Part shown: positions 1-64,000 of the stretch, piece by piece
How positions within the stretch are numbered: position 1 is the first letter of the stretch
Layout: each line of letters begins with the position of its first letter
Origin: a bacterium
GTDB taxonomy: Bacteria; Bacteroidota; Ignavibacteria; Kapaibacteriales; UBA7675
Reading direction: 5' to 3'
Assembly: GCA_030430495.1 (NCBI GenBank)
Contig: JAUIKM010000001.1
Location: 1-64,000, forward strand
Length of the DNA: 64,000 bases
Translations under genes and position numbers: made by a program
The notes under the pieces: generated by a model
What the model was told of the DNA's origin: nothing
Databases searched by the model: none
Seen by the model: only the letters and a program-made list of their open reading frames with translations

Positions 1-21
1 TGAAGTGTCCCCCAATATTGG
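1..21. repeat. IS terminal inverted repeat (OrfB end)
   Basis: Begins TGAAGTGTCCCCCAA. It pairs with the reverse complement of 1267-1287, which begins TGGACTGTCCCCCAA. Five mismatches over 21 bp. Confidence 0.85.
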
Positions 22-30
22 TATTCCAAG

Positions 31-888
31 TTAGGCTTGATCGAGTTGTTCTTCAAATTCTTTGGGACTTCGATATCCCAATGTTGAATGTATTCTGGTC
101 CTATTGTAAAACAGAACGATGTATTGAAAGATGTCGGACCGGGTAGTGTCGTACGCCTTGTTGACACCTCTGCGAAACGCTCCCTCGCGTTTTAACGTCG
201 CGAAAAACGACTCGATGACGGCATTGTCGTAGCAGTCTGCGCGTCGACTCATGCTGCGAACTGCCTTCCAGGACGTCAGCAAGTCACACACCAATTTCGA
301 TGCAAAGGTGCTCCCACGATCCGAGTGTACAATGAGTCCTTCAGCGGGTTTACGCCATTCCAATGCTGCTTTCAGGGCCCGATGCACCATGAAGCGGTCA
401 TTGCGTCGACTTGTCGACCAACCGACAATGCGTTTGCTGCAGGCATCCATCACACACGTCAGGTACAACCATCCCTCCCTGGTTGCCACATAGGTCGTGT
501 CGGTAAACCACACACGATCCGGGACATCGACCTGAAACTGCCGTTTCACAAGATTGGCGGCCACCGATTGCGTATGATTACTGTCGGTGGTGCCACCGTG
601 CTTCTTCCGCCATTGACGCGCTCGAAGGCCCAGAGATCGCATCAGACGCTCGACACGTTTGTGGTTGACGATGTACCCCTGTCGATGAAGCATCGCGGTC
701 ACACGACGAATGCCATAGCAGGAACGGCTATTGAGAAAGATCGTATGAATTTCTTTTGCCAGGGCTGTGTCATCCCCGCGTTGATCTTGCGTTCTGCGCT
801 GCCGATAGTACGAGTTGACACTCATCGAAAACAAAGAACACAGACGCTTTATCGGCACATCGGAACCAAATTGTTCGATCAACGACAC
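31..888 (-). CDS. IS3-family transposase OrfB (DDE integrase domain)
   Basis: This is the catalytic half of the transposase. It has an N-terminal HTH_21-like region (about residues 45-100, with SCYGIRRVTAMLHRQGY) and an rve integrase core. The DDE residues are visible as the first Asp in WFTDTTYV, the second in IVHSDRGS, and the Glu in NAVIESFFATLK followed by the family K/R. It carries the typical C-terminal tail YNRTRIHSTLGYRSPKEFE. The separate start is a GTG; in the family the working protein is normally an OrfAB fusion made by -1 frameshifting. The frame stays open upstream to the A7G run at 923-930, which supports this. No truncation is seen. Confidence 0.95.
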   Translation of the reverse strand: MSLIEQFGSDVPIKRLCSLFSMSVNSYYRQRRTQDQRGDDTALAKEIHTIFLNSRSCYGIRRVTAMLHRQGYIVNHKRVERLMRSLGLRARQWRKKHGGTTDSNHTQSVAANLVKRQFQVDVPDRVWFTDTTYVATREGWLYLTCVMDACSKRIVGWSTSRRNDRFMVHRALKAALEWRKPAEGLIVHSDRGSTFASKLVCDLLTSWKAVRSMSRRADCYDNAVIESFFATLKREGAFRRGVNKAYDTTRSDIFQYIVLFYNRTRIHSTLGYRSPKEFEEQLDQA

Positions 889-896
889 CTTCTCGG

Positions 897-1211
897 CTAC
901 CGATCCGACACTATGCGCAAGGCTTTTTTTAAAACGCGACAGTCCTCGTCCCGCTCTTCCAACCGCCCACGCAGACGGGCAATCTCACGATGTGCTGCTT
1001 CCAGATCGCTCAACGGTTCGTGACGCACGCCATTACCGGGAAATGCCTTTTCACCGCGTTCCGACAAGGCCCGACGCCACTTGTACAGCGTGTTTTCATG
1101 GATACCCAATTCAGCGGCCAGCTCGCTTTGCGGACGCCGATCGGATTCCATCAAACGGATAATTTCCACTTTCTCTTCGCGACTGTATTTCCGACGCTTC
1201 TGTACTGCCAT
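897..1211 (-). CDS. IS3-family transposase OrfA (HTH protein)
   Basis: A 104-residue DNA-binding protein of the HTH_Tnp_1/IS3 OrfA type. It has a basic start (AVQKRRKYSREEKVEI), a helix-turn-helix with ELAAELGIHENTLYKWRR at about residues 31-48, and a C-terminal leucine-rich coiled coil (EAAHREIARLRGRLEE) that in this family mediates multimerisation. It recognises the element ends and provides the N-terminus of OrfAB. Its stop lies a few bases before the OrfB start, in a different frame. Confidence 0.93.
   Translation of the reverse strand: MAVQKRRKYSREEKVEIIRLMESDRRPQSELAAELGIHENTLYKWRRALSERGEKAFPGNGVRHEPLSDLEAAHREIARLRGRLEERDEDCRVLKKALRIVSDR
923..930 (-). other. Programmed -1 ribosomal frameshift site of the IS
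   Basis: On the minus strand the run is AAAAAAAG near the 3' end of OrfA. A one-base backward slip joins OrfA to the OrfB frame with no stop in between (reads KKSLAHSVGSVAEKVSLIEQ). A-AAA-AAG is the usual IS3-family slippery motif. Whether it is used is inferred. Confidence 0.75.
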
Positions 1212-1266
1212 GACGATTCCTCCTGTGCCTAAGTTAGCACTTTACCGTCAAGCTTAACTCCGAGTA

Positions 1267-1287
1267 CCTTTTTTGGGGGACAGTCCA
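1267..1287. repeat. IS terminal inverted repeat (OrfA end)
   Basis: Ends GGGGGACAGTCCA and mirrors the repeat at 1-21. It lies about 55 bp upstream of the OrfA start, where the transposase promoter would be expected in this family. Confidence 0.85.
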
Positions 1288-1747
1288 TTCCGAGATAACC
1301 TGAAAATTTCAGGGTGGGAGGAATATGCGTGGTGACAGGATTCCTGTCTCGAGGTGGCGGCGGGGTGGCTCCCTGATCTAGCGCGAGGTACGTCCTGAAA
1401 GTTCCGAATCTGCACCAGACCACTATCACCGCCATATTTTTCAACCAGTTCCGCGCATTTTTTTGACATTTTTCGAAAATCACATCACTTTTTTCGCGAA
1501 TTGAATCACGTCCTTTGTAAATCTCGCAGCAGACACGCCTGCGTCCGGTTCCATTAAATCTTCAGGCGCCAGGTCTTCGAGTCGTCCGCCGGTCCCGCCG
1601 GCCGCGTGTTTTCAGTCCGTGATCAAACCGCAAGTCTTCAGGTCAGCAGAAAAAAGCCAAATTGTCAGCGGATCAACGGACCGGACAATCACTGTGAAGG
1701 AGTAAAAACATCAGCAGCTACAACGCACATTACGCACATCCATTCGC
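1288..1747. other. Intergenic region after the IS
   Basis: No convincing gene is seen. A short inverted repeat GACAGGATTCCTGTC lies about 30-60 bp past the IS end. The upstream flank of the next gene holds a GGAG at 1699-1702 that is too far from the only in-frame start found. Confidence 0.5.
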
Positions 1748-2215
1748 TTGCTGTGGACAGCCGGTCTTGTATTTCTGGTGGACGGAGTGCTGAAGTTTTT
1801 GCTGGACCTGGGGTATGGAACGTTATACATTCCTTACTCCGAGCTTGCCTCGTCCTTGTTCCCTTTGCTGGTGTTTCCCGTGTTTGCCGTTAAGTGGTCA
1901 AAGTTCATTCTCACACCAGATTCCGGATTGTCTGTAACAGCGGTGAAATTTATCGGTCTGTACATCTTGCTCGGTATAAGCGCTCACCTGGGCCTCTTCC
2001 TGGGCCACTTACTCATGGCGGTTGCAGTTGGTTTTCCGATTCCTGATTACACCCTGACCGGACCTCCGATAGCATTTATCATGTTAAATCTGGAAATGGC
2101 TTTGGCCGCAGTGACGTATTTTCTGACCGTAATAATTTTGTTAATCATGCACGCGGTGAATCGCCGAAAATCCGCAGGTGCAACACCAGATACAGACGCC
2201 AACCAGACGGCTTAA
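1748..2215 (+). CDS. Hypothetical integral membrane protein
   Basis: About 155 residues with roughly four hydrophobic segments (residues about 3-20, 30-47, 65-92, 105-135) and a polar tail rich in Asp, Thr and Asn. I do not recognise a family. The start is uncertain: the frame opens after a TAA at 1703 and has only a TTG at 1748 as a usable start, without a well-placed ribosome binding site. The reading is convergent with dnaE, the two stops lying 16 bp apart. It could be an inner-membrane protein of a short DUF family. Confidence 0.6.
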   Translation: MLWTAGLVFLVDGVLKFLLDLGYGTLYIPYSELASSLFPLLVFPVFAVKWSKFILTPDSGLSVTAVKFIGLYILLGISAHLGLFLGHLLMAVAVGFPIPDYTLTGPPIAFIMLNLEMALAAVTYFLTVIILLIMHAVNRRKSAGATPDTDANQTA

Positions 2216-2231
2216 CAAACCGGAATTCTAT

Positions 2232-5200
2232 CTATACCGCAAAACCGACGTTGCGGGAGCCGAAGATTTTCATCAGCTCCGTTGCCAGTTCCGTGCTGGG
2301 TTTGACGCCAAAATCCTGCGCGCGGTAGCGGCGGTCGATCTGGCGATTTTCGTCGTAGATGCTGAAGTAAATCTCACCAGGACCGCGCTCGGCCGACTTA
2401 AACAATTCATAGGCGCGCTCAATGTGCTCCGCGGTGTGTTTGCTGCGCGCCAGTTTGATCTTGAAACCGGAGGCCCACTGTCCCGGCGCTTCGTCCAGCG
2501 GATGCACGGTTTCCGCAATAACTTTTAACTGTTCACCGCCGCCCTGGTCGGCGCGGCCCACCACCATGATGATCGCCGAGTCTTCCAGTTTGTCGCGATT
2601 GTTGGCGTATGCCTCGCTCCAGAACAGGCACTCGGCCTTGCCAGAAAAATCTTCGATTGTCACAAATGCGATGCTGCGGTCGCGCTTGTCCAGCTTGGTG
2701 CGGATATTCGTGATGATGCCGCATACGCGCACCTGTCCGCCATTCAGCCCGCTGCCGTTGCCATTGCCGTTGCTCCGCGCGGCGTCGCCAAGGCGCATGG
2801 ACGCCAGCGACATGACATGCGGGCGGTAGCGCTCCAGCGGATGCCCGCTGACGTAGAAGTTGAGGTATTCGCGCTCGCGCCGCAGCCGTTCGGTGGAATT
2901 CCACTCTTCGACGTCTGCCAGGTCCGGCTCTTTAATGTTCGCGCCGCTGTCCTCCGCATCGCCGAACAGCGAATCGGTCGTCGCGTCGCTCGATGCACTG
3001 ACCGCCTGGCTGTAGCGCAGCGCTTCGTCGGTTGAGTTAAACAACCGGGCGCGCTGTTTGGGGTGCAGCGAATCAAATGCGCCGGCGCAAACCAGGGCTT
3101 CCAGTGCGCGGCGATTAATTGTCTTTGTATCGACGCGCGCCACAAAGTCAAAAAACGATTCGAACTTTTGTTCTTCGCGTGCGGCCATCAGGCCCGCAAC
3201 AGGCCCCATTCCCATGTTTTTAATGGCGGCCAGTCCAAAGCGAATTGTTTTATCGTCGATGGCGGTAAACTCGCCGGTGGACTCGTTGACATCGGGCGGC
3301 AGCACGTCGATTCCCAGCGATTTGGCTTCGTCAATAATCTGGACAATTTTCTCCAGACTCGTCATCTCCGCCGTCATGTTGGCCGCCAGGAATTCAGCCG
3401 TGTAGTGCGTCTTCAGCCAGGCAGTCTGAAAGGCGAGATAACTATATGCCAGAGCGTGCGATTTGTTAAAACCGTACGAAGCAAACTTGGCGATCAACTC
3501 ATAAATTTCGTCGGCGATCTTTTCAGAGATGTTGCGCTCTTTGGCGCCGTTAACAAACTCGACCTTCATCTTGGCCATCAGGTCGGCCTTTTTCTTGCCC
3601 ATGGCGCGCCGCAGGATATCCGCCTGTGCCAGCGAGAATCCGGCGATGTCGCGCACGAGCTGCATCACCTGTTCCTGATAAACTATGATGCCGTAGGTGT
3701 TTTTAAGCGAGCTCTCCATCAGCGGATGCACGTAGGAAATTTCCTTGCGCCCGTGTTTGCGGTCGATAAACTCCGGGATATTGGCCATTGGTCCCGGTCG
3801 ATAGAGCGCGTTCATGGCGGTCAGGTCTTCCAGGTCCGACGGTTTTAACATGCGCAGGCTCTTCTGCATGCCTTCGGATTCAAACTGGAACACGGCGACT
3901 GTTTTACCCTGGCCCAGCAGATCGTAGGTTTGGCGATCGGTTATATCAATCTCGTCGATGTCGATCTTGACGCCGTGGTTGCGCTCGATCATCGCAAGTG
4001 TTTTATCGATGATTGAAAGCGTGCGCAGACCGAGGAAGTCCATCTTGAGCAGCCCGGCTTCCTCAAGGTCGTTCATGTTGTACTGCGTCGCCAGTTCCGA
4101 GTTCGGCGTTTTGTACAGGGGAACGTATTCGTCGACGGGGCCGGGCGCAATTACCACGCCGGCGGCGTGCAGCGAAGCATTGCGGCAGAATCCCTCCAGT
4201 ACGAGCGCGTGTTTAATCAGCTCCTGGATTTTGGGATCCTTGCTTTCCTTGACCCATTTGAGTTCCGTCAGTTTAAGCGCTTCCGCCAGCGGCGTCACTT
4301 TACCGAAGGTCACCGGAATGTTTTTGGTAATCGACTCAACTGTGGGAATCGGAACGCCCAGCACGCGGCCGACGTCTTTTAACACCGCGCGCGTCGACAG
4401 AGTACCGAATGTAATGATCTGCGCCACGGACTCCGCGCCGTATTTGCGACGTGTGTACTCGATGACCTGCTCGCGTTTGTCATCGCTGAAGTCCACGTCG
4501 ATATCAGGCATGGACACACGATCGGGGTTGAGGAAGCGCTCAAACAGCAGGTCGTACTTGATCGGGTCGACGTTGGTGATTTCCAGCGCATATGCCACCA
4601 GACTCCCGGCGGCCGAGCCGCGCCCCGGCCCGACGCTGATGCCCAGTTCGCGTGCCGCCTTGATGAAATCCCACACAATCAGGAAGTAACCCGGATACCC
4701 CATTGAGTTGATGACGTTTAACTCAAAATTGGCGCGCTCGCGGATATCTTCGTTTAACTCGCCGTACCGTTCCACCAATCCTTTGAAAGTTAACTCCTCC
4801 AGATAGTCATCCAGCGTTTCGGCTTTTGACTCCTGCGGAATGGGGAAGTTGGGCATGTACAGTTTGCCGCCCAGGCTCAGATCGACCTGCTCGGCAATTT
4901 TTACGCTGTTTTCGATCGCCTCCGGATGATCGGCAAACAGCTTGTTCATTTCGGCCTGAGTTTTGAAATAAAACTCGTCGACGCGATAACGCAGGTTGTT
5001 GATATCGACTTTGCCCGCCGTGGCTGCTGTGACGTCTTTGATTAACAAATGCACATTGTGGGAAACGGCGTGCTCTTTTTTCAGGTAGTGCACGTCATTT
5101 GTCACCACCATTTTAACGTTAAACTCCTGTGCCAGCTGCGGCACCACTTTTAACACGGTGGGGTCGTGCGGCAGACCGTGATCCTGCAATTCCAGATAGA

Positions 5201-5720
5201 AGTCATCGCCGTAGGTGTCAAGGAACCACTGCGTCGTTTCACGCGCGGCGTCCATGTCGTTTTCGATGATGTGATTGTTAACAACGCCGCCGAGGCAGGC
5301 CGACAGGGCAATGATGCCTTCATTGTGTTTGGCGAGCAGTTCGCGGTCAATGCGCGGTTTGTAATAGTAGCCTTCGGTATGCCCCAGCGATGTGAGTTTA
5401 ATCAGGTTGCGATAACCCGCTTCATTTTTGGCGAGCAAAACCAGGTGAAAGTAGTTCTTGCGTTTGGAGCCCGCTTTGCCGGCGCTTTTGTCTGTGCGGC
5501 TGCCGTTGGCCACGTAGACTTCATTGCCTATGACCGGTTTCAGGCCCGCCGCCCTGGCCTTTTTGTAGAACTCCCAGGCGCCGAACATCACGCCGTGGTC
5601 CGTCAGGCCGATCGCCTGTTGATTGTCTTCCAGCGCGGCATCAATCAGATCCTTGGGTTTGCAGGCCCCGTCAAGCAGTGAAAAATGCGTGTGATTGTGA
5701 AGATGAACGTATTCGGGCAT
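2232..5720 (-). CDS. dnaE: DNA polymerase III alpha subunit
   Basis: The catalytic subunit of the replicative DNA polymerase, 1162 residues, normal for DnaE. The N-terminus is a PHP domain (HNHTHFSLLDGA near residue 7). The palm carries the catalytic Asp motif PDIDVDFSD at about residue 405. It is followed by the fingers, a tandem helix-hairpin-helix region and an OB fold at about residues 1000-1090 (VRVCGIITNIRTKLDKRDRS). No intein and no 3'-5' exonuclease domain, so it is DnaE1 type rather than PolC. It starts at ATG 5720 and stands alone, with about 1 kb of non-coding DNA upstream. Confidence 0.98.
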   Translation of the reverse strand: MPEYVHLHNHTHFSLLDGACKPKDLIDAALEDNQQAIGLTDHGVMFGAWEFYKKARAAGLKPVIGNEVYVANGSRTDKSAGKAGSKRKNYFHLVLLAKNEAGYRNLIKLTSLGHTEGYYYKPRIDRELLAKHNEGIIALSACLGGVVNNHIIENDMDAARETTQWFLDTYGDDFYLELQDHGLPHDPTVLKVVPQLAQEFNVKMVVTNDVHYLKKEHAVSHNVHLLIKDVTAATAGKVDINNLRYRVDEFYFKTQAEMNKLFADHPEAIENSVKIAEQVDLSLGGKLYMPNFPIPQESKAETLDDYLEELTFKGLVERYGELNEDIRERANFELNVINSMGYPGYFLIVWDFIKAARELGISVGPGRGSAAGSLVAYALEITNVDPIKYDLLFERFLNPDRVSMPDIDVDFSDDKREQVIEYTRRKYGAESVAQIITFGTLSTRAVLKDVGRVLGVPIPTVESITKNIPVTFGKVTPLAEALKLTELKWVKESKDPKIQELIKHALVLEGFCRNASLHAAGVVIAPGPVDEYVPLYKTPNSELATQYNMNDLEEAGLLKMDFLGLRTLSIIDKTLAMIERNHGVKIDIDEIDITDRQTYDLLGQGKTVAVFQFESEGMQKSLRMLKPSDLEDLTAMNALYRPGPMANIPEFIDRKHGRKEISYVHPLMESSLKNTYGIIVYQEQVMQLVRDIAGFSLAQADILRRAMGKKKADLMAKMKVEFVNGAKERNISEKIADEIYELIAKFASYGFNKSHALAYSYLAFQTAWLKTHYTAEFLAANMTAEMTSLEKIVQIIDEAKSLGIDVLPPDVNESTGEFTAIDDKTIRFGLAAIKNMGMGPVAGLMAAREEQKFESFFDFVARVDTKTINRRALEALVCAGAFDSLHPKQRARLFNSTDEALRYSQAVSASSDATTDSLFGDAEDSGANIKEPDLADVEEWNSTERLRREREYLNFYVSGHPLERYRPHVMSLASMRLGDAARSNGNGNGSGLNGGQVRVCGIITNIRTKLDKRDRSIAFVTIEDFSGKAECLFWSEAYANNRDKLEDSAIIMVVGRADQGGGEQLKVIAETVHPLDEAPGQWASGFKIKLARSKHTAEHIERAYELFKSAERGPGEIYFSIYDENRQIDRRYRAQDFGVKPSTELATELMKIFGSRNVGFAV

Positions 5721-6698
5721 GTTGTTTCACCGGAGATTGGGATGCGTCGCTGCTGCCGTTGCGCCCGACTTCTCACTGAGTCGTCATGTCGGGCAATTCG
5801 AAAAATAGGGAATTGGCGGCAGGCACGGAAGTCCAGTTATCCACACCAACTTTGCTCCGCTTTGGCTGCACCTTGAATTCTTTTGTTTGCCGCCGCATGG
5901 CAAACTGCAGGTCCCGCAGCTTGCCTCCTGTTGACGAATAAGATTGGATTTGTTATGGCTGTTCAGTCGCGCTGAGAGGTGTTCCATTTGTCAGACATTG
6001 CACTGAAAACAACCGGCGATGCAGTTCTGCCCGCGTCGACGATCAACGAGAATTCAGTGCGGCGGCCGTCCGGTGTCCCGGATCAGGACAAAAGCGATAA
6101 CCAGTTGATTTTTTTGTGAAAGTTATTGAGCGAACGACCAATAGGAAGACCTCCGGCTCCACGCTTTCGTCAAGTGCTGAGTATTTGGCGCTGAACGGGC
6201 GGTTTTTGCCGCTGAACGGGCAAACGATCAATTTTGGACGGACCTCCCTGTGAAATCAAAGGGGCCCCACCCCCAAACCGCCGCCGCCAGATGTTCAAAA
6301 ATACGTACACGCGCCGACCCTCCGCCGCCGAACCGCACGGTTCCCCGGATTGCCTGTGCGACGTCGTCCAGATCATGATCTACCGGCGCGCCATTCCGCC
6401 GTCGCAGTTCCATTCTACCACGGTATTTCGGGATTGCCGACAGGAAAAAAACAAGCGTAGCTTTTTTCGTGGCTAAACGCGCTCCACGCACTGCTGAACG
6501 GGAACGATCAGCTTGTAGGAACAAGCGCTTCCGCACAAAACCCGGCGCATTCCGCGCCCGACCGAACGGGGAAGTGCGCTGCGCCGTCCGCGTCAGGTCC
6601 TGAGCCAAAAAATCCGCTCAATTCAGTGTTCAAGCGGGTCCGCCAATCAGTTCACCACTGAAGCGACTGCGAATTGCGCGTGCGGTGCAAAAAAAAAT
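5721..6698. other. Long intergenic region between dnaE and blaI-like gene
   Basis: About 980 bp without a gene I can support. It contains one consensus DnaA box (TTATCCACA, 5838-5846), and two copies of CGCTGAACGGGC at 6189-6200 and 6210-6221, with a related CTGAACGGG near 6493. The rest looks unremarkable, with short A/T tracts. Confidence 0.5.
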
Positions 6699-6727
6699 TT
6701 GCAAGAAAACGAGCGCTCCCGTATCAT
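6699..6727 (+). promoter_or_regulatory. Sigma-70-type promoter of the BlaI-M56 operon
   Basis: TTGCAA at 6699-6704, a 17-bp spacer, then TATCAT at 6722-6727. It lies 65 bp upstream of the repressor ATG and directly before the palindromic operator, so a bound repressor would cover the transcription start. Confidence 0.65.
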
Positions 6728-6730
6728 TGC

Positions 6731-6746
6731 TACTACAATCGTAGTA
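6731..6746. promoter_or_regulatory. BlaI/MecI-type operator
   Basis: TACTACAATCGTAGTA is a 16-bp dyad (TACTAC-N4-GTAGTA). It closely resembles the TACTACA-N2-TGTAGTA operators of the BlaI/MecI/CopY family. The BlaI-type gene begins 45 bp downstream, which points to autorepression. Confidence 0.8.
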
Positions 6747-6791
6747 GGTCTACGTGTTCAGTAGTATTGATCGTGCACAATCAGGTCCGTT

Positions 6792-7196
6792 ATGTCGCAA
6801 TCCAAACATCAGTTGACGCCCACGGAGTGGGAAATCATGGAGGCCGTCTGGCGCCTGCTGGAGACGGAACCGTCCGGTGAAATCAGCGTACGGGACGTCG
6901 TCGATCGCGGTGTGTTCGAGCCGGCCAAGGCCTACACAACCGTGCAGACGCTCATGAACACCTTGCAGCGCAAGGGCGTGTTGAAGCGCCGCAAAGTCGG
7001 GCTCGTCAATTTTTACCGGCCGGTGTTTGAGCGGCGTGAAATGGTCGATCGCGCCACGTCCAGCCTGCTGGATCGCCTCTTTGAAGGCTCCGGCCTCAAA
7101 CTGGTCAACTTCATGATGGACAATTCCAAACTGAGCGGCGACGAAATCGAAGCATTGCAGGAAATGATCAACCGGCACCGCGAGGAAGAAGAATGA
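6792..7196 (+). CDS. BlaI/MecI/CopY-family transcriptional repressor
   Basis: A 134-residue Penicillinase_R winged-helix protein. LTPTEWEIMEAVW at residues 8-20 is the family N-terminus, and the recognition-helix region YTTVQTLMNTLQRKGVL (about 58-74) matches the conserved YTTVxTxLxRLxxKG pattern. The C-terminal dimerisation helices follow. In the family, the partner M56 membrane protease inactivates the repressor after sensing a signal. The stop overlaps the start of that protease gene (ATGA), so the pair is co-translated. The palindrome just upstream is its likely operator. Confidence 0.93.
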   Translation: MSQSKHQLTPTEWEIMEAVWRLLETEPSGEISVRDVVDRGVFEPAKAYTTVQTLMNTLQRKGVLKRRKVGLVNFYRPVFERREMVDRATSSLLDRLFEGSGLKLVNFMMDNSKLSGDEIEALQEMINRHREEEE

Positions 7197-8668
7197 TGGA
7201 CCTGCTTACCAATACCGCTCTCGAATGGGCAGCGTGGATGGACGGCATCTGGCTGCGTCACTTGTTCCTGCTTGGCGGCGGCATGCTTCTGCTGCTGGCG
7301 CTGCGCCGTTTTGACCCGCGTCTGCGGCGGACAATCTCCGTCATGATTGTCGCCGTGCTGTTTCTGCCGCCGCTGCTGACCGTGGAGCGGGACATCAGGC
7401 CCTTTGACTCCGCCGTGAACAGCGCCGTGGAAGCGCTGCCAATGCCCGAAGTGTTTTCACAGATGTCGCTGTCGCCGAATGCGGAGCCGACTCCCGTGAC
7501 GGCGTCCGCGTCGATTGAAATTTCGCCGCTGAACATCCTCTTTCTTGTGTGGCTGGCGGTCGCGCTTGTTGTGGCCGCTCTGTTTATCCGCAGCACATAT
7601 CCCTACTACCGTTTGGCTCTGCATTCCGGGTCGACCGTATGCGACGACAAAGCTAATGGCATTCGCACGATTGTTCATCCGGAGGCGGACGGTGCATTTG
7701 TGGTGGCCTGGTTCAGCGGTGCGCGCATTGTGCTGCCCGCCGCCTGGTCGGCCCTGGAGCCGGGCGTCCGCGCGGCTGTTGTCGCGCACGAACAGGCGCA
7801 TGTTAAACAGAAAGATCACCTCTGGACTTTGCTGTTTGCCGCGGTCTGTGTGGTCTTCTGGTGGAATCCGCTCGTCTGGCTCCTGTTCCGTGAGTACCGA
7901 CTCAGCGCTGAAATGTGCAGCGACGACCACGCGCGCCGCGCCGCCGACATTCCCGCGACGGCATATGCCCAGCTTCTGCTGGATCTGGTTCGGCCGTCCG
8001 CGCCACGCCTTGCGACCGCCGTACGACTGGCGCATTCCGAGGCCGGAATTAAAGAACGCATTTTACATCAGATTTCTCCTGCAAGTGAGTTAAACATGCG
8101 CAAAACTCTCATCGCCGCCGTGTGCCTGGCCTTTGTGCCCTACCTGCTGCAATCCGAAGCGCCCGCGGCCGACGCAACTTCCGCTGAAAAAACCGCGCAG
8201 GTGCAAAGAGGCGGAACATTGACGGCAATTACAACAGAAAGAGACACGCCGAACAATGCGGGCGAGATGCTGAAGAGAGCGCCGAAAGCCTGGGTTGAAG
8301 GCGGGTTTCAAACGGTGGCGGACAGAATTGTCTTTCCCTGGGATCAGGTCGTGGCCAAAAACGAGGCCTCCATCCAGGTTGAAGTTCAGATCGATGCCGA
8401 CGGTCGCATTGGCGCGGTGGAATTCAAGCGCGATCAAAGTCAGATTGTACGCGGCATGGGCAATGCCGAAGACCTGCGGGTGTTTGCCGACGCCGTGATC
8501 AGCGCTGTAAAATCGACCAGGTTCCATCCGGCGGAACTGGAAGACGGCAGCAAGGTTTCATCGACGCTTGTGTTGCCCTTTGTTTTTCGCTACCGCAAAA
8601 TCGGCTCGGCCGACGACGTATCAGGCGACTACCTGCCGATTGTGAATTTTGCTCCGGTTGGCTGCTGA
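7193..8668 (+). CDS. M56 (BlaR1-like) metallopeptidase with TonB-like C-terminus
   Basis: A 491-residue membrane protein. Predicted membrane helices lie at about residues 20-40, 48-62 and 112-132, followed by the zinc site HEQAH at 199-203 and a further helix (residues about 213-230). Another hydrophobic stretch lies near 303-317. The C-terminus (about 370-480) is not a penicillin-binding sensor but resembles the TonB C-terminal domain, with VEVQIDADGRIGAVEF and a VLPFVFRY ending. M56 enzymes of the BlaR1 type cut a cognate repressor. Here the signal is unknown, since the beta-lactam sensor is absent. It is translationally coupled to the upstream repressor. Confidence 0.9.
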   Translation: MMDLLTNTALEWAAWMDGIWLRHLFLLGGGMLLLLALRRFDPRLRRTISVMIVAVLFLPPLLTVERDIRPFDSAVNSAVEALPMPEVFSQMSLSPNAEPTPVTASASIEISPLNILFLVWLAVALVVAALFIRSTYPYYRLALHSGSTVCDDKANGIRTIVHPEADGAFVVAWFSGARIVLPAAWSALEPGVRAAVVAHEQAHVKQKDHLWTLLFAAVCVVFWWNPLVWLLFREYRLSAEMCSDDHARRAADIPATAYAQLLLDLVRPSAPRLATAVRLAHSEAGIKERILHQISPASELNMRKTLIAAVCLAFVPYLLQSEAPAADATSAEKTAQVQRGGTLTAITTERDTPNNAGEMLKRAPKAWVEGGFQTVADRIVFPWDQVVAKNEASIQVEVQIDADGRIGAVEFKRDQSQIVRGMGNAEDLRVFADAVISAVKSTRFHPAELEDGSKVSSTLVLPFVFRYRKIGSADDVSGDYLPIVNFAPVGC

Positions 8669-8762
8669 GCAGGCGCAGTTCAGCCGGAATGTCGTTGAAA
8701 AGTCATTACAACGCGTGATCTGTTTAAGTGCTGTTTGAATGCACAACTGAACGGGAACAACA

Positions 8763-10262
8763 ATGTCGGATATATTTTTCACCTTTTCCACGGCCTGGGT
8801 TGAATGGACGGATGCGGTCTGGCTGCGCCACGTCGTGCTGCTTGTGGGCGGTCTGACGCTGCTGTTTGTTCTGCGCAATCACGACCCGCGTGTGCGGCGA
8901 CTGTTGACTATTGTGTTGGCCGCGGCGCTGTTTATTCCGCCCTTGTTTCCCGTATCGTTTGGTGCAAACGAATCGATTCCACTCTCGCAGCCGATCGACG
9001 GCGTGGGAGCTGTGACAATAGCCGCCGGGCTGCGCAGCGCTGTCAACGACGCGTTTTCGCTGTGGTTTTCCACGCACGTGATATTTCTCGTGTGGCTGCT
9101 CGGTGCGGCTGCGGTCGGTCTCTCATTCCTGCTGGGAAGTACACCGCTGTATCGCATGGCGCGGCGCGCAGTTCCGCTCGGCGCGGAGGAGTTAAACAGC
9201 TGCGCCGGTTCGACACTGCACATTGCCGTACACCCGCGGGCCGGAATGCCCTACGTGGTGGCCTGGCCTGGCGCGGCGCGCGTGATAGTTCCTCCGGCCT
9301 GGCGCTTCTGGTCGGAACGCGAAAGGAACGCAGTGCTGGCGCATGAGACAGCACATGTTAAACAGGGCGATCACTACTGGATATGGCTGTTCACGGTGCT
9401 GCGCGTGGTCTTCTGGTGGAACCCGCTCGTGTGGCTGCTGGCGCGCGCTTATCACCACAGTGCGGAAATGTGTTGCGACGACGAAGCGCGCCGCTCGGTT
9501 GAGTTGTCGGCCGCCGATTACGCCCAGATTCTGTTAAACTTTGCCAAAAATTCATCGCCGCGCCTGGCAACTGCCGTGACATTTGTTCATCGGCCTTCGT
9601 TGCTGCAACGGCGGATTTTACATCAATTCAAACCTGCGAGGAAGTTGATCATGCGCAAACTTCTCATTGCCGCCGTCTGTGTTGCGGCGCTGCCCCTTTT
9701 GTTAATCTCCGAGGGAGATGCGGACAGTCCCGCCTCCAACCCGAGAACAAGCAGGGCGACAGTATCAGAGTCCGAGGCGCCGGCGAATGTGGCGTCGGCA
9801 GAAGAAACCGATGTCAGGTCGGAACTGCTTGCAGTTAACGGTCCGATCAAAGTATCAAAAGTGGAACTCAAGTCCGAAGCGGGCATCGAAGGCGGAGTCA
9901 GAAGCCTGGCCGCCAAAATGTCCTATCCCAAGGTGATGTACGAAGCCGGCGCCGAAGCCAATGTCTTTTTGAACATCGTTGTCGACAATGACGGCAGCAT
10001 CGGGAAAATCGATTACGACAAAGAATCCAGCCGAATCGTGACAGGTGAAAACAGCCCCGAGGCCCTGCGGATCTTTGTGAACGAAGCCATGAAAGTCGTG
10101 CAATCGCTGGATTTCTATCCCGCCATTGCCGCGGACGGCAATCCGGTGAAGTCGCAGCTGACGCTGCCGATTGTCTTCAAAATGCCGGAGTCCGGCAAAG
10201 TCGCGCCCTCGCGCCCGAATAAAATCAAGGGTTCCTCAAGACTTGACCAAATCAGGAAATAA
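8763..10262 (+). CDS. Second M56 metallopeptidase with TonB-like C-terminus
   Basis: A 499-residue paralogue of the preceding protein, clearly a tandem duplicate: both share LRH-LLVGG, the region before the zinc site, VVFWWNPLVWLL and a late MRK hydrophobic segment. The zinc motif HETAH is at residues 194-198. The TonB-C-like domain (about 375-475) reads VFLNIVVDNDGSIGKIDY and ends LTLPIVFK. It starts at ATG 8763, about 95 bp after the first copy. No second repressor gene accompanies it, so it may share the BlaI-type partner or process another substrate. Confidence 0.88.
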   Translation: MSDIFFTFSTAWVEWTDAVWLRHVVLLVGGLTLLFVLRNHDPRVRRLLTIVLAAALFIPPLFPVSFGANESIPLSQPIDGVGAVTIAAGLRSAVNDAFSLWFSTHVIFLVWLLGAAAVGLSFLLGSTPLYRMARRAVPLGAEELNSCAGSTLHIAVHPRAGMPYVVAWPGAARVIVPPAWRFWSERERNAVLAHETAHVKQGDHYWIWLFTVLRVVFWWNPLVWLLARAYHHSAEMCCDDEARRSVELSAADYAQILLNFAKNSSPRLATAVTFVHRPSLLQRRILHQFKPARKLIMRKLLIAAVCVAALPLLLISEGDADSPASNPRTSRATVSESEAPANVASAEETDVRSELLAVNGPIKVSKVELKSEAGIEGGVRSLAAKMSYPKVMYEAGAEANVFLNIVVDNDGSIGKIDYDKESSRIVTGENSPEALRIFVNEAMKVVQSLDFYPAIAADGNPVKSQLTLPIVFKMPESGKVAPSRPNKIKGSSRLDQIRK

Positions 10263-10450
10263 AGGAGCAAATACACACACACTCCGTTGGTCTGGCGACG
10301 GAGAAATCGCTCGAAGCCTTGGGGACGGTCGCGAACGCCCTCACTGCTTCGGACGACAATTCGCGCCGCCACAGACTGTTTAAAAGCAAAGACCCGATTT
10401 TGTTCAGCACCACGTGAAACATAGTTTGTTAATCTCAGTATCTCCACCGC

Positions 10451-11050
10451 ATGGAAATATGGGACAAAGCTCGCCACTACTGGCAGAACGACATGCATTA
10501 CCGCGCCAAAAACGCGGTGATCTTCCTTCCGGTTGTATTGATTCTCTGGATATTCATCACGGTCGGCGAACCCGAACCGATCGCCGAATACAGCCCGACG
10601 CTCGATGAAATGATGGCGGAAAACGAGGCGATTCTCGAGCAGATTGAAGCCGAGAATGCCGAGCCCCTGCTCGTCGGCGGGCCGCAGAAACTGGCGTCAA
10701 AGGTAGGCATTCCCACCGCATTGCTGGGCCATGAGTTCGACGTCGACGTGCAGCTCAGCCTGGTTGTGACAAAAGCAGGCAAAGCGGAATCCGTTGAGGC
10801 GGAAGCCATCCATATTGTGAGCAAATCCGGCCGCAAAATGGACGACGGCTACGCAAGGGAACTACAGCGCTCCGTCGTTCGCGCTTTGAATTCTTCCGTC
10901 TGGGCGCCCGCCCGCAAAGACGGCCGGGCAATCGACAGCGAGTACACCATGCACTTCAGATTCAGCATCGGGCCGGAAGACACGACACCCGTGGCGCTCG
11001 CCGACACTCTGCCGCTCCCGACACGGACCGGCGACTCCACACTCCGGTGA
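10451..11050 (+). CDS. Single-pass membrane protein with TonB-like C-terminal domain
   Basis: A 199-residue protein. A short cytoplasmic start is followed by one membrane helix (about residues 23-38, VIFLPVVLILWIFITVG), an acidic linker, then a domain (about 80-175) resembling the TonB C-terminal fold: FDVDVQLSLVVTKAGKAESVEAEAI and a HFRFSI ending. The topology matches a TonB-like energy transducer, but the proline-rich linker is short and no ExbBD genes are nearby, so transport function is not shown. It follows the M56 pair in the same direction. No clear ribosome binding site precedes the ATG. Confidence 0.7.
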   Translation: MEIWDKARHYWQNDMHYRAKNAVIFLPVVLILWIFITVGEPEPIAEYSPTLDEMMAENEAILEQIEAENAEPLLVGGPQKLASKVGIPTALLGHEFDVDVQLSLVVTKAGKAESVEAEAIHIVSKSGRKMDDGYARELQRSVVRALNSSVWAPARKDGRAIDSEYTMHFRFSIGPEDTTPVALADTLPLPTRTGDSTLR

Positions 11051-11275
11051 ACTCAGCTGGTTCCGCGCATTCCAACTGAACTCTGCACAACTAACAAGAG
11101 AAAAAAGCAAGCCGCCCAAATGCAATGCCGGGAGGCGAAGCGCTCTGATTTTGTGATCCGGTTGTGGAAGCGCCACAGGCGCAAAAGTCTGACGGGACTT
11201 TTCCAGCTTGTGGAAACTGTGTATTATTGTCGCCAGGCATCTGGCGCATGTTCAATTTGATGTTAAGTTCCATCC
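11051..11275. other. Intergenic region with dispersed repeat element
   Basis: Holds one member of a short repeat family at 11100-11147 (AAAAAAGCAAGCC followed by GGCGAAGCGCTCTG). No gene is seen. Confidence 0.5.
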
Positions 11276-12097
11276 ATGCACATTTTTAATAGTCGGTCGG
11301 GCCACAAGTCGAAGCGGCTGATAATTGCGTTTCTACTCGTTCTTGGGAATTTTTTCGTCGGTAGCATTGACCTGGCGGCACAGTATCGCGTGGAAATGCT
11401 GGAGACGGACGCCAATCCGGACGGCTGGTGCCTGGAACCCTGCATAGACAAAGATGAGTTTGTGCGGGGGCTGCGCGAAGCCTGCAAGGAAATGAGCGTG
11501 CTTGACGGATTGACGCTGTTTGTCGGTGTGGATGTGCCCCGCGGCGGATTTGACGGGGCCGATTCATTGATGTGGATATCTTCCGCCATGCCGCCAACGG
11601 GAAGCGACATGCCCGACTCGATTACCTTGCTGCGGCACTTTAACGCCGTTAAACAGGCTCTGCGTCACAGTGGAGTGACGTCGGTTATGTTGGGCGACGC
11701 CTGGACAATGGCCCAGCTCGAACTGGCGGTTGTGTTTAATCTGCAGGCGAACGACCCGGACAGAGTGGTCGAATTTTCCTCGTACGGTATTGATCCGTGG
11801 ATGGACCTGAGAGAGTTGCAAGGCAACATTTCGTATCCGGAAGATTGCAATCGCGCGGGAATTGAAGCGATGATTATGGTGCGCATATTGATCGATGAAG
11901 AAGGAGACCAGATCAAATGCACGCTGAACACAGAAAAAAGCCGTTTGTTAAACGGCGAAGTCAGCGAAGAGTGTATGGAAGAGTTTTACGAAGAGGCATG
12001 TGACGCCCTGGATGATCTGGACATTTTGCCGGCGGTTGTAAATTGCCGGCCGATCAGATGCTGGATTACGGTTCCGGTAAAGTATAAACTGCGGTAA
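11276..12097 (+). CDS. Secreted protein with TonB-C-like domain
   Basis: A 273-residue protein with a signal-type hydrophobic segment at residues 15-36 (LIIAFLLVLGNFFVGSIDLAAQ). The last 90 residues (ISYPEDCNRAGIEAMIMVRILIDEEGDQI, shown in two parts: YPEDCNRAGIEAMIMV and RILIDEEGDQI, ending WITVPVKYKLR) look like a TonB C-terminal domain, as in the three genes upstream. Several Cys residues (about 50, 54, 65 and others) are present. The middle part is not recognised. The clustering of four such proteins suggests a shared envelope function. Confidence 0.7.
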   Translation: MHIFNSRSGHKSKRLIIAFLLVLGNFFVGSIDLAAQYRVEMLETDANPDGWCLEPCIDKDEFVRGLREACKEMSVLDGLTLFVGVDVPRGGFDGADSLMWISSAMPPTGSDMPDSITLLRHFNAVKQALRHSGVTSVMLGDAWTMAQLELAVVFNLQANDPDRVVEFSSYGIDPWMDLRELQGNISYPEDCNRAGIEAMIMVRILIDEEGDQIKCTLNTEKSRLLNGEVSEECMEEFYEEACDALDDLDILPAVVNCRPIRCWITVPVKYKLR

Positions 12098-12147
12098 AAA
12101 CACCGGAGAGAATTGACAGGAGTGTAAAACAAAGGAAGTCTGCAAGG

Positions 12148-12501
12148 GTGGATAAACAGGACAAAAAAGCGCGGACAGGCTGGTGGAACCCCACAAAACT
12201 CATCGTGATTCTGGCATTGGCTTTTGTGTTGGCCTGGCAGGTGGAAGAAGGACTGAAGCCGACAATCTGCGGCAACGCTATTTTTGAAGAGTCGGCGCAT
12301 TTTGAATACATCGATCGGCCATATCCGCAGCACGTCAATTATACCGGCCCTCAGATCAAGCAGGACCGACCGGACCGGCTTGAGTACTGGCGGCGGGTAA
12401 GAGCCAATTTGTTGACCGACACCGTGTTTATACAGGAAATCCGGAGCGCGCTGTGGCGTCCCCGGCCGGTGCATGTCGTAAAATTGGAAGCGGCCGGATA
12501 A
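12148..12501 (+). CDS. Hypothetical small membrane-anchored protein
   Basis: A 117-residue protein from GTG 12148. It has a basic start, one membrane helix (about residues 17-32, TKLIVILALAFVLAW) and a hydrophilic domain with many Arg, Asp and Pro. Family not recognised. It follows the TonB-like gene by 50 bp and ends one base before the convergent gene at 12503, so it is probably the last gene of the 6.8-12.5 kb cluster. Confidence 0.6.
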   Translation: MDKQDKKARTGWWNPTKLIVILALAFVLAWQVEEGLKPTICGNAIFEESAHFEYIDRPYPQHVNYTGPQIKQDRPDRLEYWRRVRANLLTDTVFIQEIRSALWRPRPVHVVKLEAAG

Positions 12502-12502
12502 A

Positions 12503-12817
12503 CTATTTCTCCTCCGACTCTTCCGCCTGTTTAACCGGTGCGTTGAGCAGTTTGAGGTTGTCGTTGATGGCGCTGTCGATCTTTTTGCGGATCAGGCGTC
12601 CCATCAGGCTCAGTTCCAGGTCGATTTCGAGGCGTTGATCGTCCACCACCAGTTCACCGCTGACGAAGCGCGATTCGACGCGCAGGCGGTTGCCGCGCCA
12701 CTCCACGACGGTAAAAAGCGAGCGGATTTCCTTGCGATTCAGAAAGCTGCTTTCGATCGCCGAGCGCATTTCCTCGGCGTTTTTTTCGGTCTCAATATTG
12801 CGTTGTATCCTGGCCAT
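12503..12817 (-). CDS. Polyhydroxyalkanoic acid system-type protein (PHA_gran_rgn-like)
   Basis: 104 residues from ATG 12817, chosen because GGAGGAA lies six bases upstream. The frame is open further upstream but that part has low-quality composition. The sequence ARIQRNIETEKNAEEM, a central VEWRGNRLRVESR and the C-terminal helix IRKKIDSAINDNLKLL fit the small PF09650-like family, in which a two-stranded start and a long helix resemble a minimal SRPBCC fold. No PHA synthase is in the window, so a role in storage granules is not supported by context. Family call is moderate. Confidence 0.65.
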   Translation of the reverse strand: MARIQRNIETEKNAEEMRSAIESSFLNRKEIRSLFTVVEWRGNRLRVESRFVSGELVVDDQRLEIDLELSLMGRLIRKKIDSAINDNLKLLNAPVKQAEESEEK

Positions 12818-13080
12818 GACATTTCCTCCGTGTTGACGTAGTTGCCTTTTTGGGGGCTTGCGGGGGCTTCCTGCGGCGCACAGCGCCTTTTCAATCCGCT
12901 TTTGTTTGTTGACGGGTGAGCAGTACGGAGCCCGCCGCCGGAAGTTACCGCTTGCGCACGGTTTGATCAAGAGCGTTCAAAGTCGTAATTTGCGAATCTA
13001 TTCCGGCGCGCCGCTGCCATATTATGGCTTTGCTGCCGCGGGACCGTTCGAATGTCGTACAAACGCTGAAGTGATCTCAC

Positions 13081-14331
13081 ATGAATATTCATGAATACCA
13101 GGCCAAAGAACTGCTGCGCGGATTTGACGTTCCCGTTCCTTTTGGCGTCATGGTCTCTTCGCCGGAAGACGCCGGCGGTCGCACCTTTGAAGATTTTATG
13201 TCCAAAGGCACGGAAGTAGTCGTCCTCAAATCGCAGATTCACGCCGGCGGACGCGGCAAAGGTCACTTCGTCGATACAAACACGGGCGAAGCCATCGAGA
13301 TGAACGGCAAGCCGCTGCGCGGCGTCAACGTCATCAAGAGCGACAATATCGCCGATACGGTGTACCAGTACGCCAAAGCCATGCACGGCAACACGCTCGT
13401 CACGATCCAGACGGGCGACGCCGGCAAAGTCGTCAACCGCTTCCTGATTGAGGAAGGGCTCGACATCAAGAAAGAATTCTACCTCAGCATTCTGCTGGAC
13501 CGCGCCACCTCGCGCAACATCGTCATGGCGTCCACCGAAGGCGGCGTTGAGATCGAAAAAGTGGCCGAAGAAACGCCCGAAAAAATCCTGAAGGAAACCA
13601 TCGACCCGGCCATCGGCTGGCAGGGATACCAGGCGCGCCGCCTGGCCTTCAACCTCGGTTTCTCCGGCACGGCCTTTAAAAACTTCGTGAAATTCATCGG
13701 CAAGCTCGTCAAGGCCTACGAGGCGATGGACTGCAGCATGCTCGAAATCAACCCGCTCGTGCTGACGGGCGACGAGCGCATCGTGGCGCTGGACGCCAAA
13801 GTCAACTTTGACGACAACGCGCTGTTCCGCCACCCGAACTACGCCGAGCTGCGCGACCTGGGCGAGGAAGAACCGCTCGAAATCGAAGCGTCCAAATACG
13901 ACCTGAACTACATCAAACTCGACGGCAACGTCGGCTGCATGGTCAACGGCGCGGGCCTGGCGATGGGCACGATGGACATCATCAAACTCGCCGGCGGCGA
14001 ACCGGCCAACTTCCTGGACGTCGGCGGCGGAGCCAACGTGGAGCGCATCTCCAACGCCTTCCGTCTGATGCTGAGCGACCCGAACGTGCAGGTCGTGCTG
14101 ATCAACATCTTCGGCGGCATCGTGCGCTGCGACCGCGTGGCGAACGGCATTCTGGAAGCGATGAAAATTGTGGACGTCAACGTCCCGCTGATCGTCCGCC
14201 TGGACGGCACCAACGCGGTGGAAGCGCGAGAAATCCTCGAGAAATCCGATCTGGAGTTCTCCGTGGCCACGACGCTCAAAGAAGCCGCCGAGAAAGTCAC
14301 CGAAGCCGTGTCTTCGCTGGCGCCGGCCTGA
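13081..14331 (+). CDS. sucC: Succinate-CoA ligase [ADP-forming] beta subunit
   Basis: The nucleotide-binding subunit of the TCA-cycle enzyme that converts succinyl-CoA to succinate with substrate-level phosphorylation. It is 416 residues, slightly longer than the 388 of E. coli. It starts [12 protein letters not shown], carries the ATP-grasp motif HAGGRGKG (about 56-63), EINPLVL at about 221, and the CoA-ligase region with GGGAN and [10 protein letters not shown]. Its codon choice is notably regular, as expected for a highly expressed gene. The alpha subunit gene sucD is not adjacent: a terminator follows directly. Confidence 0.97.
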
Positions 14332-14372
14332 GCCATAGCGCGGCGATGAAGCAGAGCCGCAGACAAAAACTC

Positions 14373-14429
14373 AACGGGATGTTGCGGGAAGAGTCGAAGG
14401 ACCGACGCCCGGACATCCCGTTTTTTTTT
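14373..14429 (+). terminator. Rho-independent terminator after sucC
   Basis: A 10-bp stem AACGGGATGT / ACATCCCGTT (14373-14382 with 14413-14422) is followed by a run of T. It lies about 40 bp past the sucC stop. Confidence 0.85.
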
Positions 14430-14620
14430 AGAGCTTTTGCGCGGCGGCGGGTGGATTATTGATCGGCCACGGCGGCCGCTTGGTTGATCGCGCGGCGGCC
14501 GAAACACTGAATCGCGCTTCGGCTCGTCGTCAAGGGGCGTACTTAAAACGCTCCGGCTTGCGGCGCGGAGACATTCCGGCGCGCTCCGCAGTTTCCAACC
14601 CGGCGCCAAACAAGAATATC

Positions 14621-15940
14621 ATGTCAAGATCAGGCCTGCCAGGTATTCCCACTCGATTCGGCACATTCCTCATCCGCATTCTGACCCTGCTGGTGCTCGT
14701 TTCAAGCGTGCACCTGACGCTCTCCGCGCGTTCATTTCGCGAGGTGGAGTTGCTGTCGGGAGCGGAGAACCTCGAGAGTTTCGGCATGGACACCACGGAC
14801 AACTGGTGGGCGATGACGCAGCCCTTTTCCAACCAGTACCGATTAATTGTCAACGGCGACGAAACCGAGACTTTTGAGCGGATTTCCCCGCCGATTTTCT
14901 CTCCGAACGGGCTGTTCTGGCAGACATTCGCCGTGCACCAGAACGTGCTGCAGTTTGTGTCAAATGTCGGCGACACCTGGCTTGACTACACCTCGGCCGA
15001 ACCCGCCGTGTTTTCACTGGACTCGCGCTGTATTGCATTCACGGCTTACGACAATGATCAGGCCTGGGCCGTGCGCTACCGCGTGGTGGACCACCCCGAA
15101 GGCGGTTATACGCTGCGCGAACTCGAGCGCACGCAGATCTACGAAAAACAGAGTAAACTTTTTGTGGCGACGGACGGATCCAGAACGGCCTACGTCGGGC
15201 GGCGCGGCGATACCGAGGTGGTGGCCATAGGCGACGAGGAATACGCCGTCTACGACAAAATTGAGGCGCACGGTTTTCTTGCGGACGGTTCGTTTCTCTA
15301 CTCGGCGCGATTGGGCGATCTGTGGCGTCTGTACCGCGACGACGTGGCAATTTCCTCCAGTTTCAACTCCATCAACTACGGCGTGTTTAACCGCGATCAC
15401 AGCATGTTTGCCTTTGTGGCCGTCGGCAGCGTTGTGAGTTATGCCGTCTTGCTGGAGCAGGACGAGGACGAGTTGCAGTTCAGCGAGCAGCAGGAAAGTA
15501 TTACGGCGCTGGCGATTCATCCGGACCTGGCGTTAACGGCGTTTAAGGCGTTTAACTACGGCGTTCCGAGCGTCGTGTACGGTTCGGCGCGTTATTCCGC
15601 CACGGAGAACACGGGCGCGCTGCAGTTCAGCCACGACGGGGAAGAGCTCTACTACCTGGAGTGCGACGTTATTAACTGTTATATGAACGTCAACGGCCAG
15701 CGCTACGACCTTTCGACGGACATCGACACGGGCGAGCCGCTGGTGGTGGCTCCCGGCACCAGCACCTTCAGTTTTACCACCGGTTTAACGCAGGTCGTCC
15801 GTAGTTTTGACGGCAAGGACGTGTGGTCGGGCATGCTGGTGGACCAGATGGGCCACGCGCGATTCAACTGGCGCCAGAATCGCTACGAGGCGCTGGGCAT
15901 TATTAACGACCGCTTGTACATGTTGTACTGCGGGCTGTGA
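14621..15940 (+). CDS. Secreted protein, beta-propeller-like, unknown function
   Basis: 439 residues from ATG 14621; the frame is open earlier but this start gives a clean signal peptide (RFGTFLIRILTLLVLVSSVH, cleavage near SARS). The mature part has repeated short segments with Trp/Tyr and patterns such as PAVFSLDSRCIAFTAYD, SFLYSARLGDLWRLY and GALQFSHDGEELYYLE, spaced like blades of a WD40/TolB-type propeller. Family not recognised. There is no T9SS domain. It stands alone after the sucC terminator. Confidence 0.65.
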   Translation: MSRSGLPGIPTRFGTFLIRILTLLVLVSSVHLTLSARSFREVELLSGAENLESFGMDTTDNWWAMTQPFSNQYRLIVNGDETETFERISPPIFSPNGLFWQTFAVHQNVLQFVSNVGDTWLDYTSAEPAVFSLDSRCIAFTAYDNDQAWAVRYRVVDHPEGGYTLRELERTQIYEKQSKLFVATDGSRTAYVGRRGDTEVVAIGDEEYAVYDKIEAHGFLADGSFLYSARLGDLWRLYRDDVAISSSFNSINYGVFNRDHSMFAFVAVGSVVSYAVLLEQDEDELQFSEQQESITALAIHPDLALTAFKAFNYGVPSVVYGSARYSATENTGALQFSHDGEELYYLECDVINCYMNVNGQRYDLSTDIDTGEPLVVAPGTSTFSFTTGLTQVVRSFDGKDVWSGMLVDQMGHARFNWRQNRYEALGIINDRLYMLYCGL

Positions 15941-16150
15941 GTTGTCCAGGTCTGTGTTTGTGTCGGTTTATTGATTTCTCCTGTGTTTGCCCTCATTGTG
16001 TTTAACTGAATACTCAGCGACGTCTGATTGCAGCGCCGTCCCGCCTGCGCGCTTCCGGCTTGCTTTTTGAGGATTTTGTTTGTTGTTGGGTGAGAGGAGT
16101 CACGTCCCGGAGTTGTCTTTGAGGCGTGGCGACTACGTAGGAGCTACGTA
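15941..16150. other. Intergenic region with dispersed repeats
   Basis: Contains an inverted member of the short intergenic repeat family (about 16021-16069, read on the minus strand as AAAAAGCAAGCC ... GGCGCTGCAATC). At 16074-16094 it also contains a stretch shared with 12900-12920 (TTTTGTTTGTTG, two variable bases, GGGTGAG). No gene seen. Confidence 0.5.
16133..16140. promoter_or_regulatory. CTACGTAG palindrome, putative activator/repressor site
   Basis: A perfect 8-bp palindrome 10 bp upstream of the -35 box, followed by GAGCTACGTA. The same octamer sits upstream of the promoter at 19059. I found no other copy in the window. Confidence 0.45.
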
Positions 16151-16179
16151 TTGACAATGTAGCACGATTGGACTAGAAT
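16151..16179 (+). promoter_or_regulatory. Strong sigma-70-type promoter
   Basis: TTGACA (16151-16156), 17-bp spacer, TAGAAT (16174-16179). It lies 40 bp upstream of the small zinc-finger-like gene. A TATGTACC box follows at 16187. Confidence 0.8.
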
Positions 16180-16218
16180 GCGTTTTTATGTACCTTCATC
16201 AACATCAGGAGAGTGACC

Positions 16219-16401
16219 ATGCCAACATGTCCGGCTTGTGGTGGATCAGGTAAATGTCGTCATTGCAGTCCGAATAAGGGCAGCGGGAAAAATCCGGACG
16301 GCAGCGACTGTCAAATGTGCCGTGGAACGGGTCGCTGCCAGGAAAAAACGCCTGCGGGTTACCGTTGTGATGGCGAAGGCACGGTAACAGCCATCAAGTA
16401 G
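16219..16401 (+). CDS. Small DnaJ-zinc-finger-like Cys-rich protein
   Basis: 60 residues from ATG 16219, with AGGAGA ending six bases upstream; a GTG at 16213 is too close to that site. It has two CxxCxGxGxC-type motifs, CPACGGSGKC (4-13) and CQMCRGTGRC (32-41), plus CRHC (13-16), as in the central zinc domain of DnaJ. It lacks a J domain. Such a protein may bind zinc and unfolded or partner proteins, but the function is unknown. It has its own strong promoter and terminator and is thus a monocistronic unit. Confidence 0.8.
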   Translation: MPTCPACGGSGKCRHCSPNKGSGKNPDGSDCQMCRGTGRCQEKTPAGYRCDGEGTVTAIK

Positions 16402-16452
16402 CATGTCAACGTCGAGTTCCGGGAAGACAGTATTAAACTGCAAACTGCGAAT

Positions 16453-16489
16453 GAGCTGCGAGCCCGCGGGGCCCGCAGCTCTTTTTTTT
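16453..16489 (+). terminator. Rho-independent terminator
   Basis: GAGCTGCG (16453-16460) pairs with CGCAGCTC (16474-16481), followed by an eight-T run. It ends the small zinc-finger gene and, facing the opposite way, borders the T9SS gene at 16493. Confidence 0.85.
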
Positions 16490-16492
16490 GGC

Positions 16493-17041
16493 TCATTTCA
16501 TCATCAGCGCGCCGGCCTGAATCCTGCTGTGATACACCAACACCGCCAGGTAACTGCCGCGCGCCAGCTGCGAAGCGTCGATGTGGACGCGCTGGCTTGC
16601 GAGCTCGTCGAAGACGCCGCGCGCAAAGACGCCGAGATTTCGACCGAGAAGGTCGAAGATTTGAATCTCGAATTCTTCGCTCTGGCCGCTCACTTCGAGA
16701 ATCGGCTTGTTGTTAATCGGATTTGGGTAAATCTTGATGCTCGGTTCGGATGTGAAATTCGCATCCGGGATAGGAGTATCTGCTGTTAAATCCCTGTCGC
16801 CGTAGTGTGTGCCGTCTTTAATTGCGCCGCGCAGTTTCCGGGAAGAGCAATATTCACCCGGGCCGCTCGGAGGGATGGGGAGCCTGTCGCCGCCCGCGAA
16901 CAGCTTAACCACACATGGTCCGGCGGGGAAGTCATTGTCCAGGACATCGCGGTAAGGACAGAAATAACTCCGGGTGTTATCTGACTTGAGCGAGATAATC
17001 GGCTCCGCAATCTGCGCCGAAAGAGCGGCCGGGAAAATCAC
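16493..17041 (-). CDS. Short T9SS cargo protein, truncated paralogue of its neighbour
   Basis: 182 residues from a GTG. The last 80 residues form a type A T9SS sorting domain (IKIYPNPINNKPILEVSG ... IQIFDLLGRNLGVFARG ... GSYLAVLVYH). The preceding LRGAIKDGTHYGDRDLTAD matches LRGAIIDGTHYGDTDVSTD in the protein encoded upstream at 17172-18185. The two are therefore paralogues, and this one lacks most of the mature N-terminal part. Upstream of the GTG the frame continues with signal-like hydrophobic residues but has no ATG, GTG or TTG, which suggests decay or internal deletion of an older gene. Could be a pseudogene. Confidence 0.65.
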   Translation of the reverse strand: MIFPAALSAQIAEPIISLKSDNTRSYFCPYRDVLDNDFPAGPCVVKLFAGGDRLPIPPSGPGEYCSSRKLRGAIKDGTHYGDRDLTADTPIPDANFTSEPSIKIYPNPINNKPILEVSGQSEEFEIQIFDLLGRNLGVFARGVFDELASQRVHIDASQLARGSYLAVLVYHSRIQAGALMMK

Positions 17042-17171
17042 CAGGCATAAATCAGATGCGGCCCAAAGTGTTAAAAGATGTTGAATGTTGTATCTGTGAG
17101 TATGAGTGTCGGTATCTGAAATGCTATTGTGCTTTAAACAGCTCGACCATGTAGGAGGCCTGGCCGCAATA

Positions 17172-18185
17172 TCATTTCACCTGGATTAAACAGTGTGTCC
17201 GCGGAATGTCGTCAATCACGAGAACGGCAAAGTAAGCGCCTGTCGGCGTCGTCCCCAGGTCGGCTTTGAGAAACTGGTAGGGTCTGTCGTCCACAAAGAT
17301 TCCACGCGCGATTGTCGCGACACGGCGTCCGGTCATGTCGACCAGGCGGACCGCAAACTCGTTGCCTCTGCCATAGATTTCAAGGTGCAATTCACTTTCT
17401 ACCGGATTGGGGTAGGCGAAAATTTGAAATGTGCCGTCCGCCGAAATTCCGCCGTTTGAACTTACCGGCGGCAGGTCTGTTGACACGTCCGTGTCGCCGT
17501 AGTGTGTGCCGTCGATAATTGCGCCGCGCAGCACCTTGCTGGATTCCAGCGCGCCGGCTCCGCCGCCGAACGTGCGCTCCTGAATGTCCATCGCCAGAAT
17601 GCCGAAATGCGGCAGCGTGGTAAAACTGTGTCGACGGCTTGCCTCAAAAAGATAGGCGTCGTAGGTGCGCTGCTGCGCTCTTCCAGCTCTGTTGAAAATT
17701 GTCGCGTCGCTATCTATGTCGAGGCTGCCGACGTTTAACACATCACTAAACTCACTGAAGTCATCGAAGGCGCAGACGAGCGAGTCATTGTATGTCGTGC
17801 TTTCTTCGCCCAGATTGATGTAGTCGCCCCAGTATTCCATTTCCGTGTCGTTGCAATAGCCGAGACTGAAGCGCATGCGCACGTCGTTGACCTGCACCAG
17901 TTGATTGTTGCTCCAGCTTCTGTGGTTGGGTGTCGTGCCGGTAATCCGGATCACTTTAAACTCTCCATTTTTGTTAACCGAGTCGCCGACGACTGTCCAG
18001 GTCTCGGTGCCCCGGAAGTCTATAGTTGTGCGACCGCCTTCCGGCGATTCGAAGAATCCCTCGTTCTCAACAGCGTAGATCCATGTGTTGCCAATATCCA
18101 GCGGGACGATCGGGTCTTCCTGCGCGAGCGACGATGTGAACGTTAAACACAGAGCAATTAAACACAAACTGTAATAAGGCTTCAT
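17172..18185 (-). CDS. Secreted T9SS cargo protein, unknown function
   Basis: 337 residues. It has a signal peptide (residues 1-21, cleavage after SLA-Q), then a beta-rich domain starting PIVPLDIGNTWIYAVENEG. That start is common in extracellular proteins of this group and contains a GNTW-type motif. A type A sorting domain follows from about 255 (FQIFAYPNPVESELHLEIYG ... GAYFAVLVID). The C-terminal domain directs outer-membrane export through T9SS and cell-surface anchoring or release. It lies 130 bp upstream of its short paralogue, in the same direction. Confidence 0.8.
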   Translation of the reverse strand: MKPYYSLCLIALCLTFTSSLAQEDPIVPLDIGNTWIYAVENEGFFESPEGGRTTIDFRGTETWTVVGDSVNKNGEFKVIRITGTTPNHRSWSNNQLVQVNDVRMRFSLGYCNDTEMEYWGDYINLGEESTTYNDSLVCAFDDFSEFSDVLNVGSLDIDSDATIFNRAGRAQQRTYDAYLFEASRRHSFTTLPHFGILAMDIQERTFGGGAGALESSKVLRGAIIDGTHYGDTDVSTDLPPVSSNGGISADGTFQIFAYPNPVESELHLEIYGRGNEFAVRLVDMTGRRVATIARGIFVDDRPYQFLKADLGTTPTGAYFAVLVIDDIPRTHCLIQVK

Positions 18186-18464
18186 AGTTGTCTCATGTCA
18201 AGAGTGTATCTGGAAAATGTTAACTCTCTGCCGATGTGTTTTGCTCGGCGGCGTTTTTTCGTGACTGATGCACGAAGCGCCGGCATTGAGCGTGCGGAAA
18301 CGGCCCGGCTCCGGCCATACACACCGACTCCACCATTCTAAATGTGTCCAAATTGAGACGCAGGGGCACTACTGCATTTCTACTGCATTGTCCGCAAAGC
18401 GCAGGGCGGGGCGCTGTCGGCGCATTGTTGAAAACGGAGATTCTGCCTCTTTTGCGCGACTTCT

Positions 18465-18490
18465 GATTACAGCGCCGCCTGCGCGGCTCG
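18465..18490 (-). repeat. Inverted 26-bp fragment of the 147-bp repeat
   Basis: Reverse complement of 28040-28065 (26 of 26) and of 18779-18804 (25 of 26). The core is GAGCCGCGCAGGCGGCGCTG, itself able to form a GC-rich hairpin. Confidence 0.8.
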
Positions 18491-18663
18491 TTTTATGACT
18501 GTCTTGCTGGTCAGGGAGTTGGAAGTAATTCAGTGGAATGCCGGAGAGGTTTTTTTGTCGCGGGTGTAGCGGTTTAGAATCTCCGGTCGCTGCGGAGCCA
18601 CGGAACACATGTTTGCAGTTTCCGGTGAAAAGACCTCAGATTGATGAGCGAGTGCCGTTTTGA

Positions 18664-18810
18664 CGTACCGCCCGGCGGCGGACTCTCAAACGACAGAATT
18701 GTCGCGGGGGGACGAGTTTACCCTGAGGATATGGATGCGCCGGCTGAAAACTGCGCGACTAACAAAAAGGTCAGGAAACGAGCCGCGCATGCGGCGCTGT
18801 AATCGGGGGA
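18664..18810 (+). repeat. 147-bp direct repeat, copy 1
   Basis: Begins CGTACCGCCCGGCGGCGG and ends GTAATCGGGGGA. It aligns without gaps to 27925-28071 with four mismatches that I can count. It contains the dyad CGACA-N4-TGTCG and a GC-rich hairpin near its end. It lies upstream of the caspase operon promoter. Confidence 0.92.
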
Positions 18811-19030
18811 GAATGAGCGGTTCTCGTGACGAAAATCAACGAACTGGAGTGCTTGCATACGCTACGTGGTTGCGTCGTCGAAGGGAATGCATAGAATTTG
18901 AGCAACACGGGGAAAAGCAGGAAAAGCGCAGAAACTCAGGCCTGGTTGGCGAAATTGGCGGGTGCACGTCGTTGATCAAGAAAATCCGGGCGATCACGAC
19001 TGGTTGAAAATCGCCAACATTTTGCAGCCA

Positions 19031-19038
19031 CTACGTAG
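19031..19038. promoter_or_regulatory. CTACGTAG palindrome, putative regulator site
   Basis: Perfect 8-bp palindrome 20 bp upstream of the -35 box at 19059, the same octamer as at 16133. Confidence 0.45.
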
Positions 19039-19058
19039 CTGAGCGGCGCGAATACGCA

Positions 19059-19087
19059 TTGACAAGAACCTGGGCACTTTCTATATT
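19059..19087 (+). promoter_or_regulatory. Strong sigma-70-type promoter of the caspase operon
   Basis: TTGACA (19059-19064), 17-bp spacer, TATATT (19082-19087). A TATGTACC box follows at 19101, as in the promoter at 16151. The first operon gene begins about 240 bp downstream, leaving a long 5' leader. Confidence 0.8.
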
Positions 19088-19329
19088 ATTCGCCGCTACC
19101 TATGTACCCAACTGCTCATGGCGTACAGCGATCATCCGGTCTGCACAATGTTCCGCCTTCGGGTGAATCACATGCAACACTAAAACATCAGTCGGACTAC
19201 ATCACCGGCAGGGACAGTGAGCGACGGGGTGACTACATGGATTACAGCTTTGCAGACATCAGTTTCTACCGATGTCCGGTATTAACATTGTCTGAACAGA
19301 ACGCAATCCTATCGGGAAGGGGGACAGTC

Positions 19330-20055
19330 ATGAGAGTTGTCTTAGTGTTTGTCGTATGTTTAACAGTGTTTCAGTCCCGCGTTCATAGCCAGACGCCTTG
19401 CCGGGCGGAATTCACTGCTTCGACAAAAGTCGTGCAGATTGGCGACAGCACGGTGCTCAGATGGGATGTCGAGGGGCAGACGGAGGTATATGTTTCCGGC
19501 TTCGGCCTGGCGGCAAATCCGGGACGGATGACGATCTTGCCGAGTGAACCGAATAGGTACTATCTGGTATCGTACTGCGATTCATTGCCTGTGGTTTTGA
19601 CATTGGCGATTGGCGTCAGCGGAATTCACGGACCGTCGTTCGATTCGTTGCCGGAGGACGATGACTACGCATATGATTTGAGTCAGAAAATTTCCATCGG
19701 CAGCATTACATCCTATCTGGACTACGTCAAATCTGTTTTACAGGACTCACTGCAACTTCGCGTTAAAGAACAAAGCGAGACATCAATTTTTAAATACGTC
19801 TTTAAAACTTTCCCGTCAGTCAGCAATGAACTGTTATCTCCGTCCGACGATGCTTTAAGGGCGCGCCGTTTAGCGTACTCCGTGACGCTCACGCGATTGG
19901 CGCAAGAGCGCGATGGGAGCGTTTACAACTGTAAAATCAGCGTTTTGATTGAAGCCCGGCGCAGACTCGAACAGCATTGGTACAAAGAAGAGGACAGGGC
20001 GCTCTACAGGAAGCAGGGAGAAGTCCTGCGCAGTTACCTGACCGGACAGGACTGA
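19330..20055 (+). CDS. Secreted protein, unknown function, first gene of caspase operon
   Basis: 241 residues from ATG 19330, which gives a clear signal peptide (MRVVLVFVVCLTVFQSRVHSQ). The open frame before it is leader sequence. The first 90 residues are beta-rich (VVQIGDSTVLRWDVEGQTEV resembles an Ig-like or pre-PEGA domain). The rest is helical with charged residues (DYVKSVLQDSLQLRVKEQ, LEQHWYKEEDRALYRKQ). Three Cys residues remain in the mature part. Not recognised. The next gene follows at 57 bp. Confidence 0.65.
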   Translation: MRVVLVFVVCLTVFQSRVHSQTPCRAEFTASTKVVQIGDSTVLRWDVEGQTEVYVSGFGLAANPGRMTILPSEPNRYYLVSYCDSLPVVLTLAIGVSGIHGPSFDSLPEDDDYAYDLSQKISIGSITSYLDYVKSVLQDSLQLRVKEQSETSIFKYVFKTFPSVSNELLSPSDDALRARRLAYSVTLTRLAQERDGSVYNCKISVLIEARRRLEQHWYKEEDRALYRKQGEVLRSYLTGQD

Positions 20056-20112
20056 TAAAGTAATTACCAGTTAAACCGTGCCCGAACAATCACAAAGCAG
20101 GCTCGAAAAAGC

Positions 20113-20568
20113 ATGTCCCAGTTAAAAATCATGTTCAACATCCGGGTTGTGTTAATGATCATCTGGCTCGTGGGCCTGGTGATCAGTCTTTCGGTGTTGT
20201 TTTACATTCACGCTAAAAACTGGATCGGCGCGGAAAATTTCAAGATGATGATCAAACAGTTGAATACGCTTTATGCTCCGTTTATCGGCAGTATTCTGGG
20301 ATTTCACTGGCTGCACCGGAGCAAACCTTCGGTCGTTAACGAGCACGCGGTGGATACGTCCAACGCCAAACTCGCTGGTGCAATCGCCGTTGTTTTCTCG
20401 CTGCTCTGGAACGGCGGCGTTGCTGCAGCGATGTTGATTCTTTTATTCGAGAACGGCACCGTCGAAGGCGCGCTGGAATTTTTCAGCACGATCCAGACAG
20501 TTTTTCTGGGGGCCGCCGGCGCGGCGCTTGGGTACTTTTTTGGTGCGGATGTTAACGGTCGAGAGTGA
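20113..20568 (+). CDS. Small integral membrane protein in caspase operon
   Basis: 151 residues with three or four membrane helices: about residues 9-34, a weaker one at 55-68, 92-115 and 124-146 (FLGAAGAALGYFFGAD). The hydrophilic loop between (HRSKPSVVNEHAVDTSNAK) is short. Family not recognised. It lies 12 bp before the caspase-like gene, with which it is very probably co-translated, so it may anchor or regulate that enzyme. Confidence 0.7.
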   Translation: MSQLKIMFNIRVVLMIIWLVGLVISLSVLFYIHAKNWIGAENFKMMIKQLNTLYAPFIGSILGFHWLHRSKPSVVNEHAVDTSNAKLAGAIAVVFSLLWNGGVAAAMLILLFENGTVEGALEFFSTIQTVFLGAAGAALGYFFGADVNGRE

Positions 20569-20580
20569 GGCGGGCAATCA

Positions 20581-22419
20581 ATGACAACAAAACTGACTAT
20601 GTTGATGGCGCTGTGCATCTGCTGTCTGCCTGCATTTGCGGGGGCCGATGAGATAGTTGAACAATTCAGATCCGATGCCGGTGAAAAGATTGCAATTGTC
20701 GTAGGAATTGCGGACTACCCCTATTTGTCCAGCGAGGAATACAGTGAAATTAGATACGCCGCGGCGAATGCGGAAAAGATTGCACGCACCCTTAAACAGC
20801 CGCAATGCGGCTTTCGGGAGAGTAATGTTTTCCTCTTGCTTAACGATGCGGCCGGCAGAGCCGCCATCCTGGATACAATTGACATGCTTAAACAAAAGTA
20901 CGACAGTTACAAGGACACGGTGTATTTCTATTTCTGCGGGCATGGCGAAATTGATTCCGAGTATTGCGACTGCGACAATGCCAGTTGTGAATTCCTGTTA
21001 AAGACCTACAATACGAGCAACAACAGCGACAGCGAGATTTCTTTTGGCGAGTTGTACCGGGAGTTGAGACAGTTTGAGGCGGACAACGTGGTTGTGTTTA
21101 TCGACGCCTGCCATTCAGGCGCGTGCTACATTCCTACTCTGGCCGGCCGAGATAATTCCAAGGATAAACTTCGGATTTTCACATCAACTGGTTGTGCATT
21201 AAACTCCTACGAAGATGTGTCAATCGGGCACAGCGTTTTTGCCTGGTTTTTGCTGAAGGCGCTCGGCGGTCATGCGGATGATATGGTTGACGACGCCGTC
21301 ACAACTTCCGTCGAGCTTTCCGAATACATCCAGCAGTCGGTGGAAACATATGTGGACCGTATGCTTGACAAAAACTCGCTGGGACTTCAGAGCAATTATC
21401 TGCACCTGCAATCGCCTCAGACCATCGGCGTATTCTGGGATCAGAATGACTTTGTGTTTGTTAAGCGAAATGGTGCGCCGGTTGAGCGGGATGATCGCCG
21501 GCGAGATACTTCCGGTCAATCGGACATAGCCGAGTCGGCCGTAACTGATGTGTGCAACCGGGCCGAACTCTGCATGCTGCGGCACAAGTATGACGAGGCG
21601 ATCGGAATTCTGCGGACTGTGATACAAGAATACCCCAGGGCGTTCAGAGGGCATCAACTACTGGGCGAAGTTTATTGCAGAACCCGGCAATGGAAAGAAG
21701 CGCAGAACGCATTTTTGGATGCAATTGCCGCGGATCCGGACAACATCAGGGTGAAAGTACTTTTGGGCAATGCGTTTATGATGACCGGGGATTTTGCACG
21801 GTCCAGGTATTTTTTGCAGGCGGCAGCCAGGAGCGACAGCGACAAACCGACGGCGTACTACAATCTGGCGTTGCTGCACGAACGGCACCTGCGCTACGCG
21901 GAAGCAATCGAATACTACGAGCGTTTTTGTGAACTGGCGAGCGGTGTGGACGACATCAGCGCCGGCAAGATCGATTCCGTTAAAAACAACATAGACGCAA
22001 TGTACAAATATGCGATTCACTTTGAGAAAGGGAAGGAGCTTTTGCGTAGCAATAATCCGGGCGAAGCGGAGCGGGAGTTTAACATTGCAACCAGGATTGA
22101 CAAATATCGGGCGGAAGGCTGGTACGAATTGGGAAAAATACAATACGAGCGGCAAGACTATAGCCAGGCTGCCAGATCGTTCAAGTACACGGTGGCGGCA
22201 GCGCCTCAATACCAAAATTCATACTACTTGCTGGCCAAGTCATTCGAGGAACTGGGCGAATACGAATACGCACTGGGCTACCTTGAGGTTTATCTGGACA
22301 AGGCCCAGCACAGCCTTGACGGTTTTCCATTTAGAGCCGAAGCGGAAATCAGCAGGAATGCCCTGGAACGCAAACTACGCATCCAGCGCGATGACAGCGG
22401 TATAGCAGCTCCGCCTTAG
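20581..22419 (+). CDS. Secreted caspase-like (peptidase C14) protein with TPR repeats
   Basis: 612 residues. A signal peptide (residues 1-21) is followed by a caspase/metacaspase domain (about 36-240). The catalytic dyad is visible: His121 in FCGHGE and Cys177 in IDACHSG. From about residue 315 there are at least six TPR-like helix pairs (AELCMLRHKYDEAIGILRTV; YYNLALLHERHLRYAEAIEYY; GWYELGKIQYERQDYSQAARSF). Prokaryotic C14 proteases cleave after Arg/Lys or Asp. The signal peptide places it in the periplasm or outside, unlike cytoplasmic defence caspases. In the operon it precedes a giant T9SS cargo protein, which could be its substrate (inference). Confidence 0.88.
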   Translation: MTTKLTMLMALCICCLPAFAGADEIVEQFRSDAGEKIAIVVGIADYPYLSSEEYSEIRYAAANAEKIARTLKQPQCGFRESNVFLLLNDAAGRAAILDTIDMLKQKYDSYKDTVYFYFCGHGEIDSEYCDCDNASCEFLLKTYNTSNNSDSEISFGELYRELRQFEADNVVVFIDACHSGACYIPTLAGRDNSKDKLRIFTSTGCALNSYEDVSIGHSVFAWFLLKALGGHADDMVDDAVTTSVELSEYIQQSVETYVDRMLDKNSLGLQSNYLHLQSPQTIGVFWDQNDFVFVKRNGAPVERDDRRRDTSGQSDIAESAVTDVCNRAELCMLRHKYDEAIGILRTVIQEYPRAFRGHQLLGEVYCRTRQWKEAQNAFLDAIAADPDNIRVKVLLGNAFMMTGDFARSRYFLQAAARSDSDKPTAYYNLALLHERHLRYAEAIEYYERFCELASGVDDISAGKIDSVKNNIDAMYKYAIHFEKGKELLRSNNPGEAEREFNIATRIDKYRAEGWYELGKIQYERQDYSQAARSFKYTVAAAPQYQNSYYLLAKSFEELGEYEYALGYLEVYLDKAQHSLDGFPFRAEAEISRNALERKLRIQRDDSGIAAPP

Positions 22420-22508
22420 TCTGTGGCACGCGGTTAACAACATCATATTGATGTACCGGTAGGCGGCGCCGTAGACGCAAAAGAACATGAAATCAATGAG
22501 GAAAAGCC

Positions 22509-25500
22509 ATGCATGAGATCTTCAAACACATCGCATTCAACAGCTGGCATCGGCCAGGAAGTCTTTTAACAACTCTGTGTATAGTGCTATGCGTCAGCGT
22601 GAGCCCGATACAGGCGCAATTGTCGATAACAGACACGTTTCCAGCAATCAATGCCTCCAACGTTCCGAACAATACGAGTATCAGCATTACATTTGACGCT
22701 CCCGTGGACGCGTCAAGTGCAAATGTCAATACCATAGGCGTCCATGCACAGCTGTCTGGAGTTCTGAGTTCAAACGCAAGCACGTATTCTGTCGAGTCCA
22801 ATGTCGTGACTATCAGGCCGGATGTCCCATTCAAATCCGGCGAGCAGGTGATCGTATCGATTAGCGACGTTCGCCGAGTGCAAGGACCCGGTACTGCCGG
22901 GCCGTTTGTTTTTTCGTTCGTCATTGGTTCATCTCCACTGTCGAAAGCTCTGTTTCGCGAACGGACTGTCCTGCCGGCGGGCGGGAAACCGCAGTCGGTC
23001 GTCGCCGGCGATTTTAACAACGACGGCCTGGTCGACATTGCGGTCAGCAACGTCGGAGAATCAAACCTTACTATTGTGGAAAACAGAGGGAACTACGAAT
23101 TCGATGAACCATATACGGTGGCACTTCCGGGCGATGCGTCGTCGCTGTTTGTCGCCGATTTTACCAGGGACTCCTTTCTGGAACTCCTTGTTTATGTCCC
23201 ATCACTGAACGAGACATTTGTGATCAGGAGTGGTGGAACGGGGCGGTTTTGGGACAATGCGCAAAGTTTTGGCGAGCAGTACGGTCCAATTTGCATTGCC
23301 GATTTCGACTCGGATGGGAATCTGGACATGGCGCTGGCATCCAGCTCGTTAAGAAGAATTGTTATTTTCTCTGAAATTAGTAGTGGAGTGGAACCGATAC
23401 AGTATTCTTACGAGGAATTTCCGCCGGGCTTTATTCCCGGTAGTATTGCCGCCGCCGACCTTGATCGCGATGGCGCCGTCGATATCGTCGTCGGTGACAG
23501 AGATCGCGGACTGTTACGGATGTATTTTAACAATGGAAATTTTGACGGCGACAGCTTTGAGGAGCAGTCTCAATTGGAGATTAAACGTCCGGCAACCGCG
23601 CTGCAAGCGGTGGATGTCAACCTCGATTCCAATATGGACATCGTCGCCACGATTCCGGGCCTGAACCCCGAAGACGACGAAGCGGCGGTGTTGATACAGC
23701 AGCCGGACGGGACTTTTGACAGTCAGGCAGCCGGCTTTGAATTTTACGGTTCACATTCTCTGCAGGCGGCGGATATCGACGGGAATTCTTATCCTGATAT
23801 GTTAATAGCCGACAGCCGTCCCTGTGTGATCCCCGGAGTGAAAAACTACATCTGGTACATGTTGAACGACAACGGCGAATATGGCGAGGCGGATACGCTT
23901 CAATTTTCCAGGAGTTTTCCTTCGGCAATATGCGCGGCTGACTATGACGGCGACGGCAGTATTGATATTGCGATAACAAACAGCAGCAGCGGCACGGTGT
24001 CCATTCTCTATAATGAAATCGACGGTGCGCCGCCTACAGCGCCGACGATCACGTTGTTACAACCGGAAATTAACCAGCTTAACGTCGCAGAGACGTCTCG
24101 CATCAGCGTGTTTTTCAGTCAACCTCTGAAACGCTCGACTGTTAAAAGTGAAAATGTCGTAGTGCATGGATCCGTGAACGGGCGTATTTCGCAGTCTTCG
24201 GACATCCGCTATCGCGAAGAGAATGGGCAATATTATATCGAGATTATTCCGGACAGGGCGTTCAGTCCCGGCGAATACATTTCTGTCAGCATCAGGAACA
24301 TCGAAAACTGGCGTCATATTTCTATGACCGATCCTTATGTTTACAGTTTTACCGTGCGAAGCTCGCCCGGACCGGCGCAGTTCAAGATCAGTCAATTCAA
24401 CAATGTAACGATGCCGTCGGCTATATCGCTGGCGGACATGGACGGCGACGGCGGGTCGGACATTGTCGCGGCAAGTTCGACCGACGATCAGGCGCTGATT
24501 TTCTGGAACGACGGCGTCGGCGGGTTTGAAGAGCGTAGTTCGTTTGCGGCCGGCGGCGAACCCGTTGCCGTTGTAAGCGCGGATTTTAATGGAGATGGTC
24601 TTGTCGATCTGGCCGCGGCGAACAACGCCGGCCAAAACATCGAGATATTCCTTAATAATGGCGAGCGGGTGTTTAGCGGCGCTCAGGCGGCGCCGTTGAC
24701 AAGTGCGCCGCGACAAATTGCGGCGGCGGATATAAACGGCGACGGCGCTCCTGATATCGTATGTTCGATGCGCTCGGCTGATTCGCTGTTTGTCTTGTTA
24801 AACGACGGAGACGGGCAATTGGGCAACTCGCCGCTCGGGTTTGCGGGGCTGCGCCAGGGCCGGATTGTAACGGCCGATTTCAACAAGGACGGCGACGTGG
24901 ACATAGTCTCGGTCGCACCGGACGGCCGCGTATTTGTGTACGACAATCTGAACAACACCGGCCGGTTTACAATCGAAGAAATACTGAATGAGGCCGCAGG
25001 CGGCAAGGCCCTTATTGCAGGCAATCTGGACAACGATTTTTATCCGGACATTGTGATTGTTAATTATCAATTGAACTTAATCCACATTTACAGGAACAAT
25101 GCCGACGGATCCTTTTCTAAGGTTCCAGATGTTGTCAGCCTTGATCCGGATGGCGCCGGGACTCCGGCGTTGGCGGATGTGGACGGCGACGGGGACCTGG
25201 ACCTGGTTTTGTTTCACAATAGTCCGACCGACGGGTTGGTCCTGTTCCTGAACGACGGCTCCGGCGCATTCGAGAAAGAGCTGAATGTTTTGGGGCGAAG
25301 CTTTGCACAAAGCCTCATTGCTGCGGGTGATCTGGACAATGACGGCGACGTGGATTTGGCGGCGGTCGACCCCGAGTCAGGGGGATTGTCGATTCTGTTA
25401 AATACCGAAGTGACGCAACTGGAAGTGCTGCCGCAGTACGAGCCGAATATCTGCAAGCATGAAATACTGGTATTAAACGCTGAGATTCAGGGCGGAATTC

Positions 25501-26975
25501 CTCCCTACTCCGTTGAATGGAGAAATGCGGACGGTTTGGTGCAATATTCGGAACAGGTCAGTACCGCCACTATTTCCCGGTTCTATACCCTGGCCGTGAC
25601 GACCACGGTATTCACCGTCGATGTGACGGATCTGGCCGGCCGGAGTTCCTCGGCGTCGTTTGTTGTTGATGTCCACGCAATCAGCGCAAGAATATGTCGC
25701 TCGGATGATTCTACGCTTGTGGCCTACCCGCGGGGTATGGCGGCGTATCAATGGCTGTTAAACGGCGAGCCGATAACAGGCGCAACATCCTCCACCTACC
25801 GGGACAGCGTGCTTGACGGCGCTTATGCTGTCCAGACTACCAGTGAGGCCGGCTGTACTACCACGTCCACGGCAAGAACGTTCGACGCAGCGGCGGCATT
25901 GCAGCTTCTGGATCTCTGTTTTGATTATTACGTCGCCGACGCGGAAAAGAGCAAAAAGGTCAGAGTCGTTAACGCTGCGACCGACAGCATATTTGTGATT
26001 TCCATGGAAATTGAAAATGATGATCCGGGGGAGTTTCACATTCTCAACCCGGCGGATTCATTCTATGTATTGCGCGGCGAGAGTTTCTATACCTATGTGC
26101 GCTATGCACCTGAATCGGCAGGCGTAAAAGCCGCGGCCTTAAAGATCAACACCAATGCCGGTGAGTTTCGCAGTGCGCTCATCGGGAATGCTCAGGAGCC
26201 GAAGTCGGTGTTAGTAAGCTCGGTTGACATGCGCTTGACTCCGATCCTGTTAAAAAGCGTCACCGCGGACCCCGGAGATAGCTTTCTGCTTCAGGTTGTA
26301 CTTCCACGGATTGAACAGGCCGAATTGTTGAGCGATGGCGGGAGTATATGTACAATGGATATTCTGTTTAACAAGTCGGTTCTGCTTTACACGGGTGCGA
26401 CGCTCCGTCATCCTGAAGGAGTTCCCGCTCCGCGGGCGTATTCCCAATTGCGGGATATTTCCTATCCCTGGGCGACGGTTGAATTCAGCGGCAGCTGCAT
26501 GGAGAGCGACACCGCGATTCAGGCTTTTAATTTTGTTTCGATGATCGGAAGTGCGGCCTTTGCAACAATCAACGTCGGCCGCCTGGAGTGGTTAACCCGG
26601 AAGGAGGGTGTTGTTACGCGGGAACTGTACTCCGAGCCGGACACTGTGCATGCGCGCGATTTTTGCGTGCAGGGCGAACCCTTGTTAATCGGGCCGGATA
26701 TACGCTACAAAAACTCAACATTGGGAATAGTCATTACCCCCAACCCGGCCAATGATGTGGTAGAGGTCGAGTTTGAACTGGCGGAAGCTGCCAATGTTGA
26801 ACTGACTTTGACCAATTTGTTTGGCGAAAGACTTGCAACTAAAACAGTGCTGAAGAGCAAAGCCGGTAAAAACACCGCTGCGTTGGACGTCGGACAGCTT
26901 GGCAGCGGTTCGTATTTTGTGGCGCTGCGGCACGGGGGCACTCTCAGCACGGCACAACTTAACATATTTCGGTAG
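22509..26975 (+). CDS. Giant FG-GAP/VCBS-repeat surface protein with T9SS sorting domain
   Basis: 1488 residues from ATG 22509 (GAGGA six bases upstream). After the signal peptide (residues 14-37) come a Big_5-type Ig domain (PAINASNVPNNTSISITFDA), a run of FG-GAP/VCBS repeats with calcium-loop motifs (DFNNDGLVDIAVS, DLDRDGAVDIVVGD), a second Big_5 domain near 520, and more FG-GAP repeats. An Ig/PKD-like section around 990-1150 follows, and then a type A T9SS domain at the end (ITPNPANDVVEVEFELAE ... GSYFVALRHGG). It probably forms calcium-stabilised propellers at the cell surface, for adhesion or binding. Fourth gene of the caspase operon. Confidence 0.87.
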   Translation: MHEIFKHIAFNSWHRPGSLLTTLCIVLCVSVSPIQAQLSITDTFPAINASNVPNNTSISITFDAPVDASSANVNTIGVHAQLSGVLSSNASTYSVESNVVTIRPDVPFKSGEQVIVSISDVRRVQGPGTAGPFVFSFVIGSSPLSKALFRERTVLPAGGKPQSVVAGDFNNDGLVDIAVSNVGESNLTIVENRGNYEFDEPYTVALPGDASSLFVADFTRDSFLELLVYVPSLNETFVIRSGGTGRFWDNAQSFGEQYGPICIADFDSDGNLDMALASSSLRRIVIFSEISSGVEPIQYSYEEFPPGFIPGSIAAADLDRDGAVDIVVGDRDRGLLRMYFNNGNFDGDSFEEQSQLEIKRPATALQAVDVNLDSNMDIVATIPGLNPEDDEAAVLIQQPDGTFDSQAAGFEFYGSHSLQAADIDGNSYPDMLIADSRPCVIPGVKNYIWYMLNDNGEYGEADTLQFSRSFPSAICAADYDGDGSIDIAITNSSSGTVSILYNEIDGAPPTAPTITLLQPEINQLNVAETSRISVFFSQPLKRSTVKSENVVVHGSVNGRISQSSDIRYREENGQYYIEIIPDRAFSPGEYISVSIRNIENWRHISMTDPYVYSFTVRSSPGPAQFKISQFNNVTMPSAISLADMDGDGGSDIVAASSTDDQALIFWNDGVGGFEERSSFAAGGEPVAVVSADFNGDGLVDLAAANNAGQNIEIFLNNGERVFSGAQAAPLTSAPRQIAAADINGDGAPDIVCSMRSADSLFVLLNDGDGQLGNSPLGFAGLRQGRIVTADFNKDGDVDIVSVAPDGRVFVYDNLNNTGRFTIEEILNEAAGGKALIAGNLDNDFYPDIVIVNYQLNLIHIYRNNADGSFSKVPDVVSLDPDGAGTPALADVDGDGDLDLVLFHNSPTDGLVLFLNDGSGAFEKELNVLGRSFAQSLIAAGDLDNDGDVDLAAVDPESGGLSILLNTEVTQLEVLPQYEPNICKHEILVLNAEIQGGIPPYSVEWRNADGLVQYSEQVSTATISRFYTLAVTTTVFTVDVTDLAGRSSSASFVVDVHAISARICRSDDSTLVAYPRGMAAYQWLLNGEPITGATSSTYRDSVLDGAYAVQTTSEAGCTTTSTARTFDAAAALQLLDLCFDYYVADAEKSKKVRVVNAATDSIFVISMEIENDDPGEFHILNPADSFYVLRGESFYTYVRYAPESAGVKAAALKINTNAGEFRSALIGNAQEPKSVLVSSVDMRLTPILLKSVTADPGDSFLLQVVLPRIEQAELLSDGGSICTMDILFNKSVLLYTGATLRHPEGVPAPRAYSQLRDISYPWATVEFSGSCMESDTAIQAFNFVSMIGSAAFATINVGRLEWLTRKEGVVTRELYSEPDTVHARDFCVQGEPLLIGPDIRYKNSTLGIVITPNPANDVVEVEFELAEAANVELTLTNLFGERLATKTVLKSKAGKNTAALDVGQLGSGSYFVALRHGGTLSTAQLNIFR

Positions 26976-26998
26976 TAAACGAACGGGAGACACCAGTC

Positions 26999-27838
26999 AT
27001 GTCTGAAAAAGCGCGCTGCATGATGATTGCCTTCACACTCACTCACATCCTGCTGTCGGTTCAGTCAAGCGCATCCGACGATGTGGGTTTGCACGAGCAG
27101 AAATTCGGAATCGAGTTCCTGGAAGTGTTTAATATGCACGAGCCGGACTTTGCCGGCTTACGTGGAATTGTGAGCTGTTGTCCTTCCAAATACGACCACG
27201 AACATTCGCATGGAATATCGATCGGTCTGCTGTTTCAACAAGCGCTTGATTCGGATTTTTCTCTTGGAACGCGCGTGAGTTTCAAGACGTTCGACGTGGA
27301 CTTCAGCAAACAGCGGCAAACGCTGTTCGCGGGTCCTCTGGATACCAACAATCTGAACACGATTGTCGATGGCGTATTGACGACAAGTATTGACGCCGAG
27401 CTGTCCGGTCTGGAGTTTGGCGTTACGGGCCAGTATCGACTTGTTAACAAACTGTCGGTATTTACGGGGGTGAATATCACGGTCCTGCTTACCGGCAAGG
27501 CATATCACAGAGAAGAGATCAGCGAGCCGGCGGAGGGAATCGTTTTTCTGGAAACGGGCAGAAATCTACGCAATGAGTTTGACGGAGAAATTCCGTTTAC
27601 AAGTTCCGTTCTCTACGGCTGGGCGGCAGGCATCGGCTATGAAATTGCCCTTGACGACCGGGAGTCCTGGTTTGTTGAACCGCGGATTACATATTCGCTC
27701 GGATTAAACTCGCTTGTTCAGCACAACTCCTGGCTGATTGATCACGTGAGTTTTGGCGTCGCGTTTACTTTTTCGCCGCATGGACTTCCGCTGCCTCCGA
27801 CTGAACCTGGACGTCCGGATTTGCCAATATGGCCCTAA
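26999..27838 (+). CDS. Probable outer-membrane beta-barrel protein
   Basis: 279 residues with a signal peptide (about 1-25). The mature chain has alternating polar and aromatic strands (SGLEFGVTGQYRLVNKLSVF, YGWAAGIGYEIALDD, FVEPRITYSLGLNSL, VSFGVAFTF) typical of PorT/OmpA-like small barrels, with a proline-rich end (LPLPPTEPGRPDLPIWP) after the last strand. It lies 23 bp after the giant surface protein and ends the operon. It may anchor or secrete the neighbouring products; this is inference. Then follows the second 147-bp repeat. Confidence 0.7.
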   Translation: MSEKARCMMIAFTLTHILLSVQSSASDDVGLHEQKFGIEFLEVFNMHEPDFAGLRGIVSCCPSKYDHEHSHGISIGLLFQQALDSDFSLGTRVSFKTFDVDFSKQRQTLFAGPLDTNNLNTIVDGVLTTSIDAELSGLEFGVTGQYRLVNKLSVFTGVNITVLLTGKAYHREEISEPAEGIVFLETGRNLRNEFDGEIPFTSSVLYGWAAGIGYEIALDDRESWFVEPRITYSLGLNSLVQHNSWLIDHVSFGVAFTFSPHGLPLPPTEPGRPDLPIWP

Positions 27839-27924
27839 GCTTTCGATTGTCCGGCCTGAAGTGGGAATGAACTGTGAGCCTCACACCTGAAAGTTGGATA
27901 ACCAGGATGAGAGTGCTGTTTCGC

Positions 27925-28071
27925 CGTACCGCCCGGCGGCGGACTCTCAAACGACAGAATTGTCGCGGGGGGACGAGTTTACCCTGAGGATATAGATGCG
28001 CCGGCTGAAAACTGCGCGACTAACAAAATGGTCGGGAAACGAGCCGCGCAGGCGGCGCTGTAATCGGGGGA
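27925..28071 (+). repeat. 147-bp direct repeat, copy 2
   Basis: Same orientation as 18664-18810, with four mismatches and no gaps. One change turns TGG into TAG in the longest open frame of copy 1. It ends 25 bp before the stop of motA and starts 86 bp after the last gene of the caspase operon. Confidence 0.92.
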
Positions 28072-28095
28072 AAAACAGGGGGAGATGTGTCGGCG

Positions 28096-28935
28096 TCAGT
28101 TTTCCCTGGCCACGGCAAAACTGCGCGGCAGGGGAGCTTTGAGGATGGCGTCCTGTTCGTCGCCCGGGAGAGCGCCGGCCAGACGGGCGCGGATAACGGA
28201 AGGAGTTTCGCCCATTTGCACGCCCATCACACCTTCGATGATAATGCGCATGAGGCGGTATTCCTCGTCGTGCAGGCTCTGCAGTTTGTCGCCGATTGGC
28301 AGCCAGACGATGTTCGCCATCAGGATGCCCCACATGGTCGCGATAAAGGCGGAGGCGATGTGACGGATGAGCGTGCCCGGGTCGTCGCCCGCGCTGCCGA
28401 GAACCATAATCAGGCCCATGACGGTGCCGATAATACCCATGGTAGGCGAGTAGCCGCCCAGCTTGACAAACATTTGGATGTTGGTGTTGTGGCGTTCGCC
28501 GACGAAGTCCAGCTCGGTTTCAGCTACGTTGCGCAGCGTTTCCGGGTCGGCGCCGTCGATGGCGACCTGGAACATTTTGCGCATAAAAGGATGCTCGACG
28601 CGTGTGAGGTGTTTTTCGATCGCAATAATGCCGTCGCGACGCGCCAGGACGGAGAAATTGACGATCTGATTGATCAGGGCGTGCGTGTTGTATTTGGTCG
28701 GCAACATGGCGATGGCGATCAGTCGCGGAATCAGCGCGATGCGATCCAGGGAGGAACCGATAATACCGGCCGCGATGGTGCCTCCGATTACGATGGTAAT
28801 CGGCGCAACGGCAAAGAGCGCTTCAAGGGTGCCGCCCTCCAGGAGAAAGGAGCCCAGGATTGTGAACAATCCCAGCAGCAGCCCCACAAAGGTTCCCGTG
28901 CGGAGCAAATGAGACCAAGTGGAGTCCGTATTCAT
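28096..28935 (-). CDS. motA: Flagellar motor stator protein MotA
   Basis: 279 residues, four predicted membrane helices (about 13-30, 38-55, 165-188, 198-218) and the large cytoplasmic loop between helices 2 and 3. Conserved features include the TIVIGGTIAAGIIG region and helix 3 with LGGYSPTMGIIGTVMGLI, where the conserved proline and the MGxIGTVMGL pattern are characteristic. MotA with MotB forms the ion-driven stator that powers rotation. motB is not adjacent. It lies 20 bp after flgL in the same direction and is probably transcribed with flgN-flgK-flgL. Confidence 0.93.
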   Translation of the reverse strand: MNTDSTWSHLLRTGTFVGLLLGLFTILGSFLLEGGTLEALFAVAPITIVIGGTIAAGIIGSSLDRIALIPRLIAIAMLPTKYNTHALINQIVNFSVLARRDGIIAIEKHLTRVEHPFMRKMFQVAIDGADPETLRNVAETELDFVGERHNTNIQMFVKLGGYSPTMGIIGTVMGLIMVLGSAGDDPGTLIRHIASAFIATMWGILMANIVWLPIGDKLQSLHDEEYRLMRIIIEGVMGVQMGETPSVIRARLAGALPGDEQDAILKAPLPRSFAVAREN

Positions 28936-28955
28936 GCCGCGGCAAATTTAATTTG

Positions 28956-29957
28956 TCAGCCGAGAAAGTCAAGCAGGCTTGGCTGAAATATTGTCTGCCC
29001 GATGCTCAATGTGGCGTTTAGCGCATTTTCTTCTTTGCGCAATTCGATTGCCGCCTCTATCAGATCCGTGTCTTCGCGCAGGCTGCGCAGCTCGTTGAGC
29101 CTTGTATTTTCAAAGGTCAGCCGATCCTCGATTGCTTCCATGCGGTTGACCACGCCGCCCAGGCGGCCGATTTCGGAGTTGACCGCATCGACTGAATTAC
29201 TGATCCGGCGGATGGCGTCCTGCAGTTGGTTGCGTTCGCCCTCCGTGAATCCGTCCGTCGATGTGCGCAGGCTGCCGCTTTCCGTGTAGGCCATGATGTT
29301 GTAGGCGCGGATCAGATTGTCGAAGGCCTCCACGCCGCCGGCGCCGAATGCATCGTCGGCCAGGCTGTTGATGCGTTCGGTGGCGTTGGTACCGGTGGCG
29401 ATGCGCCGCTCGTCAAAATTGCCTTTGAACATCACGCGCAGACCGAGCGGATTGTCCGTGGAAACGAGCGCCGGATCTTCGACCAGTTCAAAGGGCAGGT
29501 CGTTGCTCGCCGGGGCGGCAGCCGCGATCGATTCACGCGTCGTGAGGGTGCCGCTGAAAGCCAGGCGGCCGTCGAACTCGTAGTTGGCAATCTCGACCAT
29601 GTCGTTGATCATACCCAGAAACTTGTCGGCCAGCACGTCCAGTTTGTCCGCGTGAATCGGGTTGGCGGCTTCCGTCGCGACGTCGCGCGCCGCGAGCATG
29701 GTCGACTCAAAATTGCGCAGTTCGGCTTCGATGATCTGCGTGTCGGTCAGGCCGTCCTCGACGTTTTTCTGCAGCACCTCGTTGCGGGCGATATTGCTTT
29801 GCAGGCGCTTGATTTCGCCGATCAGACCGGGATTGTCGGACGGTTTGTTGATGTCGCGTCCCGTGCCGATGCGATTGTTGATGTCGTCGAACTCCTGCCG
29901 GCGGGCCTGCAGGTTCGAGCTGTATGTTCGCAAGGTTGAATTCAGGGTCACTCGCAT
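28956..29957 (-). CDS. flgL: Flagellar hook-associated protein 3 (hook-filament junction)
   Basis: 333 residues. The flagellin-like N-terminus (MRVTLNSTLRTYSSNLQARR ... NRIGTGRDINKPSDNPGLI) and the C-terminal helix (ENTRLNELRSLREDTDLIEAAIELRKEENALNATL) form the conserved coiled-coil ends. FlgL is the second junction protein and is exported by the flagellar type III apparatus. It follows flgK by 42 bp. Confidence 0.94.
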   Translation of the reverse strand: MRVTLNSTLRTYSSNLQARRQEFDDINNRIGTGRDINKPSDNPGLIGEIKRLQSNIARNEVLQKNVEDGLTDTQIIEAELRNFESTMLAARDVATEAANPIHADKLDVLADKFLGMINDMVEIANYEFDGRLAFSGTLTTRESIAAAAPASNDLPFELVEDPALVSTDNPLGLRVMFKGNFDERRIATGTNATERINSLADDAFGAGGVEAFDNLIRAYNIMAYTESGSLRTSTDGFTEGERNQLQDAIRRISNSVDAVNSEIGRLGGVVNRMEAIEDRLTFENTRLNELRSLREDTDLIEAAIELRKEENALNATLSIGQTIFQPSLLDFLG

Positions 29958-29999
29958 GGAATGTCATCCTTTGCCGGATTGTGCCGGCCTGTTCACTGT

Positions 30000-31445
30000 T
30001 TACCTGCCCAGGTTTACCACTACGTCCAGAATCTCATCTGCGATGTTTACGACGCGCGCCGAGGCTTCAAACGCGCGCTGGAATTTTATCAGACTGACGG
30101 CTTCCTCGTCCAGGCTGACGCCGATCTCGGAGTCGCGTTGGGCAAAGAGTTGATTGCGGATCACTTCGATTGTAGACGCGCCTGTGGCGGCGTCGCGTCC
30201 GAGCGCGCCGACCTCGGCGATGACGCCGGAGTAGAATTCAATGGCGCTGGACGTGCCGATGAAGTTTTCGTCATCGATCAGCGAGGCTATCTGCCGCGCG
30301 ATTTCATTGTCGCCGGGAGCATTGGCAACGGCCGCGGCGGCGATATTGCGCGGCTGGTCCAGCACGTCGCTGCCGATCGCGATGCTCGTTGCGGTCACCG
30401 GGTCGGTCAGGCCGCCCGGCTCAAAGAAGTTGCGCCCGGGAGAGGCCGGTCCGGCGTCGTCCAGGCCAAAACCGGTTTCGTGCAGCGCATTGACGGTTTC
30501 AACCAGCGCCTCGGCCAGCGAATTCAGGTCGGCCACAACGGAGAACCCACCGCTCGAGTCGTTGCCGTCGAGCGTCACGTTGTAATTTTTCAACAGCGAA
30601 CCGAGCTGCCCCTGATTGACCGACAGGACGGCGCGCGGCAGCCCGTCGGCATTGAGATCGACCAGGCGCAGGGTGCGTTCGCCGGAGATTGCATCGACGG
30701 TTTCATTCAGCGCCACAACAGAGAACGACGCACCGGTGACGACCGTTGAATCGCCGATGCTGACGCTGGTCTGGTTGTTGGTATCTGTGTAGACTTTGAC
30801 TTCGACCAATTCGGACAGGTCTTCAAGCAGATTCGCACGTTTGTCCGCGAGGTCCAGGGCGCTGTTGTCGCCGCGCGCAAGCGCCGTGGAGATCTGCTGG
30901 TTCAGCGCAGCTATGTCTTCCAGATGTTGATTGATGGTGTTGACCGTGTCGCCTGCGCGGTTTCGGACGTCGCTGCGTAGATTTTCGAGGCCTTCGCCGA
31001 TGGAGTTGAATTGCGTGACGACATTGCGCGCTTCGGCGAGCACGAGCTTGCGTTTGTCGAGATTTTCGGGGCGCAGCGAGAGGTCTTCAAAAGCTGCAAA
31101 AAAGCGCTGCATGGTGGTGTCCAGCGAAAAATCGGATGTTTCGCCGAATATGGCTTCGAGGCGCTGAACAATTTCGCCGTCGGTTTCAAAGCCGCTCTGA
31201 CTGGAGAGGGAGTTGCGAATCTCGCGATCGAAAAACTCGGAGCGCGCCGTTCCCACCGCACCGACTTCGACGCCGGTTCCGATAAAACCCTGGGCGGTTT
31301 CGACCGGGGTGGTGGCTTGAAGGGTGACGATCTGGCGCGCATAACCGCGCGTATTGACGTTGGCGATATTATTGGAGGTAATATCGAGCCCAAAACGCTG
31401 AGCACCGAGGCCGCGCTTACCTATTTCCAGCAAAGAAAAACCCAT
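30000..31445 (-). CDS. flgK: Flagellar hook-associated protein 1
   Basis: 481 residues from ATG 31445, chosen because GGAAGG lies about eight bases upstream and MGFSLLEIGKRGLGAQRFGLDI is the usual FlgK start. The N-terminal rod/hook motif NNIANVNTRGYARQ is clear. The C-terminus has the conserved ISLDEEAVSLIKFQRAFEASARVV-type ending (seen as EEAVSLIKFQRAFEASARVV). FlgK joins the hook to FlgL and the filament. It lies 110 bp after flgN. Confidence 0.95.
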   Translation of the reverse strand: MGFSLLEIGKRGLGAQRFGLDITSNNIANVNTRGYARQIVTLQATTPVETAQGFIGTGVEVGAVGTARSEFFDREIRNSLSSQSGFETDGEIVQRLEAIFGETSDFSLDTTMQRFFAAFEDLSLRPENLDKRKLVLAEARNVVTQFNSIGEGLENLRSDVRNRAGDTVNTINQHLEDIAALNQQISTALARGDNSALDLADKRANLLEDLSELVEVKVYTDTNNQTSVSIGDSTVVTGASFSVVALNETVDAISGERTLRLVDLNADGLPRAVLSVNQGQLGSLLKNYNVTLDGNDSSGGFSVVADLNSLAEALVETVNALHETGFGLDDAGPASPGRNFFEPGGLTDPVTATSIAIGSDVLDQPRNIAAAAVANAPGDNEIARQIASLIDDENFIGTSSAIEFYSGVIAEVGALGRDAATGASTIEVIRNQLFAQRDSEIGVSLDEEAVSLIKFQRAFEASARVVNIADEILDVVVNLGR

Positions 31446-31554
31446 AGGACTGCCTTCCTGGTTTGTCCCGGGCGGCGAAAAAAGCGCCGCCCTTGCAGGT
31501 TCCATCCTGGAACCCGTTGCAGGACGCACGGTTGGTGTGCGTCCTGTTCCGCAC

Positions 31555-32052
31555 TCAGATTCGAGCGCTGTACAGCGGCTGACCGTCGTTGGTCAGCACA
31601 TTCAAAGTTTCGCGGCTGAATCGCCGTGCGCGTTCAGTCAGGATGCGATTCAGTTTGTTTAACTCCTGCAGATCAGTTGCCGCCGCGGCCATGGCCGAGC
31701 GATAGCGCTCGAGGTCTTCGCGGAAGTGCTGCGGCATGCTCGGAATCAGATCCGACATTTTCACGCCACGCGCTTCGCGGCGGCTCATGCCGAGGAAGGC
31801 GGCTACCTGGCCCAGGCGGCTGCGTTCGAGCGTACGCAGTTCCTCGTTCAACTGATTCTGCCTGTTGCAGGCTTCTTCGAGCTGATCGGTTTGCATGGCG
31901 GTCAGGGCGTCGCGTTGACTGCGCGCCGCGGCCAGCAGGGCTTGTACGATCTGTACCTGGCGTCCGATCAGGGGCACAATTTCAGCGCCCGAGGATGTCG
32001 GTCCGCCGCCAAAATGTCCTGTCGTATGTCCGGCCTGAGCATGTGTTTGCAT
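31555..32052 (-). CDS. flgN: FlgN-family flagellar export chaperone
   Basis: 165 residues, almost entirely helical, with LIGRQVQIVQALLAAARSQRDAL and a long coiled coil (EEACNRQNQLNEELRTLERSR). FlgN is the chaperone for FlgK and FlgL, and its position directly before flgK supports the call. Sequence conservation in this family is low. GGAG lies five to six bases upstream of ATG 32052. A sigma-28 type promoter lies just upstream. Confidence 0.85.
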   Translation of the reverse strand: MQTHAQAGHTTGHFGGGPTSSGAEIVPLIGRQVQIVQALLAAARSQRDALTAMQTDQLEEACNRQNQLNEELRTLERSRLGQVAAFLGMSRREARGVKMSDLIPSMPQHFREDLERYRSAMAAAATDLQELNKLNRILTERARRFSRETLNVLTNDGQPLYSARI

Positions 32053-32076
32053 GGAATTCTCCTGTATCGGTCTTGA

Positions 32077-32103
32077 GTATCGGCCGTTGGGAGGAAAAGT
32101 TTA
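32077..32103 (-). promoter_or_regulatory. Sigma-28 (FliA) promoter for flgN-flgK-flgL-motA
   Basis: Read on the minus strand: TAAA (32103-32100), a 15-base spacer, then GCCGATAC (32084-32077). The consensus is TAAA-N15-GCCGATAA, so only the last base differs. It lies 25 bp upstream of the flgN start, matching the late (class 3) timing of flgK/flgL in other bacteria. Confidence 0.8.
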
Positions 32104-32244
32104 GGGGGAAATCAGCGTGAGTTGTGATTTGCAGCTTGGGATGTCAACAAATCTTCTATTGGGACCAGGCTTAAGCGCTTGAATTCTTTGATGCACATCA
32201 CCTCAACTGTAGCGGTGATCCATCCCAGACGCCCATTTACCTAT

Positions 32245-32289
32245 ATTGCCTAGCTTCGGAGAGTGAGGAATCGCATCTTGGAAGCGGGG
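32245..32289 (+). repeat. 45-bp direct repeat beside the island, copy 1
   Basis: ATTGC, then TTCGGAGAGTGAGGAAT at 32255-32271, then AAGCGGGG. The same arrangement recurs at 32387-32431 with several mismatches outside the 17-bp core. Confidence 0.75.
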
Positions 32290-32386
32290 TCATCCCAAGT
32301 TAGGAGGCTCAAAACTGACATTGCTTCTTCGACCGATCAGTACACCTGATGCAGCACTGGCGCACGTCCAACTTTCGTTGAAATTT

Positions 32387-32431
32387 ATTGCTTCGGTTCG
32401 GAGAGTGAGGAATTGTATCCTTAAAGCGGGG
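32387..32431 (+). repeat. 45-bp direct repeat beside the island, copy 2
   Basis: Second copy, spaced 142 bp from the first, with an identical TTCGGAGAGTGAGGAAT core. It ends 29 bp before the stop of the ATPase gene. Confidence 0.75.
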
Positions 32432-32459
32432 GCAGGTAAAGGGAACTGAATTTTTAGTC

Positions 32460-34298
32460 TCAAAGATTCCAGGCCGACTGACAATCATCAATCAATTCCA
32501 TTACGCTTGTGGTGATCTGCTTAAACTCTTCACATTCTTTTGGAATGTTGTTAATCAACTGACGTTGAATGGTTAAAAGGTCCTTACTTGTTACCTCTCC
32601 TGAATGTCCTATTTGTTTCGTAGCGTAATCTGCAATGCACTGTTTCGCGTCAAGTGATGGGGTGTATCCGATTAATTCACGATTGTGCTCTGCAACAAAT
32701 TTTTCTGGATTCGCAAATGGAAGAAATTTGATTCTGGAGTTTGCATAACGTATAAAACTCCGAAGATTGTCAATTTTCTGCTGTGGATTGTTTGAATCTC
32801 CCGGCAGCGTGGGGCAGTGTCCCAATGCATCCTTGACTTTCTTTTCAAGTTTGGAATCCTGACTTTTGGGAATATTCTCCTCTCTGGGTAGTTCGCGGGA
32901 TTTCTTGACATCACCATCCAACATGAATGAGCTTTGAGAAACAGATGACAGAGATTCATATCCAGCTAGATTCAGCAGGCTGGTGGAGCCTCCCGGTAAG
33001 AATATGACACTCAATCTGTCACGGTAACTAGCCTCCAGCCCGTGGTAGCAGGCATACAATACAATGGCTTGGGCCATCGCATCTTCCACATATAGTTTCA
33101 TTTTGTCTGCTGTACTACTCTTGTGACCTAGGTGGAAGGAGCTAGCATGGGCTGGAGCGGAATTCATGATCGTTACTTTATTCTTCAGGTTGGGATCGAC
33201 ATTTAAAACTTTAATGGCATCGTTAGGCAAACTATCAACGAAAAAGGGTGAATGCGTCGACATTACGACCTGGAGCTTTTTCTCCCAGATCTTTTTCAGC
33301 AGGTATCTTTGGAAATTCTCTTGAGCACCAATGTGAAGCGAGGTCTCTGGTTCATCAAGTAAGACAAGTGCACTATTTGTTGCATTCTCCAAAGCATATA
33401 CCAGCCGAACAACGCTGGTTTCTCCACTGCCGGCGAAAGCTTCGGAATACATATGAGATTGATCGTCGGATTGCTCTTTCCGTAAATAGACGGAATATCC
33501 TCCTTGCATGTAGTAGTCGTGCTCCACGTATTCTATACTCGTGTATTCCGTTTCCAGGATGTCATTTACTTTGTTAATATATGAGTCGGGAAAAGTGAAA
33601 TTCTGTGTAATGCGCTCCTTGAGATAGTGGATGTCGCTTGACTTCTTGGCATCTATTGCAGCTTTGAGTTTTCGAGAGCGCTTTCTAAGGAGTGCACGGT
33701 GGGCCGGCCGGGACATGTTCTGTTGTGAATTGTAATAGGCCCGGCTGTAAAATGCTCTGTCGAAGGCGCTGATCTCAGTTCTGAAATCCAGATAAATCAC
33801 ATCCTTTTCGATGGCATTCCATCGCGTTTTAGACCTGCCTTTCTGCATAGTTTGTCCCTCATTGATTGGCGGCATCTTTTTCATTCCAAAGCTCGTTATC
33901 GGTCTGGACGGTTCCCAGTAGTCAGGGTCATAACCACTGGATTTAGAGTGTTTCTTTTTTATGTAAGTTTTAAGGACTTCCGCAATGAAATTCGTTCCGG
34001 GTATCTTGTATCGGTAAAAAAAAGCAGGCCTTCCTTCAATTGGATCGACATGAGTGGCAAACCAGTAGTCTGCGGGACTCTGACCGTCAGGACAACCATA
34101 AAGAGCGTGAAGTATTGAACTCTTGTTTGTTCCATTCTTCCCAATTAACAGTGTCAGTGGGAAATCGAATGTTAACTCGGATCCGGGATAAATGTTTTTA
34201 TAGTTTGGGAAAACTATTGAAGAAATGTAGGGACTAAATGCTCCGCCATGTTTAAATGTACTCTGCAATTTTTCGATTAAAATCTCTTTTTCAGCCAT
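32460..34298 (-). CDS. OLD/GajA-like protein: AAA ATPase with TOPRIM domain
   Basis: 612 residues. The ATPase part has a P-loop GKNGTNKS (53-60), an ABC-type signature AGSGETS (289-295), Walker B LVLLDEPETS (311-320) and the switch His in MSTHSPF. A TOPRIM-like nuclease domain follows: acidic Glu405 in KLYVEDA, PGGST at about 435, and the DxD pair Asp461/Asp463 in MLDGDVK. This order is that of OLD-family nucleases such as Gabija GajA. It starts 17 bp after the methyltransferase gene, in the same direction, so it may be the restriction partner. No helicase (GajB) gene is present. AT-rich composition differs from the flanks. Confidence 0.85.
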   Translation of the reverse strand: MAEKEILIEKLQSTFKHGGAFSPYISSIVFPNYKNIYPGSELTFDFPLTLLIGKNGTNKSSILHALYGCPDGQSPADYWFATHVDPIEGRPAFFYRYKIPGTNFIAEVLKTYIKKKHSKSSGYDPDYWEPSRPITSFGMKKMPPINEGQTMQKGRSKTRWNAIEKDVIYLDFRTEISAFDRAFYSRAYYNSQQNMSRPAHRALLRKRSRKLKAAIDAKKSSDIHYLKERITQNFTFPDSYINKVNDILETEYTSIEYVEHDYYMQGGYSVYLRKEQSDDQSHMYSEAFAGSGETSVVRLVYALENATNSALVLLDEPETSLHIGAQENFQRYLLKKIWEKKLQVVMSTHSPFFVDSLPNDAIKVLNVDPNLKNKVTIMNSAPAHASSFHLGHKSSTADKMKLYVEDAMAQAIVLYACYHGLEASYRDRLSVIFLPGGSTSLLNLAGYESLSSVSQSSFMLDGDVKKSRELPREENIPKSQDSKLEKKVKDALGHCPTLPGDSNNPQQKIDNLRSFIRYANSRIKFLPFANPEKFVAEHNRELIGYTPSLDAKQCIADYATKQIGHSGEVTSKDLLTIQRQLINNIPKECEEFKQITTSVMELIDDCQSAWNL

Positions 34299-34315
34299 GA
34301 AAAACCTGATTCAAT

Positions 34316-35341
34316 TTAGTTAAAACATCGTGTGATATATTTGGCCATTTCCGGTGCTACGGCGTTTCCGACCTGGCGAGCACAAGAAGATAGTGAACCA
34401 TGAAAAACAAATTCATCAGGGAAAGTTTGCAGACGCGCGGCTTCTCGAACACTTATAGCCCGGTGCTGTTCAGGATGACCAAAGCGGCCATTCGAGTAAC
34501 TGATACATCTGGTTGTTAGTGTCGGAGCCGGAGCATTCCACGCCATTCGCCCATAAACATCCGTATGCCCCTTGTGATTTTTATGACTGGGGATTGTAAG
34601 TTCGGCAGGCCAGTTACGGCGGTCTCCACCTGGGGGGGTGTTTTTGATCCTGTTTAAGTTTATTGCGGATAGTTTGGCAGACTCATGATTGGGAATGTCA
34701 GGATGACTTTCTCCTGCCTTGATTTCTGGTAGATCCGAAATAAACATTTTGGTAGTTGCAGGTTCGACATTATTGAACGTCATTGAATATTCGATTGGGG
34801 AGATTGACAGACCGGAATTTTGTCGGCAGGCAATCAGAATGAATCTTTTTCGAGTTTGAGGCACCCCATATCTGGAGGCGTCGACAACCTGCATGTCAAA
34901 TTCATATTTGTTGTGTTTTAATGTTTGCAGAAACGTTTTGAACATTCCACCATTCTTGTCAATGTTTTGCAGACCGGGCACATTCTCAAGGAAAAGGTAT
35001 TCCGGCTTCCAGTACGTAATGAATCGACTGAATTCTGTTAAAAGAGAACGGCGTGAATCGTAGGACGTAATTCTTCTTTGGTGTTTGCTGAATGGCTGAC
35101 AGGGAGCACAGCCAGAAAAGAGCAAAGGCGTACGACGCCTCTTATTCAAAATACCTGACAGATCAGCTGGCCGGACTGTTCTAATATCTTCTTGAATTGT
35201 AAAAGCTTCAGGAAAGTTGGATCTGAACGTTTTGATTGAGTCATGGTCAAAATCGAGTGCGCCAGCAATCTCAAAACCACCGTTCTGAAATCCGAGACTG
35301 GTTCCACCGCAGCCGCTGAAAAAATCAAACACTCTGACCAT
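34316..35341 (-). CDS. DNA (cytosine-5) methyltransferase
   Basis: 341 residues. It carries the m5C methyltransferase motifs in order: I (DFFSGCGGTSLGF, 6-18, SAM binding), IV (SGCAPCQPFS, catalytic Cys81), VI (FLENVPGLQ, Glu119) and VIII (QTRKRFILIA). A short target-recognition region follows, then IX/X (REAARLQTFPDEF and QVGNAV near the end). The recognition sequence cannot be read from this. It is the first gene of the two-gene island inserted between flgJ and flgN. Its AT-rich codons point to horizontal transfer. Confidence 0.95.
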   Translation of the reverse strand: MVRVFDFFSGCGGTSLGFQNGGFEIAGALDFDHDSIKTFRSNFPEAFTIQEDIRTVRPADLSGILNKRRRTPLLFSGCAPCQPFSKHQRRITSYDSRRSLLTEFSRFITYWKPEYLFLENVPGLQNIDKNGGMFKTFLQTLKHNKYEFDMQVVDASRYGVPQTRKRFILIACRQNSGLSISPIEYSMTFNNVEPATTKMFISDLPEIKAGESHPDIPNHESAKLSAINLNRIKNTPPGGDRRNWPAELTIPSHKNHKGHTDVYGRMAWNAPAPTLTTRCISYSNGRFGHPEQHRAISVREAARLQTFPDEFVFHGSLSSCARQVGNAVAPEMAKYITRCFN

Positions 35342-35647
35342 GTGGATTCTTGCTTTTGTTTCGAGCTGATACGTAGAACGCCAACCTTCAATTCAGAAAT
35401 TATTAGCCAGATGACGACGGCGTGCACCACTCAGATATTTGAGATAACAACTTACAATAATAGTGCAGAAAACTCAAAAACTCAACAACTTGAAAAAGTT
35501 ATTGAGTTTCAGTGTATGGAGAACCTGTCAATTGACGTAGACACGGAAAATGCCGTTCCTCCCGAATTTGTAGTTTGGGGCTACATGACCTTCACGAAGC
35601 AATTTGGCCAGTCTTTAATTAATCAGGCTGTAGAGAATTTTGCCCGC
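35342..35647. other. Right flank of the AT-rich island
   Basis: About 300 bp of AT-rich DNA upstream of the methyltransferase start, presumably holding its promoter. A plus-strand frame (MTTACTTQIF at 35411) runs through it and continues antisense into flgJ without a stop, so I do not call it a gene. Confidence 0.5.
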
Positions 35648-36670
35648 TCAAAACGGAAATCCCCGCGGATCCAAGCTCGCTGTTTCGCTGTTCTGGAACA
35701 TGCCGCCGCCAATAGCCGTGTCCTCCAGAATCGCAAACATCTCGTGATAGCGCTGTACGTTGCTGACGTAAGCTTTGGTCTCCGCAAAAGGAGGGACGCC
35801 CTTGTATTTGTCCACGTTGCCCGGTCCGGCGTTGTAAGCCGCCAAAGCTTTTGTTAAGTCGCCGTCAAAACGCGCCAGCATTTTGCCCAGGTATCGCGTG
35901 CCGCCCTTGATGTTGGCCGCCGGATTCAGCGAATTGTCCACTCCCATGTCGCTCGCCGTGCCGTCCATCAACTGCATCAGGCCCTTGGCGCCGGCAGGCG
36001 AAACCGCATTGGCCTGACCGGCCGATTCCGCCGCGATGACCGCTTTAACGAGTGAAGCGGGGACGCTGTGTTCCGAGGCCGCCTGACGAATCTGCGTTTC
36101 GTAGGGACGAATGCGATCGATCACCCGGTCCAGAAAAGAGTTGCCGCCCGTGGAACCGGTGCGTTTGGTCGCTTCAACCATTTGCAGAGCGCTGTCGGCC
36201 ATTGCCGCCACATTCTTGATCATGTCGTTCTGTTCGCTGGATGTGCCGTCCGCACCAGGTGTTTCCGGCTGCCGTTGAGAGATTGGTAGTTGCATTTGCG
36301 TGCGCAAAGGCATGCGTCCGCCGCCGCTCATCTGTGCATAAATCTGCTCCGCCAAACCAAAGCCGCCCTGATCGGTGGCGTATTCGGCAAATTGCAGGTC
36401 GACGTAGCCGTCCAGAGCTGCGCCGCCGAAGGACATGGCGCCTTCGTTGTTCTGATCCTGTTCGAGCATCGCCGTTTTCATCGACTTCATCAACATGTGA
36501 ACAAAAATCGATTCAAATCCCTCGGCGGCTTTTTTCATCTCCGCGTTGCGGGCCTCGTCGGGCAGGGCTACATTCTGCAGTCTTTCGGCCTGCCGGCGCA
36601 GACTCTCTACGCGCGGCATGGAAAAATCGGCAGAGCCGGGAGAATCGATCGGGAGGAACTCGCTGGACAT
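35648..36670 (-). CDS. flgJ: FlgJ: rod-binding domain fused to SLT lytic transglycosylase
   Basis: 340 residues. The N-terminal Rod-binding domain (about 40-110; KKAAEGFESIFVHMLMKSM and GLAEQIYAQM) caps the growing rod. The C-terminal half is a GH23/SLT transglycosylase with catalytic Glu215 in VIAAESAG, GLMQLM (230-235) and AAYNAGPGNVDKY. It opens peptidoglycan for the rod. The best known FlgJ proteins carry a GH73 glucosaminidase instead, so this pairing is less usual. Its stop marks the right edge of the inserted island. Confidence 0.93.
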   Translation of the reverse strand: MSSEFLPIDSPGSADFSMPRVESLRRQAERLQNVALPDEARNAEMKKAAEGFESIFVHMLMKSMKTAMLEQDQNNEGAMSFGGAALDGYVDLQFAEYATDQGGFGLAEQIYAQMSGGGRMPLRTQMQLPISQRQPETPGADGTSSEQNDMIKNVAAMADSALQMVEATKRTGSTGGNSFLDRVIDRIRPYETQIRQAASEHSVPASLVKAVIAAESAGQANAVSPAGAKGLMQLMDGTASDMGVDNSLNPAANIKGGTRYLGKMLARFDGDLTKALAAYNAGPGNVDKYKGVPPFAETKAYVSNVQRYHEMFAILEDTAIGGGMFQNSETASLDPRGFPF

Positions 36671-36685
36671 GTTAAACCACCGGGA

Positions 36686-37813
36686 TTACTGAATAACCAG
36701 CTCGGCCTGCAATGCGCCGGATTGTTTAAGTGCCTGGAAAATTGCAATGAGATCGCGCGGAGAAACGCGCAGAGCATTTAACGCATCGGCCATTTCCTGC
36801 ACGGAACTCGTAGCCGGCAGGACGGAGGCAGGGTTTAACTGCTCCGAAGCCGCGACCGTTGCATTGTCGACGCGCCGGTTTTCCGCAAAAGTAAAAGGTC
36901 GAGGTTGTGAAATGCCGGCCTGATTCTGTATCTGAATTTCCAGGCTGCCATGTGCCACAACTGCGCTCTGCAGAGTCACGGCGCCGCCGATGACAATCGT
37001 TCCCGTGCGCTCGTTAATGACAACTCTGGCGGCGGGATCCGGCTGAACTTCGAGTGCTTCAATGCGCGCAATGGCAGCCGTTAACGCATCGCGATCGAGT
37101 GCGGTCGTGAAACGGATCTGCACCGTACCGGCATCAAGCGCCTGCACCTCTCCGTCAATTCCTCCACCACTGCGAATGGCATCCGCAACGCGAGATGCCA
37201 GCGTGTAGTCCGGCTGGTTAAGTTGGATTGTCACGGACGTGGTATCGGAGATGCGCGGCGTCTCGCGTTCGAGCATGCCGCCGCCGGGCACACGGCCCGC
37301 AGCGGTGAAATTTTTGCCGACGCTGGAGCCACGGGCCTCAAACTGATAACCGCCGATGCTCACAGCACCCTGCGCCATGCCGTAAACATTGTCGTTGAAA
37401 CTCCCCGACAGCGGCGTCATCAACAGCATGCCACCCTGCAGCGATCGCGCGTCGCCGAGCGTCGAGACCTGAATGTCAAACCGTGCGCCGGGTTTGAGGT
37501 AGGGCGGGATCACGGCAGTTACCATGACGGCAGCCACGTTGCGCGTGCGCAGATTTGTCTGCGGCACGGTAATGCCGAAGCGTTTTAACATACTGGTGAC
37601 CGACTGGATCGTAAATGTCGACCGCGGTGAGTCGCCGGTATTGTTGAGTCCCGTCACCAGGCCGTAGCCGATCACCTGAACGCCGCTGACGCCGTCGATG
37701 TTCGCCACGTCTTTGATGCGCGCCGCTTCCATTGCGCCGGACTGCACGACCGACACGAGAATCAACAGGGAAATCGCAAAGCGAAGGATGTGTTTTAGTC
37801 GATTGTTAACCAT
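36686..37813 (-). CDS. flgI: Flagellar P-ring protein
   Basis: 375 residues with a Sec signal peptide (about residues 8-30). The conserved start ARIKDVANIDGVSGVQVIGYGLVTGL is complete, as are TLGDARSLQGGMLLMTPL and the C-terminal LNALRVSPRDLIAIFQALK. FlgI forms the periplasmic P-ring bushing around the rod. It lies 15 bp upstream of flgJ. Confidence 0.97.
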   Translation of the reverse strand: MVNNRLKHILRFAISLLILVSVVQSGAMEAARIKDVANIDGVSGVQVIGYGLVTGLNNTGDSPRSTFTIQSVTSMLKRFGITVPQTNLRTRNVAAVMVTAVIPPYLKPGARFDIQVSTLGDARSLQGGMLLMTPLSGSFNDNVYGMAQGAVSIGGYQFEARGSSVGKNFTAAGRVPGGGMLERETPRISDTTSVTIQLNQPDYTLASRVADAIRSGGGIDGEVQALDAGTVQIRFTTALDRDALTAAIARIEALEVQPDPAARVVINERTGTIVIGGAVTLQSAVVAHGSLEIQIQNQAGISQPRPFTFAENRRVDNATVAASEQLNPASVLPATSSVQEMADALNALRVSPRDLIAIFQALKQSGALQAELVIQ

Positions 37814-37851
37814 GGGTATACCGTCGTTGCTTGCGTTTAACAGCAGACAGT

Positions 37852-38433
37852 TTAAAACAGAATGCGCAGGAATTTAGTAATCAGTCCCGGCTCCTGTGCC
37901 TTGGTAATATTGCCGTCGCCCTCGTAAATGAGCGTCAATTCAGAGATGTTGTAGGAAAAGACGCTGTTGTCAGGGCGAATATCGGCCGGGCGGACATAAC
38001 CCGTTATGGTTATCTTTTGTGTTTCATTGTTGATTTTGGTCGTGCGAATGCCTTCAATCTGCAGGTTGCCGTTTTCATCCACCGAAATAACACGCGCGCT
38101 TAAACGCGCCCGGAATCTCTCGGCGCGCGTCGATTGTCCGCGACCGCGGAAATCGTTGCCGCTGTTGACGCCGAGGTCGAGGCCGCTCGGATCGCTGCCG
38201 GTGTTTAAGTCAAATCCGGCGTTTAAATCCGTGTCGGATGATTCCGTGGTTGTCGCAGAATTGTCCGCCTTGATGTCTTCGCTCACAAAAATTGTTACGG
38301 CGTCGCCCACCTGCAGGGCCTTGCGGTCGCTGAACAGCGAACGGCGCACGTTCTGATCGAACTGCGCCTGCATTTCCGCTGCGCCGAGGAGCAGGAGGGA
38401 GACCAAACAGAAGGCGATTTTATTGATTGTCAT
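37852..38433 (-). CDS. flgH: Flagellar L-ring protein, lacking a lipobox
   Basis: 193 residues from ATG 38433 (GGAG seven bases upstream). FlgH motifs are present: SLFSDRKALQVGDAVTIFVSE, the RFRARLSARVISVDENGNLQIEG segment (as ARLSARVISVDENGNL) and GYVRPADIRPDNSVFS. It forms the outer-membrane L-ring. In many bacteria FlgH is a lipoprotein. Here the signal peptide (LVSLLLLGAAEMQAQ) has no cysteine at the cleavage site and looks like a signal peptidase I substrate. Confidence 0.95.
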   Translation of the reverse strand: MTINKIAFCLVSLLLLGAAEMQAQFDQNVRRSLFSDRKALQVGDAVTIFVSEDIKADNSATTTESSDTDLNAGFDLNTGSDPSGLDLGVNSGNDFRGRGQSTRAERFRARLSARVISVDENGNLQIEGIRTTKINNETQKITITGYVRPADIRPDNSVFSYNISELTLIYEGDGNITKAQEPGLITKFLRILF

Positions 38434-38460
38434 TGCGTACTCCGCCACTGGGGTTCACAC

Positions 38461-39195
38461 TCAAAACACTATTTCCACTATGCCGGCGCCGCGTGCGCGC
38501 GCCACAATCGGATCGCGCGAGCCGTCGCGCAGAACCCGTACACTTTGTCCGGGGGCGGCGTCCGCCAGGGCCCGACCATGCGTGCGGACTTCAATGCTTC
38601 CGCGTTTAACGACAAGGACAACTTTCTGTCCGCGGATGATGCCGTCGGCCGACATTGCGATGTTATCATCGAGCGTCTGACCGGCGCGGACGTCCGAATT
38701 CAGTTTGCGTCCAATCAACTGGTCCAGTTCAACACCGTTGCGCGGTGCGGCCTGCGCTTCACAGCGTTTAAGCACGATATCGCTGCGCTGCAGAATCCGC
38801 CCTTGCTGCAGCGTGTGCGCCGCTGCGGGGACCATCACGTATTCCTTTACGCGGAAGGGCAACATGACCTGGCGCAGCACTTCTTCCTCGTGTACAAACT
38901 CCACCAGGACGTTGCGCACGCTGGAACGCCGCTCGGCGCCACTGCTGATGCGGGCTACGACGCGTTCCTCATCAAAATGCTGGTCCGCCACCGCGCCGAT
39001 CGCCTCAATCTCGCTGTCCGGCCCCAGTGCTTTGCGCAGGTACTGCTCGGCGGCTTGTTCAATCCGTTCAGCTGAAAAGCTGACGGCGGCTTCGGCCTGC
39101 ATCATGGCAGCCAGGAATAAACTGAGAAAGGCGATGCCGGAAATTATCGGCAATCGCCTGTGTTTGCGCTGATGTTTTGTGTGTCCTGGAGTCAT
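38461..39195 (-). CDS. flgA: Flagellar P-ring assembly chaperone FlgA
   Basis: 244 residues from ATG 39195, preceded by AAGAGG. The longer open frame lacks a signal-like start. A signal or membrane segment (about 18-36) precedes the periplasmic domain. The C-terminal SAF/ChapFlgA domain is clear (LQQGRILQRSDIVLKRCEAQ, IGRKLNSDVRAGQTL, GQKVVLVVKRGSIEVRTHG). FlgA assists P-ring formation in the periplasm. It lies 27 bp upstream of flgH. Confidence 0.93.
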   Translation of the reverse strand: MTPGHTKHQRKHRRLPIISGIAFLSLFLAAMMQAEAAVSFSAERIEQAAEQYLRKALGPDSEIEAIGAVADQHFDEERVVARISSGAERRSSVRNVLVEFVHEEEVLRQVMLPFRVKEYVMVPAAAHTLQQGRILQRSDIVLKRCEAQAAPRNGVELDQLIGRKLNSDVRAGQTLDDNIAMSADGIIRGQKVVLVVKRGSIEVRTHGRALADAAPGQSVRVLRDGSRDPIVARARGAGIVEIVF

Positions 39196-39371
39196 GTTAA
39201 CCTCTTCCCGCTGCTCGTCAAGCTCCGGCGGGGAAGCGATGGATTCGCTGTCCGCGCGTCGCGTCCGGCGTTCCTGACGCAGCCTGCAATGCGATTCGCT
39301 GTGTGCTGTTAAACTATCGGAACGAAAAGCCATCATGTCCTGAACCCTGTCCTTGTATTTACCGCCTGGTA

Positions 39372-40163
39372 TTAACCGCGTTTGAGATTGGTCGCGGTCT
39401 GCAGCATTTCCTCGGCTGTTTTAACCGATTTGGAGTTGAGCTCAAAAGCGCGCTGCGCCATGATCATGCCGACCATTTCTTCAACCAGGTCGACATTGGA
39501 GTTTTCAAGGTGGGCCTGCAGAACCATTCCCGTATTGTTAAGTCCGGGCTGTTCAAACTGCGCCTGGCCTGAGGCCGCCGTTTCCACGTACAGGTTTTCA
39601 CCCAGGGCGCGCAGGCCGGCGGGATTGATAAAACGCGCCAGCTCAAACTGTCCGACGATATCGGGATCCGTGCTGCCTTCCGTGTAAACGGACACCACGC
39701 CGTCACGTGAAATATCCACCTGGACCGCGTCATCTGGGATGGTAATACCGGGCTCCAGCACATATCCCTGATTGGTGACCAGCTGACCGTTACGGTCTAT
39801 CTGAAAGGATCCGTCGCGCGTGTACGCAAAGCTGTTGTCAGGGCGGCGAATGATGAAAAAACCTTCGCCGTTTATTGCCATGTCAAAAGGATTGTTTGTT
39901 CCTTCAACATCGCCCTGGTGAAAATGACGCGCCGTCCCAACCAGTTCCGTACCGCTGCCAATCTGCACTTCACTGCCGGGTTCGTTGCCGAAAAAGCGCG
40001 TGTTGCCCGCCGGTTTGAGGTTCTCGTACAGCAAGTCCTGGAATTCGGGCCGGATTTTCTTGAATGATGTTGTATTGGCGTTCGCCAGGTTGTTGGCGAT
40101 AATTTCAACATAGCGCTGCTGTGCGGAAAGCCCGGTTGCAGCCGTGTGCAGTGTTTTATCCAT
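39372..40163 (-). CDS. flgG: Flagellar distal rod protein
   Basis: 263 residues. N-terminal rod motif (AATGLSAQQRYVEIIANNLANANTTSFK), FlgG-type DMAINGEGFFII at about 75-90 and the C-terminal EEMVGMIMAQRAFELNSKSVKTAEEM. FlgG builds the distal rod that passes through the P and L rings encoded downstream. Eleven bases separate it from flgF. Confidence 0.96.
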   Translation of the reverse strand: MDKTLHTAATGLSAQQRYVEIIANNLANANTTSFKKIRPEFQDLLYENLKPAGNTRFFGNEPGSEVQIGSGTELVGTARHFHQGDVEGTNNPFDMAINGEGFFIIRRPDNSFAYTRDGSFQIDRNGQLVTNQGYVLEPGITIPDDAVQVDISRDGVVSVYTEGSTDPDIVGQFELARFINPAGLRALGENLYVETAASGQAQFEQPGLNNTGMVLQAHLENSNVDLVEEMVGMIMAQRAFELNSKSVKTAEEMLQTATNLKRG

Positions 40164-40174
40164 GTTTAACTCCT

Positions 40175-40951
40175 TTAGAGGACGCGTCCGATTTCAATGC
40201 TGCGATCGAGCGTGTCGTCGTTTGTGCGGATAACCCTGTTGCCCAGTTCAAACGAGCGCTGCGTCTGGATCATCGCCACCATTTCCTCCACGATGTCCAC
40301 GTTGGATACTTCTATAAAACCCTGTTTAACATCCAGTTCCGCGGGGGAGACGGTCTCCAGAATGGTCTCCGCACGCGGTTTAAAGTGCGTGTTGGAAACG
40401 CGTTCCAGCGTCTGCGGATTCTCCGCGTCCAGCACTTGCAGCCGTCCGATACTTTCGTCATTGACAAACATCTCGCCGGTAGCGCCGACGACCAGACTGA
40501 GCGGCTCAGAGGAATTGAGGCCGTTGCCCTGCAGCAGGTACTGTGGTATGACCAGCGTACCCGTTTCGCCCATGAGCGGATAACCCTGCGGCGTCGTGAT
40601 TGTACCATCGTCCGACAGCGTAAAACGCCCGGCGCGCGTTAGAAGCTCTTCGCCGTTGTCGTTAAGCACCGTAAAGTAGCCGCGATTGTTCAAGGCAAAT
40701 TCAAAAGGGTTGTCGGTCTTCTCAAACGCACCCTGCGAGAGGTCTGTATGTTTCTCGGACATTGGGTCAGTTTGTTCAACGTCCCCGGGAATGCCGTGCA
40801 GGTTAAATTTTGCTTCCAGCAATCGCCGCTGGAAAACACCCTCGCGTTTGAATCCCGTGGTCTTGGCATTCGCAATGTTGTTGGCAGAAACTTCCAGGCG
40901 CGTCTGGTCGGGAAGCATGCCGATTGCGGCCGTATACATTTCTTTTATCAT
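40175..40951 (-). CDS. flgF: Flagellar proximal rod protein
   Basis: 258 residues, of the FlgF/FlgG family: IGMLPDQTRLEVSANNIANAKTTGFKR at the start, FEFALNNRGYFTVLN in the middle and VEEMVAMIQTQRSFELGNRVIR at the end. Its place before flgG and its shorter, more divergent core favour FlgF. The start overlaps the stop of the fhlB-like gene (ATGA). Confidence 0.92.
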   Translation of the reverse strand: MIKEMYTAAIGMLPDQTRLEVSANNIANAKTTGFKREGVFQRRLLEAKFNLHGIPGDVEQTDPMSEKHTDLSQGAFEKTDNPFEFALNNRGYFTVLNDNGEELLTRAGRFTLSDDGTITTPQGYPLMGETGTLVIPQYLLQGNGLNSSEPLSLVVGATGEMFVNDESIGRLQVLDAENPQTLERVSNTHFKPRAETILETVSPAELDVKQGFIEVSNVDIVEEMVAMIQTQRSFELGNRVIRTNDDTLDRSIEIGRVL

Positions 40952-41334
40952 TCACTCTGCTCCCGTGATGAGTCGGTTTCGCCCGAATCCCGTTCCGCCT
41001 CTTCTGAATCGAATTCAGGTGCTTCCGACAATTGACTCCCGTCCGGCTCTGATTTTTTTTGCTCGTTAACGTCGTAGACGAAGGCGAGTACTTCGGCGAC
41101 GACCTCGTACAGGTCGGGCGGAACTTCCTCCATCACGTCAATCGAAGCCAGCAGTTCAAGCAAGTCGGGGTCCGACCGCACCGGAACATCTCCGGCGCGG
41201 GCAAGTTCGAGAATCTTGCGGGCGAGCGCTCCGCTGCCTTTGGCCGTCACCCTCGGCGCGGATTCACCTTCGGCGTCATATTTGAGCGCCACGGCGCGCG
41301 CACGTCCGGAACGTCTGTCGGACTGCTTCGCCAT
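40948..41334 (-). CDS. FlhB C-terminal-domain-like protein (FhlB/YlqH type)
   Basis: About 128 residues from ATG 41334 (a TTG at 41340 is the alternative). The first 90 residues match the cytoplasmic export-switch domain of FlhB: RARAVALKYDAEGESAPRV, VTAKGSGALARKILELARAG and VPVRSDPDLLELL. It has no NPTH cleavage motif or membrane helices, as is usual for stand-alone FhlB/FlhX homologues. The tail is acidic and Ser-rich. In other bacteria such proteins can partly replace the FlhB C-domain in substrate switching. It heads the leftward flagellar block. Confidence 0.85.
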   Translation of the reverse strand: MAKQSDRRSGRARAVALKYDAEGESAPRVTAKGSGALARKILELARAGDVPVRSDPDLLELLASIDVMEEVPPDLYEVVAEVLAFVYDVNEQKKSEPDGSQLSEAPEFDSEEAERDSGETDSSREQSE

Positions 41335-41651
41335 AAACAACCATCCTCAAAGTGCGTGCCAATTTCGAGCGGGCCTTGCAAGTGGTCGAATGCAGTCAAT
41401 TCGGGGTTCAACAGGACCGTAGCGGCGGGAATTGGCGAATATTCGCCGCCAGTGATCTGCGGTGGAGCGGTCTTGCGCGTTCAAAGTTATGAACTTAGGC
41501 GGCGCGGCTGTAAATTTGCGTTTTTTTGACGCCAGTACAGTAGTAGTTGTCGCTTTCCGTCGTCCGCGCCGCGCGATCGTCCGGAGCCGACACTGTACAC
41601 CCGCGCACAGGATGCGCCCGCGTTGGGACTATTTGGAACGAAAGGCATTTC

Positions 41652-43706
41652 ATGACGAAGAATGACTGGATAGAAGTAGCCCGTCTGGCACTGACGTCGC
41701 GTCACATCGATCTGATTGAAGAAGAAGAACTGCGACCCGCCGGTAAAATCACATACCAGTTTTCAGCGCGCGGCCATGAGCTGCCGCAAATTCTGCTGGG
41801 AAGGATGCTGGATCACAAACACGACGGCGCTTCGGTGTACTATCGTTCGCGTCCATTTGTCCTTGCAGCCGGCATGACGATCCGGGAGGCGCTTGCCGGT
41901 CCGCTGGGCAGTCGTTCCAGCCGCAACGGCGGCCGCGACATCGGCGTCGTGCACAACCTGACGCCGCGCCGCGGCGTGACGATTATGCCGGCCAGCGGCG
42001 ATGTCGGTGCGCAATTTACGCCTGCCGTGGGCTGGGCCCAGGCGGTCGACTATCGCTCCAATGTCATGAAAGAAGAAGAGTGGCAGGGCGCGCTTGGCGT
42101 GGCGCTGGCCGGGGATGCCGCCACGGCGACCAACGGTTTTTGGGCGGCCCTCAACATCGCAACCACGCTTAATCTGCCGTATATCTTTTTCATTGAGGAC
42201 AACGGCTACGGCATTTCCGTCGGCAGTCATCTGCAGACGCCGGGTGGTAACATTGCCGCCAATCTCCACAGCTTTAACAATCTGAACATTATCGACATCG
42301 ACGGCACGGATCCCAAAGACGCCGCGTACGGCGTCGAGCGCGCCGTGGAACACGCCCGTGCTCGCAAATCGCCGGTGCTGCTGCGCGCCCGCGTGCCGCG
42401 TATCTGCGGCCACTCTTTTGACGACAACCAGTCGTACAAATCCGAAGAACAAATGAAGGACGAGAATGCGCGCGACCCGCTGAGCAAACTCGAATCCTAC
42501 CTGGCGCGCCGTCGTTTCCTCAGCAAATCGCGCTGGCAAGAGCTGGAAGCGGAAGTCAAAGCCGAGGTAAAGCAGGTGGCCGAAGAGTGCCTTGCCGAGG
42601 GCTCGCCGGATCCGTCCAGCGCGCGCCTCTACATGTTCTGCGATGGCAAAATCGCCCAAAAAGTCGGCGGAATGCTGGCTGAGAATGTCAATCCGCCCAA
42701 AAGCAGCAACATTGAAAAAGTCGAAGACAAACGACGCGTCAACATGGTGGACGCAATTCGAATGACGCTGGAAGGCGAACTCGAGAAAAATCAGCGCGTT
42801 CTGGTGTTTGGCGAGGACGTCGGTCCCAAAGGCGGCGTCCACGGCGCCACGATCGACCTCAGTAACAAGTTTGGTCAGGAGCGCGTGTTCGACACCTCTC
42901 TGTCCGAAGAGGGCATTATCGGTCGTTCCGTCGGCATGGCAATGGCCGGGCTCGTCCCGGTACCCGAGATCCAATTCCGCAAATACGCGGATCCGGCGAC
43001 GGAACAGATCAATGACTGCGGGACAATCCGCTGGCGTTCAAATAACGATTTTGCCGCACCCATGGTCGTGCGCATCCCGGTCGGCACCGGTAAACGCACC
43101 GGCGATCCATGGCACAGCGTCAGCGGTGAAGCGATTTTTGCGCACACGCCCGGCTGGCGCATTGCAATGCCCTCGAATGCACGCGACGCGGCCGGTCTGC
43201 TGCGTTCCGCCCTGCGCGGCAATGATCCGACGCTGTTCCTGGAACATCGCGCATTGCTCGACACGTCGCCCGGACGCACGCCGTGGCCCGGAGACGATTT
43301 TACCGTGCCCTTCGGAAAAGCCAATGTCGTTCGCGGCGGCTCCGCAGCTACTATCGTCTCCTGGGGTGAGATGGTGTCGCGTTGTGAAAAAGTCGTCGAC
43401 AAGCTCGGCGTCGATGTTGAAATCCTGGATCTGCGCACATTGATTCCCTGGGATCGCGAAGCGGTCCTGGCTTCCGTGCGCAAAACGAACCGCTGCATGG
43501 TTGTCCACGAGGACGGCTGGACCTGCGGATTCGGCGCGGAGGTGGCGGCAACCGTCGCGCAGGATACTTTCGGCGAGTTGGACGCTCCGGTGGAGCGCGT
43601 CGCCACGCCCGACATTCCGATTCCATACAATCCGGAATTAATGGAAGTTGTGGTGCCCGGCGTAGCTGAAATCAGCGCACGCTTGCAGGCACTGCTGGAT
43701 TTCTGA
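41652..43706 (+). CDS. Branched-chain 2-oxoacid dehydrogenase E1, alpha-beta fusion
   Basis: 684 residues from ATG 41652 (AAAGG eight bases upstream). The first half is an E1-alpha thiamine-diphosphate domain with GDAATATNGFWAALN and IEDNGYGISV. The second (from about 355) is E1-beta with VLVFGEDVGPKGGVHGAT, SEEGIIGRSVGMAMAG and the C-terminal transketolase domain (LRTLIPWDREAVLASV, VVHEDG). It decarboxylates branched-chain 2-oxoacids and passes the acyl group to E2 lipoate. E2 and E3 genes are not adjacent. Single-chain E1 occurs in several Bacteroidota-related lineages. Divergent from the flagellar block. Confidence 0.93.
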   Translation: MTKNDWIEVARLALTSRHIDLIEEEELRPAGKITYQFSARGHELPQILLGRMLDHKHDGASVYYRSRPFVLAAGMTIREALAGPLGSRSSRNGGRDIGVVHNLTPRRGVTIMPASGDVGAQFTPAVGWAQAVDYRSNVMKEEEWQGALGVALAGDAATATNGFWAALNIATTLNLPYIFFIEDNGYGISVGSHLQTPGGNIAANLHSFNNLNIIDIDGTDPKDAAYGVERAVEHARARKSPVLLRARVPRICGHSFDDNQSYKSEEQMKDENARDPLSKLESYLARRRFLSKSRWQELEAEVKAEVKQVAEECLAEGSPDPSSARLYMFCDGKIAQKVGGMLAENVNPPKSSNIEKVEDKRRVNMVDAIRMTLEGELEKNQRVLVFGEDVGPKGGVHGATIDLSNKFGQERVFDTSLSEEGIIGRSVGMAMAGLVPVPEIQFRKYADPATEQINDCGTIRWRSNNDFAAPMVVRIPVGTGKRTGDPWHSVSGEAIFAHTPGWRIAMPSNARDAAGLLRSALRGNDPTLFLEHRALLDTSPGRTPWPGDDFTVPFGKANVVRGGSAATIVSWGEMVSRCEKVVDKLGVDVEILDLRTLIPWDREAVLASVRKTNRCMVVHEDGWTCGFGAEVAATVAQDTFGELDAPVERVATPDIPIPYNPELMEVVVPGVAEISARLQALLDF

Positions 43707-43814
43707 TGCGGAAACGCCGCGCTTCTCACGGTCTGGCAGCTTAAACAAGCGGTCCCGAATTTGGCCATTGCCGTGTCCGGGCCGCCAGTCATGCGATAAT
43801 TTTGCGTATGGGCC

Positions 43815-44732
43815 GTGACAGCATCAGAAACCCGGATTACATCTCTTGCCGGACCATTTTGTTCGTCATCGAGTGAGCAGTCACCCGGTGACAAGCCAGT
43901 TCCGCGTTGTTTAACAAACAGCCGCGAGTTCAGTAGTGCTATCGATAAACCAAAAGCCGGACCCAAGGTGAAAAGTCCCAATCGCATTCATACCCCCAAG
44001 CCGTTGCGCCTGCTGCTGTTTTACAAGTTTGTGTCTCTGCCCAACTTTGAACTCTATGCCGAGAAACACCTGGCCTTCTGCCGGGCGCTCGGTATTCGCG
44101 GCCGAATTCTCGTCGCCGCCGAAGGCATCAACGGAACTCTGACCGGCACGCCCGATCAGTGCGATGCGTATATGAACGCGCTGCAAATGGACGAGCGCTT
44201 TGCGGATGTCATGTTTAAAGTCGATGAAGTGCATGAACACCAGTTTCCGCGTATCAGCGTCAAACCCGTCAAATCGCTGATCAACTTCGGCGAAGCCGAC
44301 GGTCTGGATCCGAATGACGTCACCGGCGAACACCTCGAACCGATGCGTTTCTTTGAAGAACTGCGCGATGAAGAAGTGATTGTTCTCGACGGCCGCACCG
44401 ACTACGAGTGGGACGAAGGGCATTTCAAGAACGCCATCCGACCGGACGTCAAGACTTTCCGCGAGTTCCCAAAATGGATTCGTAAACACTTCAAGGATTA
44501 CAAAAACAAGCGGGTGTTGACATATTGCACCGGCGGCATCCGCTGTGAAAAGCTGACGGGTTACCTCATCAATGAAGGTTTTGAAAACGTCGCCCAATTG
44601 CGCGGTGGAATCGTCGCTTATCTGAAAGATGAGCACACCGACAAGGACCTCTTTGAAGGTAAAATGTACGTCTTTGACGATCGCATCAGCATCGACAAGA
44701 AGGAAGCCGCCGAGGGCGAAATCCGCGAATAA
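43815..44732 (+). CDS. trhO: tRNA uridine(34) hydroxylase, rhodanese family
   Basis: TrhO (YceA) makes 5-hydroxyuridine at the wobble base of some tRNAs using oxygen. It has the N-terminal acylphosphatase-like domain (YKFVSLPNF, VAAEGINGTLTG) and the rhodanese domain with VLDGRTDYEWDEGHF and the active-site loop CTGGIRCEK (Cys238 in this numbering). The given start is a GTG without a clear ribosome site. GTG 43968, just before the conserved part, is a likely alternative. It ends shortly after the rhodanese domain and so lacks the Cys-rich tail of the E. coli protein. Confidence 0.92.
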   Translation: MTASETRITSLAGPFCSSSSEQSPGDKPVPRCLTNSREFSSAIDKPKAGPKVKSPNRIHTPKPLRLLLFYKFVSLPNFELYAEKHLAFCRALGIRGRILVAAEGINGTLTGTPDQCDAYMNALQMDERFADVMFKVDEVHEHQFPRISVKPVKSLINFGEADGLDPNDVTGEHLEPMRFFEELRDEEVIVLDGRTDYEWDEGHFKNAIRPDVKTFREFPKWIRKHFKDYKNKRVLTYCTGGIRCEKLTGYLINEGFENVAQLRGGIVAYLKDEHTDKDLFEGKMYVFDDRISIDKKEAAEGEIRE

Positions 44733-44912
44733 TCTGGTCAAGCGCCAGTCTTCAGTACTTCACATCCTACCCTTAGACTGCGGCGGCCATCACGGCCGTT
44801 GATCACCCGCCGCGCGGGCGGTTCCGTTCATTCCGCTACTCCTGACCAATGTGTCAAAAAACGGGTGGAGGCGCGCTCTCACACCCGTCTACCGGTCGGG
44901 GCAACCAGTGAT

Positions 44913-45284
44913 TTACGCGGCCTTTTTCGTGGCGAGATTACTGCGCAGCGTTTTGCAGGAACTGCCGAGAATGCGCAGCAGGGCGTCACAGTCTTCCAGC
45001 ATCGCGTCGCAGGTGTCTTCATCCAGCATGCCGGCGGCGCGCAGGACGCGCAGCCAGTAATCGCTTACGCGCGCCTTTTGATAGGCGGCTTGCATGCAGG
45101 CCAGGAATTCGGTTTTGGAGGGGCTGCCTTCGGCGTTGCGCACGTACATACCCACGCCGGTGCCGGCGTTGAACAATTCGCGGACAATGTCGGGGTTCGG
45201 ACTGTCCGCGCTCAATTCGCGGCAGGCTTCCATCGTGCGGATGGCAAAATCAAGGCTTTTTTCTTTGGCAGGTTGGTCGTGCAT
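44913..45284 (-). CDS. Four helix bundle protein (S23/IVP family)
   Basis: 123 residues of the TIGR02436-type family first found inside 23S rRNA intervening sequences: KSLDFAIRTMEACREL, GTGVGMYVRNAEGSPSKTEFLACMQAAYQKA and a C-terminal helix CDALLRILGSSCKTLRS. The family forms pentamers of four-helix bundles; its role is unclear. Here it stands free of any rRNA gene, in line with bioY but 120 bp after it. Confidence 0.88.
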   Translation of the reverse strand: MHDQPAKEKSLDFAIRTMEACRELSADSPNPDIVRELFNAGTGVGMYVRNAEGSPSKTEFLACMQAAYQKARVSDYWLRVLRAAGMLDEDTCDAMLEDCDALLRILGSSCKTLRSNLATKKAA

Positions 45285-45406
45285 GGTCGCATCCCTTTGC
45301 GGTTAAACAAAAAGTTCATGCGGCCAATTTTGGGTAATTGCCCCGAGCAAACAAGCGTGAAAAGTTAAGCGGTATCAGAAAGCCGCCAAGCGGTATCGAA
45401 ATCTGT

Positions 45407-46012
45407 TTAAGCGGTCGTTTTTTCGGAGTTGCGATCCATAAAACTCTGCGTTCCGGCAACGAGTCCCGCGGCGGCCAGGATTTTGATGCCCGCACCCGGA
45501 AGGTAGGGATAGAGAGCTGCGTTGAGAATAACGTCCGGGCTGATGCTGTCGCCCGCAATGGCGGAAATACTGAACAACCAGCCGATTCCCATGGCGAAAA
45601 TCAGGGCGGTGCCGCCGCTCATCGCCAGGATGGTGGTAAGCAGAGATTTGCGTTCGCTGCGTTGCAGTACAACACCGACAAAGAGGGCGGCAAGGACAAA
45701 ACCGGCCAGATATCCGCCTGTCGGACCAACGAGATGCTGTGCTCCAGCCGCGCCGCCTGCAAAGACGGGAAGTCCAAGCGCGCCTTCCGCCAGGTAGGCC
45801 AGCACGGCCGCCGTACCCTGACGCAGCCCCAGCAGAGCCGCCACGAGCAGCACGCCGAACGTTTGACCGGTGATAGGAACAGGGCTGAACGGCACGTCGA
45901 TTGAAATCTGTGCGCACAGAGCGATCAGGAGGGAGCCTGCAATTATACTCGCGAAGGTGAGTGTTCTACCCGCGGGAATGCCAAATGCGGCGCTTGTGCT
46001 TTTGCTCGTCAT
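45407..46012 (-). CDS. bioY: Biotin transporter BioY (ECF S component)
   Basis: 201 residues from ATG 46012 (GAGGGA about nine bases upstream). Six hydrophobic segments and the BioY hallmarks are visible: IDVPFSPVPITGQTFGVLLVAALLG (as SPVPITGQTFGVLL), LAYLAEGALGLPVFAGG and PTGGYLAGF. It binds biotin in the inner membrane and imports it with an energy-coupling module that is not encoded here. No biotin synthesis genes are adjacent. Confidence 0.95.
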   Translation of the reverse strand: MTSKSTSAAFGIPAGRTLTFASIIAGSLLIALCAQISIDVPFSPVPITGQTFGVLLVAALLGLRQGTAAVLAYLAEGALGLPVFAGGAAGAQHLVGPTGGYLAGFVLAALFVGVVLQRSERKSLLTTILAMSGGTALIFAMGIGWLFSISAIAGDSISPDVILNAALYPYLPGAGIKILAAAGLVAGTQSFMDRNSEKTTA

Positions 46013-46066
46013 GTTCGTCCGTCCCTCTGATTTCGACAGGTTCCAATAGTTGATGCCTGCAAAAAT

Positions 46067-46111
46067 ACCATTCCTGCGCACAAATCACGTAAACTCGTGC
46101 GCAGGAATGGT
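46067..46111 (-). terminator. Hairpin terminator between DUF1573 gene and bioY
   Basis: Perfect 15-bp stem ACCATTCCTGCGCAC / GTGCGCAGGAATGGT with a 15-base loop. On the minus strand it is followed by ATTTTT, fitting termination after the DUF1573 gene. It lies directly upstream of bioY, so it could alternatively be an attenuator. Confidence 0.7.
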
Positions 46112-46135
46112 AAAAATTTTGGTTCGGAAGTGAAA

Positions 46136-46807
46136 TCAGAGTGCGTGGCCGAAGCCGCGAATCTCCACAAAAGGCTGCTCGGGGTGGCTTGTCTTGACCG
46201 AAAGATTCAGGCGCAACGGCCCCTCTTTTTCCGGCAGAATCGTAGCGTTGATCAATACGCGCTCGCCGGGTTCCAACACCAGCGGCGTTTCCAGATCAAG
46301 TTCCACCGGCGAATTGGGAATGGCGTCCACGATGATAATTGGCTCATCGGTCGTGTTGGTCAGTTCCACCGTGGACGTGGATTTCTGACCGACCGCGAGC
46401 TCGGGAAAGCGAAAGTACGCGGGCGATACCGCCACCGGTACTATGATGTTGGCCGCTACTTTCAGGTAGGAAACGGGCAGTGTCGGGTTGTTTGTCGAGA
46501 TCGAAATGCTTTTTTCGACTTTGCCCATTTTGCCGTGGATGTCGAGCCTGACCGTCATGTAGGTCGTCTCATTCGGCTCCAGTGTATCCTTGTCAAGCGG
46601 GGCGACCGTGCAGGAACAACTGGTGCGCACGTTGCGCACGATCAGGGTTTCGTCTCCGACATTCTTGAGCGGAATGCGCGCTTCGAGCGGATCGTCGCTT
46701 TTGTGCACATCACCCCAGTTGTAGCTGTCATTGATTTCGAGTTTGGGCTGCGCCCATGCGCATGCGCTCGCGGCCAGGAAGAGGCACAGGGTCAGTCGGA
46801 TTAACAC
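46136..46807 (-). CDS. DUF1573 secreted protein
   Basis: 223 residues with a signal peptide (1-19, ending AWA-Q). The family motif is visible: YNWGDV, then VRNVRTSCSCTVAPLDKDTLEPNE (as TSCSCTVAP). A second Ig-like module (FRFPELAVGQKSTSTVELTN) follows, giving an ASPM/SPD-2/Hydin-like fold. DUF1573 proteins are envelope proteins of unknown function, common in Bacteroidota and Planctomycetes. The SCSC cysteines are conserved. Confidence 0.88.
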   Translation of the reverse strand: MLIRLTLCLFLAASACAWAQPKLEINDSYNWGDVHKSDDPLEARIPLKNVGDETLIVRNVRTSCSCTVAPLDKDTLEPNETTYMTVRLDIHGKMGKVEKSISISTNNPTLPVSYLKVAANIIVPVAVSPAYFRFPELAVGQKSTSTVELTNTTDEPIIIVDAIPNSPVELDLETPLVLEPGERVLINATILPEKEGPLRLNLSVKTSHPEQPFVEIRGFGHAL

Positions 46808-46865
46808 AGTGATGCTCCGGAATTGCTCAAATGTTTAAAAGTCGATCGGAACTGCCGTCAATGCG

Positions 46866-47693
46866 TCATCGACGCATGTTGTCCAGATTACATTTGACCT
46901 GGCAGAAAATCTCGTCCATCTGATTGTGCAGGGGCCGCAGCGAATGAATGTCGCCGGGATCGTTCAGTTCGTTGATACTGACCAGATAGGCCTCAATATC
47001 GCTGACGAGATCGCCGATGGCCTGTCCCTGTGGATCGCTGATGGAATTCAGCTCGCTTTTGAGCGTGCGCGTTTGCACGAGCAACTCACGTGAAATCTGC
47101 TGCTGGTGGTCGAGGTCAAAGCCGCAGGTCACCAGCGCCTGGTGGTCAAGTTGCGGCGAGCCGTTCAACATCAACAGGAAGGACGAGCGCTCAAGATAGG
47201 AGCGCACGCGGTCCTCAAGATTCATGTCGGTGTCATCAACGCTGATCGGCGAGCTATGACGGTCGAGCGAATAACCATAACTGGAATAGCCGGTCATTTG
47301 ACCATCAGGTTCGGCTGTGCCGGAAAAACGACCGATGAAAAAGCCGACCAGCAGAAGGGCCGCCGCGGCAGTCATTTTGGCAACGTTGGATGGGGAAAGG
47401 AAGATGCGCACGCGGGCTGCGAGGCTGATGGGCAGAATCTGCGCCCGGCCGTAGGAGGCAGTCGTTTTGCCGCGGCGCATGACGTTTTCCGTCAAATCTG
47501 TGAAATACTGGTCGTTGGGGGCGGCCATTTCGCGCTGGTTCATAATGTCCAACGTTGCGCGCATCTGTGCGAAATCGTGCGCCAGGTGCGGGTGTTTGTC
47601 CAGATGCGCATCAAACAGCGCCTCTTCGGCAGGCGAAAGACGACCGTACAAAGCGTCTTCCAGTAAGTGTTCAATCGGGGTCCAGTTGTTCAT
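46866..47693 (-). CDS. Probable anti-sigma factor (membrane)
   Basis: 275 residues. The N-terminal 60 residues resemble an anti-sigma zinc-finger domain region without the His-Cys zinc motif (LEDALYGRLSPAEEALFDAHLDKHPHL). One membrane helix lies at about 108-122 (MTAAAALLLVGFFIGRF), and a large periplasmic helical part with two Cys follows. It overlaps the ECF sigma gene by four bases, the usual coupling for sigma/anti-sigma pairs. The periplasmic part presumably senses an envelope signal. Confidence 0.8.
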   Translation of the reverse strand: MNNWTPIEHLLEDALYGRLSPAEEALFDAHLDKHPHLAHDFAQMRATLDIMNQREMAAPNDQYFTDLTENVMRRGKTTASYGRAQILPISLAARVRIFLSPSNVAKMTAAAALLLVGFFIGRFSGTAEPDGQMTGYSSYGYSLDRHSSPISVDDTDMNLEDRVRSYLERSSFLLMLNGSPQLDHQALVTCGFDLDHQQQISRELLVQTRTLKSELNSISDPQGQAIGDLVSDIEAYLVSINELNDPGDIHSLRPLHNQMDEIFCQVKCNLDNMRR

Positions 47694-48286
47694 GCCGATT
47701 CCTCCAGACCTAGTTCGTTGCGGTAGTGCGCCAGCGCTTCCCGCAATCGTTGAATGGCGCGAAACAGCAAGCTCTTGACGGTTCCCTCGGATATCGAGAG
47801 ATGCTCGGCTATTTCTTTGAGCGCCAGATGTTTGTAATGCCGCAGGACAAAAACCACGCGCTGCTGCGGCGACAGCGTGTCAAGAGCCGACTCTATCTGT
47901 ACCTTCATTTCCGCCGCCGCCGTCAGGTCCTCGGGGTCGCCTTCGGGGCGCCGCGAGTTGAGATAGCGGGCGTGATCGAACTCGGTCTCGATTCTCTCTC
48001 CGTGTTTCAACGCCATATGCGCCTTGCGGCGCGATCGATCGATGAAGGCGTTGACGGTAATCCGGTAGAGCCAGGTGCCGGCCTTGGCTTCGCCGCGAAA
48101 TTTGTCGTAGGACAGAAAAGCTTTCAGAAAGACGTCCTGCGCAATGTCGTCGGCGTCGGCGTGGTCGCCGCTCAGGTCCAGCGCCAGCATGAAGACCATG
48201 CGTCTGTTCTCTTCCACAAACCGGCGGAAGTCGGATTCGACGTCTCGTGAGTTGGCTTTCACGCTTGTTGCGGATTCCTCGCTCAT
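47690..48286 (-). CDS. ECF-type RNA polymerase sigma factor
   Basis: 198 residues. Region 2 (MLALDLSGDHADADDIAQDVFLKAFLSYDKF, core DADDIAQDVFLKAF; GTWLYRITVNAFIDRSRR) and region 4 (ALDTLSPQQRVVFVLRHYKHLALKEIAEHL, core LSPQQRVVFVLRHY; ISEGTVKSLLFRAIQRLRE) are both complete. It redirects RNA polymerase to an envelope-stress-type regulon. It is co-translated with the downstream anti-sigma factor. Confidence 0.95.
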   Translation of the reverse strand: MSEESATSVKANSRDVESDFRRFVEENRRMVFMLALDLSGDHADADDIAQDVFLKAFLSYDKFRGEAKAGTWLYRITVNAFIDRSRRKAHMALKHGERIETEFDHARYLNSRRPEGDPEDLTAAAEMKVQIESALDTLSPQQRVVFVLRHYKHLALKEIAEHLSISEGTVKSLLFRAIQRLREALAHYRNELGLEESA

Positions 48287-48379
48287 ACCGTTTATCTCGA
48301 TCGGCGCGTATGACGCTGGCAGCGTCGCAAAGGTTTACGGAAAGCGTCAGCTCGTTTTGTACTTCGGCAACATATCATA

Positions 48380-48408
48380 TTGCGCCTCGTGAGTGAATTT
48401 TGTATAAT
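48380..48408 (+). promoter_or_regulatory. Sigma-70-type promoter before the small peptide gene
   Basis: TTGCGC (48380-48385), 17-bp spacer, TATAAT (48403-48408) with an extended TG. It is 100 bp upstream of the ATG at 48511. Confidence 0.6.
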
Positions 48409-48510
48409 CCGAATTGACGCTCTCCGATATTCGGGGCGGATTGTATAACAACTGTCTGTTCAATGTCACGCACCGTGTCGCGGTAAACGGCACGGCCAAG
48501 GGAGGCCCGG

Positions 48511-48636
48511 ATGGGTAGAAAAAAACGACGTCAGAAAATCTCGGAGAAAGACCACAAACGCGGCGTGCGCGTTGCCGTCGGCTTTTTTGTGGGCTTCGCG
48601 ATTTTTCTCGCCATCGTCTTCAGTGTGATGTTCTGA
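48511..48636 (+). CDS. 41-residue single-pass membrane peptide
   Basis: MGRKKRRQKISEKDHKRGVR is followed by a membrane helix (VAVGFFVGFAIFLAIVFSVMF, seen at residues 21-41), then TGA. GGGAGG lies five bases upstream of the ATG, and a TATAAT-type promoter lies further upstream. The strongly basic N-terminus with a C-terminal helix gives an N-in orientation. No family is recognised. It lies between a divergent sigma gene and a convergent TPR gene. Confidence 0.65.
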   Translation: MGRKKRRQKISEKDHKRGVRVAVGFFVGFAIFLAIVFSVMF

Positions 48637-48665
48637 GGAACCCGCCGCCATGACTCGGCCGATTG

Positions 48666-49670
48666 TTATTCGTCTCCACGGGACAAGCGCAACAGCCGTT
48701 CCAGGCGTTCTGATTCATTGGCCTGCAACCACTGGTCCGCCGACAGAACCTCATGGGCTCGTTTGAAATACGGACGTGATTCTTCCGCCCGGTCGAGCGC
48801 CAGCAGGCACTCGGCGATTTCTTCATGCACATAGCCGTCGTTGTCGCGACCGGCGGCTTTGTATTCCGAAAGCAATATCTCCTGCTGTTCGAGCGATTCC
48901 TGCGCCCGTCCCTGTAGTCGCCATGCCTTGGCGATGCTCCAGCGTGCAATGTCGCGCCCGCGCTGCAGTGAATGCTCTTCGTACCAGTCACGCGTCTTGA
49001 CAAACCACTCTTCCGCCGTCACATAGTCCTTTTGCTCAAAATAGTACCAGCCGATGTTGTTGTACAGCGCGCCCAGCCAGCCGCGCGCTCTTTTGTCTGC
49101 GCTGGCCTCAGCCGCCTCCACCGCTTTGCGATTCCAGTCGTTGGCCAGCTCGTCCTTGCAGGCGATGCAGAGCATATGGGCCGCATCCACGGCGTGGAAA
49201 TCTTCACCTGCCTCGCGCGCCAGGTTCCACGCTTCTTCAAACAGCGGAACAGCCCTTGTTTGTTCATTCGATGAATTGTGCGTGCGTCCGCGCTCCAGCA
49301 GGTAGCGGATGCGCGCCGTCTTTGTGGCGTCCGTCAGGCGCGAGTTCACGTCGTCAAGCGTGACGTGCGCCTCGTCAAATTTGCGCTGCAATCCCTGGCA
49401 GCGCGCAATCTGGGTCTGCAACTGCAGCGCCAGGTCCGGATCGCCAAGTGCTTCAACTTCGGGCTGGATCTCGCGGAATTTCTGTTCCGTGGCCGCCGGA
49501 TCGCGGTAATTCCAGAGCTTGTCGAATTCCGCCGGGGATGTTTGTTCTTGTGTCTGTGACATAAGCAGTGCGCCGAAAATTTGGGGTTGAACAATTGATG
49601 ATGTTGTTACAAGCAGAAAAACCAGAACCATTGTCGCTGTGCAATTGTTGCGTGCCGGAGACTTTTTCAT
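48666..49670 (-). CDS. Secreted TPR-repeat protein
   Basis: 334 residues with a signal-type segment (about 12-30) and five to six TPR-like repeats (RAVPLFEEAWNLAREAGEDF, GALYNNIGWYYFEQKDYVTAEEWF, ARWSIAKAWRLQGRAQESLE, EEIAECLLALDRAEESRPYF). These form a protein-binding solenoid in the periplasm. No catalytic domain. Partner unknown. Confidence 0.82.
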   Translation of the reverse strand: MKKSPARNNCTATMVLVFLLVTTSSIVQPQIFGALLMSQTQEQTSPAEFDKLWNYRDPAATEQKFREIQPEVEALGDPDLALQLQTQIARCQGLQRKFDEAHVTLDDVNSRLTDATKTARIRYLLERGRTHNSSNEQTRAVPLFEEAWNLAREAGEDFHAVDAAHMLCIACKDELANDWNRKAVEAAEASADKRARGWLGALYNNIGWYYFEQKDYVTAEEWFVKTRDWYEEHSLQRGRDIARWSIAKAWRLQGRAQESLEQQEILLSEYKAAGRDNDGYVHEEIAECLLALDRAEESRPYFKRAHEVLSADQWLQANESERLERLLRLSRGDE

Positions 49671-49763
49671 GGAGCTGTAAATTGGTTGGAAAAACCCTGT
49701 GCCGAACCGGCCGCGCGAGCTGTGATTGTTTCACGTCTACAATTTAAGGATAAAGGGCAACGC

Positions 49764-50984
49764 ATGAAATCCCGCAAACTGTTCTTTGAGGGCGCCGGCG
49801 GCGCTCAACTGGCTGCGCGGCTGGATTCTCCGGTTGACGGCAAGCCGATGGCCTACGCCTTGTTTGCCCATTGTTTTACCTGCAACAAGAACCTGCGCGC
49901 CGTCGGCAATATCAGCCGCGCCCTGACGCAGGAAGGCGTCGCAGTGCTGCGTTTTGATTTTACCGGCCTGGGGGAGAGTGAAGGCGATTTTGCCGACACC
50001 AACTTCTCGTCCAACGTCGAAGATTTGCTGGCCGCCGCGGAATTCATGGGGCGCGAACTGCAGGCGCCGCAATTGCTCGTGGGCCATTCGCTCGGCGGTG
50101 CGGCGGTCCTGCAGGCGGCGTCGCGCATTGAATCGGTCAAGGCGGTGGCCACGATCGGCGCGCCCTGTAATCCCGTGCATGTTAAACACATTCTGGAATC
50201 GTCGATCGATGAAATTGAAGCTGAAGGCGTGGCGCGCGTCAGCATCGCCGGGCGGCCATTTACGATTAAAAAACAGTTTCTGGACGATCTTTCCGACGTG
50301 GCGATGAAAGAAGCCATCCGCGCCACTCGCGCTTCAATCAACGTGTTGCACGCTCCGCTCGACGATACGGTCGGCGTGGATCAGGCCGGCGAGATTTTCA
50401 TGGCCGCCCGCCATCCCAAGAGTTTTGTGTCGCTCGACAAGGCGGATCACTTGTTAAGCCGCGAAGAAGACTCGCTCTATGCCGGGCGCGTCATCGCCGC
50501 ACTGGCGTCGCGTTATATCGATCTTCCTCTGGCCAAAGACAAGGTGCAGCCAAAGGATAAAACTGTCACCGCGCGGACGGGCGCGGGGGGATTCCTGACG
50601 GAAATCCGCGCCAACGGCCATTCGTTGACGGCGGACGAGCCGGCTTCGGTCGGCGGAACGGATCTGGGGCCGACGCCCTATGAATTGCTGGCGTCGTCGC
50701 TGGCGGCCTGTACTTCGATGACGCTACGCATGTACGCCGACCACAAAAAGTTGTCTTTGCGCGCCGCCGAGGTAGAAGTGATTCACTCCAAGGAACACGC
50801 CGACGATTGTGAAAAAGACGTCTCGGCCGGCAACGCCAAAATAGACGTGTTTAAACGCACGGTTAAACTGGAGGGCGATCTCGATGAAAAACAGCGTCAA
50901 CGGATGCTGGAAATCGCGGACAGATGTCCCGTCCACAAAACACTGCACTCGGCCGTGCGCGTGCAGACTGAGCTGAAAGATTGA
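49764..50984 (+). CDS. Bifunctional alpha/beta hydrolase-OsmC family protein
   Basis: 406 residues from ATG 49764 (AAGGATAAAGGG upstream). The N-terminal 250 residues are an alpha/beta hydrolase with FAHCFTCNKN, the nucleophile elbow GHSLGG and a late DHLL His region. The C-terminal 140 residues are OsmC-like (GPTPYELLASSLAACTSMTLRMYA and ADRCPVHKTLHSAV), with the two peroxidatic-type Cys. OsmC proteins reduce organic hydroperoxides, and this two-domain arrangement is a known family. A terminator follows. Confidence 0.95.
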   Translation: MKSRKLFFEGAGGAQLAARLDSPVDGKPMAYALFAHCFTCNKNLRAVGNISRALTQEGVAVLRFDFTGLGESEGDFADTNFSSNVEDLLAAAEFMGRELQAPQLLVGHSLGGAAVLQAASRIESVKAVATIGAPCNPVHVKHILESSIDEIEAEGVARVSIAGRPFTIKKQFLDDLSDVAMKEAIRATRASINVLHAPLDDTVGVDQAGEIFMAARHPKSFVSLDKADHLLSREEDSLYAGRVIAALASRYIDLPLAKDKVQPKDKTVTARTGAGGFLTEIRANGHSLTADEPASVGGTDLGPTPYELLASSLAACTSMTLRMYADHKKLSLRAAEVEVIHSKEHADDCEKDVSAGNAKIDVFKRTVKLEGDLDEKQRQRMLEIADRCPVHKTLHSAVRVQTELKD

Positions 50985-51005
50985 GCCGGCACTCATAGAA
51001 TGAAA

Positions 51006-51045
51006 AAACGCTCCGTTGAACTGTTCAGCGGAGCGTTTGTTTTTT
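51006..51045 (+). terminator. Rho-independent terminator after hydrolase-OsmC gene
   Basis: AAACGCTCCG (51006-51015) pairs with CGGAGCGTTT (51029-51038), followed by GTTTTTT. Confidence 0.9.
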
Positions 51046-51256
51046 GGCTTGAAACAGACGTATATGCGGCAATCTTTTCGACTGCGACTGACTCTCGCCT
51101 GGCCGTGCGAACACCTTAAACAAAAAAGCTCGAGACCAAACGACCTGTAACCTGCAACACAATGACGAGCAAAAGGAAAAAGCAAGCCACACGGCAGTGG
51201 GGCGAAGCGCTCTGCCAATGCCGTTAATCTCGATTGTGTTTAAGCCGCGCTGAATG
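51046..51256. other. Intergenic region with dispersed repeat element
   Basis: Contains a member of the short repeat family at 51176-51214 (AAAAAGCAAGCC ... GGCGAAGCGCTCTG), as at 11100-11147. No gene seen. Confidence 0.5.
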
Positions 51257-51463
51257 TTAAAAGTCGTCGTCGTCGTCGCGATTGCCGCTGCCGAATGCCA
51301 CAATATAGGTCATGATGAGGCCGGCGGGCGGGAACAACCACAGCAACGAAAGCCAGGGGTTATATCCGAGTTTGCGGTAGATGAAAAAGAAGGGGATGAC
51401 CCAAAGGATGGCGCCGACGACGCCGATGAAAAACGACACTGTTCCGGTGATCAGTTCAAACAT
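51257..51463 (-). CDS. Small two-helix membrane protein
   Basis: 68 residues with two membrane helices (about 4-28 and 38-58), a YRKLGYNPWLSLL turn and an acidic tail (NRDDDDDF). The turn pattern GYNPWLSLLWLFPPAGLI resembles small DUF805-like or superinfection-type membrane proteins, but I do not assign a family. Confidence 0.7.
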   Translation of the reverse strand: MFELITGTVSFFIGVVGAILWVIPFFFIYRKLGYNPWLSLLWLFPPAGLIMTYIVAFGSGNRDDDDDF

Positions 51464-51678
51464 AGTTCATTTCCCAGCAGTTAATACGAAAGACCGCGGC
51501 ACTTCCGCGGCGCATGAGGCGGTTGTGACCGGTTGCGTCTGTCCGGGCGATGCGGTCACACGGATTGCAACGGAAGATGAGTCGAATTGTTCAGAAAATC
51601 TTTATACTGCGCTCGCTTTTTTCTGAATTTCCTTGTTAGCCGGCGAATCAGAAACCTCGAACCCGGCGGGACGGCAGA

Positions 51679-53589
51679 GTGGGACAGTTTATACAACGAT
51701 GTTTGTTAACAGCAATTCTGATTGCGCTGTGTACAACGACGCTGCGCGCGGAGTTGAGTGTGGATGCCCCGCGCGTCATTGTCGTGGGCGATACAGTCGA
51801 TATTCACGTGCGGAGCGACGCCGCGTACGCGACGATCGAACTGGGCGGCAAACGTGAACAGATTGCACTGGAGAACGGCGAAGTCCACCTGTTCCGCGCC
51901 GCGGATGAGTGGCGGACCATGGAGCTGCGCGTCACCGCGGGCGAAGAAACATATGAGGCGAGCGTCGCGGCGATTCCAGGCTGGCTGACGCTGCTGCCGG
52001 CGCTGCTGGCTATCGGTCTGGCGCTGTGGCTGCGCGAAGTGATTCTCTCGCTCCTGCTCGGCGTGCTGAGCGGCGCGTGGATCGCAGGCGGGATGACCTT
52101 GGGCGGGCTGTGGTCGGCGCTGCTGGAGACAATTGACCGCTATATCCTGCACGCTCTGGTTCCGCCCGACGGCGATTCGTCGCACATCTCGATCATTGTG
52201 TTTTCGCTCATGATCGGCGGGCTGGTGGGGTTGATCAGCCGCAACGGCGGGACGCGCGGCATTGTGAAGTGGATCGCACCGCGTGCACGCACGTCGCAAC
52301 ACGGGCAGACGGCGACGGGACTGCTTGGCCTGGCGGTCTTTTTTGACGACTACGCAAACACGCTGGTCGTCGGCGGGGCGATGCGCCCGGTGGCCGACAA
52401 ACTGAAGATTTCGCGCGCCAAACTGGCTTACCTGGTCGACTCCACGGCCGCGCCGGTTTCGAGTCTGGCGCTGATTACCACCTGGATCGGATTTCAGGTG
52501 GGACTGCTGGACGAAGCACTCAAACACACGGGTCTGGCCAACGACGGCGGTTATGCGCTGTTTCTTGACATGCTGCCGTACAACTTCTATCCGCTGCTGG
52601 CAATCGCCTTTGTTTTTGTCATCGCACTCACAGGCCGCGATTTCGGGCCGATGCTCAAATCGGAACGCGCCGCGCAGCGCCTCGGCGCCGAAGGCAGCGG
52701 CCATACTCCCGCAACCGCGGCCGGCCCGGAGCCGGAAGAAGAAGCGGACATGCGTCCGCCGGAAGATATCAAGCACAGCGCGCTCAACGCCGTAATCCCT
52801 ATAGCACTTCTGATCGCGGCGACCATTGTCGGCCTGTTTGTAACCGGCGGCGGCGACGTCGCACGCGATTTTTTCGGCGCAGGCGACGAAGCCGCACGTT
52901 CGATTCGCGACATCATCGGCGCGGCCGATTCCTACAAGGCGATCCTTTGGGCCTCGCTTTTATCGGTAATCACGGCGGGCCTGCTCGGCGTCGTACGGCG
53001 GCTGATGACGCTGGAAGAGGGCGTCAAGGCCTGGTTTGCCGGAGCGCGTTCGATGCTGTTTGCCATGGTGGTGCTGGTAATGGCCTGGTCACTGGCGGCG
53101 GTCAACGCGGACCTGGGTACGGCGGGCGTTATCACGGCGGGAATCGGGGACTGGCTGCCGGTTTTTCTGCTTCCGGCATTGGTCTTTGTGCTGGCGGCCG
53201 CAACGGCTTTTGCAACGGGTTCCAGCTGGAGCGTGATGTCGATTCTGATACCGATCGTCGTGCCGCTGGCGGCGGCCATGGTCGGCCTGGACAATCCCGT
53301 CTTTTTTATGTCGGCCGCGGCGGTGCTGGCGGGCGCCGTCTGGGGCGACCACTGCTCACCGGTGTCGGACACGACAATCTTGTCTTCGATGGCGGCGGGT
53401 TGCGATCACATCGAACACGTGCGGACGCAGCTGCCTTACGCATTGTTGGTGGGAGGAACCGCGCTCTTTGTGTGTCTTGTGCCTGTTGCACTCGGCGCGC
53501 CCTGGTGGCTGATGCTGCCTGCGGCCGTGGGACTCCTCTTTTTTGTCATGCGTCGCTTCGGCAAACAGGCGGGTGAGGCAAGCTCCTGA
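51679..53589 (+). CDS. NhaC-family Na+/H+ antiporter with N-terminal extension
   Basis: 636 residues from GTG 51679. A signal-like segment (about 7-24) and a small beta-rich extracytoplasmic domain (residues about 25-95) precede the transporter. The NhaC core has about 11-12 helices, with GLAVFFDDYANTLVVGGAMRP, YLVDSTAAPVSSLALITTW, AFATGSSWSVMSILIP and GDHCSPVSDTTILSS, all typical of the family. It exchanges sodium for protons (or a related substrate) across the inner membrane. The N-terminal domain is an unusual addition. Confidence 0.9.
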   Translation: MGQFIQRCLLTAILIALCTTTLRAELSVDAPRVIVVGDTVDIHVRSDAAYATIELGGKREQIALENGEVHLFRAADEWRTMELRVTAGEETYEASVAAIPGWLTLLPALLAIGLALWLREVILSLLLGVLSGAWIAGGMTLGGLWSALLETIDRYILHALVPPDGDSSHISIIVFSLMIGGLVGLISRNGGTRGIVKWIAPRARTSQHGQTATGLLGLAVFFDDYANTLVVGGAMRPVADKLKISRAKLAYLVDSTAAPVSSLALITTWIGFQVGLLDEALKHTGLANDGGYALFLDMLPYNFYPLLAIAFVFVIALTGRDFGPMLKSERAAQRLGAEGSGHTPATAAGPEPEEEADMRPPEDIKHSALNAVIPIALLIAATIVGLFVTGGGDVARDFFGAGDEAARSIRDIIGAADSYKAILWASLLSVITAGLLGVVRRLMTLEEGVKAWFAGARSMLFAMVVLVMAWSLAAVNADLGTAGVITAGIGDWLPVFLLPALVFVLAAATAFATGSSWSVMSILIPIVVPLAAAMVGLDNPVFFMSAAAVLAGAVWGDHCSPVSDTTILSSMAAGCDHIEHVRTQLPYALLVGGTALFVCLVPVALGAPWWLMLPAAVGLLFFVMRRFGKQAGEASS

Positions 53590-53850
53590 TCGCTTAAATA
53601 CTGTCGCAAAGAGCGCATTTATACATGCGCGGCGCAGGCCTGAGCGGAGTTGAGAGGACGTTCCACTAAATTGCATTTTATTCAATGCCGGAAAGTTGTA
53701 ATATCGCGCGCCCGAATTGCCCCCCGACGGCATGCGCCAAACACATCGTGTAACGCTTCTCCCGTACCGCGGTTTCCCCGCAAGTTCAACGTACTTACAG
53801 CAGACTCCGCCTGTGAGCGGTTTTATCCGAGCAGACAAAGGACATTCACT

Positions 53851-56532
53851 ATGATGCGCGTCGTATCCGCGTTGGTGCTGATTTTTGTGTTTTTCACTGG
53901 TGTTGAATTTGTGCAGGCCCAGAACCGCGCCAACGTCTGGTACCTGGGCGACCGCGCGGGAATTGACTTCAACCAGACGCCGCCGGCGCCGCTGCTTGAC
54001 AGTCCCGAACGGACGGTTGAAGGCTGTGCGACCATCTGCGACCCCGCCACCGGCGACCTGCTGATGTATACCAACGGCTACCACATTTTTAACGCCGACG
54101 GCAACATCATGGAAAACGGCGAGGGCATCCACTTCTGGCCCTGTAACCGCAGTGCAATGCAGGGTGCGCTGATCGTGCCGGTACCGGAAAATCCCGACGG
54201 TTACTACGTCTTTACCTCCGATTGTTTTGAAGCGAACGTACAGGATGCGGGTGTCGGCAACGGCACGCGCGTGGCGACGGTTGACATGTCCGCCAACGGC
54301 GGTCTTGGCCGCGTCACGGAGCTGCGCCGCAAGCTGACCGACCAGTCGACCGAGCAAATCAGCGGCGTGCAGCACTGCAACAACCGCGACTACTGGGTTG
54401 CGACGCGCGAATACGGCAACCTGACAATCAATATGCACCTGGTCTCGCCCAAGGGCATCGAAGCCAATAAAGTTGTCAATATCGGCCTGGTGCCCGCCAA
54501 CAATTTTCCCGGCGTGCTCAAGTTTTCGTCCAATGGCGACTGGCTGGTATCGACCACCTACAGCGTCGATGCCGGCGTGGTGCCGGGCACGGCCGTGGAA
54601 TTGTACCGCTTTGACCGCCGCACGGGCCTGCTCAGCGACGGCATCATTCTGGAACAGGACCTGGCGATCACCGGCGCTGAGTTTTCGCCCGACAACAGCA
54701 AACTCTACATCAACATGCGCGACGGCTCGGGCGGACGCATCACGCTGTTCCAATACGATCTGGCGGCCGGCAGCGCTCAGGACATCAAAAATTCCGGCAC
54801 GGCGATCAGCGACTCGCAGCTGTCAGGCTCGGGGCTCGGCGTCATGCAACTGGCTCCCAACGGGTGGATCTTTGTCTCGGCGCTGCTGTCGACCGACATT
54901 CTCGGGTACATTCCGAATCCCAATGATCCTGCCGCGAGCGTAGTGCTCAACCTGCCGGGTTCACCCGAAGGGTTCGATCTGCAGAATCGCCAGGTGGCCA
55001 TCAGCATGCCGAACTTTGTCTGTTCATTTCTGGGTGACAACGAACTGAGTCCGGCCGAGTGTCCGCTGCCGGAACGCTCTCAGTTCAGCGTGAGCGACAA
55101 CAACTTCTGTCCGGGCGAGTGCATTGACTTTACTGATGAGTCGATCGGAGCGGAGTATTGGCTGTGGTCTTTTGAAGGCGGAACGCCGGACATGTCGACC
55201 GACGCCTCGCCGCAGGGCATCTGTTTCAACACACCCGGAACCTATACGGTCCGCCAGTGCGTCGGCAATGGCAACGGGGAAGTGTTCAGCGAACAGACAA
55301 TTACCGTGCGCGGCGACTGCTCGGTGCCCACGGCGCAGTTCACGGTAGATCGCTCGTCGATCTGCGCGGGCGAGTGTGTGGCCATCTCCAACACGACCAT
55401 CGGCGCTACCAGCTACGAGTGGGATTTTACCGGCGCATCCAACATCACGGCATCGACCGATCAGTTTCCCCCGAATGTCTGTTACGACACTCCGGGCACC
55501 TACACAATCCAGCTGCGCGCGCTCAACGACGTCGGCAGCAACTCGGCCAGCGTCCTGATTGAGGTGACCGACTGTCCGACGGTCGTGGCGGATTTCAGCG
55601 TCGATCGCACGCAGATTTGTCGCGGCGAGTGCATCAGCATTACAAATACGTCGCAGTCGGCCGACAGCTATAACTGGGTGTTCAACGGCGGCAATCCTGG
55701 CGGAAGTACGGATCGCGATCCCGGCAGCGTATGTTACCCGAATGCAGGCACTTACACCATTTTGCTGACCGCCTCGAACGACTTCGGCTCGGACGCGGAA
55801 AGCATTGATATTACTGTACTTGACGACAATGTTCTCACTGCCTCGCTGCCGAACGGCCTCGAAGCCGGACTCAACTCCGAAATTGAAATCCCGGTCACAA
55901 TCACGGTCAACGAACCGAATACGGTCATTCAGATTCCGGCGCTGCTGCTCGAGTTGCAGGCCGACTCGCGACTGCTCGATTTCACCGGCGCGGAAGGCGT
56001 CAATGCCTTTGCCGCAAAATCCGAGGGCTCAGTACTCAGCGCCGCACTGGAATTCACAAACCTGACGCTCAATTCGGGCGCAAACGAGGTCGCCGTGGTG
56101 CGCGCCCGTACGCTGCACGGACGTCCGGAAACAACGACCGACCTGCAACTCTTCCTCGGTGATCTGGAGGCGGACGACTGCATTTCGCTGGCATTTAGCG
56201 ACGGTTCGTTCACGCAGACCAATGTCTGCTCCGATCAGGAAGTGCAGCTTGCGTCGAATAGCTTCGGCATCGTCAATGTCTCGCCCAATCCTTCGGACAG
56301 CGACGTTCGCGTCGGCGTTCAGAGCGAGGTTCCCGGCACGCACACGCTGGAACTCATCTCGGTCTGGGGCGAGCGGCTGGCCGGCAAGTCGTGGGAAAGT
56401 CGTCCCGCGGCGGGGCAGGTACTGGCGCAGAATGTCCGCTTCGATGTGGCCGGTTTGCCTGCCGGTGTGTATCTTTTGCGTTTGCGCACGGCGGCGGGAT
56501 CGGCAACTGAGAGGATTGTCGTCGGCCGCTGA
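53851..56532 (+). CDS. Large T9SS cargo protein with propeller-like and PKD-like domains
   Basis: 893 residues from ATG 53851 (AAAGGA eight bases upstream); a signal peptide ends at VQAQ. Residues about 25-410 look like a beta-propeller (NVWYLGDRAGIDF, GVLKFSSNGDWLV, GAEFSPDNSKLYINM). Then come three PKD-like repeats, each with a Cys pair and C(I/V)(D/A/S)(F/I)(T/S)(D/N) start, such as CPGECIDFTDESIGAEYWLW. A cohesin-like section (about 730-850) and a T9SS sorting domain (VNVSPNPSDSDVRVGVQ ... AGVYLLRLRTAAG) end it. Exported to the cell surface. The C-terminus is complete. Confidence 0.88.
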   Translation: MMRVVSALVLIFVFFTGVEFVQAQNRANVWYLGDRAGIDFNQTPPAPLLDSPERTVEGCATICDPATGDLLMYTNGYHIFNADGNIMENGEGIHFWPCNRSAMQGALIVPVPENPDGYYVFTSDCFEANVQDAGVGNGTRVATVDMSANGGLGRVTELRRKLTDQSTEQISGVQHCNNRDYWVATREYGNLTINMHLVSPKGIEANKVVNIGLVPANNFPGVLKFSSNGDWLVSTTYSVDAGVVPGTAVELYRFDRRTGLLSDGIILEQDLAITGAEFSPDNSKLYINMRDGSGGRITLFQYDLAAGSAQDIKNSGTAISDSQLSGSGLGVMQLAPNGWIFVSALLSTDILGYIPNPNDPAASVVLNLPGSPEGFDLQNRQVAISMPNFVCSFLGDNELSPAECPLPERSQFSVSDNNFCPGECIDFTDESIGAEYWLWSFEGGTPDMSTDASPQGICFNTPGTYTVRQCVGNGNGEVFSEQTITVRGDCSVPTAQFTVDRSSICAGECVAISNTTIGATSYEWDFTGASNITASTDQFPPNVCYDTPGTYTIQLRALNDVGSNSASVLIEVTDCPTVVADFSVDRTQICRGECISITNTSQSADSYNWVFNGGNPGGSTDRDPGSVCYPNAGTYTILLTASNDFGSDAESIDITVLDDNVLTASLPNGLEAGLNSEIEIPVTITVNEPNTVIQIPALLLELQADSRLLDFTGAEGVNAFAAKSEGSVLSAALEFTNLTLNSGANEVAVVRARTLHGRPETTTDLQLFLGDLEADDCISLAFSDGSFTQTNVCSDQEVQLASNSFGIVNVSPNPSDSDVRVGVQSEVPGTHTLELISVWGERLAGKSWESRPAAGQVLAQNVRFDVAGLPAGVYLLRLRTAAGSATERIVVGR

Positions 56533-56559
56533 TCACTGAATCTCCCTTTTCCGACCGTC

Positions 56560-56838
56560 ATGTCCGAATCAACACCAGCGCCATCCGGTCGCGCTGTCTG
56601 GGTCGTCGTTCTGCTTTTGTTCAGCACGGCGGCCCTTACCATACCTTTATTGTTTGGCTCCGGGCCCGGAATTGCGGGTTTGCCCGGTTGGGCCGTGGCG
56701 CTCGTGGTTTTGCAGCTCGTATTTGCCGCGGCTGTGTGGTTGTTTGTGCGCAGCTTCTGGACGCGTGAGTCCGCCGCATTTGACGATCCCGACCGCGACG
56801 GTTCCTCCCATTCAGGACCGGGCGGGGGACGGGCATGA
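56560..56838 (+). CDS. Small membrane subunit partnered with SSS symporter
   Basis: 92 residues with two membrane helices (about 12-30 and 43-64) and a polar Asp/Gly/Ser tail. Its stop overlaps the start of the symporter gene (ATGA). Sodium:solute symporters are often preceded by such short two-helix proteins (DUF485/DUF3311/DUF4212 types). Which family this one belongs to I cannot tell. Confidence 0.75.
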   Translation: MSESTPAPSGRAVWVVVLLLFSTAALTIPLLFGSGPGIAGLPGWAVALVVLQLVFAAAVWLFVRSFWTRESAAFDDPDRDGSSHSGPGGGRA

Positions 56839-58286
56839 GTCTGACCACGATCATCCTGCTCATTCTGGGCTTCTACCTTTTACTGACTCTTTTGCTTGGC
56901 CTGCGCGGGACGCGCGCCGGGTCGGGAGCGGCGGACGAGTACTTCCTTGCGGGGCGCTCGATCGGTCCGCTTGTGATGTTTTTCACTCTTGTAGCCACCA
57001 ATTTCAGCGCATTCTTTTTCCTTGGATTTGCCGGCAAGGCTTACCACGTCGGTTATGCATTTTACGGCGTGATGAGTTTTGGGACGGCGCTCGTGGCCGT
57101 CACGCTTTATCTCGTCGGCGACCGCGCCTGGCGCCTCGGCAAATCTACCGGCGCCATTTCTCCGGCCGAGTTGATCGGCGGGCGGCTGAACAGTCGCGCG
57201 TTGCGCCTGCTCGTACTGGCGGTAATGCTCATTTTTACGCTGCCGTATCTGGCCTTGCAGCCGATTGGCGCCGGCCTGCTGCTGGAGCGGTTGACGGGCA
57301 TTCCGTATTTCTACGGCGCGGCCGGGCTGACGGTGATCATCGTCATGTATGTGTACGTTGGCGGCATGCGCAGCGTCGCCTGGACGGACGTGCTGCAGGG
57401 TGCGTTGATGTTCGCGCTGATTATTGTGGCGGTTGTGGTGATCGCGCAGGAGTTCGGCGGCATCGGTCCCGCCAACGAGGCCGTATTTGCACACCGTCCA
57501 CAGATGTTCGACGCCTTCGGGGCCGACGGCTCGCTCGGGATTGAGCGCTGGGCGGCGCTGATGCTGCTCTGGCCGCTGGCCGTTCCGATGTTCCCGCACA
57601 TGTTCATGCGCTTTTTCACCATGCGTTCGGCGCGTTCAATGCATCTTGCTGCCGTCTCCTATCCGCTCGTGACAGCGCTGCTGTTCCTGATGCCCGTCAT
57701 GATCGGCGTGTGGGGCGGCGAGATTTTCCCGGACCTCGTCGGCAAGGAAGCCGATTCAATCCTGCCGATGATGGTCACGCAATTTTCTTCCGACTTGCTC
57801 AGCGCGCTGGTCATGGTCGGCGCACTGGCGGCTTTTATGTCCACAATGGACTCTCAACTTCTGGCGATGAGCACCATGCTGACGCGCGACGTCTATATCG
57901 AACACGTCCGTCCCGGGGCAGGCATGAACGAGCAGGTGTTGGTCGGGCGCGTTCTTGTGCCGGTACTTGCGGCGCTGGGACTTTTGATAGCCGTCCTCGA
58001 ACCCGCCGGTATATTTGACATTGTGACGGCCGCATTCAGCGGATTGGCGGCACTGTTTCCGGCGGCGATGGCGGCACTGTACACGCCGTGGATTCGGCCG
58101 GGTTGGTGCATCGCATCCATTGTTGCGGGCGAAAGCATTGTCATCGGCCATGCGACAAATTTGCTGCCCGATGCATGGCTGTTCGGTTCGGAGCCGATCG
58201 CGGGAATTGTCATTGCAGGCGGACTGATATGTGTGATCGGGGCGTTGCGAGGGAGGGCTGCCGGCGCGCATCGGGGCTCGCGTTGA
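56835..58286 (+). CDS. Sodium:solute symporter family protein
   Basis: 483 residues with about 12-13 membrane helices. SSS-family features include DEYFLAGRSIGPLVMFFTLVATNFSAF (core EYFLAGRSIGPLV) in helix 1, YVYVGGMRSVAWTDVLQGALM and AAFMSTMDSQLLAMSTMLTRDVY, the latter holding the conserved Ser/Thr sodium-site region. It imports an organic solute with sodium. The substrate cannot be read. Possibly a monocarboxylate or amino acid, given the small partner subunit. Confidence 0.93.
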   Translation: MSLTTIILLILGFYLLLTLLLGLRGTRAGSGAADEYFLAGRSIGPLVMFFTLVATNFSAFFFLGFAGKAYHVGYAFYGVMSFGTALVAVTLYLVGDRAWRLGKSTGAISPAELIGGRLNSRALRLLVLAVMLIFTLPYLALQPIGAGLLLERLTGIPYFYGAAGLTVIIVMYVYVGGMRSVAWTDVLQGALMFALIIVAVVVIAQEFGGIGPANEAVFAHRPQMFDAFGADGSLGIERWAALMLLWPLAVPMFPHMFMRFFTMRSARSMHLAAVSYPLVTALLFLMPVMIGVWGGEIFPDLVGKEADSILPMMVTQFSSDLLSALVMVGALAAFMSTMDSQLLAMSTMLTRDVYIEHVRPGAGMNEQVLVGRVLVPVLAALGLLIAVLEPAGIFDIVTAAFSGLAALFPAAMAALYTPWIRPGWCIASIVAGESIVIGHATNLLPDAWLFGSEPIAGIVIAGGLICVIGALRGRAAGAHRGSR

Positions 58287-58434
58287 TGTGCCGGCTACCC
58301 TGCTGGAGGATCGAGAATTATTCGAAATCCACGCGTTGCCAATTTCATTCCATTGGTCACATTTTCCCCGGTCTGGTGAAGAATATAATGTATCTTGGAG
58401 GCTGTTTCGGCTCACATTAGCGATTGGAAGGTGA

Positions 58435-59406
58435 ATGTCTAACGACTACGACGCATTGTATACGAAAAAGGGATTGATTTCCCACCCCGATTGGAACCTG
58501 GTTGGTGAAACCGTATTCGGGAATGTCAGCGAAGGCGACTACACGGAGGTGCATCGCAGCTTCGCAGAGGAATGGCTGCAGCGGCTCTGCCGCGATCTGG
58601 GCGGCAAGTACCACCTGAGCGCAACGGACAACTTCCTGATCGTCAGCAACCAGGAAGGCGCTTTCCTGAAGTCGATCGAGCGTTTTGCCGAGGCTACGCT
58701 GAGCCTGGTGCAGGAAAAACTCGGCCGCATCGCCTCGTCGGTGCGCGCTCCGCAGGTGCTGCTGTTGCTGCACAATGAACGGCTCTACAAGCGCTACGTG
58801 GAGCACTATCTGCCGCTGGAGGAAGTCGAAGGCGCGCCCGGAACGGCCATCCGCGAGGGCTACGGCCACTACGTTTATCTGGCCGACGACTTTGAAGAAT
58901 TCCACGGCCTCTACGCTCAGGAAATTGCCATGTGGCTGATGATGGATCTCACCATGCTGCCGCAGTGGTTGGGCGAGGGTCTCAGCCTGTGGATGGAGTA
59001 CGAAGCCACCAACGAAGCGCCGATCCAGCTGTCGCGCGAGTTGAAGGAAGGTCACTACGCCCTGTGGGATGAGGAGAGCATCCAGACTTTCTGGACCGGC
59101 GAGTGTTTTTTCAACAGCGATGAAACGGGCCTCCTTGCCGCCAGCATGGCGGACGTGCTGCTGAAGAACGCGCAAAAACAGGCGCCCAACCGCGACGCAT
59201 TTGAAGATTTTGTTCTGGAAGCTGATTACAACGACGCCGGCGCCGGTGCGGCGCAACGTCACCTCAACACTACGCTGGGTACGTTGGTGGCGCGTTTTCT
59301 GGGGCGGGGAGCATGGGAGCCCGCCGTCGTCGACACGCCCGAGGGCCCGCGCCTGGCGCACGGTCCGCACGACGACGAAGACTACAATGAAGACGGCGAA
59401 GACTAG
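58435..59406 (+). CDS. Degenerate gluzincin (peptidase MA-like) protein
   Basis: 323 residues, cytoplasmic (no signal). Around residue 160 the arrangement LYAQEIAMWLMMDLTMLPQWLGEGLSLWMEYE parallels peptidase-MA/DUF1570-type proteins (HExxH, then LPxWLxEGLAxxxE); its two parts are YAQEIAMWLMMD and LPQWLGEGLSLWMEY. The two zinc His are replaced (QEIAM), while the downstream Glu is kept. It is thus probably an inactive member with a binding role. The tail is very acidic (HDDEDYNEDGED). The assignment rests on pattern only. Confidence 0.55.
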   Translation: MSNDYDALYTKKGLISHPDWNLVGETVFGNVSEGDYTEVHRSFAEEWLQRLCRDLGGKYHLSATDNFLIVSNQEGAFLKSIERFAEATLSLVQEKLGRIASSVRAPQVLLLLHNERLYKRYVEHYLPLEEVEGAPGTAIREGYGHYVYLADDFEEFHGLYAQEIAMWLMMDLTMLPQWLGEGLSLWMEYEATNEAPIQLSRELKEGHYALWDEESIQTFWTGECFFNSDETGLLAASMADVLLKNAQKQAPNRDAFEDFVLEADYNDAGAGAAQRHLNTTLGTLVARFLGRGAWEPAVVDTPEGPRLAHGPHDDEDYNEDGED

Positions 59407-59501
59407 AAGCAACGGCGGAAGTCGGCTTTCATCGTATCTTGAACGCCGGCACGTCAGGCGCCGGGAGCCACGGCGCACCGTCATGAAACAGCTGGTACGA
59501 T

Positions 59502-60305
59502 ATGCGCGAAATCCGAGTTGAATCCTGGGAAGAACTGAACGAAAAATTGTTTGAGGATTCCTGGGTGGCACACCTGGGGCGCTTCCGCTCCAACTTTGCT
59601 TTTCGCGGACTTTCTCACGCCAGCTATCGACTGAAAACGAGTCTTTCGCGACTTGGCGGGCGCTACGGCGAACTCGAATCGCACCTGCTGCGCAACTTCC
59701 GCAAGTATGCGCACCGCAACGCGGAGCGGCGAGACTCACTCTGGGAATGGCTCTCACTGGCGCAACACCACGGACTGCCGACGCGCCTGCTGGACTGGAC
59801 CTTTTCTCCCTTTGTGGCTTTGCACTTCGTGACAGCAGCTGTGGAGCACTTTAACGTCGACGGCGTAGTCTGGTGTATTGACTTTGTGCGTCTGAAAGAC
59901 GCGTTGCCGCCGTCGCTGCGAAGCATGCTGGAAGAAGAGGGGAGCAATGTTTTTACGGTCGATATGCTTGATCGCGGCGCGGGAAGTTTGCAGGCATTTC
60001 AGAATCTCTCGCCGAATCAATTTGTCGCGTTTTTTGAGCCGCCCTCGCTCGACGACCGTATCATTAACCAATTTGCGTTGTTTTCAGTGATGTCCAACGC
60101 CGAATCGATGTTGGACGACTGGCTGGAAAAACACATACATCTGGCCAAGCGCATTGTTATTCCCGCGGAGTTGAAATGGGAAGTGCGCGACAAACTGGAC
60201 CAGGCGAACATCAACGAACGGGTGCTGTTTCCCGGTCTTGACGGCTTGAGCTTCTGGCTTAAACGGCACTACGCGCCCCGGCAAAATGCCCTGCCCGGAC
60301 TCTGA
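59502..60305 (+). CDS. FRG domain-containing protein
   Basis: 267 residues. The FRG signature is clear: FAFRGLSHASYRLKTSLSRLG (core FRGLSHASYRLKTSL; residues 33-50), then WEWLSLAQHHGLPTRLLDWTFSPFVALHFV (core AQHHGLPTRLLDW; about 82-110) and the C-terminal RIVIPAELKWEVRDKLDQANI region. FRG domains occur in defence and toxin-like proteins and in uncharacterised cytoplasmic proteins; the activity is not settled. It follows the degenerate peptidase gene by 95 bp in the same direction. Confidence 0.93.
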   Translation: MREIRVESWEELNEKLFEDSWVAHLGRFRSNFAFRGLSHASYRLKTSLSRLGGRYGELESHLLRNFRKYAHRNAERRDSLWEWLSLAQHHGLPTRLLDWTFSPFVALHFVTAAVEHFNVDGVVWCIDFVRLKDALPPSLRSMLEEEGSNVFTVDMLDRGAGSLQAFQNLSPNQFVAFFEPPSLDDRIINQFALFSVMSNAESMLDDWLEKHIHLAKRIVIPAELKWEVRDKLDQANINERVLFPGLDGLSFWLKRHYAPRQNALPGL

Positions 60306-60327
60306 ATCCGATTAAGTGTTTTATTTA

Positions 60328-60351
60328 CTCGACGGGAGGCCGTCCGTCGAG
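60328..60351. other. Short perfect hairpin in the leader of the VWA gene
   Basis: CTCGACGG / CCGTCGAG with an eight-base loop, no T run on either side. It may be part of a leader structure rather than a terminator. Confidence 0.4.
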
Positions 60352-60416
60352 ACGTCCGGAAGCACAGCGTGTCAAACTGATTCAGTTTGGACTCAAACCA
60401 TACCCCTGGAGATACA

Positions 60417-63400
60417 ATGGTACAAATGCGACGGATCCTCGCCGCATCCACACTCTGTATGTTGGTCGCAGTACTTGCATGTACGGGCGTCCGTGCGCAG
60501 ACAATTTCGCTGACCGACCTGGATGTTTCACAGTATCCCGAAATAAGCGCCACGCTTAACCTGATTGACAAGAACGGCATTCCGGTTTCCGACCCGCAGC
60601 CGGCGGACATTGTCATCAACGACGGCGGCGTATTTGTGCCCACGGCGGACATTGAAATTGAATGCCAGACGGACCGACAGGCGGAGTCCTTTTGTGCGAT
60701 TCTGGCATTGGATCGCAGCGCATCCATGAACACCATTCTGCGCGACCCGACGGCGGGCACCAGGCTGGACATGGTTCAGTTCGCCGCCAATGAATTCATT
60801 GAAAACATCGACGAAACCATCGACTGGTCGCTGGCGCTGATCGGTTTCAGCAGTGAAATCAAACTCCTGCAGGACTTCAGCCAGAGCAAGGCTATTCTGC
60901 AGAACGACATTCAGGCGCTGCAGATCGATACCCAGATCGGCACCTTTTTTGAGCCGGCATTTCTGCAGTTTCCGGACGGCGCATTGCCGATCATGGCCAA
61001 AGGATGTCGCGGCCCCGGCGCGGGCAACAGGTTTATTGTCTTCATCACGGACGGCGGCCCGACCGACAATCCCGATCCCGACAAAATCATCGACGCCTGC
61101 AACGATCAGGACGTGACGGTGTACGCAATCACAATCGACAACCCGATTGACGATCGCATTGAGCGCGTCTGCAAAGAAACCGGCGGCATTGCATTTGAGA
61201 ACGTGTCCAGCCTGGAAGTCATTCGCAAGCTGTTTGACTTTTTCCTGCTGCGCGAGCAGAATTCCGTCAACTGCAAAATCACCTGGCAGGCGCCTTTTAA
61301 CTGCGACTATAAAACGGACCGCCGTGTGGCCGTCGAGTACATTCCATTCAAGCCTTCTCCCGGCGCGGTGTACAACTACGAAGCGCCGTACGAAGGCGAT
61401 CCGCCGAGCGTTGCGGTGGATGACGAAGTCGTAGTCTGTGCCGGAGCTCCGGTGCAGTTGCTCGCCAGCGGGACCGCCGGTGACTACCTCTGGGAACCAT
61501 CGACACACCTCGACGACCCTACACGGCCGGACCCGACCTTCCTGACAAATGAAGCCATCGATCAGATTCAATACACCGTGACTGTGACAGACTCGCGCGG
61601 CTGTACCGCTTCCGATCAGGTGCGCGTTCGCCTTGGCCGACCCGAAATCGACATTCTCGAAGAAAAGGTGGACATCTGCGCCGGAACGGGCGTGCAACTG
61701 AATGTGACGACCAGCGGCGGTGAAGTCGAGTGGTATCCGGTTGAGGGCATTGACGATGTGAGTTCAAAAACGCCGATTGCCTCGCCGGCGATCGACACGT
61801 GGTACTACTGCCGCCTCAATGTGGGCGGATGCATCGCGCTCGACTCGGTGCAGGTGATTGTCCACGGTGCGGACCTGGCGATCGACCTGGCCGATGAAAT
61901 TCAGCTCTGCCGCGGCGAGAGCGTGACGCTGCAAGCCAATGTGGGCGGAGCGGAACGCATTGAGTGGTCTACGGCAGGGCCCGCCGTTTTCAGCGCCACG
62001 GACGTGGCCGACCCGCTGCTGACACCGGAAGTTTCCGACTGGTTGTACCTGAAGATTTACAGCTCCAACGACTGTGAGTTGAATGACTCTATCTATGTGA
62101 TTGTCAATGACTTACCGACGGTCGACGCCGGGCCGGACCTCGCCGTGTGTCGCGGTCTGAGCGTCCAGCTGCAGGCCACCGGCACACAGGGAGACTATCG
62201 CTGGTCGCCGACGGCCGGCCTGGACGATCCGACGCTGTTGCAGCCGAATGCACGACCGGATGCGACGACCGAATACACGCTGACAATTACCTCGCCTGAA
62301 GGCTGTGTCAGCAGCGACAACGTGACCGTGAGCGTCAACGAGTCCGGCATGCTGGACGTGGGCGAAAACGTGGCCATCTGCCTGGGCGACGCAACTCAAC
62401 TGCGCGCCGAGGGCGGCGTCGGCGAATACAGCTGGGAGCCGACGGAGGGTCTCGACGATAGTAACTCCGCTACGCCGACGGCTTCGCCGGAAGTGACGAC
62501 GACTTATCGCGTGACTCATACAACGCCGCAGGGCTGCATCAGCTCCGACGAAGTCGTGGTCACCGTGAATGCACTTCCGGACCTGGACACCGGCCCGGAC
62601 CTGGAAACATGCCGTCGTTCGCCGGTGACACTGCACGCCGAAAGCGCGGCCGAAGGCGCGATTATCACCTGGACGCCGAACATGTGGCTGGACCGCGCGG
62701 ACGGCCCGACGGTGGAGGCGACGCCGGACGAAACGACCGTTTATACGGCGCATGTGATTGATGCCAACGGTTGCGAGTTCTCTTCCGAAGTCGTCGTCAA
62801 TGTGATTCCGGCGGAAGACCTGGAGTTTGCTCTGGAGGCCCGGGGAGCGGAAAACCTCCTGCCGGGCGACAATTTCGTTCTCAACGTGCTGGCAAAAAGC
62901 CCCGATCTGGCCGCCGGCGACGTGCGCGAGTTCCGCCTTGTGATTAAATACACGCCCAAAATCATGAAACCGCAGATCAATTCGATTGCCTATTCCGCCG
63001 GGCTGGCGGGCTGGACGCTGAGCGAACAAAACATACGCGAAACGGGCCAACTGATTCTGGAGGGCAGCGGCAATACGGCCATGCGCGACGAACTGATTGC
63101 CACGATTGAATTCGAGGTCTATCTGCCCGATTCGGAGGAACTGATCCGCACGATCGACTTCGACGAGGCCAATTCGTCCATTCCGAGCACATGCATAACG
63201 CCGCGTTTCAGCGGGACAACGGTGCGTTTCTCGCCGATCTGCCTGACGGTGGCGCGCGACCTGTTTTCCACGGGCGTGACCTTCGGGATGTCCAATCCGT
63301 CGCCCAACCCTGCCACACACGCTGTCGACATCAGCTTTTCAGTGGGATTTGACGTCGTGACAACCGTCGAGGTATTTAACATTCTCGGCGAACGCGTAGG

Positions 63401-63539
63401 TGTTCTGGTTGATGAACGGCTGACGGCGGGCGAGTATTCACGCAGCTTCGACGTAAGCGAACTGGGCGCCGGCAACTTTTTTGTCCGCATGCAGTCCGGT
63501 CCCTACGTGGACGTTCAGCGCCTGATACTGACGCGCTGA
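60417..63539 (+). CDS. VWA-domain T9SS cargo with six Ig/PKD-like repeats
   Basis: 1040 residues from ATG 60417 (GGAG five bases upstream). A signal peptide ends at VRAQ. A von Willebrand A domain follows with the MIDAS DRSAS (Asp99, Ser101, Ser103), IGFSSE and VFITDGGP. Six repeats of about 80 residues come next, each with a W-x-P-x-x-G/H-LDD and a GCxxSDxVxV ending (YSWEPTEGLDDSNS; GCISSDEVVVTV). A cohesin-like domain (about 825-950) and the T9SS sorting domain (NPSPNPATHAVDISFSV ... GNFFVRMQSG) complete it. Probably a surface adhesin with a metal-dependent binding site. Confidence 0.9.
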   Translation: MVQMRRILAASTLCMLVAVLACTGVRAQTISLTDLDVSQYPEISATLNLIDKNGIPVSDPQPADIVINDGGVFVPTADIEIECQTDRQAESFCAILALDRSASMNTILRDPTAGTRLDMVQFAANEFIENIDETIDWSLALIGFSSEIKLLQDFSQSKAILQNDIQALQIDTQIGTFFEPAFLQFPDGALPIMAKGCRGPGAGNRFIVFITDGGPTDNPDPDKIIDACNDQDVTVYAITIDNPIDDRIERVCKETGGIAFENVSSLEVIRKLFDFFLLREQNSVNCKITWQAPFNCDYKTDRRVAVEYIPFKPSPGAVYNYEAPYEGDPPSVAVDDEVVVCAGAPVQLLASGTAGDYLWEPSTHLDDPTRPDPTFLTNEAIDQIQYTVTVTDSRGCTASDQVRVRLGRPEIDILEEKVDICAGTGVQLNVTTSGGEVEWYPVEGIDDVSSKTPIASPAIDTWYYCRLNVGGCIALDSVQVIVHGADLAIDLADEIQLCRGESVTLQANVGGAERIEWSTAGPAVFSATDVADPLLTPEVSDWLYLKIYSSNDCELNDSIYVIVNDLPTVDAGPDLAVCRGLSVQLQATGTQGDYRWSPTAGLDDPTLLQPNARPDATTEYTLTITSPEGCVSSDNVTVSVNESGMLDVGENVAICLGDATQLRAEGGVGEYSWEPTEGLDDSNSATPTASPEVTTTYRVTHTTPQGCISSDEVVVTVNALPDLDTGPDLETCRRSPVTLHAESAAEGAIITWTPNMWLDRADGPTVEATPDETTVYTAHVIDANGCEFSSEVVVNVIPAEDLEFALEARGAENLLPGDNFVLNVLAKSPDLAAGDVREFRLVIKYTPKIMKPQINSIAYSAGLAGWTLSEQNIRETGQLILEGSGNTAMRDELIATIEFEVYLPDSEELIRTIDFDEANSSIPSTCITPRFSGTTVRFSPICLTVARDLFSTGVTFGMSNPSPNPATHAVDISFSVGFDVVTTVEVFNILGERVGVLVDERLTAGEYSRSFDVSELGAGNFFVRMQSGPYVDVQRLILTR

Positions 63540-63577
63540 CGCATCTGCGTTTGACAACAACTGTACCGATGTACACT

Positions 63578-63613
63578 TAGCCGGGATGACGCGTTTGTCC
63601 CGGCTATTTTTTT
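63578..63613 (+). terminator. Rho-independent terminator after VWA gene
   Basis: TAGCCGGGA (63578-63586) pairs with TCCCGGCTA (63597-63605 region), followed by a seven-T run. Confidence 0.85.
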
Positions 63614-63646
63614 GCCCGGCTATTCTCTTGCCCGGCTATTCTCTTG
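63599..63646 (+). repeat. 16-bp tandem repeat, three copies
   Basis: CCCGGCTATTCTCTTG twice, preceded by the variant CCCGGCTATTTTTTTG. The first copy overlaps the terminator stem and T run, so part of the terminator has been duplicated. Confidence 0.85.
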
Positions 63647-63921
63647 TTTGTCACGCAACGCGAAGCCGCGAGACTGTCCCGGGGACGCGACGCGGAAAAC
63701 CGCGTGACGAACAAGAGGGATTTGCTGAAAAGCGCGCGAAGCGCAAGCGTGGATTTTTTCAGAGCTGCGTCGGTGCGAAGTCCACGAAGATAAGTTCTGA
63801 AACGTGCTTAACGGTTGACCCCGCGACGATGCGGCAAAGAGGCGGGTTTTGCGCAGAGGTGACAGTGAGAATGCAAGGGTGTCACTTTGAGATCCAAAGA
63901 AAAGCGAAAGTGGGGACAGGA
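63647..63921. other. Intergenic region
   Basis: No gene I can support; an open frame through it has poor composition. Several short inverted repeats (for example CGCGAAGCG) are seen. Confidence 0.4.
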
Positions 63922-64000
63922 TGAAATTTTGGTCCGGTTTATTGGCGGGATGCCTGTTGTGCGGAATGGGTGCACTTAACCTCCGCGGGCAGTCATTTGC
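63922..64000 (+). CDS. Start of a secreted protein, cut by window end
   Basis: ATG 63922 is preceded by GGGGACAGG. The 26 visible residues form a signal peptide (MKFWSGLLAGCLLCGMGALN, then LRGQSFA) with likely cleavage after LRG-Q. Nothing can be said about the mature protein. Confidence 0.65.

Follow-up and report, generated by a model that had tools for sequence, protein, structure and literature searches.

A caspase-encoding surface-protein operon bracketed by direct copies of a high-copy, apparently lineage-specific palindromic element in a Kapaibacteriales genome

A five-gene operon lies between two long direct repeats, A and B, within the 64,000-nucleotide stretch of DNA that we analysed (hereafter the window; assembly GCA_030430495.1, contig JAUIKM010000001.1). 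The right ~60 bp of both repeats belong to a dispersed intergenic family, which we term element E. The explanation that we favour, at a probability of about one half, is that this genome has taken up several lineage-specific accessory cassettes, the operon among them, in conserved gene neighbourhoods, each with direct, extended copies of E on either side. Such cassettes, which often encode T9SS cargo, are best read as having been inserted at or together with MITE-like E. This explanation is supported by the high copy number of E in only one of 13 searched genomes, the lack of the operon block at the corresponding junction of two relatives, the local and direct arrangement of extended E pairs, and the recurrence of the architecture at other loci.

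Results

Repeats A and B share a dispersed core

Copy A (18643..18820, core 18664-18810) forms the left edge of the bracketed block, and copy B (27906..28081, core 27925-28071) forms the right edge, directly 3′ of motA. The two cores lie on the same strand and are identical at 143 of 147 positions without a gap, the four substitutions being at 18733 (G/A), 18768 (A/T), 18773 (A/G) and 18790 (T/G); the first-pass annotation had described them correctly in coordinates, strand and number of differences. Weaker similarity extends beyond the cores to about 178 bp (92.7%). A whole-genome search recovered the full repeat at A and B only (E-values 9e-85 and 5e-70), indicating that their match is not due to chance. 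The same annotation had treated the repeats as specific to the operon, a claim that copies scattered over the genome would contradict; for the right 60 bp, we found precisely such scattering, with at least 114 matches to a high-copy intergenic family. Because this part belongs to a dispersed family, A and B are not unique att-like sites. Misassembly across repeats of 147-190 bp may have occurred.

Element E comprises a GC hairpin followed by a T-rich tail, with the consensus TGATTRCAGCGCC-variable hairpin-GGCTYGCTTTCTGAC-TTTTTGTTTGTC. A sequence model built from eight copies, with scoring of the best 150 of 3296 candidates, gave at least 114 matches here and not one in any of 12 relatives, of which two belong to the same family; a strict pattern yielded 62 matches compared with none for a reversed control pattern. 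The E core of copy A (18746..18805, minus strand; 67.5 bits, model R1) carries the hairpin GCCGC(ATGC)GCGGC and the T-rich tail, and that of copy B (28007..28066, minus strand; 65.7 bits) lies 30 nt 3′ of motA in motA sense. Two further cores in the window, matching the right part of the repeat, had been overlooked, as had the genome-wide family itself: a third at 18463..18521 (plus strand; 59.9 bits), inverted relative to A, and a fourth at 16024..16092 (plus strand), ~85 nt 3′ of a TolB-like gene and in its sense. Rfam gave no match within the window.

The core consensus folds with only 6 pairs and shows weak covariation, with double changes at 2 pairs, and A and B themselves fold as poor palindromes. 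At locus C45, the extended E is an imperfect palindrome of ~190 bp predicted to fold into a ~170-bp hairpin (-73 to -79 kcal/mol), and the copies at loci C28 and C78 show a core plus an inverted core. Taken together with its distribution, E is, as judged from sequence, a lineage-specific, high-copy palindromic element. No overlap with called genes was seen for 31 of 33 copies. With a codon-based ORF call, 21 of the 33 lay 3′ of a gene in the sense of that gene (21 versus 12, p 0.08), many of them within 130 nt of it; the first ORF call had given 18 versus 16. Placement just 3′ of genes is thus a weak tendency, and we rejected a strict role of E as the 3′ terminator of every gene. We also rejected E copies at contig ends as IS ends, since they adjoin paralogous genes and no transposase was seen, and E in viral contigs, where a single pattern match within a phage gene was judged to be a chance match.

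The operon block occupies a variable junction

The gene order flgJ-flgN-flgK-flgL-motA (motA at 28096..28935, minus strand), convergent with the TolB-like gene (14459..15940, plus strand) and with sucC beyond it (13081-14331), is kept in G002, a genome of the same family, and in G011, from another family. The gap between motA and the TolB-like gene is 12.2 kb here, about 1.0 kb in G002, where it holds a methyltransferase gene, and 767 bp in G011, where it holds an EamA-like gene; neither relative has an E copy or any of the five operon genes at this junction. In our genome, the 12.2 kb contain first a pair of T9SS cargo paralogues, a (16493..17041) and b (17172..18185), both on the minus strand in one inserted block between the plus-strand E copies at 16024 and 18463 and both absent from the G002 and G011 junctions, followed by the operon, enclosed by A and B, whose E cores are both on the minus strand. 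GC content is 0.52-0.54 within the blocks of the gap, 0.52 in the operon block, and 0.59 outside. Because the junction lacks the block in both relatives and the GC content of the block (0.52) is below that of its flanks (0.59), the bracketed operon block is, by these comparisons, an insertion between conserved chromosomal genes, in agreement with the original proposal. The first-pass annotation had also suggested that the block may be excisable; the empty sites of the two relatives hold no copy of the repeat.

Direct E copies bracket unrelated blocks at other loci

When E pairs are ranked by extended similarity, ten of the top 11 are direct and on the same contig, 0.5-9.3 kb apart; pairs that are both direct and within 10 kb make up 0.48% of the E pairs overall. 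Multiplying over four loci yields 5e-10, but this value assumes independence and ignores the inherently local nature of duplication, so it demonstrates locality and not mechanism. At C45, three direct ~190-bp E copies (91-97%) surround blocks of 5.7 kb and 3.2 kb between the penicillin amidase gene and mutA, a pair separated by 8 bp in G001 and by 1.7 kb, with other genes, in G002. The C45 blocks encode two large secreted proteins, one of 1130 aa with PKD/Ig_7 domains and one of 929 aa with PQQ_2 and Por_Secre_tail, and at least one of the two is a T9SS cargo. Three direct E copies surround unrelated genes at C28, including one for a VWA/OmpA protein, and two direct E pairs surround 5.7 kb at C78. 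GC content is again lower inside: 0.484 and 0.546 for the C45 blocks against 0.58-0.61 in their flanks, 0.466 against 0.559 for C28 block 1, and 0.507 against 0.556-0.591 at C78. The recurrence of E-bracketed, low-GC blocks at C45, C28 and C78 fits the suggestion of the first-pass annotation that the edge repeats are the footprint of an insertion. Two features of these loci count against cassette insertion: the GC content of C28 block 2 (0.554) is close to that of its left flank (0.559), and, although the genes of the window, C45 and C28 blocks are oriented against E, gene orientation at C78 is not uniform.

The main rival explanation is that the bracketing is incidental: E would be terminator-like and mobile or copyable, spreading locally by gene conversion or by short-range transposition as a MITE, and ordinary horizontal transfer would have brought the operon into a permissive junction. 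Consistent with this, E copies are clustered (36 pairs within 10 kb versus 15 expected), the inverted E at 18463 indicates that copies gather here without bracketing, and the junction carries other genes in the two relatives; the placement of E 3′ of genes in sense lends weak support because p is 0.08. Local hopping, however, predicts both orientations, as observed among near pairs overall (20 direct, 16 opposite within 10 kb), whereas 10 of the 11 best extended pairs are direct. We regard incidental bracketing as possible, although not probable.

Tandem duplication of a unit of gene plus E, followed by divergence of the gene, could also leave direct E copies around different genes. Locus C70 is a plain example (gene plus E, 3.4 kb at 71-72%, E copies 6.4 kb apart), so local duplication also occurs in this genome, which weighs against cassette insertion as the general explanation. 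At the protein level, however, the tested genes of C45, C28 and C78 showed no paralogy among blocks or to flanks, and no operon protein is paralogous to the T9SS pair. For the genes tested at C45, C28 and C78, tandem duplication is refuted, and overall we consider it highly improbable.

Searches for a mobilizing enzyme

No recombinase or transposase was found inside any bracketed block, which agrees with the earlier statement that the operon block contains no integrase or transposase and itself argues against cassette insertion. Y1 transposases are absent from the genome, and a REP/RAYT system was rejected on this basis. Elsewhere in the genome, there are 14 PF00589 tyrosine-recombinase matches, which by eye look Xer-like or Bacteroidota-integrase-like; no integron integrase was recognised among them. 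Inspection of the flanks revealed no convincing target-site duplication at A, at B or at the outer ends of the A-B unit, a further point against cassette insertion. The 7-mer ATGAGCG occurs on both sides of A, but it is ambiguous, since its left copy falls within sequence partly shared with B.

These observations bear on two other explanations. In composite MITE transposition, two E-derived MITEs would move the DNA between them with a transposase acting in trans. The strongly palindromic extended E of C45 agrees with this, and MITE pairs that flank and mobilise cargo are known (PMC10969869); however, no clear target-site duplication and no autonomous element with such ends were identified, and the poor palindromes of A and B also speak against it. 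We consider this route unlikely. In a classical genomic island, the repeats would be attL and attR and the integrase would have been lost. Direct repeats, lower GC content, insertion 3′ of a gene and the tyrosine recombinases encoded elsewhere are what such an island would show, but the core is scattered genome-wide, the repeat sequence outside it differs at each locus, and no block contains an integrase or its remnant, making this origin quite unlikely. A tRNA-targeted island was rejected, the window containing no tRNA gene. That the 147-bp alignments to other E copies end at the core boundary also counts against cassette insertion.

The operon encodes predicted surface and exported proteins

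The description given by the first-pass annotation, a promoter at 19059 and five genes with assigned domains, held up, apart from the start of the first gene. A sigma-70-like promoter is predicted in front of the operon from a consensus match (19059..19087, plus strand; TTGACA-17-TATATT, 11/12), and all five genes are on the plus strand. P1 (19333..20055), with a more likely start at 19333 than at 19102, is a secreted protein of no known family with a signal peptide, a beta-strand N-terminal part and a helical C-terminal part, although its structure model is of very low confidence (pLDDT 35). P2 (20113..20568) is a 151-aa membrane protein of no family, modelled at low confidence with four helices. 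P3 (20581..22419) combines a signal peptide, a caspase-like Peptidase_C14 domain (2.9e-11, above the Pfam cut-off) and TPRs, and its His and Cys caspase motifs are intact (CGHG, DACHSG). P4 (22509..26975) is a 1488-aa FG-GAP/Big_5 protein with a type A T9SS sorting domain (Por_Secre_tail: PF18962, 1.1e-8; TIGR04183, 28.5 bits versus a cut-off of 23). P5 (26999..27838) is an outer-membrane beta-barrel protein that matched OMP_b-brl_2 only and no PorP/SprF family among NCBIfam models. From these domains, P4 would be exported by the T9SS, P5 would reside in the outer membrane, P2 would be membrane-bound, and P3, the exported caspase, may act in the periplasm or outside, on the proteins of the operon or on foreign ones. 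Most likely, the operon builds a cell-surface assembly with an exported protease.

Across 123 genomes of the order, P1 had one weak, partial match and no convincing relative, and a plasmid search gave none for it either. P2 had no convincing relative in 395 genomes of the phylum, and the sole match in a search of named genomes was a distant TPR match in Treponema. The earlier impression that the gene set is undescribed stands for the exact set, which was not found elsewhere, but not for its theme, since relatives have clusters of caspase and outer-membrane or T9SS genes with other partners. In G034, a caspase gene lies near OmpA, barrel, CHASE2, TPR and T9SS genes, and in G059 caspase genes lie near outer-membrane or T9SS genes at two loci. 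Because caspase genes in other inspected relatives lack such neighbours, secreted caspases beside outer-membrane or T9SS genes are a recurrent theme and not a conserved system.

Discussion

Our findings favour insertion of the operon as an accessory cassette associated with E. A cassette carrying E would recombine with a resident E beside the end of a gene, leaving one copy on each side, through either general homologous recombination or a recombinase supplied in trans. A bolder version, which we consider rather doubtful, makes E, a dispersed palindrome, the recombination site of a cassette-capture system not described before: a trans-acting recombinase would stack cassettes for secreted and surface proteins in succession and duplicate the site, with neither an integron nor a resident integrase involved. 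If cassette insertion is correct, surface-protein or effector-like cassettes have been gained repeatedly at one structured element within a single genome, which would explain the diversification of T9SS surface proteins in a lineage without visible integrases; it predicts one E at empty sites and two at filled sites. If the bracketing is incidental, our results still document a palindromic element that is lineage-specific and present in many copies, together with a variable site of insertion that lies between motA and the TolB-like gene/sucC.

Among known systems, the operon is closest to prokaryotic caspases (metacaspases) that are secreted and carry TPR or WD40 domains. Exported, TPR-bearing members are known, and TPR is among their commonest partner domains (PMC3501461); P3 shares the caspase domain with its His-Cys dyad, the TPRs and the signal peptide. 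Where P3 differs is in its operon partners (an FG-GAP T9SS cargo, a barrel and two orphans), a combination not found in relatives.

Integron attC cassettes also have a structured site between successive inserted genes, and site orientation is uniform at C45, at C28 and in the window, where the genes also keep one direction relative to the sites. In contrast to attC, the E consensus lacks RYYYAAC and GTTRRRY ends, on which ground we rejected this assignment, and the cassettes here are 3-9 kb long and dispersed.

E resembles MITEs (Correia and SPRITE elements, PMC10969869; ERIC): it is short, non-coding, intergenic, present in ~100 or more copies and palindromic, although weakly so in A and B, with a terminator-like hairpin. 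It differs in that neither an autonomous partner nor a target-site duplication was found and in that its extended copies stand close together, in direct orientation, around accessory blocks. As neither duplicated targets nor a partner transposase came to light, we describe E as MITE-like and do not treat it as an established MITE.

Finally, the junction resembles neisserial minimal mobile elements with their arrays of intergenic repeats (dRS3/NIME), in which differing whole-gene cassettes occupy the space between two conserved genes with no integrase, and which occur in association with genes for surface proteins and with dispersed repeats (PMC3898611). Different cassettes are likewise present between motA and the TolB-like gene, here between genera and families. 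Unlike minimal mobile elements, each block in this genome is bracketed by long direct copies of one element.

A probable insertion in the flagellar cluster

In related genomes flgN adjoins flgJ, whereas in the window the two are separated by genes for an AAA/OLD-like ATPase and a C5 DNA methyltransferase (32460-35341), with a GC content of 0.43-0.45. The ATPase gave AriA/HEC-04-like matches in PADLOC. The segment was probably inserted among the flagellar genes and probably serves defence or DNA modification.

Other features of the window and related contigs

At the edge of the flgN/flgJ insertion (32244-32434) lie two 49-bp direct repeats, 82% identical and 142 bp apart. The inserted block carrying two T9SS cargo paralogues also holds a CxxCxGxG zinc-finger-like ORF of 60-62 aa (16213-16401), with an 11/12 promoter match at 16151; the 60-aa reading had no Pfam match.

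Elsewhere in the same genome, contig C70 (168000-181000) contains a 3.4-kb tandem duplication (72%) with copies of the dispersed palindromic element E within the duplicated unit and RHS-like repeats in its surroundings, and two neighbouring, divergent Xer-like tyrosine recombinases are located close to one end of contig C49 (66029-67162). In the related genome G034, contig C155 carries a run of seven genes that includes WD40-caspase, OmpA, barrel/OmpA, CHASE2, TPR and T9SS cargo genes.
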